Origin: an uncultured Paenibacillaceae bacterium
GTDB lineage: Bacteria; Bacillota; Bacilli; Aneurinibacillales; Aneurinibacillaceae
NCBI GenBank assembly: GCA_946478845.1
Contig: CAMLDI010000015.1
Coordinates: forward strand, 5,587-69,586
Length of the DNA: 64,000 nt
Reading direction: 5' to 3'
Positions 1 through 64,000 of this stretch are shown here, one piece after another (position 1 is the first letter of the stretch; each line of letters opens with the position of its first letter). Under the pieces are notes generated by a model. That model was not told the origin of the DNA and searched no databases. It worked only from the letters and a program-made list of their open reading frames with translations. A program made the translations under genes and the position numbers.

Positions 1-2
1 AA

Positions 3-3002
3 GGAAATAGGGTAGTGGAAAAATTAGCAGAACTAAAGATATGGTTCGTGGAATATGACAAAAAGCGAGAAAAGGTATTGAAATGGTTTAATGAATGGGA
101 TTTATTAGATCCTCACTCTTGTTTCAAGGTTATTGAATCTCAGGAAAAAGCCATGGAACTTGAAATCAAGGACTTAAATCAACAGATTAAAAGATTCCAG
201 GATGAGGAGAAGCAATGCAATAAAGAAATAATTGAATTAAATACAAAGATAGAGCGATATAAACAACAAGTTGCTGCTACAGAGCAATGGGAAGAAAAAA
301 GGAAAGTTGAAAAAGAATGGACTGGCCAATTTTTATCCCTTTTTGGATTTATGGTTCCTGAGAAAGAAGATGAAATGAATGAATTGGTTGTTCGACTCCA
401 GATGCGGATCCAGGAACATAAAAATGAAGTGAAATCCATTGAAAAAAGAAGAGATAATGTTTTAGAGCAACTAAAATTAATTGAGGGGCGTACCTATTTT
501 GTTCCTCATGAAGGGCTATTGAAGGTTAAGGAACATCTTTCCCAAAAAAATATTCATGTTGTATTGGGTAGTGAATGGTTATCGCTACAGGAAATGAATG
601 AAACGGATAAACATAATTTATTGTTAAAGTTCCCTGCCCTTCCTTATGCACTCTTAATGGAATCTTCTCAAAATAAATCTATAGCCAAAGCCTTGCAAAA
701 CTTTAAATGGCAGAAAGAATTACCCATTTTATTTTTAGAAAGAGAATCCTTGACCGGACAAGGAAGTCCACATCAAATCGGGACACTTCTGTGTTTAGGA
801 AATGATACATGGATTTATCATACCCTGGATGTTGATTTGTTTGTAAATCCGGAAAAATTTACAGAAAAGAAAAATCAACTGAAAGAGGATCACAAAAATT
901 TAACTGAACAATTAGCCATTCGAGAAGAAAAACAAAAAAGAGCAGAAGATACCCTAAATTCATTGCATAATTATTGGAAGGAATATCCTCCTTTTCTGAT
1001 CGAGCAAAAATCTAAGGGAAAAAAGGAATTAAACAATCTTCTGATTGAGACAGAGCAACAATTAGAGTTGATCGAGGAAAATATTTCTACTTTAAATGAG
1101 AAAAGGGAGAATAACAACCAACGAATTAGAGATCTACAGGAACAAGAAAAAGAAATAGAAAGACAAAAAACGGCATTCGATAGTTTTTTGCGAGATTATG
1201 AGCAAGAGACGGAAATGGTACAAGACCAAACAAACGCTGAAAAACAGAAAAAGGAAATTCAAGGAGAGCAAGAATCCCTCAACAAAAGGGATAAGGTAGA
1301 AAAAAAAGCAATTGAAGAGCTTGAATCAAAGATGCGGTATATTGAAATTGAGTTAAAAAACTTAGAATCTGACCAGAGCAAATACCGGTGGGTTGTTGTA
1401 CATTTAGATGAGGAACAATGGGATTATGATGAAGAAAAAAGACACTATATCGCTAAAAAAAGTGTCTTGGAAGAAAAACAGCAGGATCGAAAAAATATTG
1501 AAGAACATTTGTCTGATTTATTAAGGACAAAGAAACATTATGAAGATTTGATTTTTAACCATCAAGTAGAATTGGATTGGCTCCGTGAACATTATCGGCC
1601 AGTAACCAAAGGGGAAATTTTCGAAATAAAAAAAGAAGCGGAATTATTGGATAATGAAATTCAACAATTGAAGAAGAAAATTACTGATTTAAAAATTGAA
1701 ATAGGTAAGTTACAAGGTCAAATTCAAAGTATTATACTGACCATTGATAAAAACTATAGTTTAGAACCCTATTTATATGAGACAGATGCAGAGTATAACT
1801 ATATCCAGCAAAGATTAGATCAAGAAATTAACAACATCACTAAGCTAATGGAGAAAGAAGCAGAATGTGAAAATCTTATTCAGAGGTATAAAGAGGGAAA
1901 TATAATATTGGAGGATTTCGGGATAAACGGTCCTGATTTGGAGCCAATGGAAAAGTTGCCCTGGGGAGATGGGTCTATTAAGGATTATGCCAAAAAGATA
2001 AAAGACGAATGGGCACGTTTGAAACGTGAAATCGGGGAGAAAAAAGAGAATGTTGAAAAGCAATTTGCAGGATACTGTAGGCGTTTACAAGAAAGACAAA
2101 ATCCTAAAATGAATCATTTTATTCGTTCCTTAGAATTGATTCTAAGTGAAGGGCGCCTATTTGATTATGAATATGTGACAAAAAAATTTCTTCAAATAAG
2201 AGAAGGCATTTCAGCATATCGTCAAAGTGAAGAACAGTCGAAAATAGAAGGGGAGAAAGACCAGGAGCGACTATTGGAAATGTGTTATCGTCGGGTAAAT
2301 GAGATTTACGACATCATTAAGGAAATCCCAAAAAGTTCAAAAATGAACCTGTATGATCAAACCTTTCAGGCGATTAAGTTATCTTGGGATGCTAATGACA
2401 TAGAGACTACGAAAGATCATCTTCGAGAATATATACATGGGATGATTGCAGAAATTAAACAGATGAGGGAAGAAGGAAAAACAGAAGATGAGATTTCTCG
2501 ATACATTTTACGAAGTCTAGAAGCAAAGGAATTAATGAAATCCTATGCACCCTATTCGAAGTGCCGTATCCAGGTCTTTAAACCTAAGAAAAAACAGGTT
2601 TTACAGGAAAAAGTCCGTTTTGAAAATTGGGAAGTTGCCTCTAAATGGAGTGGCGGAGAGAAATACACAGTGTATATGATTATGTTTATGGTATTCATTT
2701 CACATCTCCGTCAAATAATTACTGGGAGAGAAAAGGATTCTTATACGATTCTCGTTGACAACCCTTTTGGACAGGCATCAAATGATCATGTGGTAGATCC
2801 AGTAATAGAAATTGCTAAAGGGAACAGGATTCAATTAATTTGTTTAACGGCACATGATAAGGAAAGTATTATACAGAAGTTTCCGGTAGTATACAGCAAT
2901 GTTTATCGACAATATGCTGGCAAAGAGATTATGGAAACCCGTGTGGTGCAAACTCTTGAATCTTTACATGTTGCGGATTATGAGCAGATAGATATGTTTT
3001 AA
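3..3002 (+). CDS. SMC/MukB-like coiled-coil ATPase, 5' partial
   Basis: The frame is open to the left edge, so the gene very probably begins upstream; the first visible start is GTG at 15. What is visible is about 1000 residues of Glu/Lys/Gln-rich coiled coil broken near residues 155-290 by a globular, hinge-like segment. The C-terminal head has an ABC signature (WSGGEK, about residue 878) and a Walker B-like ILVDNPFGQAS (about 910), followed by the switch-like His of LTAHDKES. No Walker A is present, and in SMC, Rad50 and MukB families it lies at the N-terminus, which fits a missing 5' end. The family binds DNA and dimerises through ATP-sandwiched heads. Such ATPases occur in Wadjet (JetC), MksF and Lamassu-like defence systems, but partners would lie upstream, out of view. 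A GTG start at 15 with a weak AAGGA would give an odd protein lacking Walker A. Confidence 0.75.
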   Translation, partial: GNRVVEKLAELKIWFVEYDKKREKVLKWFNEWDLLDPHSCFKVIESQEKAMELEIKDLNQQIKRFQDEEKQCNKEIIELNTKIERYKQQVAATEQWEEKRKVEKEWTGQFLSLFGFMVPEKEDEMNELVVRLQMRIQEHKNEVKSIEKRRDNVLEQLKLIEGRTYFVPHEGLLKVKEHLSQKNIHVVLGSEWLSLQEMNETDKHNLLLKFPALPYALLMESSQNKSIAKALQNFKWQKELPILFLERESLTGQGSPHQIGTLLCLGNDTWIYHTLDVDLFVNPEKFTEKKNQLKEDHKNLTEQLAIREEKQKRAEDTLNSLHNYWKEYPPFLIEQKSKGKKELNNLLIETEQQLELIEENISTLNEKRENNNQRIRDLQEQEKEIERQKTAFDSFLRDYEQETEMVQDQTNAEKQKKEIQGEQESLNKRDKVEKKAIEELESKMRYIEIELKNLESDQSKYRWVVVHLDEEQWDYDEEKRHYIAKKSVLEEKQQDRKNIEEHLSDLLRTKKHYEDLIFNHQVELDWLREHYRPVTKGEIFEIKKEAELLDNEIQQLKKKITDLKIEIGKLQGQIQSIILTIDKNYSLEPYLYETDAEYNYIQQRLDQEINNITKLMEKEAECENLIQRYKEGNIILEDFGINGPDLEPMEKLPWGDGSIKDYAKKIKDEWARLKREIGEKKENVEKQFAGYCRRLQERQNPKMNHFIRSLELILSEGRLFDYEYVTKKFLQIREGISAYRQSEEQSKIEGEKDQERLLEMCYRRVNEIYDIIKEIPKSSKMNLYDQTFQAIKLSWDANDIETTKDHLREYIHGMIAEIKQMREEGKTEDEISRYILRSLEAKELMKSYAPYSKCRIQVFKPKKKQVLQEKVRFENWEVASKWSGGEKYTVYMIMFMVFISHLRQIITGREKDSYTILVDNPFGQASNDHVVDPVIEIAKGNRIQLICLTAHDKESIIQKFPVVYSNVYRQYAGKEIMETRVVQTLESLHVADYEQIDMF

Positions 3003-3005
3003 AGT

Positions 3006-3036
3006 AAACCCCAGGTACAGGGAGTGCCTGGGGTTT
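3006..3036 (+). terminator. Hairpin after the SMC-like gene
   Basis: A perfect 10-bp stem (AAACCCCAGG with CCTGGGGTTT) and an 11-nt loop lie 3 nt after the stop codon. The trailing T-tract is poor, so termination strength is uncertain. It separates the SMC-like gene from the next operon. Confidence 0.6.
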
Positions 3037-3247
3037 CGTGTTATCAAGTTTGCAAATCAATTTATCAACAGTATATTGTTAAGTTGTAGTTTTTATAATA
3101 GAAGGGTAGGACAATTCATTAGCTTTTTTCTAATATTAAGGAAAAATGTTCAATAATATATGAGATAATATTTAATGTAAACTATAATTGAAGAGTTTAT
3201 TTATGATATTTAATAGAAAATATTACTTGTTTCCTGGAGGTGCAACC

Positions 3248-6200
3248 ATGATCGGGAAAATGCTAGATAACAAAAAGTCTGGAAATGTAGGGGATGCGTT
3301 AAAACCATACCTTAAGAAAGATGCTAAAGTTGCAATCATGTCATCCTACTTTACTATATATGCATTTGAAGCTTTGAAAAAAGAATTAATGAAGGTAAAT
3401 GAAGTTCGCTTTCTGTTTATCGATCCTACTTTTACCTCCGAAAAGTATGCAAAGGGTCCAGTTGATCTAGGTAAGTCGGAACGCGAGAAAAGACTGTCTG
3501 GCTCTGAACTAGAAATAAAGATGCGAAACGAGCTTACACAAGCAAAAATAGCGAAAGAATGTGCTGAATGGATACGTTCAAAAGTTCAGATGAAATCACT
3601 TACCGCCCCTTTAATACAGACTCGATTGTTTCATATTGAAAACAAAGATAACTCATCAGCGGCTGTTCAGGGTAGTTTAGATTTTACCAGTAGTGGATTA
3701 GGATATACCTACTCACCTACATTACAAATGAATACCCTTATGGATGACCCGCTTTTAACAAAGCAATATATTCAATGGTTCAATGATGTATGGAGTAATG
3801 AATCTATCCTTGAAGAGGTAAAAGAAGAAGTTCTTGAAAGAATAGCCGTAATTTACGAAGATCATTCTCCAGAGTTTCTTTATTATGTGACACTGTACAA
3901 TATATTTAAAGATTACCTTGAAGAATTTGATGAGGATGCCATTGTTAAATCAAAAACTGGCTTTAAAGATACTGTTATTTGGAATAAGCTTTACAAGTTC
4001 CAAAAAGATGGTGTTCTTGGCGCTATAGATAAACTGGAAAAACATAATGGATGTATTATTGCAGATAGTGTAGGGTTAGGTAAAACCTTTGAGGCTTTGG
4101 CAGTCATTAAATATTATGAACTGAGAAATGATCGAGTGCTTGTACTTTGTCCCAAAAAATTAAGGGAGAACTGGTTAATCTATACTCAAAATGACAAAAG
4201 AAATATCCTTGCTAATGATCGTTTTAATTATGATGTATTGAATCATACAGATTTGAGTCGTACAGGTGGATTGTCTGGTGACATTAATTTAGCTACTGTT
4301 CATTGGAGTAACTATGATTTAGTTGTTATCGATGAATCCCATAATTTTAGAAACAATCAAGCTAGAAATGACAGGGAGACTCGTTATTCTAGATTAATGA
4401 ACCAAATTATTAAAGCGGGTGTTAAGACTAAAGTTTTAATGCTTTCTGCAACGCCTGTAAATAACAAAATGAATGATTTGAAAAATCAAGTAGCGTTTAT
4501 TACGGAAGGAAAAGATGATGCTTTAGAGACTGTTGGAATTGAAAGTATAGAACAGACGTTAAGAAAAGCACAACTTTCATTTAATAAATGGCTTAAATTA
4601 GAAGATAAGGAACGGAAAACAGACACTTTGCTTGAAATGTTGAACTTCGACTATTTCAAATTATTGGATGCAGTTACAATTGCACGATCAAGAAAGCATA
4701 TTGAAAAATACTATAACATGTCCGAAATAGGGAAATTCCCAGAGCGATTAAAGCCTAAGAATGTCTATGCAGATATTGATGAGCAAAATGAGTTTCCCGA
4801 AATTAAGGAAGTAAATAAGCTTATTAACAGATTAAATTTGAGTGCATATTCCCCATTGAAATATGTAATGCCTGAAAAACAAGAAGAGTATAGTCGTAAA
4901 TATGATATGAGAGTTAAAGGCGGATCAGTTTTTAAACAAATTGACCGTGAACGTAGCCTTGTTCATTTAATGAGGGTTAATTTGCTTAAGCGTATGGAAA
5001 GCTCTATTCATTCATTCGGTATGACCATAGCTTCCTTGTTAACAAAAATTGATAACCTATTGTTTAAGCTTGATCATATTCAACAATACTCAGATGCGGA
5101 TATTAATATAAATGATATTGATATTGATGATGAAGATGTTGAAAATATGTTGATAGGGTCTAAGGTTAAGGTTTTACTCCAGGATATAGACCACATTAAA
5201 TGGAAGCAAGATTTAAAAGATGATATGGAGAAACTTGAGAAATTACTAATAGAAACTGCAAAAATACAAGCTCCACGTGATGCGAAATTGAATAAGCTCA
5301 AGGATATCATTGGTGAAAAAGTGATACATCCAATAAACGGGGAAAACAAGAAGATAATTGTTTTTACCGCTTTTGCTGATACAGCAAATTATTTATATGA
5401 TGAGTTATCAAAATGGATATTAGAAAAGTACGGTTTAAACACCGCTCTTGTAACAGGTTCTGGTGGCAACCAGACTACGTTAAAAGGTGTGCCAAAAGAT
5501 TTAAACTCTATCTTGACTCATTTTTCACCAGTGTCCAAAGAGCGAAGCAAAATAGACTCTAAAAGCCAGGGTGAAATTAATATCTTGATTGCAACTGATT
5601 GTATTTCAGAAGGTCAGAACCTTCAGGACTGCGATTTCTTAATTAATTATGATATCCACTGGAATCCTGTACGTATCATCCAGAGATTTGGTCGTATTGA
5701 CCGTCTAGGTTCCAGAAATGATATTATCCAACTTGTTAACTTCTGGCCAAATATGGATTTAGATGAGTACATTAATTTAGAAGCTCGTGTGAGCGGGAGA
5801 ATGGTTCTCCTTGATATTTCTGCAACGGGTGAAGAAAATGTGATTGAATACGATGAGAAGAAACAAATGAATGATTTGGAATATCGTAAGAAACAATTGA
5901 AGCAGTTACAAGAAGAGGTTGTTGATTTAGAGGATATTTCTGGAGGAATCTCTATCACAGACCTAACTTTAAATGATTTTAAGATGGATTTAATTGAATA
6001 TATGAATACGAACAAGAAGAAAATAGAGACTGCGCCATTGGGATTACATGCTATAACTTCTGTTGATTTGGCACCAAATGAAGATATTGAACAGGGCGTT
6101 ATATTTTGTATTAAGCAACGCAATGCTAAGACAAAAGTGAAGGAAACCAGTGCTTTGTTCCCATATTACCTTATTTTTATGAATATGGATGGAGAAATAC

Positions 6201-6490
6201 AACTTGGGCCAGTTAAAACAAAACAGATATTGGATATCTATCGTAAAGTTGCCCTAGGTCAAACAAATTTGTTTAATGAATTAATTTATCAGTTCAATAA
6301 TGAGACAAGTGATATGGAAGATATGACGACTTACAAATTCCTTCTTGATCAAGCGGTAGAATTTGTTCTTGGAATTGTTGAAGAAAAAGGATTGGAGTCA
6401 TTGTTTAGTCTCGGAAATTCAAGTTTATTACAGGATACAAATACATCTTCAGACGATTTTGAGTTAGTATCCTTTTTAATAATTAAGTAG
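3248..6490 (+). CDS. SNF2-type helicase with N-terminal PLD-like domain
   Basis: This 1080-residue protein starts at ATG 3248 behind a CTGGAGGTG site; an in-frame TTG at 3188 has no ribosome site. Residues 1-200 look like a phospholipase-D fold (VQGSLDFTSSGLG), but the HKD motif is not canonical: the His is followed by IENKD. A superfamily 2 helicase follows, with Walker A ADSVGLGKT (about 272), a DESH box (about 360), LSATPVNN (motif III) and a C-terminal lobe with SEGQNLQDCDFLINYD and QRFGRIDRLG (about 787-820). It belongs to the DNA-translocating SNF2/RapA-like group. It is the first of four closely spaced genes that end in type III Mod and Res, so a restriction or remodelling role in that system is inferred. 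Confidence 0.85.
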   Translation: MIGKMLDNKKSGNVGDALKPYLKKDAKVAIMSSYFTIYAFEALKKELMKVNEVRFLFIDPTFTSEKYAKGPVDLGKSEREKRLSGSELEIKMRNELTQAKIAKECAEWIRSKVQMKSLTAPLIQTRLFHIENKDNSSAAVQGSLDFTSSGLGYTYSPTLQMNTLMDDPLLTKQYIQWFNDVWSNESILEEVKEEVLERIAVIYEDHSPEFLYYVTLYNIFKDYLEEFDEDAIVKSKTGFKDTVIWNKLYKFQKDGVLGAIDKLEKHNGCIIADSVGLGKTFEALAVIKYYELRNDRVLVLCPKKLRENWLIYTQNDKRNILANDRFNYDVLNHTDLSRTGGLSGDINLATVHWSNYDLVVIDESHNFRNNQARNDRETRYSRLMNQIIKAGVKTKVLMLSATPVNNKMNDLKNQVAFITEGKDDALETVGIESIEQTLRKAQLSFNKWLKLEDKERKTDTLLEMLNFDYFKLLDAVTIARSRKHIEKYYNMSEIGKFPERLKPKNVYADIDEQNEFPEIKEVNKLINRLNLSAYSPLKYVMPEKQEEYSRKYDMRVKGGSVFKQIDRERSLVHLMRVNLLKRMESSIHSFGMTIASLLTKIDNLLFKLDHIQQYSDADININDIDIDDEDVENMLIGSKVKVLLQDIDHIKWKQDLKDDMEKLEKLLIETAKIQAPRDAKLNKLKDIIGEKVIHPINGENKKIIVFTAFADTANYLYDELSKWILEKYGLNTALVTGSGGNQTTLKGVPKDLNSILTHFSPVSKERSKIDSKSQGEINILIATDCISEGQNLQDCDFLINYDIHWNPVRIIQRFGRIDRLGSRNDIIQLVNFWPNMDLDEYINLEARVSGRMVLLDISATGEENVIEYDEKKQMNDLEYRKKQLKQLQEEVVDLEDISGGISITDLTLNDFKMDLIEYMNTNKKKIETAPLGLHAITSVDLAPNEDIEQGVIFCIKQRNAKTKVKETSALFPYYLIFMNMDGEIQLGPVKTKQILDIYRKVALGQTNLFNELIYQFNNETSDMEDMTTYKFLLDQAVEFVLGIVEEKGLESLFSLGNSSLLQDTNTSSDDFELVSFLIIK

Positions 6491-6499
6491 GTGAGTGAA

Positions 6500-7264
6500 T
6501 TGAGAGAATGGTTTATTAAACGATTAGAGATTCCGATTCGATCTATAGCGAATCGTAAAATACCTAAAAAAGCTTTTTTCACTCAAGCTGATCTTTCTAA
6601 AGCTGAAAAGGAATTGTTTACTTCTCAGATAGAAGGAATTTATTTGTTGAGCGTTATGAACCAGCAAAGTTTAAATATATCAGTGTACGAAACGGATGAA
6701 GTAAATTATGCAGAAGTAGTTTGGATATATGTTCAGCTTCGAGGGACAGAAAATACGAATCGTATCGTAAGTGCTGTGCATAAGTCTATTCCTAATCCAG
6801 TGGTGTTAATAATGGAATCACCTGAAGAAAAAGTTCTAATGAGTGCCTGCCATAAAAGGCTTAATAAACATGACATCACCAAAGTAGTTGTCGATCAGCC
6901 CATTATCACTTCATGGTTTCAGCCGAAGGACGAGGACAGCTTATACGACAAACTTTTGGACGCATTAACCATTTCAAAATTATCATTTAATAATTTATAT
7001 AATTTCTATGATGATATTCACCAATGGTTGCAGTGTGAAGAGGTCATTTCACTGGCAGGTGTATTTCCTTTAAATGCAGTAAATCGCATAAAAGCGGTTA
7101 ACATACTTAATCAGATACAGGATTTAAAAAAGGATGTTGACCGTTTAGAACAGGAACAAAAAGGACAACTTGAATTTGGTGCAAAGATGGATCTTCATAT
7201 GAAAATAAAACGTAAAGAACAACAAATTGGAGTTCAATTACAACAAATTAAGGAGTTGTGTTAA
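6500..7264 (+). CDS. DUF4391 family protein
   Basis: This protein of about 254 residues resembles the DUF4391 family, whose biochemical role is not established as far as I know. The N-terminal two thirds is mixed alpha/beta, and the last 50 residues are a charged coiled coil (DLKKDVDRLEQEQKGQLEFG). The TTG at 6500 is preferred because TAGGTGAG sits just before it; the GTG at 6491 touches the preceding stop codon and lacks a ribosome site. It lies directly after the helicase gene and 1 nt before the Mod gene, so it is co-transcribed and probably translationally coupled. From this position I infer an accessory subunit linking the SNF2 helicase to the methylase/nuclease pair. Confidence 0.8.
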   Translation: MREWFIKRLEIPIRSIANRKIPKKAFFTQADLSKAEKELFTSQIEGIYLLSVMNQQSLNISVYETDEVNYAEVVWIYVQLRGTENTNRIVSAVHKSIPNPVVLIMESPEEKVLMSACHKRLNKHDITKVVVDQPIITSWFQPKDEDSLYDKLLDALTISKLSFNNLYNFYDDIHQWLQCEEVISLAGVFPLNAVNRIKAVNILNQIQDLKKDVDRLEQEQKGQLEFGAKMDLHMKIKRKEQQIGVQLQQIKELC

Positions 7265-7265
7265 T

Positions 7266-9095
7266 TTGCAAAAGTTAGAAGGTAGGACATTTAATGTTTT
7301 ACAAGATAATATTGAAAAGCTAAAACAGTTGTTTCCAGAAGTATTTACGGAAAACAAAGTTGATATAGATAAATTACGCCTTGCTCTTGGCGATTTTGTA
7401 GAAAAAGAAAAGGAAAGGTACGAGTTTACCTGGAATGGCAAAACTGAGGCAATTTTACTTGCTCAAAAACAAACAACGGGGACATTACGCCCCTGTAAAG
7501 AAGAAAGTGTGAACTGGGACACAACACAAAATTTATACATCGAGGGAGACAATCTTGAGGTACTTCGTATTCTACAAAACACTTATAGGAACAAAGTAAA
7601 GGTTATTTACATTGATCCACCATATAACACTGGGAAAGACTTTGTTTATAAGGACAATTTTCATGATAATGTAAAAAACTATAAAGAACTTATGAATGAA
7701 TCAATGAAATCAAATCCTGAAACAAATGGCAGATTTCATACAGATTGGTTAAACCTAATGTATCCAAGATTAAAAATATCTAGAAACTTACTGAAAAATG
7801 AAGGTTTTATATTTATATCAATAGATGACACTGAAGTTTCAAATTTGAGAAAAATATGTGATGAAATTTATGGTGAGAGTAATTTTATTGCTGATATTAT
7901 TTGGCAGAAAGCCTATTCTCCGATTAACCTTAGGAAAAACTTTTCTCCTAATCATGATCATATTTTATGCTATGCAAAAAATATTGAATTCGGTGAATTA
8001 AATGGAATCCCTAGAGGAGATGAAGCTAATAACAGATATAAAAATCCTGATAATGACCCAAGAGGTCCGTGGAAAAGTGCTGATGCGTCTGTAGGGCCTG
8101 CTATTCCAGAGAAGATTTATGAAATAACAACGCCTACTGGTAGAAAAGTATTGCCTCCTCAAGGAAGATGCTGGTTATATACTAAAGAAAGATTTAAGGA
8201 GATGGAGGAAGACAATAGGGTATGGTATGGGGAAAGCGGAAATAATGTTCCTAGTATTAAAAAATTTTTATCTGAAGTTAAACAGACAATTACACCTGTT
8301 ACAATTTGGTTGAGGGATGAAGTTGGAGATAGTCAAGACGGGACTCAAAAGTTAAAGGAGCTATTTGATGATAAGGCAATTTTTACTAATCCTAAACCAT
8401 TGAAGTTACTAAAAAGGATTCTTCAATTATCAACCGAAACTAATGGCAATGATATTATACTTGATTTTTTTTCAGGGTCAGCAACTACTGCTCATGTAAC
8501 ATTACAATTAAATGCTGATGACAATGGTAACCGTAAGTTTATTATGGTTCAACTACCTGAATTAACAGATGAAAACTCTGATGCATATAAAAGTGGCTTT
8601 CCAGATATCTGTGAGATCGGAAAAGAACGAATACGTCGTGCAGGCTACAAAATTGTTGAGCAAAACAAAGAAAACGATAATATTCAAAATTTAGATATTG
8701 GTTTTAAAGTGTTTAAGCTTGATGAAACAAATCTGAAAACTTGGGACGAAGAAACATTAGATCTAGAAAAAGACTTATTAGATTTAGTTGAGCCAATAAA
8801 AGAAGATCGGTCACAAGAAGACGTAGTTTATGAGATTCTCCTTAAATATGGAGTTGATTTAACGGTTCCAATAGAAAAGACAGAAATTGCTAGTAAGCAG
8901 GTTTTTTCTGTTGGTTTTGGTTATTTACTTATTTGTCTAGAACGGGATTTAAATCTACAGCAAATTGAAGAAATGGCTAAACAAAAACCAGCACGCATAG
9001 TTTTTTATGATGAAGGATTTGAGGATGATACGGTTCGTACAAATGCTCAGCAAATTCTTAAACGGTATAGTGTTGAAGATATTCGAGTGATATAA
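7266..9095 (+). CDS. mod: Type III restriction-modification methyltransferase (Mod)
   Basis: A DNA N6-adenine methyltransferase of about 609 residues. Catalytic motif IV (DPPYNTGKDF, about residue 116) comes before the AdoMet-binding motif I (DFFSGSATTAH, about 400), the beta-class order typical of type III Mod proteins. The region between (about 220-380) is the likely target-recognition domain. In the family, Mod recognises an asymmetric site, methylates one strand and forms the specificity subunit for Res. TTG 7266 with AAGGAG at 7250-7255 is the likely start; an upstream in-frame TTG at 7227 would overlap the DUF4391 gene and has no good ribosome site. The adenine target is inferred from family. 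Confidence 0.9.
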   Translation: MQKLEGRTFNVLQDNIEKLKQLFPEVFTENKVDIDKLRLALGDFVEKEKERYEFTWNGKTEAILLAQKQTTGTLRPCKEESVNWDTTQNLYIEGDNLEVLRILQNTYRNKVKVIYIDPPYNTGKDFVYKDNFHDNVKNYKELMNESMKSNPETNGRFHTDWLNLMYPRLKISRNLLKNEGFIFISIDDTEVSNLRKICDEIYGESNFIADIIWQKAYSPINLRKNFSPNHDHILCYAKNIEFGELNGIPRGDEANNRYKNPDNDPRGPWKSADASVGPAIPEKIYEITTPTGRKVLPPQGRCWLYTKERFKEMEEDNRVWYGESGNNVPSIKKFLSEVKQTITPVTIWLRDEVGDSQDGTQKLKELFDDKAIFTNPKPLKLLKRILQLSTETNGNDIILDFFSGSATTAHVTLQLNADDNGNRKFIMVQLPELTDENSDAYKSGFPDICEIGKERIRRAGYKIVEQNKENDNIQNLDIGFKVFKLDETNLKTWDEETLDLEKDLLDLVEPIKEDRSQEDVVYEILLKYGVDLTVPIEKTEIASKQVFSVGFGYLLICLERDLNLQQIEEMAKQKPARIVFYDEGFEDDTVRTNAQQILKRYSVEDIRVI

Positions 9096-9109
9096 GGGGG
9101 AATGGTTAT

Positions 9110-12097
9110 ATGAAAATTAAGTTTGATAAACAACAATATCAGCTTGATGCCATTCAATCCATTACGGATATCTTTGAAGGCCAAACGGTTAAAGTATCAA
9201 ATTTTACCGTTAGTATGGGCGAAATTGTTGGACAAGAAATAACAGAGCTGGGGATAGGAAATAAGCTTGAGTTATCTGAAGCGGAAGTGCTTGAAAATGT
9301 TCAAAGTATTCAAATGAGAAATCACCTTAAGAAAAGTACGAACATTCAAGACTGGAACTTTACTGTAGAAATGGAAACAGGTACGGGGAAAACGTATTGC
9401 TATACGAGAACCATCTTTGAATTAAACAAAAGATACGGTTTTTCAAAATTTATTATTGTCGTTCCTAGTATTGCTATTCGTGAAGGAGTTTATAAATCAT
9501 TACAAATGACCGATGAACATTTTAACAATGAGTTTCCTGGGCAGCATTGTCATTACTTTAAATATGAATCTTCAAAGCTTGAACAGGTACGTGAATTTGC
9601 AACAAGTACAAGCATTGAAGTAATGATTATAAATATCGATGCCTTTAAGAAGAGCTTTGATGACCCAGAAAAAGAAACTAAGGCTAATTTAATACATCGT
9701 GAAAGGGATACAATGAATGGTAAAAAGCCCATTCAATTTATTCAAGAAACTAATCCCATAGTCATTATTGATGAACCGCAAAGTGTCGATAACACAGATA
9801 AAGCAAAGGAAGCCATTGCTTCGTTAAATCCACTTTGTAAACTGCGGTACTCTGCTACACATAGGGAAACATACAATTTGATGTACAAACTTGACCCCGT
9901 AGATGCTTATGAGCAGAAGCTTGTTAAGAAGATAGAAGTGTTATCTGTTAACTCTGATGATGATTTTAACGACCCTTATATTAAACTTTTAAGCGTATCT
10001 AATAAGAATGGATTTAAGGCTACTGTTGAGATTGATGAAAAAAAGAAAAATGGTACTGTAAGCAGGGTAAATAAAGAAATAAACCCAAACAGTAAGAATA
10101 ACTTGTATTTGTTATCTGGAGAGCGGGAACTTTACCGAGGTTATATTTTAGAAGGGATTGATTGTTATCCTGGAAATGAAATGATTGAATTTGAAAACGG
10201 TAAAGTCGTGAAACTTGGCGAAATTATTGGTGGTATTAATGATGATTTACTTAAACGTTATCAAATAAGAGAAGCAATTAGGACCCATTTGGATAAGGAA
10301 TTGAAGCTTATTCATAAAGGGATTAAGGTTTTATCACTTTTCTTTATTGATAAGGTGGAGAATTATCGTATTTATCCAAAAGGACAACCCTGGCAAAAAG
10401 GGAAATATGCCATTATGTTTGAAGAGGAATATACAAAGCTTATTAACTTGAAAAAATATCGATCTTTATTCGAGGAAGACCAGTACATTTCCAATCATAA
10501 TGTAGAAGAAGTTCATGATGGTTATTTTTCTATGGATAAAAACGGTCATTTTAAAAATAGTACCATTACGAAAGATGGAAATTTAAAATCTAATAAAGAT
10601 GATGAGACAACATTTAAATTAATCATGCAAGAAAAGGAAAAACTGCTTAGCTTTCAAACACCATTACGCTTTATTTTCTCCCATTCAGCTTTAAAAGAAG
10701 GTTGGGATAATCCGAACGTTTTTCAAATTTGTACTCTGGTTGAAACGAGAGATCCTTTAACTAAGCGTCAAAAAATTGGTAGAGGTTTGCGCTTGTCTGT
10801 AAATCAGGATGGTCAACGTCAATATGATGAAAACGTAAATGTTCTTACTGTAATTGCTAATGAATCCTATCAACAATTTGCAGAGTCTCTTCAAAAAGAA
10901 ATGGAAGAAGAAACTGGTGTGAAGTTTGGTTATCTGGAAGAACAATCTTTTTCAACCATTATACACACAGATGAAGCAACAGGAGAATCCAAAGAGGTTG
11001 GGTATGAATACTCCGCCAAAATTTACTCATTTTTAGTTAAAGAAAAATACATTGATAAAAAGGGTAAAGTCGAAAATAAGTTAAAAGAAGCAATTGCAGC
11101 AGAAACCTTTGATGTACCTGAAGAATTTAAAGAAATAAAAGATGATATTGAACAGGTAATAAAACAGTCCATTAAAAAGCTTCCCGTTTTCAATAAAAAA
11201 GATGAAGTGAATATTACGCTCAATAAGGAAGTGTTATTGGGTGAAGATTTTAAGCAATTATGGGAGCAAATTAAATACAAGACCACGTATTCTGTTAATG
11301 TGGACGCGAAACAACTGAAGAATCGTTGTATTGATGCTATTAAAAAACTAGAGCCATTTAAAGCAAGAAAAATTAAACGAGAGAATGCCATTTTAAAAGT
11401 AGAACAATCTGGTGTTTCAGGGGAAGGGCAGACAATGCGTGTTTTTGAAGCGTTAGAAGAGAAGCGGCGGTTACCAGATATTCTCCGTTACTTGCAGGAA
11501 CAAACTAATCTTAAAAGACGTACTCTTGTAGATATTTTAATTGGTTCCGCACGGCTGAAAGATTTTGAAAAGAATCCTCAGGCGTTTATGGAAGCTGTTA
11601 TGAAGATTATTAATAAAGAAAAGAAGAAGTTAATTATAGATGGCATTAAATATGAGCGGATTGGAGACCATGCTTTTTACCAACAGTCTTTGTTTGAGCA
11701 TCAGGAACTGGTTGGTTATATGAAAGCAAATGCAGTAGAAGTTTCAAAAGATAAATCCGTTTATAACTATATTCGATATGATTCCACTGTGGAACGTACA
11801 TTTGCTGAAAAGCTGAATAATGATGAAGATGTAAAATTGTTCATAAAGCTACCATCATTCTTTGTTATAGATACTCCACTTGGTAATTATAACCCTGACT
11901 GGGCAGTTTTAATTGATAAAGAAGGAGTAGAAACGTTATACTTCGTTGTTGAAACAAAAGGAAGTACTGATCAAGAGGATTTAAGATTAAAAGAGCATGG
12001 GAAAATCATATGTGGGCGGAAGCATTTCGAAGCGATACAAACCCATGTCGAATACAAGCTTGCGGATAGTTATGAACGATTTAAAGAACAAGTTTAA
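9110..12097 (+). CDS. res: Type III restriction endonuclease subunit (Res)
   Basis: A 995-residue superfamily 2 translocase-nuclease. Motif I is METGTGKTY (about residue 86-94), motif II is the type III-specific DEPQS (about 219), then RYSATH, GWDNPNVFQ (about 531) and QKIGRGLRL (about 554). The C-terminal PD-(D/E)XK nuclease has NPDWAVLI and FVVETKG (about 927-950), giving the Asp and Glu-x-Lys active site. Res uses ATP to move or signal along DNA and cuts when unmodified sites meet. It starts at ATG 9110 after AAGGGGG, 14 nt from the Mod stop, as last gene of the operon. All motifs look intact. Confidence 0.92.
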   Translation: MKIKFDKQQYQLDAIQSITDIFEGQTVKVSNFTVSMGEIVGQEITELGIGNKLELSEAEVLENVQSIQMRNHLKKSTNIQDWNFTVEMETGTGKTYCYTRTIFELNKRYGFSKFIIVVPSIAIREGVYKSLQMTDEHFNNEFPGQHCHYFKYESSKLEQVREFATSTSIEVMIINIDAFKKSFDDPEKETKANLIHRERDTMNGKKPIQFIQETNPIVIIDEPQSVDNTDKAKEAIASLNPLCKLRYSATHRETYNLMYKLDPVDAYEQKLVKKIEVLSVNSDDDFNDPYIKLLSVSNKNGFKATVEIDEKKKNGTVSRVNKEINPNSKNNLYLLSGERELYRGYILEGIDCYPGNEMIEFENGKVVKLGEIIGGINDDLLKRYQIREAIRTHLDKELKLIHKGIKVLSLFFIDKVENYRIYPKGQPWQKGKYAIMFEEEYTKLINLKKYRSLFEEDQYISNHNVEEVHDGYFSMDKNGHFKNSTITKDGNLKSNKDDETTFKLIMQEKEKLLSFQTPLRFIFSHSALKEGWDNPNVFQICTLVETRDPLTKRQKIGRGLRLSVNQDGQRQYDENVNVLTVIANESYQQFAESLQKEMEEETGVKFGYLEEQSFSTIIHTDEATGESKEVGYEYSAKIYSFLVKEKYIDKKGKVENKLKEAIAAETFDVPEEFKEIKDDIEQVIKQSIKKLPVFNKKDEVNITLNKEVLLGEDFKQLWEQIKYKTTYSVNVDAKQLKNRCIDAIKKLEPFKARKIKRENAILKVEQSGVSGEGQTMRVFEALEEKRRLPDILRYLQEQTNLKRRTLVDILIGSARLKDFEKNPQAFMEAVMKIINKEKKKLIIDGIKYERIGDHAFYQQSLFEHQELVGYMKANAVEVSKDKSVYNYIRYDSTVERTFAEKLNNDEDVKLFIKLPSFFVIDTPLGNYNPDWAVLIDKEGVETLYFVVETKGSTDQEDLRLKEHGKIICGRKHFEAIQTHVEYKLADSYERFKEQV

Positions 12098-12401
12098 TAT
12101 AATATAGTACAGATTGTAAAATAATGTTATATTTAATTAATTTTTGCTATAGAGTAGGTCACTAGTTGACTTACTCAATTTTTGTGCCTTCCAGTCTCCT
12201 TTTTTCCATTTATCTTTCAAACGAATTGCTCTAAAATTTGATGTAAGCGTCCAATAAGACAGTGTATAGAAACTTCCCAACAAACTGTGGTGGGACAATC
12301 TTCTAAACAAAAGTATTTTTTAAGAAGGTTATTATCGGATTCTTGTCCAATATAGTTTATAGTATATAGGAGTAATTATTGATATAAAAAAAGTAGTTGG
12401 G
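12098..12401. other. Intergenic spacer without a recognisable gene
   Basis: About 300 bases of AT-rich DNA between Res and the sce7726-like gene. No coding frame of note, no clear T-tailed hairpin and no convincing sigma-A promoter could be picked with confidence. The promoter for the next gene is probably in the last 70 bases. Confidence 0.5.
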
Positions 12402-12989
12402 ATGAATATAAAGATGGAAAAATTAAAGGATATCCATGTTCGAGAAGTACTTTTAAGGGAATTAAAAGAAGAATGCTCCTGTGAGGAAGATACACTTATT
12501 ATAAATGAAATGGCTGTGTGTCAGGGGACATCTCGAGTGGATATCGCAGTTATTAATGGATCAATTCATGGCTATGAAATCAAAAGTGAATGTGATACAC
12601 TAAATCGTTTACCATCACAAATGTATGATTATAACCGAGTTTTTGAAAGGGTAACGATTGTCACAGCTGATGATTTTTTAAACAAAGTTAAAGAAATAGT
12701 CCCAGGATGGTGGGGGATTATTTGTGTTAAAAATAAAGATGGAAAACCTATATTAAAAAAAATTAAAAAAGGTCGTAAAAACCCTTCACAAGATGCAATA
12801 GCTCTTGTTCAGTTGCTTTGGAGAGAAGAAGCTTTGACTATTTTAAAAAAGAAAGGCTTGCAAAAAGGGTATTTGAGCAAGCCAAAGGGAATTATTTATG
12901 AACGATTAGTGGAGTTAATTCCATTAAAGGAGTTAAAAGTAGAGGTAAACAGGTTGCTTAAAGAGCGTGAAGGCTGGAGATCTCATTAA
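12402..12989 (+). CDS. sce7726 family protein, predicted PD-(D/E)XK nuclease
   Basis: This 195-residue protein matches the sce7726 family by length and by its conserved core. The sequence shows a nuclease-like arrangement: Glu36, Asp47 in TSRVDIAV, Glu59-Ile-Lys61 in GYEIKSE, and Q73 and Y77 in QMYDY, which fits the Glu / Asp / Glu-x-Lys / QxxxY pattern of RecB/Cas4-type nucleases. Nuclease activity is inferred. ATG 12402 and ATG 12414 are both possible starts and neither has a strong ribosome site. The 3' end overlaps the tail of the opposite-strand beta-protein gene by about 32 bases. Members of the two families are commonly neighbours, so they probably act together, plausibly in phage defence. 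Confidence 0.8.
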   Translation: MNIKMEKLKDIHVREVLLRELKEECSCEEDTLIINEMAVCQGTSRVDIAVINGSIHGYEIKSECDTLNRLPSQMYDYNRVFERVTIVTADDFLNKVKEIVPGWWGIICVKNKDGKPILKKIKKGRKNPSQDAIALVQLLWREEALTILKKKGLQKGYLSKPKGIIYERLVELIPLKELKVEVNRLLKEREGWRSH

Positions 12990-14049
12990 TGGCTAGGGTA
13001 AGGTGGTGGTTCGTACCAACTTTTCGCCACACCTCAGCATTTCCGGTACTTTTAGTTTCATGTGCGCAATCATAGATATATTTATCGCCAAATGAGTAAT
13101 TCTCTCCACTGTATTGGGAATGCTTAATAATTCGTTGGGCTAATCCCTGTGTTTGTCCCCATCCATTGTATTTAGGACTTCTTACAGAGTAACCACGAAA
13201 GATGAGAAACTCATCAGCAACAGTGTATCTTATTGCAGCTGCCATTTGCATAAAACGAGGGTCTATCTCATCATAAACAGGATTAGATATTATATAGTCC
13301 CCAAATGATGGAATCCTACTTAAATTTGATTCCAAAATCTTTTTATAGATGAGCCATTCTGTTCTAGGAATACTTCCATCTGTTCCGGTGGCTATTTTAC
13401 TAAGGTCGCGAGGGAAAGATGTACCGATAAAAGTCAAGGTTCGCCAATCTGAAATATAGGGGAGTGTAGAAAAAGTGCCTAAAACTAATCGTGCAGTTCT
13501 TGTAACATAATCAGGATCGATATAATTATAGTCAACGATTATATCGATTTCTTTTGGTTGGATGCTAAAGAAATTTAGGAATTTCTCAATGCTTGTTTTC
13601 ATGTCATCAAAGTCAACATCAGATAACCTGAAGCAAATTCCATTATGGTATTTTGCTAAAATGCTTTTAACTGTCACGTGATAGTTTGTACCATAATTTG
13701 AGGAAATTACAGGTATTACGGGTATACCTTTTGCTTGTAATTCATCAACGATGAATTCTAATGGATGTCTCCCATCTTCCATTTGTTCTTCATCATCTAA
13801 ACAAATCTGGAGTGCATCAATAAATACCGGATTTGTACAATCCCAGCATTTTTCAACTTGAGTTCCAATATTCTCAAGATGCTTATCGACGGTCCTTTTA
13901 GGAACGTCGTTTTCAAAATCCCAAGGGATGGGTGGGATTTCGATTAAAGGAGTTAATGAATTTTTAAGTGAGGGATTTAGTAATTCTAGAGCAGATTGTT
14001 CTCCTCTTCTCCAACGAACAACAGGAACGTAACGATTGTGATCAAACAA
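12958..14049 (-). CDS. Beta family protein (sce7725/T4 beta-like)
   Basis: This 363-residue protein resembles the 'beta protein' family named after a phage T4 product and related to sce7725. The conserved start (NRYVPVVRWRRGEQ) and a TIM-barrel-like series of strands (LTPLIEIPP, PVFIDALQ, IPVIPVISS, ICFRLSDVD, IDIIVDYNYI) can be seen. No catalytic residues can be assigned with confidence. The first in-frame TTG at 14058 touches the GGGAGG ribosome site, so I prefer the TTG at 14049, about 9 nt downstream of it. It converges on, and overlaps, the sce7726-like nuclease gene. The pair is inferred to be a two-gene defence or stress unit of unknown mechanism; convergent overlap rather than an operon is notable. 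Confidence 0.75.
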   Translation of the reverse strand: MFDHNRYVPVVRWRRGEQSALELLNPSLKNSLTPLIEIPPIPWDFENDVPKRTVDKHLENIGTQVEKCWDCTNPVFIDALQICLDDEEQMEDGRHPLEFIVDELQAKGIPVIPVISSNYGTNYHVTVKSILAKYHNGICFRLSDVDFDDMKTSIEKFLNFFSIQPKEIDIIVDYNYIDPDYVTRTARLVLGTFSTLPYISDWRTLTFIGTSFPRDLSKIATGTDGSIPRTEWLIYKKILESNLSRIPSFGDYIISNPVYDEIDPRFMQMAAAIRYTVADEFLIFRGYSVRSPKYNGWGQTQGLAQRIIKHSQYSGENYSFGDKYIYDCAHETKSTGNAEVWRKVGTNHHLTLAINEISSLHAL

Positions 14050-14169
14050 TAAATACAACCTCCCTTTTTATAGGATATAAACTGGTTGTAATTCATGCTG
14101 TTACCATAATTATACGTTTTTTATTTTTTCTGGTTTCATCATTAGAAAAAGAATATATAATTATCTTTT

Positions 14170-14195
14170 ATGCACCCAACTAAGGTGCATTTTTT
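14170..14195 (+). terminator. Rho-independent terminator-like hairpin
   Basis: A perfect 7-bp stem (ATGCACC with GGTGCAT), a 7-nt loop and a T-run. No intact plus-strand gene ends just before it, so it may belong to lost DNA. Confidence 0.6.
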
Positions 14196-14205
14196 GTGCC
14201 TGGTA

Positions 14206-14345
14206 TAGTGGTTATTTATAGTCCCGAGTAGAGAAGACAGTAGTAGCCATTAGCCTACGCTAACAGGAAGACTGTTGGTAGAGGAATTATGTTGGGAACC
14301 TATACTGTAAGGTGTGGTTGAAACAACAGGAGTCAGCCCATTTAT
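14206..14345 (+). other. Possible TnpB 3'-end / omega-RNA relic
   Basis: The gap 14059-14452 has no gene. Its middle contains CTAACAGGAAGACTGTTGG, GTTGGGAACC and GGTTGAAACAACAGGAGTCA, which resemble, from memory, the conserved region over the end of IS605/IS1341-type tnpB genes that encodes the omega RNA. No tnpB reading frame remains upstream, so if the match is right this is a scar or a stand-alone guide-like RNA. The assignment rests on recall and needs a covariance-model search. Confidence 0.35.
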
Positions 14346-14452
14346 TAACGATTAGTGGGACAAACATTCCATAAACCGCCAAACAATATACTGCATCATT
14401 CTTTTATAATTAGGTTAGAAAACTTTCTAACTGTGAAAGGAATGGGTGGATT

Positions 14453-16906
14453 ATGGAACCTCTCTATTCTGTCCTCATCTATAAAGATACTCTGGATCAA
14501 GAGACGATCCAGCTCATTTATACTTACCTGCAAAAAGGCATTAAAGTCTACTTTTTAAGCGGGACAGGTAAAGAAGAAGTGGAACAGGCCATCGCTTCCC
14601 TTTATGGGGGGCGGAGGAATCCACTATTTGTTGCCCATCGGGAAATGCCACCCCGGGAGGACTTTGCTGGTGATCCCTTTTTCTTTTTTGATGGAGATAT
14701 TGATGATCCTTATTTTTATGACTGGATTGCCAACAATTCTACTTTTAATCTCCAACAATATGAAATCGAACATAGTAACCCTCAAGAACATTGCCTGGTG
14801 AAAGCCGGAGCGGGAACTGGGAAAACCCGTGTGATGATAGACCGTTTATTTTATTTGCGCAAAACTCAGGCCAATCTAAGCTTTGATCAGATGGCCATGG
14901 TCACCTTTACGAACGAGTCTGCCTTGACCATGCGCAAGCGCTTGACCCAGCGCCTGCAGGATTATTTCTTTTTTACCCGGGATGAAACCTATCTTTCCTG
15001 GTTTGAAGAAGTGGATAGGATGCAAATCTCTACTCTTCATTCCTTTGCCAAAACCCTATTGCAAGAAAAGGGGAGAGCCCTTGGCATCCCTGGTACCATG
15101 GAACTGCGGGGCTATCAATTGAAAAAGCAGCAATTGGTAGAGGAAGCCATCCACCACTTTGCCCTTGCTTTTCCTCAGGAGTTTCAAGAATTTCGCTGGA
15201 TTCCTCAGTATGAACTGGTGAATTCAATCATGGAGTTAATCACTTTAGTGGAACAGCGGGCTGTGGAAGATCCTGCTCTGTTGGATTTTGGCAGTGACCA
15301 AAAGAGCCTGTCCCATTTGTTTTCCTATGTCCTGGAAGAAGTGGACAAAGCATTAACCCGTTACAAACAGGATAACCAACAGTGGGAAATGGCCGATCTT
15401 ATTCGCCTATTGTCCCCATTGACCCGGACTGTGGAAGAAAAAGAAACCATCATGTATCCTTACCTTTTTGTAGATGAGTTTCAGGATACCGATGTGAATC
15501 AGGTTCGTTTTCTTGCCTGGCTCCACTGCAGGTATAGGACTCTGTTTTTTCTGGTAGGGGATTTAAAACAAAGCATTTACCGGTTCCGGGGGGCAGATTA
15601 TACCGCTTACCAACAAATGAAAGACGAGTTGGACAGGGCCGGGTTAAATCCCTGGAAGGAGTATGCACTGGTGAAGAATTACCGTACCTATAGTTCCATT
15701 ATGGAAGAACTTCATCCTCGCTTTGCTGCCTGGGGAAACCAGGTTGATGGTTTTCCCTATGAAGCCAATGACTGTTTGGAAGCCATGATAGGCGATGGAG
15801 AAGACAAGGGATTGGAACTCCTTCCATTACGGGAGGATGGGACTCTAACTTCGATTTTGCAACAGTTGAACGAAAAAATGAAAGAAGAGCCGGGGCTGGA
15901 GTGTGTACTTTTGGTGCGGACCAATGAACAGGTCAATGAAGTAGCAGAACGGGTGGAAGAACTGGGTTATTTATGCCAGGCTGAGAGGGAAGGGGACTTT
16001 TACCGCAGTTTGCCTGTCCGGGAGTTTGTTCTCTTGTTGCAAGTCCTCTTATTCCCGGAAGATCCGGTGAAAAGGTATCTTTTCCATCGTTCATCTTATG
16101 GGGAGAATACCTTATCCAATGGAGTGGTTCTGGAGTCTTTTACCCCTGATAAATTGTATGTTTTGGAGCTTTTAAAAGGGGAGACAAAGGAAAATGATTG
16201 GTTGCAGCGGGTGAGCAAGGAAGGGGAACGTGAGCCTGTTTTCACCCTTCTTCGTCGTATTATAAAGGAAGTTAACCCAGCGGACCGTTATGCTCTACGC
16301 CTGTATTCCCGCTTGCGCAAGCAAAATCCAGGCATGGATGTGAAGGAACTGCAACATCATGTACGGGTGAAACGCCAGGAATACCGCATGAATTTGGACT
16401 GGCTTCTTTTGCTGTTGCAAAAAAACTATCCTGATGCCCCGGTCCATCTTTATCAACTTCTTGGTTTTTTGGAAACACAGATGAATACCAATCGCGAGCT
16501 AAGTGCACTGGTTGTGCCTGTTCAAGAGCGAGGTCCTTCTTTTGTTTGTAAAACCGTCCATAAAGCCAAAGGCCAGGAATATGATGTTGTGATCTTGCCG
16601 GAAACCACACGCAAATTTGTCCATTCTTCTTTGATGCGTTTTGTTTTGCGCCGGCAAAGCAATGGCATCTGGCAGGTGGGATACCGACTCTTTTTGGGAA
16701 AGAATTCTTTTGAAAATCAACTGTATCGATTTTTAAAGCCTAATGAGGAACAAGAAACCATTGCCGAAGAGGTTCGTCTTTTCTATGTGGCGTTGACCCG
16801 AGCGAAAAAAGGCCTTTATGTTGCCCAGGATCCTATGCATCCCACCGTAGAAAAATTGAAAAAATGGGAAGACCTTATGGAAACGGGGGTGAATGTTTAT
16901 GTTTGA
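14453..16906 (+). CDS. UvrD/AddA-like superfamily 1 helicase
   Basis: An 817-residue 3'-5' type SF1A helicase without a C-terminal nuclease. Motifs: Walker A AGAGTGKTR (about residue 118-126), motif Ia MVTFTNESA, STLHSFAKTL, motif II FVDEFQDTD (about 342), motif III VGDLKQSIYRFRGAD, motif V TVHKAKGQEYDVV and motif VI VRLFYVALTRAKKGLYV near the end. The first 100 residues are a separate alpha/beta domain (LQKGIKVYFLSG) not found in UvrD or PcrA and not recognised by me. ATG 14453 follows GAAAGGA. The gene is first of three overlapping genes. Genes 1 and 2 resemble AddA/AddB in order, but this protein lacks AddA's nuclease. It is more GC-rich than the preceding 14 kb. Confidence 0.85.
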   Translation: MEPLYSVLIYKDTLDQETIQLIYTYLQKGIKVYFLSGTGKEEVEQAIASLYGGRRNPLFVAHREMPPREDFAGDPFFFFDGDIDDPYFYDWIANNSTFNLQQYEIEHSNPQEHCLVKAGAGTGKTRVMIDRLFYLRKTQANLSFDQMAMVTFTNESALTMRKRLTQRLQDYFFFTRDETYLSWFEEVDRMQISTLHSFAKTLLQEKGRALGIPGTMELRGYQLKKQQLVEEAIHHFALAFPQEFQEFRWIPQYELVNSIMELITLVEQRAVEDPALLDFGSDQKSLSHLFSYVLEEVDKALTRYKQDNQQWEMADLIRLLSPLTRTVEEKETIMYPYLFVDEFQDTDVNQVRFLAWLHCRYRTLFFLVGDLKQSIYRFRGADYTAYQQMKDELDRAGLNPWKEYALVKNYRTYSSIMEELHPRFAAWGNQVDGFPYEANDCLEAMIGDGEDKGLELLPLREDGTLTSILQQLNEKMKEEPGLECVLLVRTNEQVNEVAERVEELGYLCQAEREGDFYRSLPVREFVLLLQVLLFPEDPVKRYLFHRSSYGENTLSNGVVLESFTPDKLYVLELLKGETKENDWLQRVSKEGEREPVFTLLRRIIKEVNPADRYALRLYSRLRKQNPGMDVKELQHHVRVKRQEYRMNLDWLLLLLQKNYPDAPVHLYQLLGFLETQMNTNRELSALVVPVQERGPSFVCKTVHKAKGQEYDVVILPETTRKFVHSSLMRFVLRRQSNGIWQVGYRLFLGKNSFENQLYRFLKPNEEQETIAEEVRLFYVALTRAKKGLYVAQDPMHPTVEKLKKWEDLMETGVNVYV

Positions 16907-19445
16907 GATTCATACCTTTCAAAATCCCGTTGCCTTTTATCCCAATCTGGCCTTTGCCAGGGGGGAATTGCATCTGACCGGGACGACCAGTTTGCAATAT
17001 TATTTTTTGGATCAATCAGATGCAACAAAGAGTGGAGCTGTTTTTTACACCTATGATGGGTTGATGAAAAAGCTGCATCCCAAATGGAATGATCCTTTAA
17101 CCCGGCTTTATTTAAAAAGCAAAATTAAAGAGTTGGCCGGAGATGAATACAGAGATTCATTTCTCGATAGTTTTCGTTTTGCGGTGGAGCTAGAAATCAG
17201 TCATTTCCCTATTCATGAGGAGTCAACCTCTGTTCAGGTCGCCTTTCAACAGATGTTTGCGCAAATGATGCAGGATCCCTCTGTGCAAAAAATAATAGAA
17301 GAATGGCGGGAGCCTCTTACTGTAAAGATGAAACGGCTTTTTGGCTCATCCATTATTCGGGTGGTAGCCCATCAAATGACAACAATGGATGCCGTACGCA
17401 TGAGATTTTTTCACCTTTTGCGACAACATGGGATTCCCGTCCGCTTTTTAATTCCCCAGGATTCTCTTTATCCTGCAGCCACACAGGGCTGGAAAAGGTT
17501 GTATGAACAGGTAGGAGGGAAGGGACAGAAATGGATTCCTGAGGTTTCCCCTGAGCCCATTACCCGGGGGCTGCATTACCTGCAACTTTTGACGGGACAA
17601 GGTGTGGAAAAGGGAGAGGAAAAAACCTTTGCAACCTGTTCCTTTTCCAATCTAGTGTCTTTTCAATCTTATGTAAAAGAAAATCCTCCCAAAAAAGATC
17701 AGGTACACTATGTCGCCCCATCCTTTGATACGTTAAACCAATGGCTAAGGGGTTCTTTGCAGGAGGAGGGGTTGCAAGCTTTTGCCCATCCATCAGAAAA
17801 ATTCCTGTTTTACTTATATGAATGCAAGAAGGAAAAAGGGGAGATTCGCCTTACCTATGATACTTATTTAGCCTGTATCACTTCAGGATGGATGCAACCT
17901 CCGAAAGGGGCACCAGGGAAAAATGCCTTAACTATTCTTGAGGAATGCCGCCCTTATTTTTCAGGGGTAGAAACCTTAAGTGAAATTAGAAATAGATTGG
18001 AAAAGCTAGATGAACTCCGAGAGGCATCGAAAGTTTTTGATGATATGGCTACTCCCCTTGCAGGGAGGAACCGGATTAAGCGGTATCTGGCGAACCCTTT
18101 TCGTGGGTTTCCCTATGTTCATACTACCCGTTTTTCTATGACCCTTCGCCAATTGAAAGAGGTGACAGAATACTTCGAGAAAGCGGTGGCTTACCTTTTG
18201 CCTGAAGAAGGGGAAACCATGTTAGCCAGGGAACATTTGAAACGCCTCTCGGATTTACTGTTCAGGGTGCATAAACAACAGGGAAAGGAATCTTTTAGCC
18301 AACCTTTGCAAAATCCTAATTTGGTGGAACTCTGGTTACACCAGGTGGACCCTGAGCTTGCCAATAGCTGGCAGGTGGGACGGGAAGAAGCACAGGAGTT
18401 AGTAACTCAGATTTTGGGGAGTTTAATCGTGCAAAATGATGATCCATTTTTACGGTTTCAGGCCCCTGATCAATTGGAAGGTTTGATTTTGCGGGTTAAA
18501 GACACGTTGCATTTCACAGACCTTTCCTTGAAAAGCCTTCATCTTTATTCCAGCCAGGGGAAAAAGATGCCTGAACCTCTGACCCATACCTGGTTGAAAG
18601 AAGCAGCCAGGGAAAAAGAGCCAATCGAAAGGAATGTCCTGCTCCATTGCCTACGGGTGGATTACGAATTTCGTCATGTACAGGATTCCCTTTTCAAAAG
18701 TTTGTTGTATCACCTATTTTGTTTTTATGAAGGGAAGGTGGTGGCTAGCTGGATTGATGGGATTCATGAACATGATTCGCCTGTGTATATTTGGTCTGCT
18801 TTACTTGAAGGAGAAATAGAGAGGGAAAATATCCTTTTAGAAGATGATTTTTTATTTCCTGAAGATGTGGAAGAGCAAAGGGAAGAGAAGCCTTTAGTGT
18901 GGCCGGAAAAACTGAATCAGGAAATCCCTTTGTTATACTGGCTGGATTTTGATTTTTGTGCCCGAAAATTTTTCCTTACTACCTTCATTCAGTTGCAGCC
19001 TATGTACATGAAGGATTTTCATCAGCGTCTGGCTTTTTCCTCTATTGGGAAAACCCTGGCTACTACCGCTGACAAAGGGGAAGGGTTTTTCCAACATGTG
19101 AATCCTTTGTTCCCTCAATGGACGGATACCTTGAAGAAAAACCTGGTGCAAACCAGCTATCAAAAAAACATTCGCCGCATTCAGGTGTTTCAAAATATGA
19201 ACTATCCCTATGACCTGCGGGATTTACAGTTACTAAGAAGTGATTATAGGGTCGGTCTTAGAAGAAAGGTACACAATGCATACAAACGTGATAAAAATAT
19301 AGTTCCTAAAGATCGGATTGATCTTTTACGATCAAATATCTCTTTCAATGAAGTTCAAGGGGAAGGGCATAAAAATTGTTTGATGTGTCCTTATCTCAAT
19401 CTTTGTGACAGGGGGGTGTATCCTATTGAGAACAGCAACCGTTGA
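16899..19445 (+). CDS. AddB-like Fe-S protein lacking a visible nuclease motif
   Basis: A protein of about 848 residues overlapping the helicase stop by 8 nt; ATG 16899 is better spaced from GGGGGTG than ATG 16893. The layout recalls AddB: an N-terminal inactive helicase-like region and, near the C-terminus, a cysteine in DFDFCARKFF and a CLMCPYLNLC cluster, the four-Cys pattern that holds a 4Fe-4S cluster in AddB and Cas4-type nucleases. Between the cysteines, where those families carry GxxDRxD and an Asp/Glu-x-Lys active site, I find neither. So a structural Fe-S fold with lost nuclease activity is inferred. Base composition changes to more AT-rich near 19230, suggesting recombination at the 3' end. 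It is probably a partner of the helicases on both sides. Confidence 0.65.
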   Translation: MFEIHTFQNPVAFYPNLAFARGELHLTGTTSLQYYFLDQSDATKSGAVFYTYDGLMKKLHPKWNDPLTRLYLKSKIKELAGDEYRDSFLDSFRFAVELEISHFPIHEESTSVQVAFQQMFAQMMQDPSVQKIIEEWREPLTVKMKRLFGSSIIRVVAHQMTTMDAVRMRFFHLLRQHGIPVRFLIPQDSLYPAATQGWKRLYEQVGGKGQKWIPEVSPEPITRGLHYLQLLTGQGVEKGEEKTFATCSFSNLVSFQSYVKENPPKKDQVHYVAPSFDTLNQWLRGSLQEEGLQAFAHPSEKFLFYLYECKKEKGEIRLTYDTYLACITSGWMQPPKGAPGKNALTILEECRPYFSGVETLSEIRNRLEKLDELREASKVFDDMATPLAGRNRIKRYLANPFRGFPYVHTTRFSMTLRQLKEVTEYFEKAVAYLLPEEGETMLAREHLKRLSDLLFRVHKQQGKESFSQPLQNPNLVELWLHQVDPELANSWQVGREEAQELVTQILGSLIVQNDDPFLRFQAPDQLEGLILRVKDTLHFTDLSLKSLHLYSSQGKKMPEPLTHTWLKEAAREKEPIERNVLLHCLRVDYEFRHVQDSLFKSLLYHLFCFYEGKVVASWIDGIHEHDSPVYIWSALLEGEIERENILLEDDFLFPEDVEEQREEKPLVWPEKLNQEIPLLYWLDFDFCARKFFLTTFIQLQPMYMKDFHQRLAFSSIGKTLATTADKGEGFFQHVNPLFPQWTDTLKKNLVQTSYQKNIRRIQVFQNMNYPYDLRDLQLLRSDYRVGLRRKVHNAYKRDKNIVPKDRIDLLRSNISFNEVQGEGHKNCLMCPYLNLCDRGVYPIENSNR

Positions 19446-21054
19446 ATATTTTCATCGCATGGCCCGGGCCTGGCAAAACGTATATGATACGGAAGGGCTG
19501 CTACCAGGAATCACACCTTCTGTGGATCAGCAGATTGTGATTCAGCAGGATGAAGAACACATGTTGATTACCGGCTCTGCAGGAAGCGGTAAAAGCATTG
19601 TTCTTATTGCAAAATTACTGAAATTCATGGAGCTAGAGGAACCGGGGAAACGGATTCTTTATGTGACTTTTAATAATACTTTACGGGTGGATGCTAAAAA
19701 AAGGCTGGAACGTGCACCAAAATTTGCTGATTTAAGGAAACGACATACTTTGGATTTGAAAACTTTTCATTATATGGTTTGTGATCTTTTACATGAATTA
19801 GGGTATAAAGATGTTAAAAAATTCGATACTTCACTTGAAAATCTTAAGGATCATGAAAGTTCTATGCGGTCAAAAATGGTAAGTATAAAGGAAAAGTTTG
19901 ATCAATCCCCGGAATCTAAAAATTTAACTAAATTGTTTCGTACCCATGACCAGAAGTTCTTAATCGATGAGTTTTTCTGGATGAAAGCGAACGGATATGT
20001 TGATAAGGAAATCTATTTAACCCGGGAACGGACTGGCCGGGGAAGTTCTACTCCTTTAAATAAAAATCAGCGGGAAACCGTGTATGCTTTGTTTGAACAG
20101 TACAATGAATTTTTGCGGGAAGAAATGCATAATTATATGGACATTGAAGATTATGCCCTTCGCTTATTAGGGGTTATGAATCAACTTCCACCCCATCTTT
20201 ATTATGATGCTATTTTTGTAGATGAAGTGCAGGATCTGCAACCTATGCAAATCAAAGTGCTGGCCATGCTGGCGCAAAAAATGCTAGTTCTGACTGGAGA
20301 TCCAAAACAACGAATTTATAAGCGTTCCCCCCATTCATATATGGCGTTGGGAGTGAATATTCAGGGGCGTCGGAACAAGATACTTCGTGAAAACTTCCGA
20401 TCAACGAAACAGATTATGAACTTTGCGGGATGTTTGAAGTTTGAGGATATGGATAAAGAAAGGGATGAAAAAGACATCTATGTACGAGAAGGAAATCTGC
20501 CTAAAGTACTAAATTTCCCTGAGTTAAAAAAAGCAATAAACTACATTGAGAAAAAAGTAGATTCCCTCTTTCAGAAACATCAGGGAGAAAGCATGCGAGT
20601 GGCTGTCATCCATCGCCAAGAAGATCGGATTCAAAAAGGCTTGCCTATCCATGCAAAACAGGAATTGGCCCGGCGATTTTCAATGTTGTCAGTGGAACAA
20701 TACCACCATATGGATATCGATTCTGACAAACGGATGCTCTTTTTTACTGATGTATACAATGTAAAAGGCTTGGAATTTGATTATGTGTTTATCCTGGACT
20801 TTGATAAAAACCATTATCCTTTAAAAAGTAAAGTGGATGGGGTGACGAAAAATCCAAGTGCCAACAGTAAACGGCTCATTAAAGAAGATTTAAATAGTAT
20901 TGATCAGGAAGAAAAGCGGTTGTTGTATGTAGCTATAACTCGTGCCAAGAAGGAAGTTTATTTGCTGTGGTGCGGGAATGGGGAGGAGAATGCTTCACCT
21001 TATTTAGAAGAGTTTGATAAAAAGTTGTATGAAAAGAAGGACCCTATCCGGTAG
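19426..21054 (+). CDS. UvrD-like DNA/RNA helicase
   Basis: A compact SF1 helicase of about 542 residues. Motifs: Walker A ITGSAGSGKSIVL (about residue 47-59), YVTFNNTLR (Ia), KTFHYMV, Walker B FVDEVQDLQPMQ (about 265), LTGDPKQRIYKR (III), LRENFRSTKQI (IV), FTDVYNVKGLEFDYVFI (V) and RLLYVAITRAKKEVYLLW (VI). The start is TTG 19426 with GGGGGGTG at 19411-19418; the GTG at 19405 lies before the ribosome site. It overlaps the Fe-S gene by 20 nt, so translation is coupled. It is the third gene of the trio and carries the end-of-operon terminator. It has no nuclease domain. Having two helicases and an Fe-S protein in one operon suggests a multi-subunit DNA-processing machine. Confidence 0.85.
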   Translation: MRTATVEYFHRMARAWQNVYDTEGLLPGITPSVDQQIVIQQDEEHMLITGSAGSGKSIVLIAKLLKFMELEEPGKRILYVTFNNTLRVDAKKRLERAPKFADLRKRHTLDLKTFHYMVCDLLHELGYKDVKKFDTSLENLKDHESSMRSKMVSIKEKFDQSPESKNLTKLFRTHDQKFLIDEFFWMKANGYVDKEIYLTRERTGRGSSTPLNKNQRETVYALFEQYNEFLREEMHNYMDIEDYALRLLGVMNQLPPHLYYDAIFVDEVQDLQPMQIKVLAMLAQKMLVLTGDPKQRIYKRSPHSYMALGVNIQGRRNKILRENFRSTKQIMNFAGCLKFEDMDKERDEKDIYVREGNLPKVLNFPELKKAINYIEKKVDSLFQKHQGESMRVAVIHRQEDRIQKGLPIHAKQELARRFSMLSVEQYHHMDIDSDKRMLFFTDVYNVKGLEFDYVFILDFDKNHYPLKSKVDGVTKNPSANSKRLIKEDLNSIDQEEKRLLYVAITRAKKEVYLLWCGNGEENASPYLEEFDKKLYEKKDPIR

Positions 21055-21067
21055 GATGGGGTTTTTT
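21041..21067 (+). terminator. Terminator of the three-gene helicase operon
   Basis: A 9-bp stem (ACCCTATCC with GGATGGGGT, one T-G pair), a 4-nt loop and six T residues. It overlaps the stop codon of the third helicase gene, which marks a clean operon end. Confidence 0.8.
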
Positions 21068-21290
21068 GAGGTTTATTTATTATGGGAGAAATAAAAAGTA
21101 TCACCAATTGAATAGCTAGAGTTCTACTTAACAAGATAATGCACTGTCTTTTTGGCTATAATGATATTTAGGTATTTTTTTGGTAAGCTTAAAAAAAACC
21201 AAAAAGCGGAAGCCTTATTTATAACAAAAATCTATTAAATCGTATAATATAGAAACTAGCGATTAAATTTAAACAAAAGGTGATAAAAAG

Positions 21291-24200
21291 ATGGGTCAAA
21301 AAGCGGAGCAATTGTTTGAATACCTTTTATCAGTGAAAAACTTAGGCTATATACCAAACCGTAGTTTTACCCAATATGAAAAGAGCTTTTTTATAGATGA
21401 TCTCCCTACTATTGAGGGGTGTTATATTTACGGAAATTGTAATGATGACGAATCATGGTTAGAAATTCACAAGCAAACCATTGATCCTGTACCGGAACCA
21501 TCTTATTTAATTCGGGACTGGGTTAGATTTGGATATAAAAACCCCTTAAATCCTCCAGAAGTTGATAAAGAAAAAAAGTATACAGTTCAAAATCTAGATA
21601 ATAAAGAACAAGTACAGGAAAAAGTGGTACTTTTTGAAGAGGATGACCGAAGAGTTACTGCATTTAACGAATGGAATAAGGAATGGCAAGTATGGGCGGA
21701 AAGGGCAAAGAAACAGCAAAAAGTTCAAGATTTGTACGGATTCTTTTTTTCCCTTTATCAACGGTTAGAACGAGAAGGGGAAAATTTAGAACTTGCTTTT
21801 GGACATGGTTTATTATCTTGGGATCACAATAGGGAAAAAATTCATCATCCCATTCTTGTAACAAAAATGGAGTTAATATTTGATCCTAAAAAAGGGGTTT
21901 TTTCTTTAAAACCAGGTAGTAAGGGAACGTTTTTAGATATTAATATGTTAGCGGGTTTAGAGTTACCCAATCAAAAAATACTTTATAATATACGCAATCA
22001 AATTGACCAATGCGGTATGGATCCCTGGGATGAGAGTGTTACAACCCCTTTTTACAAAGAATATGCCCAAACTTTACATGAGAAAGGGACTTTTGAAAAA
22101 GGGCAACAATCTCTATTTAGAAATTATCCCACCATTACTGAAAATCCGATTATCTTTTTGCGCCAACGTTCAGGACAAATTTGGCGGGATGAATTACGAA
22201 ATTCCTTAGAATATATTCGGAATGGCGGTGAAGTTCCAAAACCAATACTTTCCATTACACAAATGGATCCTATAGAACAAACTTCAATCGAAAAGTTGAA
22301 TTGGAGTCCCGTGGGTGAGGACCTTCTCTTTCCATTACCAGCGAATGAGGACCAAAAAGAAATCGCAAGAAGACTATCCAACAACTTTGGTATAACTGTA
22401 CAGGGTCCTCCAGGTACAGGGAAAAGCCATACCATTGCAAATTTAATTTCCCATTTATTAGCACACGGAAAAAAGGTTCTAGTAACGAGTCAAACTGAAA
22501 AGGCACTACGGGTACTTACAGAAAAAATTCCAGAAGAAATACGTTCTCTTTGTGTACCTGTAATGGGGGGAGACACACGTTCCATGCAAGAGATTGAGGA
22601 TTCTATCCGTGCTATTTCGGAAAAAATGGATTCTCAAGATCTTCAAACTTTATCTAAGAATATTGTAGATATTCAGGAAGATCTAAGATTCACCCGTGTG
22701 AAAATGACAACCTATAAAGATCAATTAAAACAAATGGTAGAAAATGAACACCAAATTTGCCTATGGAAAGGTGAAAAATGGTCTAGTTTGGATGTAGCCA
22801 AATATTTAACGGAGCAAAAAGGACACAATTGGTTAACTGATTCCATATCGTTTAATACAGATTTTCCATTATCAGAAGAGGAATTTCTTGAACTCTGGTC
22901 TTTGCGTGATGAGTTAAATAAAAAAGATTGTGAATTGGCAGATCAGTTTCTTCCAGAACTTGAAACCTTGTATTCCCCGGATCAATTTAAAGATTGGATG
23001 GAAAAGGGAACTCAATTAAGAGCGAAAGCCCAAGAAACAAAAGGTTACATTGATAAATTTTCTATTCCAGTTGATCAAGGATTCTTAACGGAAGCCTTAA
23101 ATAGAACAAAGCCTTTATTAAACCAAAGAGAACTTTTTCAAACGCCTCACTTACAACCCGTTTTAAAAGATATGATTGCTGGAGGAGAAAGGTATAACAC
23201 TTGGGAAGAATTAGAGGGTTTTTTACGTGAGAACAACAATGAAATTAGTCAATTGCATCGTTCTTTGTCCGAACACGAAATTACATTGCCCGAGGTAGAA
23301 TGGATTAAACTCAAAAAAGATATTGAACAATTTGAACAAAAGTTATTAAAAGGAAAAATCGGCAAGTTTTATTTAATGACTACAGGCAAAAAAATTCGAT
23401 ATTTGGTGGAACATCCTATTCTTAATGGTCAAGAAATTGAGACTTTGTCTGATTTAAATATAATCAAAGATTATATAATCTACATTGAGAAGAAACGACG
23501 TTTGGTTAAAAAATGGAATACAATCATTCAATCTGTAGAAGGGCCTCTTCTAGATGCAGAGGAACCTCGCTTGATTGCTAAAGTGGATGACCATGCTAGT
23601 CAAATTAGACAATGTTTTCAACTTGCTGAAAAAATAAAAGAAGCAAGTAACTTATTTTCACAACAATTAAATTTACCATCTGGTTTTTCTTTTTATTCCT
23701 ATGAGTCCTATGAAGATTTATACAACCATTTACAATATGTGGATTGGCATATTAAACATAGGGAATGGGAAGAGGCATTTGAAAAGGAAAAAGAAAAATC
23801 TAGGGGAATGTGGGTACAGGAAGAATCCCATTCTGTTTGCTTCGATTTAGTAGAGGCACTAACTTTGAAAGATTCCAACCGATGGATCTTTTCCTTTGAT
23901 CAGGTTTGTAATTTAGTTGATTTACAGAAGAAACATAATCGGTTCAATGAATTATTAAATATATTAAAGTCTACTGCACCGAATTGGGCCCATTTTATTG
24001 GTGAATACATGGACCAGGAAATGGCTTTCCCCTTGGATTGGAGACAAGCCTGGGAATGGAGTCGCTTGAATACCTGGTTAAAGGAAAGATCCAGTGATCA
24101 AATGAACCTAATCGAATCAAAGATCAGGGATGAAGAGGCAAATGAGAAGAGATTAATTGGCCGTCTAGTGGCTGCGTCCACCTGGCAAAAACAAATTCAG

Positions 24201-25598
24201 CGGACAACAGAAAAACAAAAACGAGCTCTTCAAGCTTGGAAGCAGAAAATTAAACGGATTGGAAAAGGTACCGGGAAATATGCAGAAAAATTTCGCAGAG
24301 AGGCCCGGGAAGAAATGGAACAATGTCAGGGTGCCATACCGGTTTGGATTATGCCTGTCCATCGGGTTATTGAAAGTATTTCTTTGTACAATGAAAAATT
24401 CGATGTCGTGATCGTAGATGAAAGCAGTCAAAGTGACCTATTCTCTTTATCCGTTTTATTGCGTGCCCATCGTGCCGTAATTGTAGGGGATGATGAACAA
24501 ATTAGTCCTTCAGCTGTTGGTGTGGATCAAGAAAAAGTGCGGAACTTGATTCATCAATTTTTACAGGGAATCCCTCAAGCAAATAGTTTAGATATGCAAA
24601 CATCTTTATATGATGTTGCATCAAGGGTCTTCCCAGGAAAATTAATGTTAAAGGAACATTTCCGTTGTGTCCCAGAGATTATCCAATTCTCAAATGATTT
24701 GAGTTACGGCGGTCAAATCATTTCTTTACGTTTACCAACAGCTAAAGATCGAATTGAACCTTCTATAGTGACCAAAAATGTAATTGGTTATCGTAATGAG
24801 GGGACACGCATCGAAAATGAACTTGAAGCTGATTCCATTGTCAAAGATATTAAAATGTTGTTAGATGACCCTGCTTATGAAGGCAGAACAATGGGTGTTA
24901 TTACTTTATTAGGCAGTCATCAAGCTTCCCTTATTGAGAATAAAATAAGAGAAGAAATTGGCGAAGAACAAATGCTAGCACGAAAAATTGTGTGCGGTGA
25001 TGCTTACTCTTTCCAAGGGGACGAACGTGATATCATTTTCTTATCTATGGTGGTAGCTAATAACGTTCGATATATGGCGCAAAATAAAAAAGATGCACAA
25101 CAGCGCTATAATGTAGCAGTCAGTCGTGCCAAAAATCAATTAAGGCTTTACCATTCCGTAGATTTATCTGATTTAAATCCAAACGATTTACGTTTCCGAT
25201 TGCTTAATTACTGTCAAAATCCGTTACGAGTACTTGAAAAAGTGGAAGAGGCAGAGAAGAAGTGTGAGTCCAAATTTGAAGTGGATGTATTGCGTATGAT
25301 ATTGGCTAAAGGTTATCAAGTTCGTCCACAAGTGCAGGTAGGTCATAAACGGATTGACATGGTAGTGGAAGGCATAAAAAATCGATTAGCTATTGAATGT
25401 GATGGGGACAACTGGCACGGTATTGAAAAATGGGAAGAAGATATGGAAAGACAACGAGTTCTAGAACGGGCAGGCTGGACGTTCTGGCGTGTTAGAGGTA
25501 GTGCTTTCTATCGTGACCCCAATAAAGCGATGGAAAGCTTGTGGCAAACCCTAGAGGAAATGGGGATTGAAAAAGAGGCTGGAACAGTGTTGGTTTGA
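21291..25598 (+). CDS. Upf1-like SF1 helicase fused to Vsr/MTES_1575-type nuclease domain
   Basis: A 1435-residue protein starting at ATG 21291 after AAAGGTGAT. Walker A is QGPPGTGKSHT (about residue 370). A long, partly coiled-coil insertion (about 440-1020) is followed by Walker B VVIVDESSQSD (about 1040), GDDEQISPSA (about 1066), EHFRCVPEI, SFQGDERDIIFLS (about 1240) and VAVSRAKNQL, the SF1B order of Upf1/Dna2-like helicases. The last 90 residues carry RIDMVV, AIECDGDNWHG and RVLERAGWTFWRVRGS, the signature of the Vsr-like REase_MTES_1575 nuclease family, with Asp and Glu-Cys-Asp active-site candidates. It stands alone between terminators. The helicase-plus-nuclease layout recalls Mokosh, but the nuclease family differs (Mokosh uses PLD). 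A defence role is inferred from context. Confidence 0.85.
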   Translation: MGQKAEQLFEYLLSVKNLGYIPNRSFTQYEKSFFIDDLPTIEGCYIYGNCNDDESWLEIHKQTIDPVPEPSYLIRDWVRFGYKNPLNPPEVDKEKKYTVQNLDNKEQVQEKVVLFEEDDRRVTAFNEWNKEWQVWAERAKKQQKVQDLYGFFFSLYQRLEREGENLELAFGHGLLSWDHNREKIHHPILVTKMELIFDPKKGVFSLKPGSKGTFLDINMLAGLELPNQKILYNIRNQIDQCGMDPWDESVTTPFYKEYAQTLHEKGTFEKGQQSLFRNYPTITENPIIFLRQRSGQIWRDELRNSLEYIRNGGEVPKPILSITQMDPIEQTSIEKLNWSPVGEDLLFPLPANEDQKEIARRLSNNFGITVQGPPGTGKSHTIANLISHLLAHGKKVLVTSQTEKALRVLTEKIPEEIRSLCVPVMGGDTRSMQEIEDSIRAISEKMDSQDLQTLSKNIVDIQEDLRFTRVKMTTYKDQLKQMVENEHQICLWKGEKWSSLDVAKYLTEQKGHNWLTDSISFNTDFPLSEEEFLELWSLRDELNKKDCELADQFLPELETLYSPDQFKDWMEKGTQLRAKAQETKGYIDKFSIPVDQGFLTEALNRTKPLLNQRELFQTPHLQPVLKDMIAGGERYNTWEELEGFLRENNNEISQLHRSLSEHEITLPEVEWIKLKKDIEQFEQKLLKGKIGKFYLMTTGKKIRYLVEHPILNGQEIETLSDLNIIKDYIIYIEKKRRLVKKWNTIIQSVEGPLLDAEEPRLIAKVDDHASQIRQCFQLAEKIKEASNLFSQQLNLPSGFSFYSYESYEDLYNHLQYVDWHIKHREWEEAFEKEKEKSRGMWVQEESHSVCFDLVEALTLKDSNRWIFSFDQVCNLVDLQKKHNRFNELLNILKSTAPNWAHFIGEYMDQEMAFPLDWRQAWEWSRLNTWLKERSSDQMNLIESKIRDEEANEKRLIGRLVAASTWQKQIQRTTEKQKRALQAWKQKIKRIGKGTGKYAEKFRREAREEMEQCQGAIPVWIMPVHRVIESISLYNEKFDVVIVDESSQSDLFSLSVLLRAHRAVIVGDDEQISPSAVGVDQEKVRNLIHQFLQGIPQANSLDMQTSLYDVASRVFPGKLMLKEHFRCVPEIIQFSNDLSYGGQIISLRLPTAKDRIEPSIVTKNVIGYRNEGTRIENELEADSIVKDIKMLLDDPAYEGRTMGVITLLGSHQASLIENKIREEIGEEQMLARKIVCGDAYSFQGDERDIIFLSMVVANNVRYMAQNKKDAQQRYNVAVSRAKNQLRLYHSVDLSDLNPNDLRFRLLNYCQNPLRVLEKVEEAEKKCESKFEVDVLRMILAKGYQVRPQVQVGHKRIDMVVEGIKNRLAIECDGDNWHGIEKWEEDMERQRVLERAGWTFWRVRGSAFYRDPNKAMESLWQTLEEMGIEKEAGTVLV

Positions 25599-25814
25599 TG
25601 TTCATCTTTCTTCAGATTGGTTAGAGGCAAATAGGAAAGAGTTGTTAAATTCCTTTAAATAAGCATGACACTAATCATTCTTTTTTCACAATAAAACCGC
25701 ATTTTTTGTCTGATGATGCAGGAATTTGGCAGGAAATTTACGGATGAAAATGGAAATAATAGGAGGGTTTTTCAACATAAACAAAGTAGTCGTTTGAATG
25801 GGGGTTTTGTTGTA

Positions 25815-26132
25815 ATGGAGATTGATAAACGAGATGCAGAGATTATGGTTAGATTAGCAAGGGAGGGAAAACATATTTCAAGAATATGTGAAGATGATTT
25901 TCCTCAATATGATTACATAGATATTTACGTGACTATTTATGGATCCGGTGAAAGAAGTAGCTTAGGGATTAAAAGAATGATTACTAATCGTCTTCAATTG
26001 CTGGAGAAATCGCCAAAAAAACAGCAGAAGGAGATTATCGACGAAATCGATGATCTAGTTTGCCGGTTATATTATAGGTTTCAAGAAAATCAGAAAAAAT
26101 TAGATGAAATAAGAAGTGTTATTAATAGGTAG
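25815..26132 (+). CDS. Conserved hypothetical protein, possible HTH
   Basis: This 105-residue protein begins at ATG 25815, about 9 nt after GGGGGT; the open frame extends further upstream but without a better start. The N-terminal stretch (IMVRLAREGKHISRICED) looks like a helix-turn-helix, followed by a tyrosine-rich patch (QYDYIDIYVTIYGSGERS) and a basic helix, then a charged coiled coil. I do not recognise a named family. A DNA-binding regulator for neighbouring helicase or restriction genes is possible but unproven. It lies about 220 nt after the giant helicase and is followed by its own terminator. Confidence 0.6.
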   Translation: MEIDKRDAEIMVRLAREGKHISRICEDDFPQYDYIDIYVTIYGSGERSSLGIKRMITNRLQLLEKSPKKQQKEIIDEIDDLVCRLYYRFQENQKKLDEIRSVINR

Positions 26133-26155
26133 GTAAAAAAGAATAGAAAAACATG

Positions 26156-26185
26156 AAAAAGGGGTGGTTATAACCATCTCTTTTT
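26156..26185 (+). terminator. Terminator after the 105-residue gene
   Basis: A long stem with two G-T pairs and almost no loop (GGGGTGGTTA facing TAACCATCTC), flanked by an A-run and a T-run. It could act on both strands. Confidence 0.7.
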
Positions 26186-26289
26186 CTATTATATTCTATT
26201 CATTTGTTAGTATTTTTTCATTGAGTTCAATGGAGGTTTAGAATTCTACAAAACTCCTGTGTATGCTAAGCATAGGAGGGGATGAAATA

Positions 26290-26562
26290 ATGACAAAATG
26301 CAAACTTTACTTTGTGGAAAATGGAAATAAAAAATGGCCAGACTTCTATAAAATGGCGGAATCAGCTTATGATCCAAATTTAACCCCAATGGAGAATTTC
26401 ACGAATTGTTATCGTGAACATGATTTACTTCTTACTTTACCCATTCGCCATTTCGGCATCAAAATGAAAAGTAAGAAGCGTTGGGAAGGGGAATACCTAT
26501 ATATCCCCATACAGGGAGATATCGAAACTTTCTTTATGGTAACAACAGCAGAACTTTTTTGA
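26290..26562 (+). CDS. Small hypothetical protein
   Basis: A 90-residue protein starting at ATG 26290, well spaced behind AGGAGGGGATG; in-frame codons further upstream lie before the ribosome site. It contains KCKLYFVENGNKKWPDFYKM and an acidic middle. No signal peptide, membrane segment or known motif was seen. The strong ribosome site argues that it is real. It lies between two short spacers inside the defence island and I cannot assign a function. Confidence 0.55.
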   Translation: MTKCKLYFVENGNKKWPDFYKMAESAYDPNLTPMENFTNCYREHDLLLTLPIRHFGIKMKSKKRWEGEYLYIPIQGDIETFFMVTTAELF

Positions 26563-26671
26563 GGGTTTTCCTGAATAGGAGCCCTTTTTGTTTTTAACAG
26601 TATAATACGCTGTTCTTATTTTTATAATTAACCTATAAAGCAAAGGAAAAAATAAAAAGAGGGTGATTTGG

Positions 26672-27322
26672 TTGTCAGCTTTATTGAGTTTCGTTAGTTT
26701 TATAGTTTTTCTTGTAAGTATTGTTATGCTCATCGTTTCTGTTATGAAGAAAAATCATAAGGCAAAAAAATGGGGACTTGTTCTCTCCATCAGCTTTGTA
26801 ACTTTTATAGTTGCTGTTGCTTCAACGGATACTTCCAGTACACCATTAAATACACCTAAACCTTTAACAGCAGAAGAGAAGGCAAAACTTGAAGCGGATG
26901 CAAAGGTAAAAGCAGAAAAAGAAAAGGCCGATGCTGAAGCAAAGGCAAAGGCAGAGGCGGAAGCCCAGGCAAAAGAATTAGAAACTTTCAAAGCTTCCTG
27001 CAAACCAATCTCCTATAAGGACCTTGCAAGAAATCCTGATAACTACAACGGAAACAATGTGTTATATACAGGCAAGGTTATTCAGGTAATGGAAGATGGT
27101 AATGATATTCAACTAAGAGTAAACATCACGAAAGGCGATTATGGCATTTATGATGATACCATCTTTGTCACTTACACCAAACAACATACTGAAGGTAGAA
27201 TTTTAGAAGATGATATTATTACCATTTGGGGAACGGCAAATGGGAACATAACTTATACAACTGTTATGGGAAGTGAAATGACAATTCCTCGGTTAGATGC
27301 AAGGGTAGTGCAAGTGAATTAA
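26672..27322 (+). CDS. Membrane-anchored protein with charged coiled coil and OB-like C-terminus
   Basis: A protein of about 216 residues; the TTG at 26672 follows AGGGTGA, whereas the GTG at 26663 overlaps it. Two hydrophobic helices (about residues 1-25 and 33-50) are followed by a Lys/Glu/Ala repeat helix (EEKAKLEADAKVKAEKEK, about 68-105). The C-terminal 110 residues form a beta-rich domain (YNGNNVLYTGKVIQV, ITIWGTANGN) that resembles tRNA_anti-like/OB-fold domains in extracytoplasmic Firmicute proteins. The coiled coil and OB-like domain probably face outside. A strong terminator follows. No specific function is evident. Confidence 0.65.
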   Translation: MSALLSFVSFIVFLVSIVMLIVSVMKKNHKAKKWGLVLSISFVTFIVAVASTDTSSTPLNTPKPLTAEEKAKLEADAKVKAEKEKADAEAKAKAEAEAQAKELETFKASCKPISYKDLARNPDNYNGNNVLYTGKVIQVMEDGNDIQLRVNITKGDYGIYDDTIFVTYTKQHTEGRILEDDIITIWGTANGNITYTTVMGSEMTIPRLDARVVQVN

Positions 27323-27330
27323 TAAACCAC

Positions 27331-27359
27331 TAACCCTGCCAGGATAACTGGCAGGGTTA
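27331..27359 (+). terminator. Strong hairpin terminator
   Basis: A perfect 12-bp stem (TAACCCTGCCAG with CTGGCAGGGTTA) and a 5-nt loop, 8 nt after the stop codon. The T-tract is weak (TATATATA), so read-through into the next gene is possible. Confidence 0.75.
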
Positions 27360-27391
27360 TATATAGATTTAAAATAAACTGGAGGTCTAAT

Positions 27392-28174
27392 GTGTCAAAT
27401 CAAATTTTTTCAAATCTCTTAATTATTGTTCTGACGATTTTGTCTCTATCCATTATAGCGTTTCTTCTTTATTGGATACTAAGAATGCTCTTTAAGATTA
27501 TGGATATTTGTTCTGAAAAAATTATTAGCCGATTTGGAGTATGGCTTAGTAGACATAGATGGAGCATTCTTTCATTAGAAGTACTTCTTTTGATTGGTTT
27601 AATCTTGACCGTTCTTGTGTTTTTTAAAGGGATTATTTGGCCGCTTATTATCTATACTGTGATTACTGTTGTAGGTGGTAATATCTTGAATTACTTAAGA
27701 AAAAATTCAAATAACCCGATTTCTCTTTTAATATTTTCTAAAAAAATTAGAAAGGATAGTTATTTAATTAGTAGGCTGTCCTTACTTCTTGAAAATGGGT
27801 TAAGTTTTTTTTATCTTCTCTTGACGTTGGAATTAACACTTCTATTTTTTGCTAAATTAAATTGGCCAATTTCAACATATTATTTTGCCTTCATTGTTTT
27901 ACCTATTTACTTTAATATTTGGATATATGTATCCAAGTTTAAATTGAACAGAGATAAAAATATGGTTAACCAAAGACGTATGATTTCTTATTTTATCTTG
28001 GTGGTATATGTTCTGTTTGATTGCTATCAAGAATTTCTTGGTTTCTTAAATGTTCAGGTAACTGACGTATACAGCATTTTCTTTTCTATTTCGAGTGTCG
28101 TTTTTATTGCAATAGATCGCTTTACTAAGGCTCTTGTAGATGATTATGAAAAATATAAAAGTGAAAAAGTATAA
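27392..28174 (+). CDS. Multi-pass membrane protein of unknown function
   Basis: This 260-residue protein starts at GTG 27392 behind GGAGGT. I count about six hydrophobic segments (near residues 7-32, 57-78, 82-100, 135-155, 160-180, 200-218). Polar loops include a basic one (LRKNSNNPISLLIFSKKIRK) and the tail is charged. No transporter or enzyme motif is recognised. The stop lies only 15 nt before the McrB start, with that gene's ribosome site in the gap, so it is very likely co-transcribed with McrBC. This raises the possibility of a membrane component linked to the restriction system, though chance proximity cannot be ruled out. Confidence 0.6.
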   Translation: MSNQIFSNLLIIVLTILSLSIIAFLLYWILRMLFKIMDICSEKIISRFGVWLSRHRWSILSLEVLLLIGLILTVLVFFKGIIWPLIIYTVITVVGGNILNYLRKNSNNPISLLIFSKKIRKDSYLISRLSLLLENGLSFFYLLLTLELTLLFFAKLNWPISTYYFAFIVLPIYFNIWIYVSKFKLNRDKNMVNQRRMISYFILVVYVLFDCYQEFLGFLNVQVTDVYSIFFSISSVVFIAIDRFTKALVDDYEKYKSEKV

Positions 28175-28189
28175 AAGGAGTGAATCTTT

Positions 28190-30217
28190 TTGCCTACTTT
28201 AAACGAACAAATCCAAACCTATTTTGAAAACTATTATGACCCCAAATATATTGAAGATACCAGGGTATTACATAAACAGTTCCTCGAAGCTTTTCCCCGG
28301 GAAAACATTAAAAATATGACCGTTGACCAATATGCCCTTGGCATTTCTGATCGGGGTTCTTTCAGCTGGTGGCTAGAGTACAATACCAACAATCTTGGTA
28401 GTATAAAAGGTGGGAATGCTGCCAAACATATCATTTTCTATTCCAAAAAAGAGGGGAGATGGAGATACCCTTCTACATTCAATAGTGTAGAAGAAGCATG
28501 GAATAAATTAAGGGAAGATATTATTAAATTACTTGAGGCTTATGAGGGAGATAAAGAGGGAGGCATTTCCGAAGATAATCTTCTTTATAGAGCTAACATG
28601 TTAAAAGGGAAAATTCTCTTCCTTTATTATCCGGATAAATTTCTCCCCATTTTTAGTATTGATCATTTAAAAAAATTCTTAGTTAAAATTGGTGTTTCTA
28701 AAGAAAAATTAAAAGGCTTAGATAGTATTGCTTTAAATCTTATGTTGTTATCTGAAATTAAACAAAAAGGTGATTTTACAGGCTGGAGTAATAAACAAAT
28801 TGAGGATTTCCTCTACGAAATGTATATGAAGCAAACAAAATACTATAAAATTGCCCCCGGCAAAGATGCAATGTACTGGGAACAATGCCTGAAAGGTGGG
28901 TTTATTTCCATTGGATGGGATGAGTTAGGGGATTTAAGCCAGTACAGTGATTATAACGAATTAAAGAACGCTTTTCAGTCCCATTACCCAACAGGAAACC
29001 AGAACAAGGCCAGTGAAGTATGGCAGTTTTTCAACCTTCAGGCAGGGGATCAGGTGGTTGCTAATAAAGGGATTTCGCAAATTTTAGCCATTGGCACTGT
29101 CAATGGGAAAGGGTATGAATTCCGGGAGGACCTGCCAGCCCATAAGCATGTCATCTATGTAGATTGGAATCAGGTTTTTGAGCCAGCTTTAAAAATGCCT
29201 GAAGAAAAAGCCTGGGCCACTCAAACCCTTATGGAAGTGCCAGAGAAGAAAGTACAAGAGTGGATGAAAGGTGAACAGGAACCAGTTACTGCACCAGGAA
29301 TTCCCCCGGAAATCATCTTCACAACGGAAGAGTTGGCTTTTTTTGCAAAACTGGATAAAGCCCTAGAACGTAAAGGACAGGTGATTTTATATGGCCCTCC
29401 TGGAACAGGGAAAACCTATCAGGCCAAACGATATGTGGCCTGGAAAAATCAACAGGCTCAACATCAGGGTTCTAATTTAGAAATGTGTACCTTCCATCCT
29501 TCTTTTCAATATGAAGACTTTATGGAAGGGTTTAAGCCCCAGGTTGCTGCCAATGGCATGGTCGCTTTCCAATTGGAAGAGGGGATTTTTGTTAAGATGG
29601 CTCGCCGTGCAGCAGAGGAGCCTGATCACTCCTATTTCTTTATTATTGATGAGTTAAATCGGGGGAATGTTCCCAAGATCTTCGGAGAAATCATTACCCT
29701 TTTGGAAAAGGATAAGCGGGGGGATGAAGTGATTTTACCTCAGAGTAAAGAACGATTCTCCATCCCTGAAAATCTGTTCATCATCGCCACGATGAATATA
29801 TCGGACCGCAGCATTAAAATGATGGATGCCGCTTTAAAAAGAAGGTTCTCTTTCATTGAATGCATGCCAGATTATCATTTGATTGATAATCCAGTGGACA
29901 ACCTATCTATTACACCGTCAACTATTTTAGAAAAAGTGAATGAGAAGTTGGTGGCTTTACAGGGACGGGATAAACAAATCGGCCATGCTTACTTTATGAA
30001 GGGTGGAGAACAGGTAACATCCATTGAAGATATCCGGGATATTTTTGCGCTAGACTTACTTCCCCTCATTCAGGAGTATTGTTTTGATGATTATCAGCAA
30101 TTGGCAGACATTCTTGGGGATGGATTTGTGGATGTGGAACAAATGGCAATTCGCACAGAGTTGTTAGAAGGAGCCATGGATGCTTTTATTCAAGAAATCG
30201 AGGGGCATTTTAAATAA
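28190..30217 (+). CDS. mcrB: McrB-type GTPase of type IV restriction, with EVE-like domain
   Basis: A 675-residue AAA+ protein starting at TTG 28190 after AAAGGAG. Residues about 1-215 form an N-terminal domain of unclear family. Residues about 216-345 (YYKIAPGKDAMYWEQC, FISIGWDELGDLSQY) look like an EVE/YTH-like domain, which in other McrB proteins reads modified bases. The motor has Walker A YGPPGTGKTY (about 400), the McrB signature NRGNVPKIFGE (about 490) and IIATMNISDRS followed by ALKRRFSF. McrB hexamers use GTP to translocate and drive McrC to cut modified DNA. The stop overlaps the McrC start by one base. A stretch near 28500-28850 is more AT-rich than the motor region, hinting that the recognition part was exchanged. 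Confidence 0.88.
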   Translation: MPTLNEQIQTYFENYYDPKYIEDTRVLHKQFLEAFPRENIKNMTVDQYALGISDRGSFSWWLEYNTNNLGSIKGGNAAKHIIFYSKKEGRWRYPSTFNSVEEAWNKLREDIIKLLEAYEGDKEGGISEDNLLYRANMLKGKILFLYYPDKFLPIFSIDHLKKFLVKIGVSKEKLKGLDSIALNLMLLSEIKQKGDFTGWSNKQIEDFLYEMYMKQTKYYKIAPGKDAMYWEQCLKGGFISIGWDELGDLSQYSDYNELKNAFQSHYPTGNQNKASEVWQFFNLQAGDQVVANKGISQILAIGTVNGKGYEFREDLPAHKHVIYVDWNQVFEPALKMPEEKAWATQTLMEVPEKKVQEWMKGEQEPVTAPGIPPEIIFTTEELAFFAKLDKALERKGQVILYGPPGTGKTYQAKRYVAWKNQQAQHQGSNLEMCTFHPSFQYEDFMEGFKPQVAANGMVAFQLEEGIFVKMARRAAEEPDHSYFFIIDELNRGNVPKIFGEIITLLEKDKRGDEVILPQSKERFSIPENLFIIATMNISDRSIKMMDAALKRRFSFIECMPDYHLIDNPVDNLSITPSTILEKVNEKLVALQGRDKQIGHAYFMKGGEQVTSIEDIRDIFALDLLPLIQEYCFDDYQQLADILGDGFVDVEQMAIRTELLEGAMDAFIQEIEGHFK

Positions 30218-31518
30218 TGAAACCAGTATATGTGCTTTCGGAATATGAAAAAAATCCTCTTTTGCTGGATTATGAACTATCTACTGATGAACGGGATTAT
30301 TTAACGTCCATTTCCATGATTCACCCCCAGCGCCCCTGGGAAAAAAGATTTTATTTTGATGAATTGCGCAATGGTCTGCGCATGCAAACCCTCAACTGGG
30401 TGGGGGTCATTGAACTGGAGGGGGTCCGCATTGTCATTCAGCCCAAGTTTGATGAGGGATTTGCCTCCCTGATTGAAATGATTGCTTTTGTGGAGGATCT
30501 CCCATTCCATCAGTGGAAAGACACCAGCGGGGTCAATGGAAAAACGGATTTTCTGGAATTGTTGATCCGTTTCTATATACGACAATTGGAATCCCTATGG
30601 AATCAGGGACTGGTCAAAGAGTATGTGGAGGAAGGGGAAAATCTGCAACAGTTGCGGGGAAGGCCAGATTTTGTACAAAACCTGCGGGCAAATTACCATT
30701 TGCCCCCGCGGATTTTTTGCAAGTATGATGAACTGGTGATGGATATTCCGGAAAACCAGGTAATCCTTCTCGCCCTGGAATCTGCCATGAGGTTTCCTTT
30801 GCAAAGAAAAACCCTGCAGAAATTAAACCAATTTCGTTCCCAGTTTGAAATGATTTGCCAGCCCTATCCAGGGAAGGATTGGCCCATGTTTACCTATCAC
30901 AGGTTAAACGCCCATTATGAAAATGTCCATCGTTTAACCCGTTATATTATAGGACGGACGGCCCTTACTTCCTATCATAAAGGGGAGAGCTGCCAGTACT
31001 ATGCTTTTCTATTGGATATGAATGAACTCTTTGAATCCTTTGTGGCCGCTTTATTGCGCAAGTTCTTACCCCGACAATCTTACCGGGTTCGCCATGGCTC
31101 CCGTATTACAGATGCCATCCAAAAAGATGGAGACAGTTACCGGCATGTGATTCCAGACCTTCTCGTTGACGATTTGCCAGAAAAGAAAGTGAAAGTGCTG
31201 GATGTGAAATATAAGCACTATGCCGGAAAAAAGGTAGAAACCAGCGATATTTTTCAATTGGCCTTTTATGCCCAATACCACCAGAAAGATGAAGGGGTAC
31301 ATAGCTCTGCTATTATCTTTCCCCAGTATAAAGAGGACCCTTCTCTCATTGATGAAAGAATTGAGCTATTGCCTGGTACCTTTTATGGTGGCGAGCTTCG
31401 TTTGCAAAGTATCTCCATTGAAGAAATTTTGCAGTGGGTGAGGGAGAGGAAAAAGGAAATACTGCAGCAAGTTGCCATGAAGTTGATCGGTGATCCATTC
31501 TCCTATGAGTTAAAATAA
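30217..31518 (+). CDS. mcrC: McrC nuclease subunit
   Basis: A 433-residue partner of McrB, starting at the ATG in TAATGA overlapping the McrB stop. The N-terminal part (LNWVGVIELEGVRIVIQPKF) matches McrC/LlaJI-type proteins. The C-terminal part holds a PD-(D/E)XK core: HVIPDLLV with the Asp at the end of one strand and VKVLDVKYKHY with Asp-x-Lys, followed by the helix DIFQLAFYAQYHQ. McrC cuts DNA when stimulated by the McrB ring, so the pair would target methylated or hydroxymethylated, for example phage, DNA. The exact modification read is not predictable here. No terminator is obvious downstream. Confidence 0.9.
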   Translation: MKPVYVLSEYEKNPLLLDYELSTDERDYLTSISMIHPQRPWEKRFYFDELRNGLRMQTLNWVGVIELEGVRIVIQPKFDEGFASLIEMIAFVEDLPFHQWKDTSGVNGKTDFLELLIRFYIRQLESLWNQGLVKEYVEEGENLQQLRGRPDFVQNLRANYHLPPRIFCKYDELVMDIPENQVILLALESAMRFPLQRKTLQKLNQFRSQFEMICQPYPGKDWPMFTYHRLNAHYENVHRLTRYIIGRTALTSYHKGESCQYYAFLLDMNELFESFVAALLRKFLPRQSYRVRHGSRITDAIQKDGDSYRHVIPDLLVDDLPEKKVKVLDVKYKHYAGKKVETSDIFQLAFYAQYHQKDEGVHSSAIIFPQYKEDPSLIDERIELLPGTFYGGELRLQSISIEEILQWVRERKKEILQQVAMKLIGDPFSYELK

Positions 31519-31605
31519 GAGACTGATAAAAAAAGGGGGTAAAGTAGTATACTTTGTCCCTATTTTTGTTCCCTTGTGATTTAAATTTTAAAAAAAGAAT
31601 ATTTC

Positions 31606-31651
31606 TGGTATACTTATAATTAACAAAGTAAAGAAGTAAGGAAGTAAAGAA
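31606..31651 (+). promoter_or_regulatory. Extended -10 promoter and triple 8-bp repeat upstream of the AbrB/PIN pair
   Basis: TGGTATACT (31606-31614) is an extended -10 element. Just downstream lie three head-to-tail 8-bp repeats (GTAAAGAA, GTAAGGAA, GTAAAGAA; 31628-31651) ending at the ribosome site. Their location over the start region suggests an autoregulatory operator for the AbrB-type antitoxin, which is an inference. Confidence 0.5.
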
Positions 31652-31666
31652 AGGTGGTATTAAAAA

Positions 31667-31930
31667 ATGGAGATTTCTAGAATTAGCTCAAAAGGTCAGG
31701 TTACGATTCCAAAACCAATTCGAGAATTATTGAAATTAAATGAAGGGGATCGTGTGGCTTTTATTGAAGAAGACGGGAAAATTGTAATTACTAAAGCTAG
31801 TTTACTAGCATTAAGTGACCTACAAAACGCAATAGGAAAAGAAGCAGATCAAAAGGGAATTACTGAACAGGACTTACTGGACGAACTGAAGAAAGTTCGG
31901 GAGAAAATGTGGAATGAGCGAAACAAATAA
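31667..31930 (+). CDS. AbrB/SpoVT-fold antitoxin
   Basis: An 87-residue protein with the swapped-hairpin AbrB fold at residues 1-45: SRISSKGQVTIPKPIRELLK, then EGDRVAFIEEDGKIVI. The C-terminal helices are the likely toxin-binding part. It starts at ATG 31667 after AAAGGTGG. The gene overlaps the PIN toxin gene by 17 nt, the usual antitoxin-first arrangement. In such pairs the antitoxin binds its own promoter and neutralises the RNase. The tandem 8-bp repeats just upstream are a plausible operator. Confidence 0.85.
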   Translation: MEISRISSKGQVTIPKPIRELLKLNEGDRVAFIEEDGKIVITKASLLALSDLQNAIGKEADQKGITEQDLLDELKKVREKMWNERNK

Positions 31931-32354
31931 AGGGTTTCGTGTGTTTGTTGATTCTAATATTCTTATTTCTGCTTTATTATCTGAAAAGTCAGTTCCAGGA
32001 AAACTTTTGAAATTACTAATAGAAGAACATAATTTAATTATTTGTAGCTATTCAATTTCTGAAATATCTAATGTAATTCAGAGAAAATTTCCAAGTCTAA
32101 TGGGAAAATGGGATAAATTTTTAACAACCTTAGAATTTGAATTAACATATACGCCTTCTGATTTAACTACTGTAAAAATTCCCCCAATTCGAGATGAAGC
32201 AGATAAACCAATACTAGTATCGATAATAATTTCTCAACCAGACATATTAATTACTGGAGATCAGGATTTCCATAGATCAGAAATTCAGGAATATGTAGCA
32301 GTATATACCCCATCAGATTTTCTTAAAGTTTTCTATAACAATAAAAACCATTAA
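31914..32354 (+). CDS. PIN-domain toxin
   Basis: This 146-residue PIN-family ribonuclease-like protein has conserved acidic sites: RVFVDSNILISALL (first Asp), RDEADKPILVS (middle acidic cluster) and DILITGDQDF (last Asp). It matches the 'putative toxin-antitoxin toxin component, PIN family' type. It begins at ATG 31914 inside the end of the antitoxin gene. PIN toxins cut tRNA, rRNA or mRNA; the target cannot be told from sequence. A good terminator follows, so this pair is a separate unit from the next AbrB/PIN pair. Confidence 0.85.
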   Translation: MSETNKGFRVFVDSNILISALLSEKSVPGKLLKLLIEEHNLIICSYSISEISNVIQRKFPSLMGKWDKFLTTLEFELTYTPSDLTTVKIPPIRDEADKPILVSIIISQPDILITGDQDFHRSEIQEYVAVYTPSDFLKVFYNNKNH

Positions 32355-32358
32355 TATT

Positions 32359-32382
32359 AACCTTCACTAGGAAGGTTTTTTA
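32359..32382 (+). terminator. Terminator of the first AbrB/PIN operon
   Basis: A 7-bp stem AACCTTC with GAAGGTT, 5-nt loop, then a T-run, 4 nt after the PIN stop codon. Confidence 0.8.
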
Positions 32383-32476
32383 TTTGACCAAATAAAAAAG
32401 TAAGAATAAAATATATAATAAGAATAACTGAAAAATAAGTGTTTTTTGATATATAAGTAAGAAAGGAGCTGTATTT

Positions 32477-32788
32477 ATGAGTATGATTGAGTTTACAGAT
32501 CATCATCCTAATGGAGTGGTTAAGGCAACAAGTCGGGTGTCTAGTCGTGGACAAATCGTCATTCCCATTGAAATTAGGAAGCTCCTGGGCCTTACAGAGG
32601 GAGACGAATTAACTTTTATTTTAAATGAAGATGGCGAAATGAAGGTTGAAGTTGTGAAAAAACAACGATTATCCGAACTAGTCGGCATTTTAAAAACAAA
32701 AAAGCCCTTTCAACCCGTTGATGAAATCAGAAAAGAAGTTTATGAGAAAATGGCAGAGAAGGAATTAAGGGACGGGGAGGAAGGCTAA
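32477..32788 (+). CDS. AbrB/SpoVT-fold antitoxin, second pair
   Basis: A 103-residue protein with RVSSRGQIVIPIEIRKLLGL and EGDELTFILNEDGEMKVEV, the AbrB-type swapped hairpin, after a 15-residue N-terminal extension. It starts at ATG 32477 behind AAAGGAG. The acidic/basic C-terminal half probably wraps the PIN partner. Its stop directly abuts the PIN gene start. It is clearly diverged from the first antitoxin outside the AbrB core, so cross-neutralisation is uncertain. Confidence 0.85.
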   Translation: MSMIEFTDHHPNGVVKATSRVSSRGQIVIPIEIRKLLGLTEGDELTFILNEDGEMKVEVVKKQRLSELVGILKTKKPFQPVDEIRKEVYEKMAEKELRDGEEG

Positions 32789-33205
32789 TTGGCACGAAAA
32801 CTTTGGATTGATACCAATGTGATCATTCGCATTATCACAGGTGACCCCAAAGATTTAGCAGAAGAAGCGGAAGAGATGATTCAAAAAGTAGAGGCAGGAG
32901 AATTGGTTTTGCGCCTAACTCCTCTTGTGGTGGCTGAATGTTGTTGGGTATTGGCCTCTTTTTATGAAGCAGATCCAGCTGATATTGGGGAAGCGCTGAT
33001 AAAATTTACGAATAGTATCGGAGTAGAAACAGAGGAAAAAGATGTTGTTCAACAGGCCCTTCGGTATTATATGGACCGAAATGTTGATTTTGTTGATACC
33101 TATATTGCAGCTCATGCCAAAGTGAATCCTCCGGAAGATGTTGTTACATGGGATAATCACTTTAACCAATTGGATATAAAGCATAACAGCCCTAAAAATT
33201 GTTAG
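32789..33205 (+). CDS. PIN-domain toxin (VapC-like), second pair
   Basis: A 138-residue PIN protein. The acidic active-site positions appear in KLWIDTNVIIRIITGD, VAECCWVLAS, VDTYIAAHA and VVTWDNHF, the VapC-like order. The start is TTG 32789, immediately after the antitoxin stop, with GGAGGAAGG just upstream. RNase activity is expected from the family. Two PIN pairs in tandem next to restriction systems are common in defence islands and may stabilise the region. Confidence 0.85.
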   Translation: MARKLWIDTNVIIRIITGDPKDLAEEAEEMIQKVEAGELVLRLTPLVVAECCWVLASFYEADPADIGEALIKFTNSIGVETEEKDVVQQALRYYMDRNVDFVDTYIAAHAKVNPPEDVVTWDNHFNQLDIKHNSPKNC

Positions 33206-33222
33206 ACTATTAAACATTTTTT

Positions 33223-33348
33223 ATGGAATTTGATATAACAGATCCTCCGGCGGTAAGCCTTTTTAACCCCCTTGCTGACATGTATATGGGGATGACAAAA
33301 ACGTATCATATGAAAAAGAAGAAGAAAAAACGATATAAAAAGCGATAA
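33223..33348 (+). CDS. Possible 41-residue basic small protein
   Basis: A short frame ATG 33223 to TAA 33348 encodes a neutral N-terminal half (FDITDPPAVSLFNPLADMY) and a run of Lys/Arg at the C-terminus. The start has no clear ribosome site. Its stop codon overlaps the AAAGGA that serves the next gene, a layout seen in coupled genes. I recognise no family and it may be non-coding. Confidence 0.3.
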   Translation: MEFDITDPPAVSLFNPLADMYMGMTKTYHMKKKKKKRYKKR

Positions 33349-33362
33349 AGGAATCATGCAGT

Positions 33363-33914
33363 ATGTCTAAAACACGCACGGCCCCTCAAATAAAAAGGGA
33401 ACTGAGAAATTTTGAGAAGGAAAAGTTGGTTTCCATGATTATGGATTGCTATAAGATGAGTGGGGAGGTTAGGGATTATATCAACAATCTCCTTGATCCG
33501 GGTGAAGCTATTGAGAACCTGTACAACAAAGCTAAAAGCCAGATTCTTCACGAATTTTTTCCTAAACATGGCTCAAACAAATTTAAAATCACCCACGCTA
33601 AAAAAGCCATTACGGAATTCAGAAAGTTAACCCATGATGACGAACGAACATTGGATTTAATGATTTTTTATGTGGAAATGGGCGTTGGTTATACCCATTT
33701 TAACCGAAACCCGGGGGAATACTTTTTTGAAAGCCTGGTTTCCATGTACGGGAAAGCGGTAAACGAACTAATCGGAAGGGTAGATTTACATAAACCCTAC
33801 TATGAAAGGCTCCAAAATATTATAGGAGATGCCAGTCATATTGGAGAGAAATTTCAGGAGAAGTTGAGACACCTTTTTTCCCAGGTACTCGTTGAATGGG
33901 AGGAAGAGGATTAA
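33363..33914 (+). CDS. DUF6155 family protein
   Basis: A 183-residue, mostly helical cytoplasmic protein. The N-terminal pattern (RTAPQIKRELRNFEKEKLV), YINNLLDP and FPKHGSNKFKITHAKKAI match my recall of the DUF6155 family, which has no assigned function. There is no signal or membrane segment. It starts at ATG 33363, about 10 nt after AAAGGA. It lies just after the defence island and before an RDD-family membrane protein gene. Confidence 0.7.
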   Translation: MSKTRTAPQIKRELRNFEKEKLVSMIMDCYKMSGEVRDYINNLLDPGEAIENLYNKAKSQILHEFFPKHGSNKFKITHAKKAITEFRKLTHDDERTLDLMIFYVEMGVGYTHFNRNPGEYFFESLVSMYGKAVNELIGRVDLHKPYYERLQNIIGDASHIGEKFQEKLRHLFSQVLVEWEEED

Positions 33915-33950
33915 TAGTAATTCCTAGATCATGATCAGGGGGAACCAATC

Positions 33951-34463
33951 ATGAGGTATGCTTCCTTTAAATCTCGGATTGTTGCTTTTTTATTGGATTA
34001 TCTTGTTATTGTGTTATATGGTATTTTCGTTGTGGGTACTATTTCTCTGGTATTCGGGCCATGGGTTAGTCCTTTGTTTTCAAAATCACCCGTGATCGCA
34101 CAATTTGCAGGCTTCTTGATGATCACACTGCCTGTTTCTTTTTATTTTATATGGTGCGAGTGTTCAACCGGGCAGGGGACCTGGGGCAAGAGGAAAATGG
34201 GAATTCGTGTTGTGGATGATACTGGACAAAGGATTAGAGTTTTTCGTGCAACCATTCGAACCGTAATTAAATTTTTGCCCTGGGAAGTGGCTCATTTCGG
34301 TGTTTGGCATTTTATCCTTCCCAGTAGCCTGGAGCAGAGTACGGTACTAGTTATTTTAATAACCGTTAATGTTATAGCATTATTGTACCTAGTGTTTCCT
34401 TTAACTAATAAAAGAAGAAAGAACATTTATGATTGGGTTGCAGGAACTGTTGTTATTCGGTGA
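33951..34463 (+). CDS. RDD family membrane protein
   Basis: A 170-residue integral membrane protein. The first helix carries the RDD-type pattern (FKSRIVAFLLDYLVIVLYG), with Arg and Asp inside the membrane segment. Further helices lie at about 40-62, 100-115 and 125-147, and the family ending (KNIYDWVAGTVVIR) is intact. The loop GQGTWGKRKMGIRVVDDTG is typical. Some RDD proteins act in ion or compatible-solute transport, but most are uncharacterised. The start is ATG 33951 after AGGGGGA. It is followed by a convergent NTF2-like gene. Confidence 0.8.
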   Translation: MRYASFKSRIVAFLLDYLVIVLYGIFVVGTISLVFGPWVSPLFSKSPVIAQFAGFLMITLPVSFYFIWCECSTGQGTWGKRKMGIRVVDDTGQRIRVFRATIRTVIKFLPWEVAHFGVWHFILPSSLEQSTVLVILITVNVIALLYLVFPLTNKRRKNIYDWVAGTVVIR

Positions 34464-34484
34464 CCATTTAATTGGCATTGAAAA

Positions 34485-34910
34485 TCAGGTTTGTTTGTTG
34501 CTTTCGGCACAGGAATATAGTCTATATGATTTTATTTCCTTTACCTTTCCAGACCTTCCAGTATTACTAAACATATATACATCGCAGAAATCAATTTTTG
34601 TACCATTTTCTAATGAAATCACACCATTTATTGAAGCTAATTTCCCGTGAGTTATCACTTGGTAAATTTCAAGGCAGTCAATGATGTTTTTATTTTCATC
34701 CTGCAAAGTAGTAATTAATGAACATTGACCTTCTATTTTTTTATTATCTTTTAATTTATACCATATAATAGATTCATCTGCATATTCCTTAATGATTTCA
34801 TTTTGCTGTTTTAATATAGCTACTGTAAAATCAATAACTATTTGTTTCCTTGGAGCATTGTCACATCCTTTTGGAATGATAAGCTTCATTTCATTTGAGG
34901 AACTGTTCAC
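34485..34910 (-). CDS. NTF2/SnoaL-like protein
   Basis: A 141-residue protein with the cone-shaped NTF2-like pattern: an N-terminal helix pair (VIDFTVAILKQQNEIIKEYA), then strands with Trp (DESIIWYKLKDNKKIEGQ) and a closing GKVKEIKSYRLY. Family members bind small hydrophobic ligands or act as isomerases, and others are orphan subunits; no catalytic residue can be assigned here. The start is GTG 34910 behind AGGAGG at 9-nt spacing. It is transcribed towards the RDD gene. Confidence 0.65.
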   Translation of the reverse strand: MNSSSNEMKLIIPKGCDNAPRKQIVIDFTVAILKQQNEIIKEYADESIIWYKLKDNKKIEGQCSLITTLQDENKNIIDCLEIYQVITHGKLASINGVISLENGTKIDFCDVYMFSNTGRSGKVKEIKSYRLYSCAESNKQT

Positions 34911-35010
34911 TTAATTCAACCTCCTGAAAGAACCAATTATATAAGGTATATTTTACTTAAAAAAAGAAGTAAGACAATATTATAAAGTCTGGCCCGATTG
35001 CTGAACAAGA

Positions 35011-35037
35011 AAAAATCCTGCATATCACAGGATTTTT
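35011..35037. terminator. Hairpin with A- and T-rich flanks
   Basis: A 10-bp perfect stem (AAAAATCCTG with CAGGATTTTT) and a 7-nt loop. The A/T flanks would let it work on either strand. It lies between the NTF2-like gene's promoter region and the end of the CoA-disulfide reductase gene. Confidence 0.6.
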
Positions 35038-35189
35038 GATCAAACTTTTTATAAACGGATCAGACTTTTTACTTTGATGAATTGGATAAACTCATAAAAA
35101 ATTTTAACTCATTCGAAAATCTTAAGTATCGTCAAAAACTTCGGGAAGAGTTAGAAATAGTTCTGCAATTAGAGAATTGGGACATTATA

Positions 35190-36869
35190 CTATTTCCCTG
35201 CCTTAACCAGTTCTTTTTTGTTGCTTCCGTATACAGAAGAATAGGTTTTCCAGCCGCCATCCACGTTTTTCACTTGATATCCATGATTTTTTAGAATCCG
35301 GCTGGCTAAATATCCTCTTAACCCAACCTGGCAACTTACATATATTGTTTGATTGGTTGGAAGTTCTGCTAAGTGGTTTCTTAAATCATTTAATTCAATA
35401 TTGATGGACCCTTCAATATATCCATTTTCCCGCTCTTTTGCATCACGAACGTCGATAATTAGACCTCCGTCGGCAACAATTTGGTCTACTTCATGCCACT
35501 GAATATGTTCTAATTCACCTTCCATAATGTTTGATGCAACATAGCCAGCCATATTGACGGGATCTTTTGCTGAAGAATAGGGTGGGGCATAGGATAACTC
35601 TAAGGTTGTTAACTCTTCTGCCGTTAACCCCCCTTTAATGGCTGTCGCAATGACGTCCATGCGTTTATCCACACCATCTGCTCCAACGGCTTGCGCGCCA
35701 TAAATCTTGCCAGTTTCTTTATCAAAAATTAATTTTAGGGCAATGGGGGAAGCACCAGGATAGTAACCTGCATGGGAAACTGGATGGATATGAACGACTT
35801 CATAGGGAACCCCTAACCGATTTAATGTTTTTTCATTGTTTCCTACAGAAGCTACTGTTAAGTCGAATACCTTAGCAATTGACGTACCCAGGGTTCCTTG
35901 ATACTTTTCTTTTTTCCCCATGATATTGTTTGCAGCGATCCGCCCCTGGCGGTTCGCTGGCCCGGCGAGGGGGATCAATGTCTTCGTGCCGTTAATGTAA
36001 TCAACCACTTCTACTGCATCCCCAATGGCATAAATATCCTGGTTGGACGTTTGCAGAAATTCATTAACAACAATTCCTCCCCGCTCTCCTAGTTCTAATC
36101 CTGCTGTTATTGCTAATTCATTTTCTGGTCTGACACCAATAGAAAGAATGGTTAAATCGGTTTGGAGTTCTGTCCCATCGGCCAGGACGACCTTCTTCCC
36201 ATGATCCGCAAAGGATTGGACTCGATTTTCAAAGATTAATTTTACGCCTTTTTCTACTAAGTGATTGTGAAGAATACTAGCCATTTCAAAATCAATGGGA
36301 TTCATCACTTGCTTTCCTCTTTGAATGATTGTAACTTCGATCCCTCGATCCACCAGGTTTTCCGCCATTTCAAGCCCAATAAATCCGCCGCCAATCACCA
36401 CAGCTTTTTTGGGATGTTTCGTATCAACATAGTCTTTAATTTTATCTGTATCCGGAATATTTCTTAATGTGAATAAGGACTCATTTTCCTCAAGCCCTGG
36501 AATAGAGGATACGATTGGCTGTGCACCTGGAGATAATAATAACTTGTCATAGGATTCCTCATATACTTCTCCCGTTTGTACATTCTTGATTGTTACTGTT
36601 TTAGTTTCACTATTAATCCTGATTGCCTCACTAAAAATACGGATATCCAGATTAAAACGCTCGGACATCCCTTTCACAGTTTGGACTAATAATTTATTTC
36701 TATCTTTAATGGTTTCACCAATATAGTAAGGAAGACCGCAATTGGCAAAGGAAATATGTTCTCCACGTTCTATAATCATAATTTCAACATCTTCACTAAT
36801 TCTTCTTAATCTTGCTGCAGCGGTTGCACCACCTGCAACTCCACCTATGATGAGTATTTTCTTTTTCAC
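35190..36869 (-). CDS. CoA-disulfide reductase-rhodanese fusion (CoADR-Rhd type)
   Basis: A 559-residue flavoprotein. FAD-binding GGVAGGATAAARLRR is at the N-terminus, the redox Cys is in SFANCGLPYYIG (Cys44), NAD(P)H-binding AVVIGGGFIGLEMAENL is mid-protein, and a dimerisation domain is followed by a C-terminal rhodanese domain with SCQVGLRG (Cys about 513). Such fusions reduce CoA disulfide, CoA persulfide or polysulfide, handling sulfane sulfur. The start is GTG 36869, spaced from TTGGAGGG; the longer frame's TTG at 36884 lies within that ribosome site. The promoter side carries a CsoR/CstR-like palindrome, consistent with control by persulfide or copper. Confidence 0.9.
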   Translation of the reverse strand: MKKKILIIGGVAGGATAAARLRRISEDVEIMIIERGEHISFANCGLPYYIGETIKDRNKLLVQTVKGMSERFNLDIRIFSEAIRINSETKTVTIKNVQTGEVYEESYDKLLLSPGAQPIVSSIPGLEENESLFTLRNIPDTDKIKDYVDTKHPKKAVVIGGGFIGLEMAENLVDRGIEVTIIQRGKQVMNPIDFEMASILHNHLVEKGVKLIFENRVQSFADHGKKVVLADGTELQTDLTILSIGVRPENELAITAGLELGERGGIVVNEFLQTSNQDIYAIGDAVEVVDYINGTKTLIPLAGPANRQGRIAANNIMGKKEKYQGTLGTSIAKVFDLTVASVGNNEKTLNRLGVPYEVVHIHPVSHAGYYPGASPIALKLIFDKETGKIYGAQAVGADGVDKRMDVIATAIKGGLTAEELTTLELSYAPPYSSAKDPVNMAGYVASNIMEGELEHIQWHEVDQIVADGGLIIDVRDAKERENGYIEGSINIELNDLRNHLAELPTNQTIYVSCQVGLRGYLASRILKNHGYQVKNVDGGWKTYSSVYGSNKKELVKAGK

Positions 36870-36910
36870 GAGATTTCCCTCCAAAACACTTTAAATGTCC
36901 AACATTTTTA

Positions 36911-36930
36911 TATACCTATAGGGGTATTAT
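36911..36930. promoter_or_regulatory. CsoR/CstR-type operator-like palindrome
   Basis: ATACC-TATAGG-GGTAT (36912-36927) has the inverted ATACC/GGTAT arms and G-rich centre typical of CsoR/CstR-family operators. It lies about 45 bases upstream of the minus-strand GTG start of the CoADR-rhodanese gene. In staphylococci CstR controls persulfide-handling genes of this kind. No csoR/cstR gene is in the window. Binding is inferred from the motif. Confidence 0.55.
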
Positions 36931-37034
36931 AAATCCTTTTAAAAATTTGTAAAGGAGATTTGTGTTTCCTGATAGAAAAGAATGAAGAGAAAAATGTAAA
37001 AAGGTTGGTTTTTATAGAAGGGGAGGTTTGAAAA

Positions 37035-39128
37035 ATGCTGTTGCAGGATATGATTAATGACCAGATCGTATGTTTGAATTTTGGCGATTGTCTTGAAAAA
37101 GCAGTGAAAATTTTTCGAAACTGCAAGATTGATACCATTCCTGTAGTGAATGAAGAACAGAAGTTAATCAGCGTTTTCACCAAATCAAACCTCTATGATG
37201 CCTTGCTCAATGGAGCAACATTGGAAGACCCTATTGATCCCTATGCCAATAACAATCCCTTTAGCCTTGTTGCAGATATTGCCTTTGATAGGTTAACCCC
37301 TATTGTGAAAAAGAGCCCGGTAGGAGCGGCTCCTGTTACGGATCGGGAGGGGAAAGTGGTTGGGTTGCTCACCAAAGAAAATATGGTCATGACATCTTTG
37401 CGAAACCTGGAAATGGTGAACTCCCAGCTCAGTGCCATTCTTGATTCCATGTATAACGGTGTCATTGTAGTTAATGATGAAGGCCGGATCTCTTTAATTA
37501 ACTCAGGGGCAGAGCGAATATTTAAGACGACCGGAGACCATTGTCTCGGGCGATTGCTCAAGGATGTTTTGCCGGAGTTAGATCTTTCTCCAGCACTGGA
37601 AAATGGAGAAGTTAAAGTAGGCTTGAAATTCAAATATGAAGAGATGACGACCATTGCTAATATTACTCCTTTAACAGATGGAAATGCCATTGTTGGTGCC
37701 ATTGCTATTTTTCAGGATCTGACAGACTTAGAACAGGTGGCAAGGGAACTGGAAATTGTGAAAGGATTGAATACAACCCTTGATACGGTTCTTAATATTA
37801 TTTATGACGGGATTATTGTCATTGATGAGAATGGGTATATTTCTCTCAGTAACCGGGTATTACGTGAGTTTATGGAACTGGCGCCAGAACAACTCACGGG
37901 GAAACACATTACGGAACTCTTTCCCGATAGCCGGCTCCATATTGTGGCCAAAACAGGGATACCAGAAACCGGGGACATTCAGCATATTCAGGGGAAACCT
38001 TTGATTGTTTCTAAGCTCCCCATTGTAAAGGATGGGAAAGTGGCAGGGGCAGTAGGGAAGATTACCTTTCCCCAGATGGCAGAAATCCGGGAGTTGGCAG
38101 ATAATTTATCTTTTTTGCAGAACAAGGTGGCCTATTATCAAGAAGAACTGGAAAGGACCAAAAAAGCCCATGGGGTGTTGGATGATTTGATCGCCGAAAG
38201 TGCCATTATGAAACGAATTAAGGGGGAAATTGCTTATGTAGCTAAAAGTACCTCTACGGTATTAATTACAGGGGAGAGTGGGACAGGGAAAGAAGTGATT
38301 GCTCAGGCGATTCATCGATGCAGTGACCGAAAAGAAGGTTCCTTTATTAAAGTCAATTGTGCAGCAATTCCTGAAAACTTGCTAGAGGCAGAGATTTTTG
38401 GCTATGCTTCCGGTGCCTTTACAGGAGCCTTAAAGGGCGGAAAACCGGGACGATTTGAACTGGCGGATGGAGGAACGATTTTTCTTGATGAAGTGGGAGA
38501 TATGCCTATGGTCCTCCAGGCCAAAATTTTACGGGTCATTCAAGAACGGGAATTTGAGAGGTTGGGAGATACGAGAACCCGTAAGGTGAATGTGCGTATT
38601 TTGGCTGCGACAAATAAAGATTTGCAAAAAGCCATTGCCAATGGGGAGTTTAGGGAAGACCTCTATTATCGCTTGAATGTGATTGGGTTTCATCTGCCAC
38701 CTCTTCGGGAGCATCCTGAAGATATTCCCCCTTTAGCCGAAAAGTTTATTCGTAAATATAATCGCCTTCTTCGTGGTGGGATTACGGGAGTTTCCGAAAA
38801 GGTAATGGAAGTCTTGGGAAACTACCATTGGCCGGGGAATATTCGAGAATTAGAGAATGTCATTGAGCGGGCTGTAAACTATGCTCGTTCAGGGGTGATT
38901 CAACAGGCACACCTTCCTTCCTATTTGTGCAGTACTCTTGAGCCTGTGACCGTACAGGGGACATTCGAGAAAGATACATATCAAAACAAATTAATAGAAA
39001 CGGAAAAAGAAATGATTTTGTCCGCCATTCAAAAGGCCGGGGGCAATAAGACAAGAGCGGCGAAACTGCTTAATTTAAGCCGGTCAAGATTATATGTAAA
39101 AATGAAAAGGTATGGAATCATTGAATAA
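37035..39128 (+). CDS. Sigma-54-dependent activator with CBS and PAS domains
   Basis: A 697-residue enhancer-binding protein. Residues 1-125 hold two CBS-like repeats, 128-235 and 240-350 two PAS-like domains, about 390-620 the AAA+ motor (Walker A GESGTGKE, about 413; GAFTGA loop near 461; Walker B GGTIFLDEVGDM), and the C-terminus a Fis-type HTH (KAGGNKTRAAKLLNLSRSRL). The motor remodels sigma-54 polymerase; CBS and PAS parts sense ligands, perhaps adenylate or acyl-CoA (inference). ATG 37035 follows GGGGAGG. A sigma-54 promoter and upstream dyad lie just downstream, before the acyl-CoA operon, making it the probable activator of that operon. Confidence 0.9.
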   Translation: MLLQDMINDQIVCLNFGDCLEKAVKIFRNCKIDTIPVVNEEQKLISVFTKSNLYDALLNGATLEDPIDPYANNNPFSLVADIAFDRLTPIVKKSPVGAAPVTDREGKVVGLLTKENMVMTSLRNLEMVNSQLSAILDSMYNGVIVVNDEGRISLINSGAERIFKTTGDHCLGRLLKDVLPELDLSPALENGEVKVGLKFKYEEMTTIANITPLTDGNAIVGAIAIFQDLTDLEQVARELEIVKGLNTTLDTVLNIIYDGIIVIDENGYISLSNRVLREFMELAPEQLTGKHITELFPDSRLHIVAKTGIPETGDIQHIQGKPLIVSKLPIVKDGKVAGAVGKITFPQMAEIRELADNLSFLQNKVAYYQEELERTKKAHGVLDDLIAESAIMKRIKGEIAYVAKSTSTVLITGESGTGKEVIAQAIHRCSDRKEGSFIKVNCAAIPENLLEAEIFGYASGAFTGALKGGKPGRFELADGGTIFLDEVGDMPMVLQAKILRVIQEREFERLGDTRTRKVNVRILAATNKDLQKAIANGEFREDLYYRLNVIGFHLPPLREHPEDIPPLAEKFIRKYNRLLRGGITGVSEKVMEVLGNYHWPGNIRELENVIERAVNYARSGVIQQAHLPSYLCSTLEPVTVQGTFEKDTYQNKLIETEKEMILSAIQKAGGNKTRAAKLLNLSRSRLYVKMKRYGIIE

Positions 39129-39153
39129 TGAAGATGTGTGTTTTGTCCTGAGG

Positions 39154-39191
39154 TGTCCTGTAAACAAGATAGTTGTCCTGTTTACAGGACA
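39154..39191 (+). promoter_or_regulatory. Upstream activating dyad, possibly also a terminator
   Basis: TGTCCTGTAAACA (39154-39166) and its exact reverse complement TGTTTACAGGACA (39179-39191) flank a short spacer; another TGTCCTG starts at 39174. The site lies about 80-110 bases before the -24 element, the usual place for an enhancer-binding protein. The inner palindrome followed by T-run 39192-39197 could also terminate the activator gene. The dual role is inferred. Confidence 0.6.
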
Positions 39192-39265
39192 TTTTTTGTT
39201 CCCCCTTTTTTCTGCATATTTTGATTTTATCCGTTTTTATTAGGCACTCCCTCCTTTTATCAAAG

Positions 39266-39281
39266 TTGGCATCATTCTTGC
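39266..39281 (+). promoter_or_regulatory. Sigma-54 (-24/-12) promoter
   Basis: TTGGCATCATTCTTGC matches the sigma-54 consensus (TTGGCAC-N4/5-TTGC) with the invariant GG and GC exactly 10 bases apart. Transcription would begin near 39292, about 40 bases before the acyl-CoA dehydrogenase start. The neighbouring sigma-54 activator gene supports the call. Confidence 0.85.
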
Positions 39282-39331
39282 TTCATATATCAATGAGAAG
39301 AAGTTTACACAAAGAGAAAGGGGAAGGGGAT

Positions 39332-40474
39332 TTGGAAAGAATACTGCCTTTTACTGATGAACACATCATGTTTCGCAATACGTTAGCAAAGTTTGTAGCT
39401 GCCGAAGTGGTTCCTCATTATGAAGAGTGGGAAAAACAGGGATTAGTTCCCCGTGAGGTCTATCAGAAAATGGGGGGATTTGGTTTTCTCTGCCCCTGGG
39501 CTGAAGAAAAATACGGTGGAGGGGAAGGAGATTTTCTCTATTCGGTTATCCTTGCCGAAGAATTGGCCGGACAAGGTGTTAGAGGAGTTTTTGCCTGGCT
39601 ACACAGCGATATTGTGGCTCCGTACCTTGCGACCTTTGGCAATGAAGAACAGAAAATGAAGTGGTTAACAGGATGTGTAAGTGGAGAAACCATTCTAGCT
39701 GTAGCCATGACGGAAGAAGGAGCAGGTTCAGACCTTGCGTCCATGCGGACAAGAGCGGTGAAGGATGGGGATAGTTACATCATCAATGGGTCTAAAACTT
39801 TTATTTCCAATGGCATTCTTGCTGACCTGGTTATTGTTGCCGCAAAAACAGATCCAGCGGCAGGAGCGAAGGGAATTTCCCTTTTTGTTGTGGAACGGGA
39901 TACCCAGGGTTTTGTCAGGGGTAACAAAATAGAAAAAGTAGGGTTGCATGCCCAGGACACCGCTGAATTATTTTTTGAAGAGTGTCGGGTCCCAGCTGGG
40001 AACCTGTTGGGCGAAGAAGGGATGGGATTTGCTTATCTGATGCAAAAACTACAGCAGGAGCGGCTCATGGTTTCGATTGTGGCCCAGGCTTCTGCGGAAC
40101 GTGCTTTGAATCTTACCCTTGAGTATGTAAAGCATCGGAAGGTATTCGGTAAATCATTAGGTTCTTTGCAAAATACCCAGTTTACATTGGCGGAGATCGC
40201 AAGCGAGATTCAGGTGGGGAGAAGTTTTCTCGATACCTTGATTCTGAAACATAAGGAAGGAAAGGAAATCGTCCAGGAAGTGAGTATGGCGAAATACTGG
40301 ATTTGCGAGATGGAAAATAGAGTAACTACCCGCTGTTTACAACTGTTTGGCGGATACGGGTATTGCAAAGAGTATGAGATTTCCCGGCTATGGACGGATG
40401 CAAGAATTGAAACCATTTATGCGGGTACTTCTGAAGTGATGAAACTCATTATTAGCAAGGGATTAGGATTATAG
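39332..40474 (+). CDS. Acyl-CoA dehydrogenase
   Basis: A 380-residue flavoenzyme, normal family length with TTG 39332 as start, directly behind AAAGGGGAAGGGG; longer versions in the same frame would begin at or before the transcription start. Substrate-loop and FAD motifs are visible: AMTEEGAGSDLASM and YIINGSKTFISNG mid-protein, and C-terminal LQLFGGYGYCKEYEISRLW and IETIYAGTSEVMK, with the catalytic-base Glu in the latter position (Glu of IETIYAGT). It oxidises an acyl-CoA to a 2-enoyl-CoA, passing electrons to ETF. It is the first gene of a five-gene sigma-54-driven operon. Substrate chain length is not predictable. Confidence 0.9.
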   Translation: MERILPFTDEHIMFRNTLAKFVAAEVVPHYEEWEKQGLVPREVYQKMGGFGFLCPWAEEKYGGGEGDFLYSVILAEELAGQGVRGVFAWLHSDIVAPYLATFGNEEQKMKWLTGCVSGETILAVAMTEEGAGSDLASMRTRAVKDGDSYIINGSKTFISNGILADLVIVAAKTDPAAGAKGISLFVVERDTQGFVRGNKIEKVGLHAQDTAELFFEECRVPAGNLLGEEGMGFAYLMQKLQQERLMVSIVAQASAERALNLTLEYVKHRKVFGKSLGSLQNTQFTLAEIASEIQVGRSFLDTLILKHKEGKEIVQEVSMAKYWICEMENRVTTRCLQLFGGYGYCKEYEISRLWTDARIETIYAGTSEVMKLIISKGLGL

Positions 40475-40489
40475 AAAGGGGATCTGGAC

Positions 40490-41257
40490 ATGATTATTCA
40501 AGGAAAAACAGCCATGATTTCAGGGGGAGCTTCCGGTTTAGGAGAAGCAACGGCTCGCAGGTTAATGAATGAAGGAGCCCATGTCGTGCTCCTTGATATA
40601 AATGAAGAAAAGGGTACAAGACTTGCAGAAGAGTTAGGGGAGAGGGTTCTCTTTATAAAAACAAATCTAGTAGAAACAGAAAGCATCGAGGCAGCGATAG
40701 ATTTAGCCATTGAGAGATTTGACAGCATTGATATTGTGGTCAATTGTGCGGGAATTGTGGCTGGTATGAAGGTTGCCGGAAAAAAGGGACCTCATGATCT
40801 GGAAACCTTTAAAAAAGTGATTGATGTGAATCTCATCGGGGTGTTTGATCTTGTGCGCCAGGCCGCCAGTAAAATGTTATTGAATGAAATCAATGAAGAA
40901 GGTGGGAAAGGGGTCATTATTAATACGGCTTCCGTCGCGGCATTTGACGGCCAGATTGGCCAGGCCGCCTATACCGCAAGTAAAGCAGCCATTGCGGGAA
41001 TGACCCTGCCCCTTGCACGGGATCTGGCAGTAGAGGGTGTGCGGGTTTGTGCTATTGCCCCGGGAATATTTAATACACCTATGATGGCGGGACTCCCCGC
41101 GGCGGTTCGTGAATCCCTGGGGAAATCTGTGCCTTTCCCCTCTCGTCTGGGCCATGCTGATGAATATGCCATGCTGGTCCAACAAATTATTGAAAATCCA
41201 ATGCTCAATGGAGAAACCATCCGCTTAGACGGAGCCATTCGAATGGCACCTCGGTAA
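40490..41257 (+). CDS. Short-chain dehydrogenase, 3-hydroxyacyl-CoA type
   Basis: A 255-residue Rossmann-fold SDR. The NAD-binding motif is SGGASGLGEATARRL, the active-site Ser is in INTASVAAFDGQ and the YxxxK is in AAYTASKAAIAG. The aspartate in VVLLDIN indicates NAD(H) preference. Overall it resembles HSD10/type-II 3-hydroxyacyl-CoA dehydrogenases (GQIGQAAYTASKAAI, PGIFNTPMM). It would oxidise a 3-hydroxyacyl-CoA between the dehydrogenase and thiolase steps. ATG 40490 comes 15 nt after the previous stop, with GAAAGGGGAT as ribosome site. No enoyl-CoA hydratase gene is in this operon, so that step must be supplied elsewhere. Confidence 0.88.
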   Translation: MIIQGKTAMISGGASGLGEATARRLMNEGAHVVLLDINEEKGTRLAEELGERVLFIKTNLVETESIEAAIDLAIERFDSIDIVVNCAGIVAGMKVAGKKGPHDLETFKKVIDVNLIGVFDLVRQAASKMLLNEINEEGGKGVIINTASVAAFDGQIGQAAYTASKAAIAGMTLPLARDLAVEGVRVCAIAPGIFNTPMMAGLPAAVRESLGKSVPFPSRLGHADEYAMLVQQIIENPMLNGETIRLDGAIRMAPR

Positions 41258-41288
41258 AACCAAGAACAATCAAAAAGGGGGGAAAGTC

Positions 41289-42464
41289 ATGAGAAAAGTA
41301 GCAGTGGTGGGTGTGGGACACTCCAAGTTTATGTTTAACTCACCGAAAACAGGGGTGGAGATGCTGTCGGAAGTGTCCATGGATGCCCTGAATGAAGCCA
41401 ATTTATCACCCAAAGATGTACAGGCTGTTTTTATAGGCAATGTATTAGGAGACTTCTCGGAAGGGCAGGGGATGATGCAGTCTTTTTTCGCCAATGATAT
41501 TGGCTGTTTCAATGTTCCTGCTACCAGGTTTGAAGGAGCTTGTGCTTCCGGAAGTATGGCCGTAAGGGACGCCTTTATGTGGGTGGCCTCCGGTTTTTAT
41601 GACATTGTGCTGGTGGGGGGCGTGGAAAAAGCAACGGCCATGGATACCCCTTTGGCCACACGTACCTTTGCCATGTTTGGAGACAGCCGCTATGAGTATC
41701 CTGCAGGGTTTACCTTCCCAGGTGCTTTTGCGTTGCTGGCACACCTTTATTCCAGTGAGTATGGGATTCCTTTGGAACGTCTCACGGAACAAATGGCTTC
41801 TGTATCTGTTCAATCCCATTACTATGGGATGAAGAACCCCAACGCCCAGTTTCATAAGGAAATATCCGTTGCAGACGTGTTAAAAAGTCCTATGGTCACC
41901 ACACCCATCAAATTGCTAGATGCCTGTCCTTTTACAGATGGAGCGGCTGCCATAGTCATCGCATCAGAAGAGGTAGCTAAGAGATTAACCGATAAACCCG
42001 TTTATTTTGCCGGGGTGGGCCAAACTTCTTCCGGAAAATTAAGTTCTCAGTATAAACATTTACCGAGAATTAGGGCGAGAGAATTAGCGGCAGAACAAGC
42101 TTATAAAATGGCTGGATTGACGCCAAAAGACATCCATGTGTGTGAACTTCACGATTGTTTTAGTATTGCTGCACTCATTGCAGCAGAAGGACTGGGATTC
42201 TTCGAACCGGGAACCGCAGGGGAAGCCTGGGAACGGGGAGAGACCCGGCTTGAAGGGAAAATCCCCATTAATATGTCCGGGGGATTAAAGGCAAAAGGAC
42301 ATCCCATTGGAGCTACGGGGGTTTCTCAGGTTACGGAAATTACACGCCAACTAAGAGGGGAATTAGGGGAACAGGAAAGGCAGGTAGAAGGAGCAAAGGT
42401 GGGTCTCATCGATACCCTTGGTGGGGATGGGGTCATTGTGAATATGATCCTTTCTATGACCTAG
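41289..42464 (+). CDS. Thiolase family protein (SCP-x-like acetyl-CoA acyltransferase)
   Basis: A 391-residue thiolase. The nucleophilic Cys is in FEGACASGSMAVRDAF, the active-site HDCF motif is ELHDCFSIAAL and the C-terminal loop is SGGLKAKGHPIGATG. The sequence belongs to the SCP-x/archaeal-like thiolases that pair with DUF35 OB-fold proteins, and here such a gene comes next. It would cleave a 3-ketoacyl-CoA with CoA, ending a beta-oxidation cycle. Start ATG 41289 follows AAAAGGGGGG. The last-position Cys of classic thiolases is not obvious, as expected for this subgroup. Confidence 0.88.
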   Translation: MRKVAVVGVGHSKFMFNSPKTGVEMLSEVSMDALNEANLSPKDVQAVFIGNVLGDFSEGQGMMQSFFANDIGCFNVPATRFEGACASGSMAVRDAFMWVASGFYDIVLVGGVEKATAMDTPLATRTFAMFGDSRYEYPAGFTFPGAFALLAHLYSSEYGIPLERLTEQMASVSVQSHYYGMKNPNAQFHKEISVADVLKSPMVTTPIKLLDACPFTDGAAAIVIASEEVAKRLTDKPVYFAGVGQTSSGKLSSQYKHLPRIRARELAAEQAYKMAGLTPKDIHVCELHDCFSIAALIAAEGLGFFEPGTAGEAWERGETRLEGKIPINMSGGLKAKGHPIGATGVSQVTEITRQLRGELGEQERQVEGAKVGLIDTLGGDGVIVNMILSMT

Positions 42465-42493
42465 GGAAAAAAATGAATGGAGGAGGGATTAGG

Positions 42494-42904
42494 TTGGAGT
42501 ATAAGCTGACTTTTAAAGAGTACAGTTCTTCATTAAAAGAAAATAAATTATTGGGGTTAAAATGCAATGACTGCGAGACAGTAACCTGCCCACCCCAAAT
42601 GGTGTGCCATGGATGCGCCAGTACCAACCAGGAGGTGGTTGAGATGAAGGGGCAAGGGAGGATTGTTACCTTTACCACCTCATATATTGCAGCAGAAGGC
42701 CGTGAGAGTGAAGCCCCTTATACCATTGTAATGGTTGAACTGGATGAAGGTCCCTGGATTATGGGGAATTTAATGAATAGGGACCCAGAGGAAGTGAATA
42801 TGGAGATCATTGGGAAACGGGTGCATTTAGGCCATAAGGTGTTTCCAGGTGATAAATATTCAAATGGAGAAGCTGCCCGGCCTTTGTTTCGTTTGATCGA
42901 TTAA
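42494..42904 (+). CDS. Zn-ribbon/OB-fold DUF35 protein
   Basis: A protein of about 136 residues. Residues 20-45 hold four cysteines (KCNDCET and CHGCAST) in a rubredoxin-like zinc ribbon; the rest is an OB fold (GRIVTFTTSYIAAEG, VMVELDEGPWIMGN). DUF35 proteins bind acyl-CoA and channel substrate to the partnered thiolase. The start is TTG 42494 with GGAGGAGGG just upstream; the ATG at 42473 is before the ribosome site. It sits between the thiolase and acyl-CoA ligase genes. Confidence 0.88.
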   Translation: MEYKLTFKEYSSSLKENKLLGLKCNDCETVTCPPQMVCHGCASTNQEVVEMKGQGRIVTFTTSYIAAEGRESEAPYTIVMVELDEGPWIMGNLMNRDPEEVNMEIIGKRVHLGHKVFPGDKYSNGEAARPLFRLID

Positions 42905-42941
42905 TTCAGAATCATGTCCAATTACTGAAGGGGGTAAATCG

Positions 42942-44558
42942 ATGAGCTGTGAAAGTATCAACGACCAGGTTCGATCTTTAATTGCAAAATATGAAGGTGA
43001 AGAGATTTCTATTGCCGGGTTATTATGTGACAATCATGCTGAAACTCCTGAGAAAGTTGGCCTGATATACGAAAATGGGAGCGGGGAAAGCATACAGTAC
43101 ACCTTTGCCCAACTCAAAGAACTGTCATCAAAGTTTGCAGGTGCTTTAGTAAAAATGGGCATTCGAAAAGGGGACCGGGTGGGCATTATGTTGCCAAAAT
43201 GCCCTGAGATGGTCATTGCTGCCCTGGGGATTTGGCGCCTGGGTGCCGTTTATTTGCCCCTGTTTACTGCTTTTGGCCCTGAGGCAATCAAACATCGGGT
43301 AATCGACAGTGGTGCGAAAATGGTGATTACCGATGATAAAAATTACCCTAAACTACAAGAATTGTTATCAATCTTTCCTGTAAAAGTGGTAGTCGTGTCA
43401 AAGGATACAGGCGGCTTTTGGGATGAAATAGAAAAAGCTAATCCTGTGGAAAAGTCAACCCTGGTAGAGGGTGACGACTTAGTAGGATTACTATATACCT
43501 CAGGTACCACAGGGAATCCAAAAGGGGTAGAAATACCTATGAAAGCTCTTGCATCAATGGAAGCATATATGAGGTTTGCTCTGGAAGTGCGAGAGGAAGA
43601 TGTTTATTTGAACCTGGCAGACCCTGGCTGGGCTTTTGGTTTATATTTCAATTTAATTGGGCCACTTTTACTGGGAAAAGGGATCTTATTTTACGGAAGT
43701 CCTTTTAATCCTCTAGAAGTCTATAGGGTCATGGAAAAGTATCACGTCACCAATTTTGCTGCTGCTCCTACTGCTTACAAAGGATTGATGAACGTTGGTG
43801 ACAATATAGCAGATATGTATCACCTGAATTTACGTGTTGCCTCCAGTGCGGGTGAACCCCTCAATCCTAGTATCGTCGTCTGGGCCCGACAAGCATGGGG
43901 GATTCCTATTTATGACCATTTTGGCCAGACTGAATTGGGAATGGTTATTAATAATCACCACCATCCTGATCTTGAAGAAATGATTAAGCCAGGCTCCATG
44001 GGGAAATCAACCCCTGGATTTAGGATGGTGGTTCTTGATGGGGAAGGACGGGAACTTGCCCCTAACCAGGAAGGGCAACTCGCTGTTGATACCCTGAATT
44101 CTCCTTTGTGTTGGTTTAAACGGTATTGGAATGATGTGGAACGGACAAAAAGTAAATATAGTTTAGATGGACGGTATATATTGGTTGGGGATGAAGCAAG
44201 CATCGATGATGAGGGTTATTTCTTCTTTTCTGGACGGGCAGATGACATTATTTTAAGTGCGGGTTACCGGATCGGCCCTTTTGAAGTGGAAAGTGTTTTG
44301 ATGGAACATCATGCCGTTGCTGAAGTGGCTGTGATTGGCGTTCCTGACGAGCTCCGCAATGAAGTGGTGAAAGCCTATGTGGTGCTAACAGAAGGGGTTT
44401 CGCCAGGTGAAGAGCTTGGGAAAGAGTTGAGCCAATTTGTTAAAGAACGATTATCTGCCCATGAATACCCGCGGCAAGTGGAGTTTTTAAAGGAACTTCC
44501 GAAAACCCCTAGCGGTAAAATTCAGCGGTTCTTGTTGAAAACCCTGATTTCAAAATAA
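42942..44558 (+). CDS. Acyl-CoA synthetase (AMP-forming)
   Basis: A 538-residue ANL-superfamily ligase. P-loop LLYTSGTTGNPKGVE, the aromatic-turn YDHFGQTELGM, the hinge SGRADDIILSAGYRIGP and the C-terminal Lys in KTPSGKIQRF are intact. It activates a carboxylic acid with ATP to an adenylate and then to acyl-CoA. It resembles the acetyl/medium-chain acyl-CoA synthetase branch; the exact acid is unknown. ATG 42942 follows GAAGGGGG. As last gene in the operon it supplies the CoA thioester used by the dehydrogenase, suggesting uptake and degradation of a specific acid under sigma-54 control. Confidence 0.9.
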   Translation: MSCESINDQVRSLIAKYEGEEISIAGLLCDNHAETPEKVGLIYENGSGESIQYTFAQLKELSSKFAGALVKMGIRKGDRVGIMLPKCPEMVIAALGIWRLGAVYLPLFTAFGPEAIKHRVIDSGAKMVITDDKNYPKLQELLSIFPVKVVVVSKDTGGFWDEIEKANPVEKSTLVEGDDLVGLLYTSGTTGNPKGVEIPMKALASMEAYMRFALEVREEDVYLNLADPGWAFGLYFNLIGPLLLGKGILFYGSPFNPLEVYRVMEKYHVTNFAAAPTAYKGLMNVGDNIADMYHLNLRVASSAGEPLNPSIVVWARQAWGIPIYDHFGQTELGMVINNHHHPDLEEMIKPGSMGKSTPGFRMVVLDGEGRELAPNQEGQLAVDTLNSPLCWFKRYWNDVERTKSKYSLDGRYILVGDEASIDDEGYFFFSGRADDIILSAGYRIGPFEVESVLMEHHAVAEVAVIGVPDELRNEVVKAYVVLTEGVSPGEELGKELSQFVKERLSAHEYPRQVEFLKELPKTPSGKIQRFLLKTLISK

Positions 44559-44651
44559 AGGGTTTTCATACCCTGCTGAATTGGGCACGAAAAGTCGGAT
44601 GGGGATGTTCAATTCCTGCTATTCTATGGATAAATGAAGGGAGGTTATGGG

Positions 44652-45524
44652 ATGGACTCGGTTCAGCACATGAATAATGCCATGAACTATATTGAAGAAC
44701 ATCTTACTGATGAGATTGATTTTAAAGAAGTAGAACGGCTGGCTCTTTGTTCCGAGTATCATTTTAAACGGATGTTTTCTTTTCTTGCGGGAATCTCCCT
44801 ATCAGAATACATTCGTCGCAGAAGGCTGACTCTGGCTGCTTTTGACATGCAAAATACCGTGGTAAGAGTCATTGATGTAGCCATTAAATATGGCTACAAC
44901 TCCCCCGATTCTTTCGGGAGAGCCTTTCAACAACTCCATGGAATCACTCCTTCAGAGGCAAGAAAACATGGCCATCCACTGAAGTCTTATCTCCCTATGA
45001 CCTTCCATTTATCCATAAAAGGGGGAAATGAAATGAACTATCGCATTGTGGAAAAAGAGCCATTTTCCATTGTAGGGATTATGAAAAGGGTGCCTATTGT
45101 TTTCCATGGAGTGAACCCAGAGATTGCCGGGATGTGGCAAAGTTTAACCATGGATAACATTCATTCATTAAAAAGCCTTTCCAATGTTGAACCATTGGGG
45201 CTCCTGAGTGCCTCCACCAATTTTTCCGAAGGCAGAATGGAGGAAAAAGGGGAGTTGGACCATTATATTGGGGTTGCTACCACGCAGGAGTGTCCTGCAG
45301 AGTTTACAAAGCTTGAAGTTCCAACTTCAACCTGGGCCGTATTTGAAGCGGTTGGGCCTTTTCCCGATACTTTGCAGGATGTATGGGGACGCATTTATTC
45401 GGAATGGTTCCCATCCTCAAACTATCAACTAACCCAGGGGCCGGAAATCTTGTGGAATGAGAATAAAGATACTTCCTCGCCTACATTTAAAAGCGAGATA
45501 TGGATCCCAATTAAGAAAAGGTAA
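44652..45524 (+). CDS. AraC-family regulator with GyrI-like effector domain
   Basis: A 290-residue protein. Residues 1-105 are an AraC HTH pair ([50 protein letters not shown]). Residues about 125-290 form a SOUL/GyrI-like ligand-binding domain ([41 protein letters not shown]). Such proteins sense hydrophobic small molecules and activate nearby genes. ATG 44652 is 7 nt after AAGGGAGG, whereas the ATG at 44634 precedes it. The target is not clear; it is preceded by the ligase and followed by a terminator. Confidence 0.85.
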
Positions 45525-45531
45525 GAATTAT

Positions 45532-45559
45532 AGAGCTGTTTTTTGACAGCTCTTTTTTT
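45532..45559 (+). terminator. Terminator after the AraC/GyrI gene
   Basis: An 8-bp stem (AGAGCTGT with ACAGCTCT), a 6-nt loop and a run of T residues, 7 nt after the stop codon. Confidence 0.9.
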
Positions 45560-45632
45560 GTTTTAACAACATCATAATACGCCGTTCACCTTTTCTATAA
45601 TAAACCTAGCAAAAAGAAAGGGATGATTGGGT

Positions 45633-46208
45633 ATGAAAAAAATAGTGTTGTTTATTTTGATGTTTTCTTTGTTAATTTTATCTCTTAATGGCTGTTCTTT
45701 TTTTCAACGGCCGAATACGGTGGCGGACCAATTTTTACAGGCATTGAAATCCAATGAGTTTGATAAGATGGCTCCATTGGTTTATACAAAAAAAGGGACA
45801 AAAGCGGAATCAAAAACAACACCGGAAGCATTAAACACTGAAGAAGGAAAAATTATGAAGGCGTTATTTTCTAAAATTTCTTTTGAACCTTCAAAGACTG
45901 AGTCAAAAGAAGGGGATACTGCTGTGGTATCTGTAAAAATTACAACGGTGGATACGAATGTTCTTTATGCAAGGTTAATGCAGGAAGTAATGCCTTTGGC
46001 TTTTGCCAGTGCTTTCGGCGGTGAAGAGGCGCAAACGGAGATTGAAAAAATGATGCCATCCCTCATGTTAAAAAATATTAATGATCCAAATGTGACCATG
46101 ACTACAAAGGACATAAAAATGAATCTAAAAAAAATAGATGGAAAGTATAAAGTGGTAATGGATGATCAACTGTTTAAGGATCTTTTTGGGGATTTTGGGT
46201 CGAAGTAA
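45633..46208 (+). CDS. Lipoprotein, DUF4878-like
   Basis: A 191-residue secreted lipoprotein. A Lys-start signal peptide ends in the lipobox LSLNGC, with the lipidated Cys at residue 21. The mature part starts with a helical segment typical of DUF4878/NTF2-like exported proteins (ADQFLQALKSNEFDKMAPLV), then beta strands (DTAVVSVKITTVDTN) and IDGKYKVVMDDQLFKDLFG near the end. ATG 45633 is the start; a TTG two codons upstream is possible. The role is unknown, possibly envelope-related. A strong terminator overlaps its stop codon. Confidence 0.75.
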   Translation: MKKIVLFILMFSLLILSLNGCSFFQRPNTVADQFLQALKSNEFDKMAPLVYTKKGTKAESKTTPEALNTEEGKIMKALFSKISFEPSKTESKEGDTAVVSVKITTVDTNVLYARLMQEVMPLAFASAFGGEEAQTEIEKMMPSLMLKNINDPNVTMTTKDIKMNLKKIDGKYKVVMDDQLFKDLFGDFGSK

Positions 46209-46235
46209 AAGGGGCGGTTAAAGACCGTCCCTTTT
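46207..46235 (+). terminator. Terminator of the lipoprotein gene
   Basis: A 12-position stem (AAAAGGGGCGGT with ACCGTCCCTTTT, one G-T pair) and a 5-nt loop. The A and T flanks also make it usable from the other strand. From 46240 to about 46475 there is only AT-rich DNA with no gene. Confidence 0.85.
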
Positions 46236-46475
46236 ATTGTTCCTTTGAAACAGCAGGATTCTTAAATGAATTCGAGTATACAGTAAAGGGGAGATTTCTT
46301 TTCCTTTATTGTTACGTAAAAGTGAAGAATCAGGAAATACATAAAATAACGGCATTTTTAGGGAGGTTAATACTGTTTCAATTTTTATAATTAATATTAT
46401 TGAAAACAATTGAAATCTAAAATTCTATGTTATAAGATAATTTTAATAATAGATGAAAAATATGGAATTTTTTAA

Positions 46476-47127
46476 ATTGGAAAAGTGGCTGAATTATTTA
46501 GTGTAGATACTCAAACAATTAGAGTTTGGGTATCGTTTAATGCAAGTATTCTGTTCTGCTTTACGCTATTCTTTCAATCGATTGCTTAAAGGAGAAAATT
46601 CAGGTGAATTAATTAAAAAAGTTCAAACGAAATTTCGCTTGAATAAACGTTATACAGAAGATACTGTGAAGTAGCGAACCCTCTTTTGTTAAAAGAAGGA
46701 AAAAGAAATAATCCTAGATTGCGGTTTAAACTCCATGTTCCAGATAAATATTTTAATGAAATTGTCGATGTTGTTCTTCCGAATGTTAAAGGTGTAAATC
46801 CAAAAGGTAAACCCTGCCTATACTTCAGTTATAGGTAGATTCAAATATTCAAAAATGTATGGATTATCTGTACATGAAGCAGCTTCATTTGTTATCGGCA
46901 GAAGAGGGTTAGATTTTGAAGAAAAAATTCCGAAGGAATTATTAAATCAACTCCGTAAAATGGTAAAACCTATGTTGGTTCGTATTCTTGGATCAATGGA
47001 AGAATCCGAGAAGAAATCAACATCTGGCAAACAAAAACGAAAATATATTGGAATGTTGCTTAAAAATATTGATAAATTTAAACAAAATCATAGTTGGAAA
47101 CTATGGAATGTCGTTCATAAAACATAA
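46476..47127 (+). pseudogene. Decayed IS607-type element (TnpA fragment plus broken TnpB)
   Basis: The first 54 bases encode IGKVAELFSVDTQTIRVW, the start of the MerR-like HTH of an IS607 TnpA. It then joins, out of frame, a TnpB N-terminal piece (QVFCSALRYSFNRLL and following, about 46540-46674) that ends in a TAG stop. A piece encoding NNPRLRFKLHVPDKYF follows in another frame, and a +1 shift near 46805 leads into the TnpB C-terminus (VNPAYTSVIGRFKYSKMYG, VHEAASFVIGRRGLDFEEK) ending at 47127. The serine-recombinase domain and most of the RuvC core are gone. It has at least two frame breaks and internal deletions, so it is not functional. It is a different lineage from the intact IS607 copy at 63.2 kb. 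Confidence 0.8.
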
Positions 47128-47345
47128 ATTATAAAGAACCAGGAATTACAATTGAAGGAGGTGTAATCCTGGTACTAAAATCTTTGCGGTAGACTGACCG
47201 ACGGAAATTGGAATGGTTTACTGCAAACGCCGGCTCTAACAGAGCACCGCAGGATGTTTTGGACAGCAGGTTCATGACAAGGGTCAGAATCCCTTCCTGA
47301 TGGAATGGCGTGAGAATCGTCGCGGAAGTCCCATTTTTCTTGGTT
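47128..47345 (+). other. Right-end / possible omega-RNA segment of the decayed IS607 element
   Basis: The 3' flank of the TnpB relic contains GACCGACGGAAATTGGAATG, GCAAACGCCGGC, AACAGAGCACCGCAGGATG and GGTTCATGACAAGGGTCAG. From memory these resemble the structured region after IS607-type tnpB genes where the guide (omega) RNA is made. No coding frame is credible on either strand. It is better preserved than the gene itself, but identity is by recall only. DUF2200 follows at 47394. Confidence 0.4.
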
Positions 47346-47393
47346 CGGGGGCGAATTTTAGAAATCATTAGATTTTAGTAACCAGGATGTATC

Positions 47394-47744
47394 ATGACCA
47401 AACATAAGATTTATACAATGAGTGTTGCAAGTGTCTATCCCCATTATATTTCCAAAGCAGAGAAAAAAGGGCGTACAAAATCAGAAGTCGATGAAATTAT
47501 CCGTTGGTTGACAGGATATAGCCAGGAAGAGTTAGAAGTACAACTGGAAAAACGGACAGACTTTGAGACCTTCTTTGCGGAATCTCCCCAATTGAATCCT
47601 GCACGGGCTTTGATCAAAGGTGTAGTGTGCGGAATCCGGGTGGAAGAGATTGCAGAACCAATAATGCGGGAAATTCGCTATTTGGATAAGCTAATCGATG
47701 AGTTAGCTAAGGGAAAAGCCATGGAGAAGATTTTGCGGAAATAA
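47394..47744 (+). CDS. DUF2200 domain-containing protein
   Basis: A 116-residue cytoplasmic protein matching DUF2200 along its full length: [38 protein letters not shown] and [21 protein letters not shown]. The family is widespread in Bacilli with no proven function, although its fold suggests a DNA- or nucleotide-related role (weak inference). ATG 47394 has no strong ribosome site. It lies immediately downstream of the decayed mobile element. Confidence 0.85.
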
Positions 47745-47788
47745 ATTCAGGGAACAACTTTATACAGGCGAGAGGAGAGGAGAAAGAC

Positions 47789-48778
47789 ATGACAATGATT
47801 CCAGAACGCATCCATCTGGCAAATTTGCCAACCCCGATTGAAAAGTTAGAGCGTTTTTCAAAACATCTAGGTGGACCAGAGATATATATAAAACGGGATG
47901 ACCAAACAGGTTCGGAGATTGCTGGGAATAAAATAAGGAAGCTGGAGTTTAGTTTACAGGAAGCCTTGAATAGAGGATGTGACTCCGTAATCACCTGTGG
48001 CGGGATTCAGTCCAACCATTGCCGGGCAACTGCGGCAGCAGCAGCCCGCCTCGGATTGAAATGTGATGTCGTGCTTCGGGGGGATGAGAATGCAGAGCGG
48101 GATGGCAATTTGCTTCTTGATGATTTGCTTGGCGCTAACATCCATTTTATTACTGCAGAACAGTACAGAAATGACCGGCAGCAGATTATGGAAGAGAACA
48201 AGGAGCAATTGATGGAACAAGGATATCGTCCATACATTATTCCTGAAGGGGCGTCCAATGGAATTGGAGCGTTTGGTTACTACGCTGCGATGGAGGAAAT
48301 AGTAGCCCAGGAAAAACAATTAGGCCTGTCCTTTGATGCCATTGTTGTAGCGGTAGGTTCCGGTGGGACTTATGCAGGATTATTTCTTGCTGCAAAGCTG
48401 CTAGGGGTAGATAAAACCATATACGGCTTCAATGTGTGTGACGATAGTGAGTATTTTCGTAAAGCCATTACCGGTATTTTGGAAGATAGCCAGCAGTATT
48501 TGCAAACGTCGATTTCTTTTTCTCCAGATGAGATAAACATTGTGGATGGCTATGTGGGACGGGGATATGCCCTGGGTCGCCCGGAAGAGCGTCAATTGAT
48601 TCGTGAACTTGCCACATTGGAAGGTGTTGTTCTTGATCCAGTGTATACGGGAAAAGCCTTTTATGGACTGACAGAGGAAATCAAACGGGGACGATTCCGG
48701 GAGCATCAAAATATTCTGTTTATCCATACGGGAGGTTTATTTGGATTGTTCCCTCAGCATGGTGAATTTGTTGGATAA
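47789..48778 (+). CDS. dcyD: D-cysteine desulfhydrase (PLP-dependent)
   Basis: A 329-residue fold-type II PLP enzyme of the D-cysteine desulfhydrase/ACC deaminase family. The PLP lysine lies in IAGNKIRKLEF (Lys48), the following GGIQSNHCRATAAAAARLG holds the catalytic Ser, and VAVGSGGTYAGLFLAAKLLG binds phosphate. It converts D-cysteine to pyruvate, ammonia and sulfide; an ACC deaminase role is less likely. ATG 47789 follows GAGAGGAGAG. Sulfide release connects loosely with the CoADR-rhodanese gene about 11 kb away. Confidence 0.8.
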   Translation: MTMIPERIHLANLPTPIEKLERFSKHLGGPEIYIKRDDQTGSEIAGNKIRKLEFSLQEALNRGCDSVITCGGIQSNHCRATAAAAARLGLKCDVVLRGDENAERDGNLLLDDLLGANIHFITAEQYRNDRQQIMEENKEQLMEQGYRPYIIPEGASNGIGAFGYYAAMEEIVAQEKQLGLSFDAIVVAVGSGGTYAGLFLAAKLLGVDKTIYGFNVCDDSEYFRKAITGILEDSQQYLQTSISFSPDEINIVDGYVGRGYALGRPEERQLIRELATLEGVVLDPVYTGKAFYGLTEEIKRGRFREHQNILFIHTGGLFGLFPQHGEFVG

Positions 48779-48800
48779 ATAGTAGTGAAAGAAAGGGGAA

Positions 48801-49166
48801 TTATTCATTGGAAAGATGGTCAATAGCTTGAACAGCTAGTTCCAATGATTTAATTCTTCTTTCTAAAAGGGTTCTTTGAGGACTGCCTGACTTTGACTTA
48901 GCATAAATGTTCTCAATAGATGGGAATAAACCAGTAAGAACATTGCGAGCCTCTGCTAATTCTTCCTGGGTGTAATAATGGGGTCTTTGATTCCAAAGGT
49001 GTTCTAGTATGGCTAAGCCGATGTAAAGAGCGTTGAGTCGTTTCTTTAATAAGGTTGTATTTGCGCCTTTCTGCGTCATCTGAGCCAGGGCCTTTTCGGA
49101 TTTACGGATTGTGGATTGGAAGGATTTTATTGATTCCAATTGATCTACATTTGATACGTTTTCCAT
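48801..49166 (-). CDS. Hypothetical helical protein with internal repeat
   Basis: A 121-residue all-helical protein. Two similar halves are visible: TTLLKKRLNALYIGLAILEHL (about residues 42-62, 21 positions) and RTLLERRIKSLELAVQAIDHL (about 98-118), suggesting duplication of a two-helix unit. No signal or membrane segment was seen, and no family is recognised. It converges with the D-cysteine desulfhydrase gene. Confidence 0.6.
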   Translation of the reverse strand: MENVSNVDQLESIKSFQSTIRKSEKALAQMTQKGANTTLLKKRLNALYIGLAILEHLWNQRPHYYTQEELAEARNVLTGLFPSIENIYAKSKSGSPQRTLLERRIKSLELAVQAIDHLSNE

Positions 49167-49294
49167 GTTAGTACTGTCCTCTCGTCTTTAAAGTCTTAAA
49201 TATGATATAGTACCATGCTTTTGAATTTCAAGATAAAGATTTTAAAATAAGAGCCTGTCCACCGGGTGGGGAGTATGCTAAGTACTCCTCCTAT

Positions 49295-50578
49295 TCAAAC
49301 CCTCTTTCTCACTACAAAATTATCATCAACCAGCAGCCAGTTTTGTGGGAAATCTCTGCCAAGGACCCAGTAGAAAAAACCTCGGATGCCCAACTCCTTT
49401 ACCAGGTCAAACTTTGCCTGTATGCTTCTTGCGTCATCAAACCAAACCACATGCCTTCTTCCTTGCTCATCAACATAGTAAAAATAGGGTGCCTGGGCAA
49501 CAGGATCGTATGAAATGCTCACATTGTATCTCAATGCCAGGGCGATGGCTTCCTGAGGGCTTATGGATTTTGCAAAACTGCCCCCCTGGACATAAGGCAG
49601 GGTCCAGTCATATCCATAGAGGGGGATGCCCATCATGATTTTATTTCTTGGCACTTCAGAAATGGCATACTCCATGACCCTGCGTACTTGATCAATTGGG
49701 CTAACCGCCATTGGGGGGCCTCCTGACCAACCCCATTCATAGGTCATAAAGAAGATAAAGTCTACAATTTCTCCATGGGCCCTGTAGTCGTGGCCTTCAT
49801 AAAGTACACCGACTTGATCAGCTGATACTTTTGGTGCCAGGGCAGAGGAGATGAAATAATTTCTTTCCTTCAGCCTGGTCTGGGCTTTCCGCAGAAATTG
49901 ATTATACCTTTCCCTATTTTGGGCTCCCAGGTATTCAAAGTCAAAATCCAGGCCTAGATAACCCTTTTGCTCCATAATCTTCATGGCTTCATTCAGTACT
50001 TGATCCTGGAGAGCTTCATTGGTAAAGAAAGCAGTTGCCAGTTCTGTGCTAAAGGTACCATTTTCAAAATTTGTTAATACCATGAGGGGAACTGCACGAT
50101 CCCGATAGGCTGCATTAATGGAAGGTTGGTCTTCTACCGGGGTTAAGGTACCATCCCGGTTGATGGCATAGCTAAATATATTAAGATAGGTAAGGTGTTC
50201 ACCAACTTTATCTACTTCCGCTGCTGAATTTGCTCCGGTAATTCTAGGATCAATATAGGCTCCTACATCGACAGTGGGACGAGGCTGTTGAGGGATGTAT
50301 AGGCGAAAACCAACAGGAAGCATGTTGGGGTTCTGAATCTGGTTAATCCGTAGTAATTCAGACATGGGAATATTGTAACGTCTGCTGATTTGATAAATGG
50401 TTTCTCCAGGCTGGATAAAATGGAATCTGCCCCAGATGGGAATGACAATGGTCTGTCCTACCACTAGATTATTAGGATTTTGGATCTCGTTGGATTGGAT
50501 TAGCTGGTCAACGGGGATGCTGTAAGTTTGGGAAATCCCCCAGAGGGAGTCCCCTGGTCGAACAACATGGATTTGCAC
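49295..50578 (-). CDS. LysM-GH18 spore peptidoglycan glycosidase (YaaH/SleL-like)
   Basis: A 427-residue protein with two N-terminal LysM repeats (HVVRPGDSLWGISQTYSIP, HFIQPGETIYQISRRYNIP; residues 1-95) and a GH18 catalytic domain (about 100-427) with the DxxDxDxE-type motif LGLDFDFEYLG. It has no signal peptide, as in YaaH and SleL, which are loaded into the spore during formation. SleL-type enzymes are N-acetylglucosaminidases acting on cortex during germination. The start is at 50578 behind a ribosome site GGAGT. It is the clearest hint that the host sporulates. Confidence 0.88.
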   Translation of the reverse strand: MQIHVVRPGDSLWGISQTYSIPVDQLIQSNEIQNPNNLVVGQTIVIPIWGRFHFIQPGETIYQISRRYNIPMSELLRINQIQNPNMLPVGFRLYIPQQPRPTVDVGAYIDPRITGANSAAEVDKVGEHLTYLNIFSYAINRDGTLTPVEDQPSINAAYRDRAVPLMVLTNFENGTFSTELATAFFTNEALQDQVLNEAMKIMEQKGYLGLDFDFEYLGAQNRERYNQFLRKAQTRLKERNYFISSALAPKVSADQVGVLYEGHDYRAHGEIVDFIFFMTYEWGWSGGPPMAVSPIDQVRRVMEYAISEVPRNKIMMGIPLYGYDWTLPYVQGGSFAKSISPQEAIALALRYNVSISYDPVAQAPYFYYVDEQGRRHVVWFDDARSIQAKFDLVKELGIRGFFYWVLGRDFPQNWLLVDDNFVVRKRV

Positions 50579-50787
50579 TGTTTTTCAACTCCTTTGTTCA
50601 TCCTGATTAATTTATTCAAAATACCCGGGTATAGACACAAATCCCTAAAGTAACCAGGTTATATCGTGTATAAATTGTAAAATTTATAAATTTTTGTGAA
50701 AATATTAACTCTACTAACTACATTTTTTCCAAAATAAAGTATAATTGGTTATAGGATTTAGGTTCCCATAATTTGGAGGTGTATTAG

Positions 50788-51408
50788 ATGAGAAGATTTA
50801 GAGTTTTATTATTGACGATTTTACTCATGCTAACTATGGCTCTACCGGCAATGGCACAAGGTGCTCAAAATAATTCTCCTGTACAAAAGGCTTCTACTAA
50901 TAGTGCAACGTTTTACGGTGGACAAGGAACTATCGATACTTTTGTAAATCTTGCAACTGACTATGAGAATCAAGACCAATATATTTTGTATTTTGAAAGA
51001 TTTGATTACGTAACGAATGAATCTTATTATGGCCAAGTTAAAATTCCAAAATCTGAGGTTGTTTTTGACACAAACAAAGGAACGGTAATAGTAAATAAAA
51101 CAGTAGCTGTTAATAAGGTTGAATGGGTGTATGATGAAAGTGGTTCTTACAACCCTATTGAAACATACGTAGGTGATGAATGGATCAATCTTACATGGTC
51201 ATTTAATCCTAAGGATTATTCATATCATAAATCTATAGACAGAAATATAGAGATCGGGTTCAATGAATATCTTCAACTAGGCAAATCCACTTATAAAGAT
51301 TACAATAATATTACAGTTTCTGGTAACATAGGTGATATTGACGTTGCATATTTTGAACGTACTGGCGCTTCTGTTTTTACAGGAACTTCTTTTTCTGTAA
51401 TTAAATAA
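50788..51408 (+). CDS. Secreted protein of unknown function
   Basis: A 206-residue protein with a typical signal peptide (basic start, LLLTILLMLTMALPAMAQG, probable cleavage after AMA near residue 23). The mature part is beta-rich and aromatic: YILYFERFDYVTNESYYGQV, KVEWVYDESGSYNPIETYVG. No known domain is recognised. ATG 50788 follows TTTGGAGGTG, and TATAAT at 50740-50745 is a possible -10 box. A bidirectional terminator follows. Confidence 0.65.
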   Translation: MRRFRVLLLTILLMLTMALPAMAQGAQNNSPVQKASTNSATFYGGQGTIDTFVNLATDYENQDQYILYFERFDYVTNESYYGQVKIPKSEVVFDTNKGTVIVNKTVAVNKVEWVYDESGSYNPIETYVGDEWINLTWSFNPKDYSYHKSIDRNIEIGFNEYLQLGKSTYKDYNNITVSGNIGDIDVAYFERTGASVFTGTSFSVIK

Positions 51409-51452
51409 ATATACAATTTGTATTTGATCTACAAACCTAAATCCGGATTAAC

Positions 51453-51485
51453 AAAGGGTCTTCTGCTTTGAGCACAAGACCCTTT
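51453..51485. terminator. Bidirectional terminator
   Basis: A 10-bp stem (AAAGGGTCTT with AAGACCCTTT) and a 13-nt loop lie between the convergent secreted-protein gene and WYL regulator gene, with A- and T-rich flanks on each side. Confidence 0.85.
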
Positions 51486-51489
51486 TACT

Positions 51490-52455
51490 TTATTCATGGA
51501 TTTTTAGTTTGTAAAGACTTGCCATATTTTTGATGGTTTCTTGCACTTTTTCCCTGAGGGATAAGGGGGAGAGTACTTCAATGTCATCCTGCTGGGATAG
51601 GAGCCATTTCAGGATTCCTTCTTCACCAGCTACTTTCACTTCCATTCGGGTATGGAAGGATGAGACATGATTTTCAATGATTTTTGCTTCGGGAAAAGCT
51701 CTTTGTACATATTCAACCGTGCTATTTTCTACGTTTAAGGTGACAGTTATGGGTTTTCCATTAAACATATTAAAGGTGAGATTCGCGAAATCTCCTGAAC
51801 TGAACACTTCATGTTTATCTCTTGTAAAATGTTCTTCTAATATTTTTAAGTTGTGAATTCGGTCGAAACGCCAGATTCGTTTCATGTCCTCGCCCTCTTC
51901 GGATGCTATTAAATAATACATTCGGTCATGGTAGAGAATAGAGTAAGGTTCGACGATTCGACTTTTCTGTTTATAAAGGAATGTGAGTTTGTTTTGGTTA
52001 ATAATAGCATGAGAGAGAAGATGTATTTTTTCTTTTGTTTCTCCATGATGGACCGGTTTATAGTTGTATTTTAAACTGGAGAATAATTTCCGTAAATTTC
52101 GTTCCTCTTTGGGCGGAAATAGTTTAATGAATTTTTCTTCCAGGCTTTCCATTTCTGTTTTATTGAAACTGCGGTTGCAATAAAGGGAGATCATAATAGC
52201 GACCACTTCAGGGAAAGAAAGGAGTTTTCCCGTGCGTTCCAATTTATAATATTTTCCACTTTTTTTATAGGAGACGAAATAAAGTTGCTGGTTGTTGTCC
52301 AGCACATTGCGGATAAATTTAATATCCCGAACAATGGTATCTGTGGTTACTCCATAATCCTGTGCTAGTTCAGAAGGGGTGAGCTCTGCCTCAGTTTCCA
52401 GGCGGAACCAGATATCCAGCACTCTTTCAGCGATATTATACTTCTCTTTATTCAT
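51490..52455 (-). CDS. HTH-WYL domain regulator
   Basis: A 321-residue protein. An N-terminal winged helix (ELTPSELAQDYGVTTDTIVRD) is followed by a WYL domain (TFLYKQKSRIVEPYSILYH, YYLIASEEGEDMKRIWRFDR) and a C-terminal WCX-like part. WYL domains bind nucleotides or nucleic-acid ligands, and such regulators often control defence loci. ATG 52455 follows GGGAGAG; an upstream TTG-type extension to 52575 would run through the promoter region. It is divergent from the macrodomain gene, and the 12-bp palindrome at 52487 between them is the obvious operator. Confidence 0.85.
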   Translation of the reverse strand: MNKEKYNIAERVLDIWFRLETEAELTPSELAQDYGVTTDTIVRDIKFIRNVLDNNQQLYFVSYKKSGKYYKLERTGKLLSFPEVVAIMISLYCNRSFNKTEMESLEEKFIKLFPPKEERNLRKLFSSLKYNYKPVHHGETKEKIHLLSHAIINQNKLTFLYKQKSRIVEPYSILYHDRMYYLIASEEGEDMKRIWRFDRIHNLKILEEHFTRDKHEVFSSGDFANLTFNMFNGKPITVTLNVENSTVEYVQRAFPEAKIIENHVSSFHTRMEVKVAGEEGILKWLLSQQDDIEVLSPLSLREKVQETIKNMASLYKLKIHE

Positions 52456-52486
52456 ATGAATCTCTCCCAATTCATTCAGATAATTG

Positions 52487-52498
52487 TAGTAGCTACTA
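52487..52498. promoter_or_regulatory. Perfect 12-bp palindrome in the divergent WYL/macrodomain promoter
   Basis: TAGTAGCTACTA, 32 bases before the WYL start and about 80 before the macrodomain start. A TATAAT-like -10 (near 52520-52527, GATATAAT) is present for the plus strand. Placed to repress or activate both genes; binding by the WYL protein is inferred. Confidence 0.5.
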
Positions 52499-52577
52499 TA
52501 GTTATAACTTTTGAGAACGATATAATATGCTGTTTTGAAAAATAGAATAAAGAAAAAATTAGAAAGGAGATTCACCC

Positions 52578-53603
52578 ATGACGCTGAAAATTGTGCGGAA
52601 TGATATTACGAAAATGACTGTTGATGCCATTGTCAATGCAGCAAACCCGGGGTTGAAAATGGGAGGAGGCGTGTGCGGCGCCATTTTTCATGCTGCCGGG
52701 GAGAAGGAATTGCAAGAGGAATGTAACACCATTGGATCCTGTAATGTCGGGGAAGCAGTAATCACAAAGGGCTATCATTTACCGGTTGATTTTGTTATTC
52801 ATGCCGTTGGCCCTATCTGGCGCGGGGGGAACAAGGGAGAGGCCAATCTATTACATAACTGCTATATCAACTCCCTCAATCTAGCTTTGCAACATCAGTG
52901 CTATACCATTGCCTTTCCCCTGATTTCAGCGGGAATCTATGGCTATCCCAAGGACCAGGCGTTACATATTGCTGTTACAGCGATTAGTGAATTTCTCTTG
53001 AACCATGACATGACTGTTTATCTGGTGATTTTTGATAAGAAAGACTATGTGTTAAGCGAAAAATTGTTTTCTGAGATTGAAGAGTATATTGATGACAACT
53101 ATGTAGAAGAACGCCTTCAACTGGAATCATATAGAATTATAGAGCCCCATGAATCCCAAACTTTTGAGGAAAACATTGAATTATTGCAGGAGGTTATGCC
53201 AGCTCCTGCTCCTGTTGCTAAAAAAGCTGAACAGAGGAATCTCGAGGATGTGGTAGGCAAATTGGATGAATCTTTCTCTCAAATGTTGTTGCGTTTAATT
53301 GATGAGAAAGGCATGACCGATGTGCAAACCTATAAAAGGGCCAATATTGACCGCAAACTTTTTTCTAAAATTCGCAGCAATAATGGGTATAATCCCAGCA
53401 AAATGACAGCCATTGCCTTTGCGATTGCTTTGGAATTGAATTTAGATGAAACCCTGGACCTCCTGGGCAAAGCGGGATACACCTTGTCCCATAGCAATAA
53501 ATTTGATGTCATTATTGAATATTTCATTGAAGAAAACAATTATAATATCCACGAGATTAATGAAGCCCTGTTCGCTTTTGATCAGGCAATGCTTGGCGGA
53601 TAA
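52578..53603 (+). CDS. Macrodomain protein with C-terminal HTH-like domain
   Basis: A 341-residue fusion. Residues 1-170 are a macrodomain of the ADP-ribose hydrolase/O-acetyl-ADP-ribose deacetylase type: IVNAANPGLKMGGGVCGAIF with Asn20 and Asn23, and PLISAGIYGYP. After a linker, residues about 225-341 resemble a helix-turn-helix unit (KRANIDRKLFSKIRSNNGY, AIALELNLDETLDLLGKAGY). Family members remove ADP-ribose from proteins or clear ADP-ribose metabolites. ATG 52578 follows AAAGGAGA. A WYL regulator lies divergent and a VWA gene follows. The HTH-like tail could tie ADP-ribose sensing to DNA binding (inference). Confidence 0.88.
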   Translation: MTLKIVRNDITKMTVDAIVNAANPGLKMGGGVCGAIFHAAGEKELQEECNTIGSCNVGEAVITKGYHLPVDFVIHAVGPIWRGGNKGEANLLHNCYINSLNLALQHQCYTIAFPLISAGIYGYPKDQALHIAVTAISEFLLNHDMTVYLVIFDKKDYVLSEKLFSEIEEYIDDNYVEERLQLESYRIIEPHESQTFEENIELLQEVMPAPAPVAKKAEQRNLEDVVGKLDESFSQMLLRLIDEKGMTDVQTYKRANIDRKLFSKIRSNNGYNPSKMTAIAFAIALELNLDETLDLLGKAGYTLSHSNKFDVIIEYFIEENNYNIHEINEALFAFDQAMLGG

Positions 53604-53730
53604 GAAATTATAAATTTTATCTTATCCGCATAAGGGCAACTAAGGCTATCGCCTTCGCCTAAAGGCTTGGCGCTAACCAAGTTTTCTTTAGCGCATAATT
53701 GTCGCTTTCCAGGCGACCAGCTTCCCTCTT
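53596..53730 (+). repeat. Multi-hairpin structured element between macrodomain and VWA genes
   Basis: Five nested or adjacent inverted repeats: GCGGATAAG/CTTATCCGC (53596-53629, overlapping the stop codon), AAGGC-TATC-GCCTT (53642-53655), GCC-TAAA-GGC (53657-53666), GCGCTAA/TTAGCGC (53670-53694) and GTCGC/GCGAC (53701-53717). CTTGG/CCAAG (53666-53681) would compete with the fourth. The outer ends (TAAGGG, CCCTCTTA) roughly pair. It could be a mini-mobile repeat, an intercistronic RNA or a transcription attenuator. No coding frame is present. Confidence 0.5.
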
Positions 53731-53774
53731 AACCCTGGTATCCTTGATTCATAAAGAAGGGGGAGGGATACAAA

Positions 53775-54440
53775 ATGAAATCAAATGTAACAGAATTAGT
53801 GTTTATCCTTGATAAAAGCGGTTCTATGGCAGGGTTGGAGAGTGACACCATTGGCGGGTATAATGCCATGTTGAAAAAACAGCAGGAAGAACCCGGGGAA
53901 GCGATTATCACCACGGTGCTCTTTGATGACAATTATGAGTTGCTCCATGATCGGAACAACATTAAAGGCCTTCGCCCCATTACAGAGAAGGAATATTATG
54001 TAGGGGGATGTACAGCATTGCTAGACGCTATTGGAAAAACCATTCATAAGATTGCCAATGCCCAGCGCCATATTCAGGAGGAACAACGGCCGGACAAAGT
54101 AATGTTTGTGATCACCACGGATGGCATGGAAAATGCGAGCCGTGAATTTACCTATGAAAAAATCAAGGAAATGGTGGAATGGCAGAAAGAAAAATACGGT
54201 TGGGAATTTATCTTCTTGGGGGCCAATATTGATGCCATTTCTACTGCGGCACGATTTGGCATTGGTGCAGATCGGGCAGCAACCTATCTAGCTGATTCTG
54301 AAGGCACCCGCTTGAATTATGAGGTAGTCAGCAATGCAGTTAGTGAACTTCGTGCTTGCAGATCCCTTACTGAGGAATGGAAAAAAGAAATTGATCAAGA
54401 CTTTGTCTCTCGCAACCAAAAGGGTAAGAGGGGTCGTTAG
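53775..54440 (+). CDS. VWA domain protein
   Basis: A 221-residue von Willebrand factor A protein with a full metal site: ILDKSGSM (Asp13-x-Ser-x-Ser), the Thr of GGCTALLD, and ITTDGMENAS with Asp. It is an all-VWA protein without signal peptide, so it is cytoplasmic and probably holds partners by Mg2+-dependent contacts. ATG 53775 follows AAGGGGGAGGG. It is downstream of the macrodomain gene across the hairpin element and likely part of the same regulon. VWA proteins accompany AAA ATPases, kinases (TerY-type) and macrodomains in stress and defence operons. Confidence 0.85.
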   Translation: MKSNVTELVFILDKSGSMAGLESDTIGGYNAMLKKQQEEPGEAIITTVLFDDNYELLHDRNNIKGLRPITEKEYYVGGCTALLDAIGKTIHKIANAQRHIQEEQRPDKVMFVITTDGMENASREFTYEKIKEMVEWQKEKYGWEFIFLGANIDAISTAARFGIGADRAATYLADSEGTRLNYEVVSNAVSELRACRSLTEEWKKEIDQDFVSRNQKGKRGR

Positions 54441-54544
54441 ATACAACCCCTCCCTCTATTTATAATACTTCCTATTATCGGAATAATATGTTATTATACA
54501 TAAATAATTTAAGGGAAAATATTACATTAGAGGGTGAGAGGAGA

Positions 54545-55012
54545 ATGGCAGAAGCTTTATTTGAACAATTGAATTTTGTTAGACAGGGCACATTAAATAT
54601 CGTAAAAGAACTAAGCGAAGATCAAGGAAATCAAATACCACCAGGATTCAATAACAACATTCTTTGGAATCTTGGCCACATCTATTATGTTCAAGAAATT
54701 TTTGCTTTTCACTTTGCACAAGAACCAATGCAATTGCCAAAGGAATACCATAAGTTATTTGGAGTGGGAACGAAGCCTGCTGATTGGACAATAGAGTCTC
54801 CCACATTACAAAAACTTATAGAGTTGCTCCAGGAACAACCTCATCGAATCAAAGAAAGATTAAGTAATAGGTTAAATGAAAAGGTAGTTAATCCATTTAC
54901 GTTGCATGATTTAACGATGAATACATTTGGTGAACTTCTTTCCTTTAATTTATTTCATGAAGGAAACCATGCACAAACTATTAAAATGTATAAAAAATTA
55001 AATGAAAAGTAA
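54545..55012 (+). CDS. DinB family protein
   Basis: A 155-residue four-helix-bundle protein. The metal-site histidines appear as NLGHIYYVQE and FHEGNHAQTI, as in DinB/YfiT enzymes, which include bacillithiol- or mycothiol-dependent S-transferases. ATG 54545 follows GAGAGGAG; the open frame starts upstream at 54488 without a ribosome site. A very strong terminator follows. The substrate is unknown. Confidence 0.85.
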   Translation: MAEALFEQLNFVRQGTLNIVKELSEDQGNQIPPGFNNNILWNLGHIYYVQEIFAFHFAQEPMQLPKEYHKLFGVGTKPADWTIESPTLQKLIELLQEQPHRIKERLSNRLNEKVVNPFTLHDLTMNTFGELLSFNLFHEGNHAQTIKMYKKLNEK

Positions 55013-55035
55013 GTAAGAACATCCTCTGAAATATT

Positions 55036-55066
55036 GCCCGGGCATAAAAAAGCCCGGGCTTTTTTT
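55036..55066 (+). terminator. Strong terminator after the DinB gene
   Basis: Perfect 8-bp GC stem (GCCCGGGC with GCCCGGGC), an 8-nt loop of mainly A and seven T residues. Confidence 0.9.
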
Positions 55067-55099
55067 GTGCAAAAAAAAGGGAGATTTTGTCCCCTTTAT

Positions 55100-55966
55100 C
55101 TATCTGGCATCGGGATCTTCCCTTGGATCCAGTAAAGAATCACAGTTTCTCCCCCGGGGGAAAGGAATCATTTGTTTGTAAGGAGGAGGCAATAAATTGG
55201 CATGTCGGTTTTCCGTAATGGTGTAATCTAGTTTTACCTGATTCCCATCATGGTCCTGGATTAGTTTATCGACAACCATTTGCCCGATTTGACGGCCTAG
55301 TTTTAACCCTTCTGTTAAATCAATGGGATAATGGACACCAGCATAAAGGCGGGAGAGGGAACATTCTTCTGCAAGCTCGTGGAGCCGGTCAGCTTCAGGA
55401 GGAAAGAAATAGCGAAGGATTACTTCGGAACAACCTGCGACTGTTGAGTGGCCAGCAGGATAACTGGGATGTTTGGGAGTGCAGCAGATGGTGGCTAATT
55501 TTTGGTCCAATTGATTGGGGCGTGGCACTTCCCAGAGATATTTTAAATGCCAGGTGACAATAAGTGCATCGTGGATACCAGAGTGTACTGCCCCAAGAAT
55601 TCGGGTTGCCCTAAGTGCAGACATCTTATAGGTATCAATGAGCCGATCAATGATCGGGGTAAACTGTTTTGTAGGAGGGCCGGCGTTCCAATATTCTGCA
55701 ATGGTGATTTGTTTTTTTGATAGATTTTTTAATGTGTTTTTTACTTGTTCCAGTTGGTCTTTTTGAAAATCAATGGTGTCTGGATGGCGTACATCCCAGA
55801 TAATTTTTTGCCCTTGAGGATCTAAAAATGTACCTTTTTCATCTGAGCTTAAGTAAAAGGTGGGCCATGTCCCACCGCTGGATTCTTCCGGAAAAGGGAC
55901 CTGATTTTCTCCGGTATAAGGGAGTTGGGACCACTTCCGGGGACGGGGTTCATTGGGATTTATCAA
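55100..55966 (-). CDS. Vanadium-dependent haloperoxidase-like/PAP2 enzyme
   Basis: A 288-residue soluble protein with the three vanadate/phosphate motifs in order: KYLWEVPRP (Lys142, Arg149-Pro150; K-x6-RP), HPSYPAGHS (His173) and SRLYAGVHYPIDLTEG (Ser205-Arg206, His212, Asp216; SRx5Hx3D). There are no membrane helices, unlike lipid PAP2 phosphatases, so a vanadium haloperoxidase-like fold is more likely, though phosphatase activity cannot be excluded. Its TTG start lies inside the upstream sulfotransferase stop (TTGA), so translation is coupled. Confidence 0.82.
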   Translation of the reverse strand: MINPNEPRPRKWSQLPYTGENQVPFPEESSGGTWPTFYLSSDEKGTFLDPQGQKIIWDVRHPDTIDFQKDQLEQVKNTLKNLSKKQITIAEYWNAGPPTKQFTPIIDRLIDTYKMSALRATRILGAVHSGIHDALIVTWHLKYLWEVPRPNQLDQKLATICCTPKHPSYPAGHSTVAGCSEVILRYFFPPEADRLHELAEECSLSRLYAGVHYPIDLTEGLKLGRQIGQMVVDKLIQDHDGNQVKLDYTITENRHANLLPPPYKQMIPFPRGRNCDSLLDPREDPDAR

Positions 55967-56766
55967 TTTTTATCACCTGTCTCCTTTGTAATAAATTCCT
56001 TCAATTCCTGTGTATCCTTTTCATCTAACTGTTGGATTTTTGCCTCAAATCTCTTTTTGGCCCACTGGTATAATTGGATATCCAATTGATTCTTTTCCAT
56101 AATTAGATCAATGACATGGTTTGGAATCTGGGTTTGAGTTGGGCGGTTTATGCCTACGTTTTGTTTGGTATAAGAAATATCCCTCCAGGAAAAAGCTTTT
56201 TTTAACATAAATAGGGTTTCGTCAAACATTTCGGTGATGCCAACCACTGAAAAGTATTTTTCCATGTGTTCTTTGGCTTTCTCAAGGCTTGGAGGTTGTT
56301 GTGGGGGGTAAGGAGTATTAGGAAAATGAATAATCATTCCTCCTTTATCTAGAAAAGGAAAGTCTGCGGATAAATCTGCTGTCTGGGAATTATAAAATAA
56401 TGAGGGGATATATGGAATTTCTTTAGATAAAAAAAATTCTTCTAAACTCATATTTATTAGTTTACTCTGGTGAACATGGCCAACGGTTTTAAGAAAATAA
56501 TAGAAGGAAATCACCCGTTCCACCGGATCACGTAATAAGGTGAAAAAGGTATAGGGTGTGGCAAGATAGTGCCGAACTCCTAAATTATAATGGCCGTAGA
56601 TCATTTTAACGTTGGGGTTGTGTGAGACTTGTTTTAGGAAGATTTCTGTTTGCAATGGATCTTTGAAATAACAGTCTGCTATTTCACCATTTTGATACTG
56701 CTTATTGATGATTTGCAATAAAGTAGTGCCCGCTGTTTTTGGGATGTGCAAAAAAAGAATTTTCAT
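55963..56766 (-). CDS. Sulfotransferase family protein
   Basis: A 267-residue protein with the PAPS 5'-phosphosulfate loop LFLHIPKTAGTTLLQ (residues 4-18) and the 3'-phosphate motif LRDPVERVISFYYFL (about 78-93). The C-terminal third is charged and helical (KKRFEAKIQQLDEKDTQ). The family moves sulfuryl groups from PAPS to hydroxyl or amino groups, commonly on glycans or lipids. There is no signal peptide. It is first in a two-gene minus-strand operon with the haloperoxidase-like enzyme, overlapping by 4 bases. The acceptor is unknown. Confidence 0.8.
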   Translation of the reverse strand: MKILFLHIPKTAGTTLLQIINKQYQNGEIADCYFKDPLQTEIFLKQVSHNPNVKMIYGHYNLGVRHYLATPYTFFTLLRDPVERVISFYYFLKTVGHVHQSKLINMSLEEFFLSKEIPYIPSLFYNSQTADLSADFPFLDKGGMIIHFPNTPYPPQQPPSLEKAKEHMEKYFSVVGITEMFDETLFMLKKAFSWRDISYTKQNVGINRPTQTQIPNHVIDLIMEKNQLDIQLYQWAKKRFEAKIQQLDEKDTQELKEFITKETGDKN

Positions 56767-56906
56767 AGGGTACTCCTATATTGATTTAATTCTTGTTTTT
56801 CTCTGGGATTCAACTGTTGTTTTTTTCTCCTATCAAAAAGAAACTCCTTATACTATACGTTGAATTTTTGAATATGACACGGATGAAAGACATGATTGGT
56901 ATTAAA

Positions 56907-56941
56907 AAGAGCCTGTATTCTCATTGAGATTACAGGCTCTT
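56907..56941 (-). terminator. Terminator downstream of the molbindin gene
   Basis: An 11-bp stem (AAGAGCCTGTA with TACAGGCTCTT) with a 13-nt loop, just after the Mop gene stop on the minus strand and followed on that strand by T residues. Confidence 0.85.
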
Positions 56942-56954
56942 CTTACTTTCTGTT

Positions 56955-57377
56955 CTATTTCATCACTAAAACGTTGGTGGCTTTAATTAAAGCGACAACC
57001 TGGTCGCCTGTTTGGAGGGCTAAATCTTCAACAGAATCATTATCAATAATTGCAATTAATAGATTTCCTTTATACTCAAGGGTAATTTTGGAAACAATTT
57101 GGCCTCTTTGAATGTTTTGAATGGTTGCTGGAATTTTGTTGCGCCCACTGACTTTAGCCTTTTCGTCTTTTAAAATCATGACTGAAGTGGCTTTAATTAA
57201 AACTGACAAGGAATCCCCCTTTTGAAGGCTTAATTCTTCAATGGAATCCTTTGTGATAATGGATGTTAAGGAAAGACCGTCTACATCGAGAACAACTTTG
57301 CTCATAATGAGACCTTGTTCAATGGATTGAACGATTCCTTGTAATTGATTGCGGGCACTAACGGCTGTGGCTAACAT
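56955..57377 (-). CDS. Di-Mop molybdate-binding protein (molbindin-like)
   Basis: A 140-residue protein built from two Mop/TOBE repeats: SARNQLQGIVQSIEQGLIMS (residues 7-72) and SGRNKIPATIQNIQRGQIVS (77-140), each with AtG/SxN start, IVQ/TIQ-type strand and a KATxV ending. Such proteins bind molybdate or tungstate between repeats, or are free-standing versions of the ModE C-terminal domain. ATG 57377 follows AAGGAGATG. No Mo transport or cofactor genes are nearby, so its role (storage, sensing) is unclear. Confidence 0.85.
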   Translation of the reverse strand: MLATAVSARNQLQGIVQSIEQGLIMSKVVLDVDGLSLTSIITKDSIEELSLQKGDSLSVLIKATSVMILKDEKAKVSGRNKIPATIQNIQRGQIVSKITLEYKGNLLIAIIDNDSVEDLALQTGDQVVALIKATNVLVMK

Positions 57378-57618
57378 ACGAAATCATCTCCTTAAGTTTA
57401 AAAAAACAGGGTTCCCAGTTCCTGTATGTAATAAATTATAACATTATAAAAGTGATATGGAACATTTTTCAATATATTTTCACATTTTTTCCTAATTAAT
57501 TAACAAATATAGGATATAATTAAATTATGTTAGATTATATAACGAAGTTAGGTAAATAATGTTGCGATATTACTATAATATTTTTACATACATATGCTAA
57601 AGTCAAAGGAGAAGGAAG

Positions 57619-57984
57619 ATGAGGAATCAAGGGGTAGCAGGATTAATTGATGCATTATATGAGTGGAATCAATCAGCCAGAAGTGACCATGAAAATCACT
57701 TTAAATTGCTGTTGCAATTTTTAGATTGTAATACAGGGTATAAAGATACAATGTTACGCAGTATGGATGTCAATATTGAAGGATATTTATATATATTAGA
57801 GGAACAGATTGTTGATTTAATTTCTCAGAAAAAGATTGATGAGAAATATTTAGTAGATTCTCTTACACAATGGGTGAGCCGTTATTTTGAAAATCGAGCC
57901 AGGGTGTTTACTGATGAGGATTATGCCCTGGAGGATTATGATTTATGGAAGAAGATTGTCAAGAAACACCAACTGGTAAGTTGA
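57619..57984 (+). CDS. Hypothetical protein
   Basis: A 121-residue acidic helical protein (LIDALYEWNQSARSDHENHF, QWVSRYFENRARVFTDEDYA). No known domain was recognised. ATG 57619 follows AAAGGAGAAGGA. The 240 bases upstream are AT-rich with no gene and could hold its promoter. Confidence 0.6.
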   Translation: MRNQGVAGLIDALYEWNQSARSDHENHFKLLLQFLDCNTGYKDTMLRSMDVNIEGYLYILEEQIVDLISQKKIDEKYLVDSLTQWVSRYFENRARVFTDEDYALEDYDLWKKIVKKHQLVS

Positions 57985-58062
57985 AAAACCCTTTTTGACG
58001 AATGGCCTCTATCTAACGTAAAATACTCTTACAAAAGGCTTGCTAAAAGAAGAGGGTTATGT

Positions 58063-58632
58063 ATGGGACGAAAAAGGGTTATCGAAATGCAAGAGTTAAT
58101 GAAGGCAACAGAAGAACTTTTGTTAGAGCATGGCTATCACGCTTTTCATTTTAAGATGTTGGCTGATAGATTAGATGTGGCTAGGACAACCATCTATGAA
58201 TACTACCCTAACAAAGAAGAGTTAATCACTGGGTACATGTTAAATCTCATGGATCGGATTAGTTCCGCGTGTAATGCATTGCCTCGGGAAGAAACCTCCC
58301 TGGAGAAGTTAAAAGGCATTTTGAGAATCTTTGTAAAATATGGCCAGATTCATAAAATTATTATGATTATCCCTCAGGTGAATGGGGATGCCTCCCAGAA
58401 AACGAGAGATTCCTTAATGCAGTTAGCCCAGCAACACCATGATTTGCTTTCCAAGCTGCTTTTATGGATTCGAGAGGGAAAGAAGGAAAAGCTTATTCGA
58501 GAAGAGGTACCGGAAGCAATTATTGCCGGGTTATTTTTCAATATTATTCAAATTCCAAATCATGGAGGCATACCCTCTGAAGAGTATATTGATCAATTAT
58601 TTGATATGCTTTGCCATGGTTTTGTCAATTGA
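58063..58632 (+). CDS. TetR-family regulator
   Basis: A 189-residue TetR protein. The HTH (LLEHGYHAFHFKMLADRLDVARTTIYEYYPNKEEL region, residues 18-50) is intact, then a ligand domain to the C-terminus. ATG 58063 has a weak AGAGGG ribosome site. It precedes an MMPL transporter in the same direction with about 110 bases between them that contain two matching operator-like palindromes, so it is the likely local repressor. Confidence 0.85.
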   Translation: MGRKRVIEMQELMKATEELLLEHGYHAFHFKMLADRLDVARTTIYEYYPNKEELITGYMLNLMDRISSACNALPREETSLEKLKGILRIFVKYGQIHKIIMIIPQVNGDASQKTRDSLMQLAQQHHDLLSKLLLWIREGKKEKLIREEVPEAIIAGLFFNIIQIPNHGGIPSEEYIDQLFDMLCHGFVN

Positions 58633-58662
58633 CGGTCTGTTGAAAATAGGGTACTATTTTTT

Positions 58663-58718
58663 TGACAGTACTGTCATTTTTATTTTCTCTTTTTTTAACT
58701 CATTTCGACATCAGTGTC
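58663..58718. promoter_or_regulatory. Two GACA-N4-TGTC palindromes upstream of the MMPL gene
   Basis: The first is TGACAGTACTGTCA (58663-58676, perfect) and the second GACATCAGTGTC (58707-58718). Both share GACA-N4-TGTC with centres 43 bases apart, close to four helical turns, suggesting a doubled TetR operator for the transporter. TTGACA (58662-58667) may be the -35 box, which is inferred. Confidence 0.6.
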
Positions 58719-58741
58719 AAATATAAGAATGGAGGTATGAA

Positions 58742-60967
58742 ATGAAATCCTTTCTTGTTCGCCTCACGAATGCTGTGAGCACCCGTAAAGGAGCCTGGAT
58801 TACCCTGGCCCTTTGGCTGGTTCTTGTGGGCGTTCTTAGTGGTGTTGCTAAGCCTGCTAAACAATTCGCAGTGAACGTGAATAGTTCAGGGTTGCCAGCA
58901 GATGCACAATCCGTCATTGCCAATGAGAAATTAGATCAGTATTTCTCCCAGGACAAAGGCACACCAGCCCTTATTGTTTTTTCTAATAAGGATGGCATTA
59001 AAGACAAAGATATGGAGACCATTAGCAAGGTTAGTGAAAAGATAAAAGGCGACGGCCAACTGGAGTATTTGAAGTCCATTATGCCTTTTTCTGACCTGCC
59101 TATGCCTGTGAAACAATCTCTTCTGTCTGAAGATAGAACCACCCTTTTGCTTCCTGTGTTATTAGAAGATAACATGGAAATGAAGGCCATCCAGAATTCA
59201 ATTAATAGATTGAATGAAATCATTCATCCAATCCTTACAGAAGGATTAACTGTTAAAATTACAGGGCCTGCTGGCATTGCCTCGGATACCCTTGCATTGT
59301 TCTCAAAAGCTGACGTGGTGTTATTGCTTTCTACCGTAGGCTTAATCCTTATTCTATTAATCGTGATTTATCGTTCACCCTTACTTGCTATTCTTCCTTT
59401 ATTGGCAGCAGGATTGGTGTATCAGGTGGTAGATCGTACCCTTGGCTTGCTTGGAAAATCCGGGCTTGTCATTGAAACCCAGTCTTTATCCATTATGTCG
59501 ATTCTATTGTTTGCGGCTTTAACGGATTATGCCCTTTTTGTCTTTGCTCGTTATAAAGAAGAATTGCGAAAACATGAAAGCAAGCATACAGCCATGAAAA
59601 ATGCCATGGCTGGAGTAGGGGAACCCATTGCTTTTAGTGCGAGTACGGTATTGGCGGCTATGCTTGTATTATTTGTTGCTTTATATAAACCCTATCAAAA
59701 CTTTGCCCCAATTTTTTCGATCACTATGTTTATTTTAATGGTTGCCGGGGTCACTTTACTTCCAGCATTATTTACTCTTTTTGGACGGAAAGCCTTCTGG
59801 CCAGCCATTCCTAAAACAGAAAAGAAAGAAGATTATTCTAAAGGATTATGGTGGAATCTCTCTACCTTTATTACAAAACATTATAAAGTGTTAGGTTTAG
59901 TGGTAGTTGCTTTACTTGCTGTAGGCTCCTACCAGATGAAAAACATCCAGTATTCCTTTAACTTAATTAAATCCTTCCCGGCTGATATGGAATCCCGGCA
60001 GGGGTATGAAATTCTGGAAGAAAAATATAATCCAGGGGATTTGGCTCCAACCAGTGTGCTGGTTTCTTCAGAAGATAAAGCTCCTACCAAAGATCAGTTG
60101 AAAAAATTACGTGAAGTGTTATTACAACAACCAGGGGTACAGGAAGTAGCCCCTGATGCAGCAACCATGGATGCTCTGGCTAAAGGTATGAGCAAGGGCC
60201 ATCCTGATTCTTTCCTTGGGAACGATGGAAAATTAGCCAAATTGGAATTAACTTTTAAGGACAACCCATATACCTTAACATCTATTGGAAACTTAGAAAA
60301 CATGCGAAATAAGGCCAGCCAATTATTAAAAGATAGCGGTTTAAATGATGCAGATTATGAGCTTTATTTTGCAGGGGAAACGGCAAAACAGGCAGATGTG
60401 AAAGAAGTGAATGACCGGGATACCTGGTTGGTGGTGCTTTTAGTTACAACACTAATAACCCTGTTACTTATCTGGCAAACCCGTTCCCTTGTAGCACCGA
60501 TTTACATGATTGGAACCATTCTTCTTTCCTATGCTGCAGCTATGGGAATCGGAAATTTCTTCTTCCAACAAGTGTTTGGCTATGATAGCATGAGTTACCG
60601 CATACCCTTGTATACCTTTGTGTTCCTTGTTGCTTTAGGGGTTGATTATAGCATCATGCTTATGTCCCGCATTCAAGAGGAAATGAAGTCTTATCCTTTG
60701 AAAGAAGCCATACAACGGGGATTAGCGAAAACCGGTGGCATCATTTCATCTGCAGGTTTAATTCTTGCAGCTACCTTTAGTGTATTGATTACTCAGCCCA
60801 TTATGGAATTGTTTATGTTTGGTTTCATTGTGGCTGTAGGGATTCTCTTAGATACCTTCTTAGTAAGAACCATATTGGTTCCTGCTATTATTAACGTCCT
60901 GGGTAAGTGGAGTTTCTGGCCGTATAAGAAAGGAAAAGAGGAAATTTTAACAAAAGTAGAAGTTTAA
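58742..60967 (+). CDS. MMPL/RND family transporter
   Basis: A 741-residue membrane protein with the two-repeat MMPL plan: a first helix, a large extracytoplasmic loop (about 45-185), helices around 190-345, a second loop (about 400-560) and helices around 560-720. DYALFVFARYKEELR and DYSIMLMSRIQEEM are the paired MMPL motifs with proton-relay Asp residues. Family members move lipids, surfactants or drugs; in Bacilli they are often adjacent to a TetR gene. ATG 58742 follows GGAGGTATGAA. A terminator follows. Confidence 0.88.
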   Translation: MKSFLVRLTNAVSTRKGAWITLALWLVLVGVLSGVAKPAKQFAVNVNSSGLPADAQSVIANEKLDQYFSQDKGTPALIVFSNKDGIKDKDMETISKVSEKIKGDGQLEYLKSIMPFSDLPMPVKQSLLSEDRTTLLLPVLLEDNMEMKAIQNSINRLNEIIHPILTEGLTVKITGPAGIASDTLALFSKADVVLLLSTVGLILILLIVIYRSPLLAILPLLAAGLVYQVVDRTLGLLGKSGLVIETQSLSIMSILLFAALTDYALFVFARYKEELRKHESKHTAMKNAMAGVGEPIAFSASTVLAAMLVLFVALYKPYQNFAPIFSITMFILMVAGVTLLPALFTLFGRKAFWPAIPKTEKKEDYSKGLWWNLSTFITKHYKVLGLVVVALLAVGSYQMKNIQYSFNLIKSFPADMESRQGYEILEEKYNPGDLAPTSVLVSSEDKAPTKDQLKKLREVLLQQPGVQEVAPDAATMDALAKGMSKGHPDSFLGNDGKLAKLELTFKDNPYTLTSIGNLENMRNKASQLLKDSGLNDADYELYFAGETAKQADVKEVNDRDTWLVVLLVTTLITLLLIWQTRSLVAPIYMIGTILLSYAAAMGIGNFFFQQVFGYDSMSYRIPLYTFVFLVALGVDYSIMLMSRIQEEMKSYPLKEAIQRGLAKTGGIISSAGLILAATFSVLITQPIMELFMFGFIVAVGILLDTFLVRTILVPAIINVLGKWSFWPYKKGKEEILTKVEV

Positions 60968-60981
60968 TAGCATGAGGAAAT

Positions 60982-61015
60982 AGGGAGAACTTTAAATAGG
61001 GTTCTTCCCTTTTTA
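60982..61015 (+). terminator. Terminator of the MMPL gene
   Basis: Stem AGGGAGAAC with GTTC-T-TCCCT (one bulge), 10-nt loop and five T residues, 15 nt after the stop codon. Confidence 0.8.
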
Positions 61016-61072
61016 AGTACAAGGGAAAAAGAGGTGGACTTATTGTTTAATTTTGGATGATTTACTTTTAAT

Positions 61073-61258
61073 ATGGGTTATGTGGGATTTTTTTGGTTTG
61101 TCCAACTTGTTCTACAGGTGGTATTAAGCACATGGGCTTATAAGGACGCAAGAAAAAGGGGAAGTAGCAAAGAATTCGCAATCGTTGTAATGATTGGAGT
61201 ATTACTTGTGCCCCTCGCTGGTGCCATTGTTTATTTTCTTATCCGTGATGATATTTAA
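61073..61258 (+). CDS. Small two-helix membrane protein (PLDc_N-like)
   Basis: A 61-residue protein with two membrane helices (GYVGFFWFVQLVLQVVLSTW and VVMIGVLLVPLAGAIVYFLI) linked by a basic loop (YKDARKRGSSKE). This is the layout of PLDc_N-type hypothetical proteins. ATG 61073 lacks a strong ribosome site, but the typical pattern supports a real gene. Its function is unknown. Confidence 0.65.
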   Translation: MGYVGFFWFVQLVLQVVLSTWAYKDARKRGSSKEFAIVVMIGVLLVPLAGAIVYFLIRDDI

Positions 61259-61412
61259 CAGTGCTTTGTGAATGGGGAGAACTTCTTCATCCTTTGGATA
61301 AATTGGTATTTTTAAGTTAATTAAGAACAATTATAATTATTCGTTAAAGATACACAGACGAAAATCGCTCTGAGTGAGATAATCTCTGTAAAAGGGGCGG
61401 AGGTTGATCCAG

Positions 61413-62264
61413 TTGAGAGGCTTAAAGATATTTATTGGAATCATGGTTTCGTTAATCTTCATTGTTCTTTCATTTTTCTGGTGGGACAAGTATCGGTTAA
61501 ATAAAGCAGAGAAATTAGCAAATGAATACTACAGTGCTATAAAAAGCGGGGACTATGATAAAGCCTTTGAATATCTGTTGCTTTATAAAGGCGCTACTGA
61601 TCAACCAGAAAAAATAAGTAAAGAAGTGGCCAAAGAAAATTACAATAAAAATATAGCGATATTAAAAAGCATAGATTATAAATTGCTAGATTATAAAGTT
61701 ACAGCTAACAGAGATGACTATGTTATTGGAGCCCATGCCACAATAAAAGTGCAATGTGATGGTAAAATTATTGAAGCAAGTGAAACGATTCAATTTTCTC
61801 CATCCCTTGAAAAACTTTGGATTGATTACTCAGATGACCCCTTCTCTCAGTATAGCCATCGCTATACCGACTTTTATGATGTAAATTATGTTGGGAAACT
61901 GGCCACTAAACTTATGATTGAAAAAGCAGAGATTTTTAAGGGTTTTGGACAGGTTTATGCCAGTGATGGGGGAGCTTACTATATCGAGGCAGAAGCTATC
62001 AGTGAGTTTTTGCAGGCAATTAAGAAAGCTGAAAAAGCGCAAGAAAAAGTAGATTTAAATAAGCCAAACTATATGGTACGAATGGAATTCATGAAGAATA
62101 ATCCAATGAATTTTAAGTTCTGGGTTAATAAGGAAAAAATCCTGTTTGTCTTTGCTGAAGACCCCAATACAGTATATCAGTTTTCAAAAGGGACTTTCCC
62201 TGAAAAGGATAATGTGTTTGATTTTGTAGAGTGGAAATACATCGGTACAGTTAAAAAAATATAA
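61413..62264 (+). CDS. Membrane-anchored extracytoplasmic protein
   Basis: A 283-residue protein with an N-terminal anchor (KIFIGIMVSLIFIVLSFFWW, residues 4-23) and an outside region. The TTG at 61413 lies 9 nt after GGCGGAGG; the TTG at 61404 touches the ribosome site. The mature part (KAEKLANEYYSAIKSGDYDK, DYVIGAHATIKVQC) fits NTF2-like/DUF4878-type exported folds. It is followed by a terminator. No specific function is evident. Confidence 0.65.
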   Translation: MRGLKIFIGIMVSLIFIVLSFFWWDKYRLNKAEKLANEYYSAIKSGDYDKAFEYLLLYKGATDQPEKISKEVAKENYNKNIAILKSIDYKLLDYKVTANRDDYVIGAHATIKVQCDGKIIEASETIQFSPSLEKLWIDYSDDPFSQYSHRYTDFYDVNYVGKLATKLMIEKAEIFKGFGQVYASDGGAYYIEAEAISEFLQAIKKAEKAQEKVDLNKPNYMVRMEFMKNNPMNFKFWVNKEKILFVFAEDPNTVYQFSKGTFPEKDNVFDFVEWKYIGTVKKI

Positions 62265-62276
62265 TTTAGAAAGGAA

Positions 62277-62306
62277 AAGTCTTCCTTTATCAGGAAGGCT
62301 TTTTTA
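62277..62306 (+). terminator. Terminator of the 61.4-kb gene
   Basis: Stem AAGTCTTCC with GGAAGGCTT (one T-G pair), 7-nt loop and a T-run running into the next pseudogene. Confidence 0.8.
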
Positions 62307-62798
62307 ACGTTTCATATTTGCCGTGCTGCTAATGTGTCTGTAGGTTCCATTTACTTTTATTTTAAAAATAAAGAAGAAATTTATTCCGCTGTTTATGAGG
62401 GGATTTTAGAGGACATTGTTCAATCTACAGATGTTGTTGTAGAGGAAGAAAGTGACATTAAGGAAATCGTAGAGAAAAGTATTCGGGGATTTGTTAGTTA
62501 TATGGCAACCCATGAACATGCTGTTCGATTTTTAGTAAAAAATAGTTATTCTGTAAATATGAATCTATAACGAGATGATGTTTTTCAGGCTAGTTCCATT
62601 AAAATGAAAAAACAGTTTGATGAGTGGATTGCTAAGGGGAAAATAAAACCCATCAACACGGATCTAGCTTCTATGGCCTGGATGGGGTCAACCTATCATG
62701 TTATTCGAAGTTGGAATTTTACTGATAAAACAATGGATGTAGACGAGGTTACCCGTTTTTTGACTGAATTTAATTTACGAGGACTGGGGATTCAATAG
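62307..62798 (+). pseudogene. TetR-family gene, 5'-truncated with an in-frame stop
   Basis: The reading starts in the middle of the TetR HTH (ICRAANVSVGSIYFYFKNKE), so about the first 30 residues are missing; the terminator T-run abuts the break. The frame continues to a TAA at 62568-62570 (VNMNL*), and after the stop continues in the same frame (ASSIKMKKQFDEWIAKGKIK) to 62798 with a normal TetR C-terminal pattern. One nonsense codon plus a deleted start make it non-functional. It may have regulated the next, truncated gene. Confidence 0.85.
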
Positions 62799-62830
62799 TT
62801 TAATCATCTACTAAATGGAGATGAATACAA

Positions 62831-63115
62831 ATGGGAGAGTACATCAAGAGTCTCAATGAAATAAGTAAAGAAAATCATGCTCTTGTCGGAGGTAAAGGAG
62901 CAAACCTTGGGGAGTTGGTCAAGGGAGGGTTTCTTGTTCCATCAGGGTTTTGCATAACGACTGAAGCTTTTGATTTATTTATAAAAGAGAATAACATTGA
63001 TATAAACAATGTGGCAGAGGATCCAGATGTTTTCAGAAAGAGAAAAATGCCAATTCAGTTAACCAGGGAAATCATAACTGCTTTTGATCACATGTTTGAT
63101 AAAAATAAGAGGTAG
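62831..63115 (+). pseudogene. PEP synthase/pyruvate-phosphate-dikinase-like gene, truncated after the first 94 residues
   Basis: ATG 62831 behind AAATGGAGATG begins a normal N-terminus of the PEP/pyruvate-binding ATP-grasp family (GGKGANLGELVKGGFLVPSG, FCITTEAFDLFIKENNI). Full-length relatives (PEP synthase, rifampicin phosphotransferase) run to about 850-900 residues, but this one ends at 94. The IS607-family element starts within about 50-100 bases, so insertion or an associated deletion probably removed the rest. Confidence 0.8.
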
Positions 63116-63146
63116 AAAACAGAACAAATAATATTAATTGAATTTT

Positions 63147-63179
63147 ATAAAACCTACTGACAAAATCAGTAGGTTTTAT
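63147..63179. repeat. Perfect hairpin at the left side of the IS607 element
   Basis: Fourteen-base perfect stem (ATAAAACCTACTGA with TCAGTAGGTTTTAT) around CAAAA. It lies between the truncated PEP-synthase-like gene and tnpA. It could be a subterminal hairpin of the element or a bidirectional terminator that shields the transposase from outside transcription. Confidence 0.6.
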
Positions 63180-63218
63180 TATAATTATAGCATAAATGAA
63201 AGATGGGGGTATTTTCCT

Positions 63219-63872
63219 TTGAAACTACCTATTGGAAAAATAGCTAAAGAAATCGGTGTCTCATTAGACACTTTACGTAGATGGGAAAAGGAAGGCAAGA
63301 TAACCTCCGAACGAACTTCTGGTGGTCATAGGAGATACAATCTTGACCAAATTCTTACCTTTGTGAACGCAAAGAAAAACAAAATGGTTGAAAAAATAGC
63401 TGTAGGTTATGCAAGGGTTTCGACACCGAATAAAAAGGATGATCTTGAACGACAAAAACATGTTTTAGAACTCTATTGTGCTGCGAAAGGTTTTAAATAT
63501 CGAATAATAGAAGATATAGGTTCAGGGTTAAATTACGAAAAGACAGGTTTAAAAGAGTTAATTCGTTTAATAGAAACCAATCAAATCAGCCATTTAATTA
63601 TAAATTATAAAGACAGATTGTTACGTTTTGGTTCTGAAATTATTTTTGAGATGTGCAGAATTAGAGGGATTGAAGTTGTTGTTTTAAATGAAGACGACCA
63701 AAAATCCTACGAGGAAGAATTAGTGGATGATGTATTATCGATTATTACCGTATTTTCAGCCAAATTGTATGGTAGTAGAAGTCACAAAAATAAAAAAGTG
63801 ATAGAAACAACAAATAAATTGTTTAAAGGAGAGGAGGTTTCTGATGGCAAAACCGAAAAGACAAAAACCTAA
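63219..63872 (+). CDS. tnpA: IS607-family serine recombinase TnpA
   Basis: A 217-residue protein, the expected length. An N-terminal MerR-like HTH (IGKIAKEIGVSLDTLRRWEK, residues 5-24, and SGGHRRYNLDQI) is followed by a small serine recombinase domain: YARVSTPNK with catalytic Ser68, LERQKHVLELYC and KDRLLRFGSEIIFEMC. TnpA excises and inserts the element through a serine-linked intermediate. The start is TTG 63219; the longer frame from 63138 reads through the hairpin and is unlikely. All catalytic features look intact. Confidence 0.92.
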   Translation: MKLPIGKIAKEIGVSLDTLRRWEKEGKITSERTSGGHRRYNLDQILTFVNAKKNKMVEKIAVGYARVSTPNKKDDLERQKHVLELYCAAKGFKYRIIEDIGSGLNYEKTGLKELIRLIETNQISHLIINYKDRLLRFGSEIIFEMCRIRGIEVVVLNEDDQKSYEEELVDDVLSIITVFSAKLYGSRSHKNKKVIETTNKLFKGEEVSDGKTEKTKT

Positions 63873-64000
63873 AGTAATCAAAAGAGTTCCCAAAAACGTA
63901 AAACAACACGTCGTTTATTTTAGTGATGATCAGGAGCTATTCATCATTGCTAACCGGTACAAAAACGTGAAAAATTACGTTTATTCAAGGTATTCCGGAA
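63844..64000 (+). CDS. tnpB: TnpB, 3' partial (RNA-guided nuclease family)
   Basis: ATG 63844 sits inside the end of tnpA behind GGAGAGGAGG and begins MAKPKRQKPKVIKRVPKNVK, then YFSDDQELFIIANRYKNVKN before the window ends, matching the basic start of TnpB. The RuvC and zinc-finger parts lie outside the window. TnpB uses an omega RNA to cut donor sites and keep the element. Only 52 residues are visible. Confidence 0.8.
   Translation, partial: MAKPKRQKPKVIKRVPKNVKQHVVYFSDDQELFIIANRYKNVKNYVYSRYSG

Follow-up and report, generated by a model that had tools for sequence, protein, structure and literature searches.

The window (the whole stretch of DNA analysed, 64,000 nucleotides) carries three co-oriented genes, g1, g2 and g3 (Table 1), that code for an AddA-like helicase, a protein tentatively related to AddB with iron-sulfur-type cysteines, and a second, UvrD-like helicase. 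We consider it an even bet that in restriction islands this trio serves as an accessory motor on DNA ends, with the build of AddAB or RecBCD and without a nuclease of its own. Most copies of the trio have restriction-modification genes as neighbours, and its suggested substrate is therefore the DNA ends made by restriction.

The three reading frames are open. That of g2 gives 850 aa from 16893 and 848 aa from the preferred ATG, and that of g3 opens at GTG 19405 (19405-21054, 549 aa), with the preferred TTG start preceded by the SD-like sequence AGGGGGGTG. With the preferred starts, g1 and g2 overlap by 8 nt and g2 and g3 by 20 nt, as the initial annotation had proposed. The single terminator that it placed at the end of the trio corresponds to a terminator-like hairpin, one of the two longest among the 14 terminator-like sites in 12000-26300, an interval where the numbers of promoter-like and terminator-like sites were not above those of shuffles.

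Table 1. Features of the trio and its surroundings in the window
Feature	Position	Strand	Description
mod, type III restriction-modification	7227-9095	+	PADLOC MTase_III 2e-229
res, type III restriction-modification	9110-12097	+	PADLOC REase_III 4e-304
g1	14453..16906	+	AddA/RecB-type SF1 helicase, 817 aa, without C-terminal nuclease
g2	16899..19445	+	Putative AddB/RecC-like scaffold, 848 aa from ATG 16899
g2 segment C687-C836	18957..19406	+	Iron-sulfur-type cysteine frame with shortened spacer; coordinates calculated from residue numbers
g3	19426..21054	+	Short UvrD-like SF1 helicase, ~542 aa from TTG 19426
Terminator-like hairpin ending the trio	21036..21067	+	14 pairs, 5 G-C, T-run
g4	21291..25598	+	SF1 helicase with C-terminal MTES_1575/Vsr-like nuclease, PDC-S37/Hhe-like

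The g1 protein matched the Pfam families UvrD-helicase (7e-44) and UvrD_C (8e-21). We compared its predicted structure (AF2, pLDDT 85.4) by Foldseek, a comparison proposed along with the initial annotation, and the best match was AddA (4cei_A, E 1e-26). The helicase motifs were intact in a 43-sequence alignment and in the g1 proteins of 15 loci, the Walker A lysine being present in 15/15. The protein stops at the position matching AddA residue 939, where the AddA nuclease would start, and scored 148 bits with the NCBIfam model TIGR02785, for which the cut-off is 708. The AddA-type C-terminal nuclease of the RecB type is absent, in agreement with the early description of an AddA-like protein without nuclease domain, and no nuclease domain fused to g1 or g3 appeared among the Pfam matches at E 0.1. 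At the other end, an N-terminal domain of about 95 residues has a near-invariant D80-G81. Pfam gave nothing above cut-off for it (NAPRTase, E 0.02), and was empty even at E 5 for the N-terminal 300 residues of g1 in loci L007, L031 and L033.

The kinship of g2 to AddB is proposed with low confidence, on the basis of a structural model, the cysteines and the gene order. AddB was the top structural match of the model, itself poor (mean pLDDT 51.6; built on a 6-sequence alignment; residues 572-848 below 50), and hhalign gave a weak match to AddB (probability 13%, E 0.002, one target). The N-terminal part is putatively helicase-like and lacks Walker A. There was no match to g2 in PADLOC (E 0.01) or NCBIfam (E 0.001), the AddB model included, and Pfam returned a single row below cut-off (DnaI_N, E 0.039). 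Four cysteines, C687, C827, C830 and C836, are kept in 24/24 g2 proteins, the one of the window included, in a set that contains close relatives. We had excluded from it L024, L034, L045 and L058, which are truncated or decayed, as well as L031 and L032, which are near-copies of L007 (L032 and L007 being one and the same plasmid). Two loci found later (L070 and L071) also have a g2 with CxxCx5C and without nuclease motif. The stretch from the first to the second cysteine measures 113-152 residues in g2 vs 320-322 in seven true AddB. The nuclease motifs GxxDRxD and, between the cysteines, [hydrophobic]2-[D/E]-x-K were found in none of the 24, just as first described for the protein of the window; the latter appeared after residue 500 in two of them, each time ahead of the first cysteine. 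Among the eight AddB-type controls, GxxDRxD was present in 8/8, DYK in 7/8 and CxxCx5C in 7/8 (the exception was the sub-threshold AddB of genome G204), and D944, D947, D961 and K963 (L059 numbering) were kept in all eight AddB-type proteins of the carrier genomes. This pattern of acids and lysine between the cysteines is absent from g2, so that the search for a conserved nuclease active site, by which the annotation could have been overturned, did not find an AddB-like one, and the C-terminal region singled out for inspection was empty in Pfam even at E 5 in the protein of the window. We infer that g2 would carry an iron-sulfur cluster and form a complex with g1 and g3.

The third gene had been called a second UvrD-like helicase, and g3 does match UvrD-helicase in Pfam (1e-25) and keeps the Walker A lysine in 13/13. 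Its ten NCBIfam matches were UvrD, Rep, PcrA, RecB, AddA, helicase IV or STM2767 models, with no RecD model among them. An adjoining g3 is missing in L027, L044 and the Exiguobacterium loci, and therefore this gene is not obligatory. With helicase motifs kept and nuclease motifs absent, the sequences are consistent with the proposed helicase-only machine on an iron-sulfur-type scaffold.

The same order was found in 17 loci with an intact trio, which rules out a chance arrangement of three genes, and among the recurring loci the identity to the g2 of the window falls to 17-20%. In the loci found by g1 alone, g2 adjoins it in 14/14 (two of them, L031 and L032, are closely related Exiguobacterium islands), and of the 12 that no contig end interrupts, 9 have g3 as the following gene. 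Over 12 loci the genes diverged together (r 0.96 for g1-g2, 0.81 for g1-g3 and 0.81 for g2-g3; all three reached the lowest value that the permutations allowed, 0.0002). The spread is patchy, g1 being present in 13/398 genomes and g2 in 7/41, with decayed copies of the trio in L045 and L058. Protein-database searches with g2 gave at least three relatives besides that of the window (fewer than 8,000 candidates scored) and a profile search added at least two among the matches listed (again fewer than 8,000 scored); 50,697 phage records gave no match at E 1e-5. Canonical addB was over the cut-off in 7/13 carrier genomes, so the trio is there an addition and not a replacement, and we rejected as a rule the idea that it replaces a missing host AddAB. 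In the other carriers addB had no match (G249, G284) or was sub-threshold (G204, G114, G134, G320).

The initial annotation had placed the trio in a defence island. In the window, the type III mod and res genes end 2.4 kb upstream of g1. We counted two gene families as neighbours, HsdR and the cytosine-5 methylases (C5-methylases), and found one or the other within 15 kb in 11/16 loci vs 0.42 expected, with a tail P of 6e-15 that is too small because the loci are partly related (the islands G126/G336/G066, G249/G284, G115/G264 and G114/G134 enter separately). Within 5 kb they were 7/16 vs 0.19 expected. In the same genomes, the figure near true addB was 0/6 assessable loci, as compared by eye. 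A restriction or modification gene lies within 10 kb of 13/17 intact trios. Specifically, the trio directly follows hsdM-hsdS-hsdR in L025 and L054, and it lies after hsdR in L022 and L026. In two of the 17 loci, L021 and L043, we recognised no restriction gene near the trio. The trio is thus tied to restriction-modification genes beyond chance, a tie that could be mere island membership.

If the trio is an accessory end motor, g2 would be an AddB/RecC-like body gripping the duplex end by an iron-sulfur staple, g1 would unwind from the gripped end without cutting, and g3 would be a second motor in the place that RecD holds in RecBCD. Cutting of the exposed strands would fall to nucleases encoded nearby (restriction subunits, the g4 MTES nuclease) or to host enzymes. 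Most likely, the trio would serve to complete the destruction of foreign DNA already cut by restriction, in cells whose own AddAB is blocked or does not suffice. If the trio is such a motor, post-restriction end processing, usually credited to host RecBCD or AddAB, can have a machinery of its own that moves together with restriction systems, and the AddAB scaffold can persist for DNA-end binding and unwinding after the loss of both nucleases. The trio offers a testable handle on the fate of DNA after restriction and on the own role of the iron-sulfur staple.

A bolder version, which we regard as doubtful, makes the trio a nuclease-free counterpart of RecBCD: two motors and a scaffold with dead helicase and nuclease sites in which the staple alone was kept, recruited by many restriction types for end-unwinding, the nuclease being exchangeable. 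The latter would act in trans, from HsdR, Res, type II or IV enzymes or g4, and individual lineages may have regained it in fused form. One hint of such a re-acquired nuclease may be the start of g1 in L030, which matched NERD at E 3e-9 in a scan limited to the N-terminal piece; the whole-protein scan (E 0.01) did not give this match, the piece had no PDB match, and a genome-wide NERD search of this genome found one NERD gene, elsewhere and not g1. In this version the trio, because its sequence differs from that of host AddAB, may go on working despite phage inhibitors of AddAB and would in that case keep restriction effective.

RecBCD is composed of an active SF1 motor (RecB), a helicase-dead and nuclease-dead scaffold (RecC) that lacks iron-sulfur-type cysteines, and a further helicase. 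The trio reproduces one SF1 motor, a putative dead-site scaffold and a further helicase, but its third gene is UvrD-like and not RecD-like, no nuclease is recognisable in it, and g2 retains the cysteines. With AddAB of the B. subtilis type it shares the order of AddA-like motor and AddB-like subunit, the four cysteines in iron-staple order and, with the low-confidence model of g2, the top structural matches. It differs from AddAB in the lack of either recognisable nuclease domain, in the extra helicase gene, in a g2 missed by the AddB model, and in being patchy, restriction-linked and, in 7/13 carrier genomes, present alongside true AddB. An SF1 helicase with an iron-staple domain near type III restriction-modification or Dcm-Vsr genes is described for the UvrD-Cas4-like fusion and for Bad (bacterial Dna2-like), the latter next to type III Mod (PMC5704561, PMC7430649). 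Both of these have nuclease motifs, joined to the helicase in one protein, whereas the trio has lost them and carries the cysteines on a separate AddB-like scaffold.

The location behind hsdMSR would also suit self-repair, an alternative that we find unlikely. Where the host DNA is under-methylated and the neighbouring restriction enzymes break the chromosome, the motor would process or protect the breaks and expose single strands for RecA without the DNA loss that AddAB would cause. According to a review (PMC12707154), a chromosome with EcoK self-cuts is degraded there by RecBCD unless rescued by recombination. Besides, unwinding without cutting fits rescue better than destruction. In five loci g3 is followed by a gene of the PC4 family, a ssDNA-binding fold, one of them decayed (in the window, none was found by similarity to the L023 protein). 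However, the trio also adjoins type IV restriction and Hhe-like genes in some loci, for which we know of no protective host methylation, and the loci without recognised restriction gene do not fit either.

Those same loci would be expected of a stand-alone defence, which we rate as rather improbable: an end sensor similar to Gabija or Hachiman, in which the helicase on unprotected or aberrant ends triggers an effector and the restriction genes are neighbours only. Gabija and Hachiman use a helicase as defence sensor or partner, and helicase-based sensing is described in PMC12278908 and in the preprint PMC12407980. In the PADLOC check suggested at the beginning, in which g2 was matchless, GajB was the first match of g1 (E 3e-34) and the second of g3 (E 3e-31), after RTasHel. 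However, these are generic UvrD-type matches, the composition of the trio is different, and no effector gene was constant among the neighbours seen, nor any DISARM, BREX or Wadjet gene among those scanned. Gabija itself was rejected, because GajA was missing from the 18 proteins of the window that we scanned, on both sides of the trio.

The PC4-like gene, the DNA polymerase IV and YolD genes beside the Geobacillus trio and the placement of L043 between metabolic genes would agree with an ordinary accessory DNA repair complex on mobile islands, and a UvrD/Cas4-like gene pair has been judged non-defence from its context (PMC5704561, section 8). The strong link to HsdR and C5-methylases, not seen at true addB, the patchy presence and the decayed copies make this quite improbable. 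Least credible is an active, diverged nuclease with an unrecognised site in the C-terminal part of g2, for which speak an Exiguobacterium relative annotated as PD-(D/E)XK family protein, a weak PDDEXK_1 match at the end of the L030 g2 (E 6e-4, 20.2 bits vs a cut-off of 22) and the best acidic column between the cysteines (residue 706, kept in 20/24), but that match spans the cysteine tail only (residues 819-861), and the AddB acid/lysine pattern and any Pfam match of the C-terminal piece are missing as said above.

As initially supposed, no named system has this composition in PADLOC 2.0.0 (2023) or in the literature searched, and no paper describes the trio by title or abstract start among the matches listed, from which subscription papers are mostly absent. 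Among the closest named systems are Hhe and PDC-S37, PADLOC candidates. Their models did not appear in the displayed matches of g1 and g3, and g2 matches none. Their family is that of g4 (Pfam MTES_1575 4e-33, PADLOC PDC-S37 7e-55), a candidate partner of the trio that is probably a separate transcription unit because it is placed after the hairpin. In most trio loci no gene of this type was among the neighbours seen. In L023 and L055 the trio has a relative of g4 next to it (~1190 bits); that of L071, also PDC-S37, is a distant one (110 bits).

The protein encoded by g2, the AddB-like member of the trio, retains the cysteine frame of AddB. Four cysteines (C687, C827, C830 and C836) were invariant among the 24 g2 proteins compared, and the spacing between the first and the second was 113-152 residues in all of them; the seven AddB proteins above the family cut-off have 320-322. 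The eighth control, a sub-threshold AddB-like protein from genome G204, had a spacing of 294 and an altered triad. The initial annotation had described an Fe-S protein devoid of the GxxDRxD motif, and our analysis supports this description, as the motif was found in 0/24 g2 proteins and in 8/8 AddB-type proteins. The latter also keep D944, D947, D961 and K963 (numbering of the AddB-type control L059) in 8/8 cases, and seven of the eight have the DYK motif. In the stretch that the g2 cysteines enclose, acidic residues were best kept at residue 706 (20/24) and lysine at residue 746 (19/24). No Walker A was found in residues 1-120 of any of the 24. Besides, g2 of the window had no match in PADLOC (E 0.01) or NCBIfam (E 0.001), and its Pfam scan gave a single row, under the family cut-off.

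The Walker A lysine was retained in every helicase checked, both g1 (15/15) and g3 (13/13). Motifs II and III were altered in the g1 of locus L027 and slightly altered in that of L044. L030 encodes a long g1 relative whose N-terminal piece (L030:8255-9184), when scanned alone, matched the NERD nuclease-related family (E 3e-9). Such a domain at the start of this g1 stays a hint, because neither the whole-protein scan nor a genome-wide NERD search returned it.

The overlaps of 8 and 20 nt between the genes, proposed previously from the sequence, were confirmed, and the proposed common terminator corresponds to a terminator-like hairpin of 14 pairs, with a T-run, at the end of the unit. G-rich Shine-Dalgarno-like sequence precedes the starts. 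Promoter-like sites at the trio were not above the count in shuffles, and we therefore propose no promoter.

Positions of the trio and of its closest neighbours in the window
Feature	Position	Description
Type III system, complete	mod 7227, res 9110	2.4 kb upstream of the trio
g1-g2-g3 trio	14453-21054	three genes, common orientation
g1		817 aa, UvrD-type SF1 helicase
g2	from ATG 16899	848 aa
g3	better start TTG 19426	549 aa as ORF, ~542 aa from the better start; UvrD-type SF1 helicase
Terminator	21036-21067	putative; hairpin and T-run
SF1 helicase with MTES nuclease	21291	236 bp downstream of the trio

Searching with g1 alone (E 1e-60) in 398 genomes of one class gave 14 loci in 13 genomes. 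In all 14 g2 adjoined g1 (partial at a contig end in L024 and L034), and g3 came next in 9 of the 12 loci free of a contig-end cut. The g2 profile was found in 3/398 genomes of a phylum draw, 7/41 of one family, 2/10 of another and 3/291 of the class of genome G744, some genomes being common to several searches. Altogether, 17 loci carry intact trios, with all three genes open, in one order and on one strand: the window, L002, L021, L022, L023, L025, L026, L028, L029, L030, L033, L043, L054, L055, L056, L070 and L071. We infer that more than a single class is represented, since L070 and L071 came from a second class draw, made of other genomes. The closest relative among the matches was a Paenibacillaceae metagenome assembly, with a g1 90% identical to that of the window. 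Pairwise identities over 12 loci were strongly correlated (g1-g2 0.96, g1-g3 0.81, g2-g3 0.81; permutation floor 0.0002), as would be expected for genes inherited as one unit.

There are also variants. The g1-g2 pair lacks an adjoining g3 in L027 (with a diverged UvrD gene 1.9 kb further on), L044 and the Exiguobacterium loci L007, L031 and L032, and L045 and L058 are decayed copies. On a Geobacillus zalihae plasmid a 74-aa gene separates g2 from g3. A small protein (ORFs of 74-97 aa) is encoded after g2 in the Geobacillus-type branch (L002:18260-18484, L056:12788-13012, L057:829-1122), and the L002 copy had no NCBIfam match. In L028:2748-5903 two different g3-type helicase genes lie in tandem behind g2.

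A restriction or modification gene was found within 10 kb of 13 of the 17 intact trios. As for the exceptions, L030 has a C5-methylase at 12-13 kb and L071 only an Hhe-like gene (a 1952-aa PDC-S37/Hhe protein), while in L021 and L043 no restriction gene was recognised with Pfam on two to four neighbours and, for the others, similarity to 15 reference proteins; the neighbours of L043 include PEP carboxykinase and phosphatidylserine decarboxylase. In L025 and L054 an hsdM-hsdS-hsdR cluster precedes g1 by 42 and 320 bp respectively, and hsdR lies 39 bp ahead in L026 (where the scan covered hsdR and not hsdM or hsdS) and ~340 bp ahead in L022. A C5-methylase adjoins the trio in L029, L033 and L056 and the g1-g2 pair in L044. 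L028 has AspBHI- and BpuJI-type endonuclease domains, L070 has a type IV enzyme and an hsdR remnant, and GmrSD is found downstream of the trio in L023 and, by similarity, L055. The formal count, restricted to HsdR_N and C5-methylase at 16 loci, gave 7 loci within 5 kb (0.19 expected), 8 within 10 kb (0.30) and 11 within 15 kb (0.42), the last with a tail P of 6e-15 that is too small since the loci share kinship. In contrast, none of the six assessable true addB loci, from the same trio-carrying genomes, had either family within 15 kb (gene lists compared by eye; the seventh lies on a 4.3-kb contig and was not assessable). The difference between trio and true addB in restriction neighbours is large.

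Judged from its sequence, the anatomy of the trio is that of an AddAB/RecBCD-type DNA-end processing complex with both nuclease activities apparently gone and the cysteine frame kept; in AddB an iron-sulfur cluster sits in this frame. The inactivated helicase domains at the N-termini of AddB and RecC are believed to serve in Chi recognition (PMC4824097). Iron-staple domains are described as commonly linked with SF1 helicases, and Bad, a bacterial protein of the Dna2-like kind that adjoins a type III Mod-like gene, was put forward as a candidate subunit of a new restriction enzyme class (PMC7430649). UvrD-Cas4-like fusions accompany type III Mod/Res or Dcm-Vsr genes (PMC5704561, section 8). The trio shares the SF1 helicase and iron-staple theme with Bad and these fusions, but has no recognisable nuclease. 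In the model that we prefer, restriction would create DNA ends, the trio would load at them and unwind, and partner or host nucleases would cut. The same anatomy would also suit rescue of self-cut host DNA by the trio, and the data are compatible with either role. We rate the trio as a probable AddAB/RecBCD-like machine that is linked to restriction and, judging by sequence, free of nucleases. The initial annotation knew of no named defence system of this composition, which holds for PADLOC 2.0.0, where no model covers g2, and for the literature searched (few subscription papers included), where none of the papers listed described the trio in its title or the opening of its abstract.

A PC4-family gene directly follows g3 in L022, L023, L054, L055 (similarity only) and the decayed L058; none was found in the window. 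On the Exiguobacterium plasmid p1-UTDF19-27C (L007/L046, record 50-76 kb), the g1-g2 pair belongs to a large island that also carries dcm, vsr, a HerA-like ATPase, an HNH endonuclease and a number of large proteins of no assigned family, three of which had no PADLOC family match at 1e-12. Within the window (28190-31518), a 675-aa protein that matches PD-T4-1 and type II restriction enzymes is directly followed by a 433-aa gene with no PADLOC match at 1e-10. The stretch 12402-14058, which separates the type III system from the trio, carries two convergent genes with overlapping ends, one for a 'cll' protein and one for a Beta_protein (PD-Lambda-2_C family). What looks like a single operon (3188-12097) comprises four genes in tandem, for an HKD+Snf2 helicase (PADLOC C3a139), DUF4391 and the type III mod and res. 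At the window edge (15-3002), a 995-aa ORF matches roughly the C-terminal two thirds of the JetC3 models (Wadjet).
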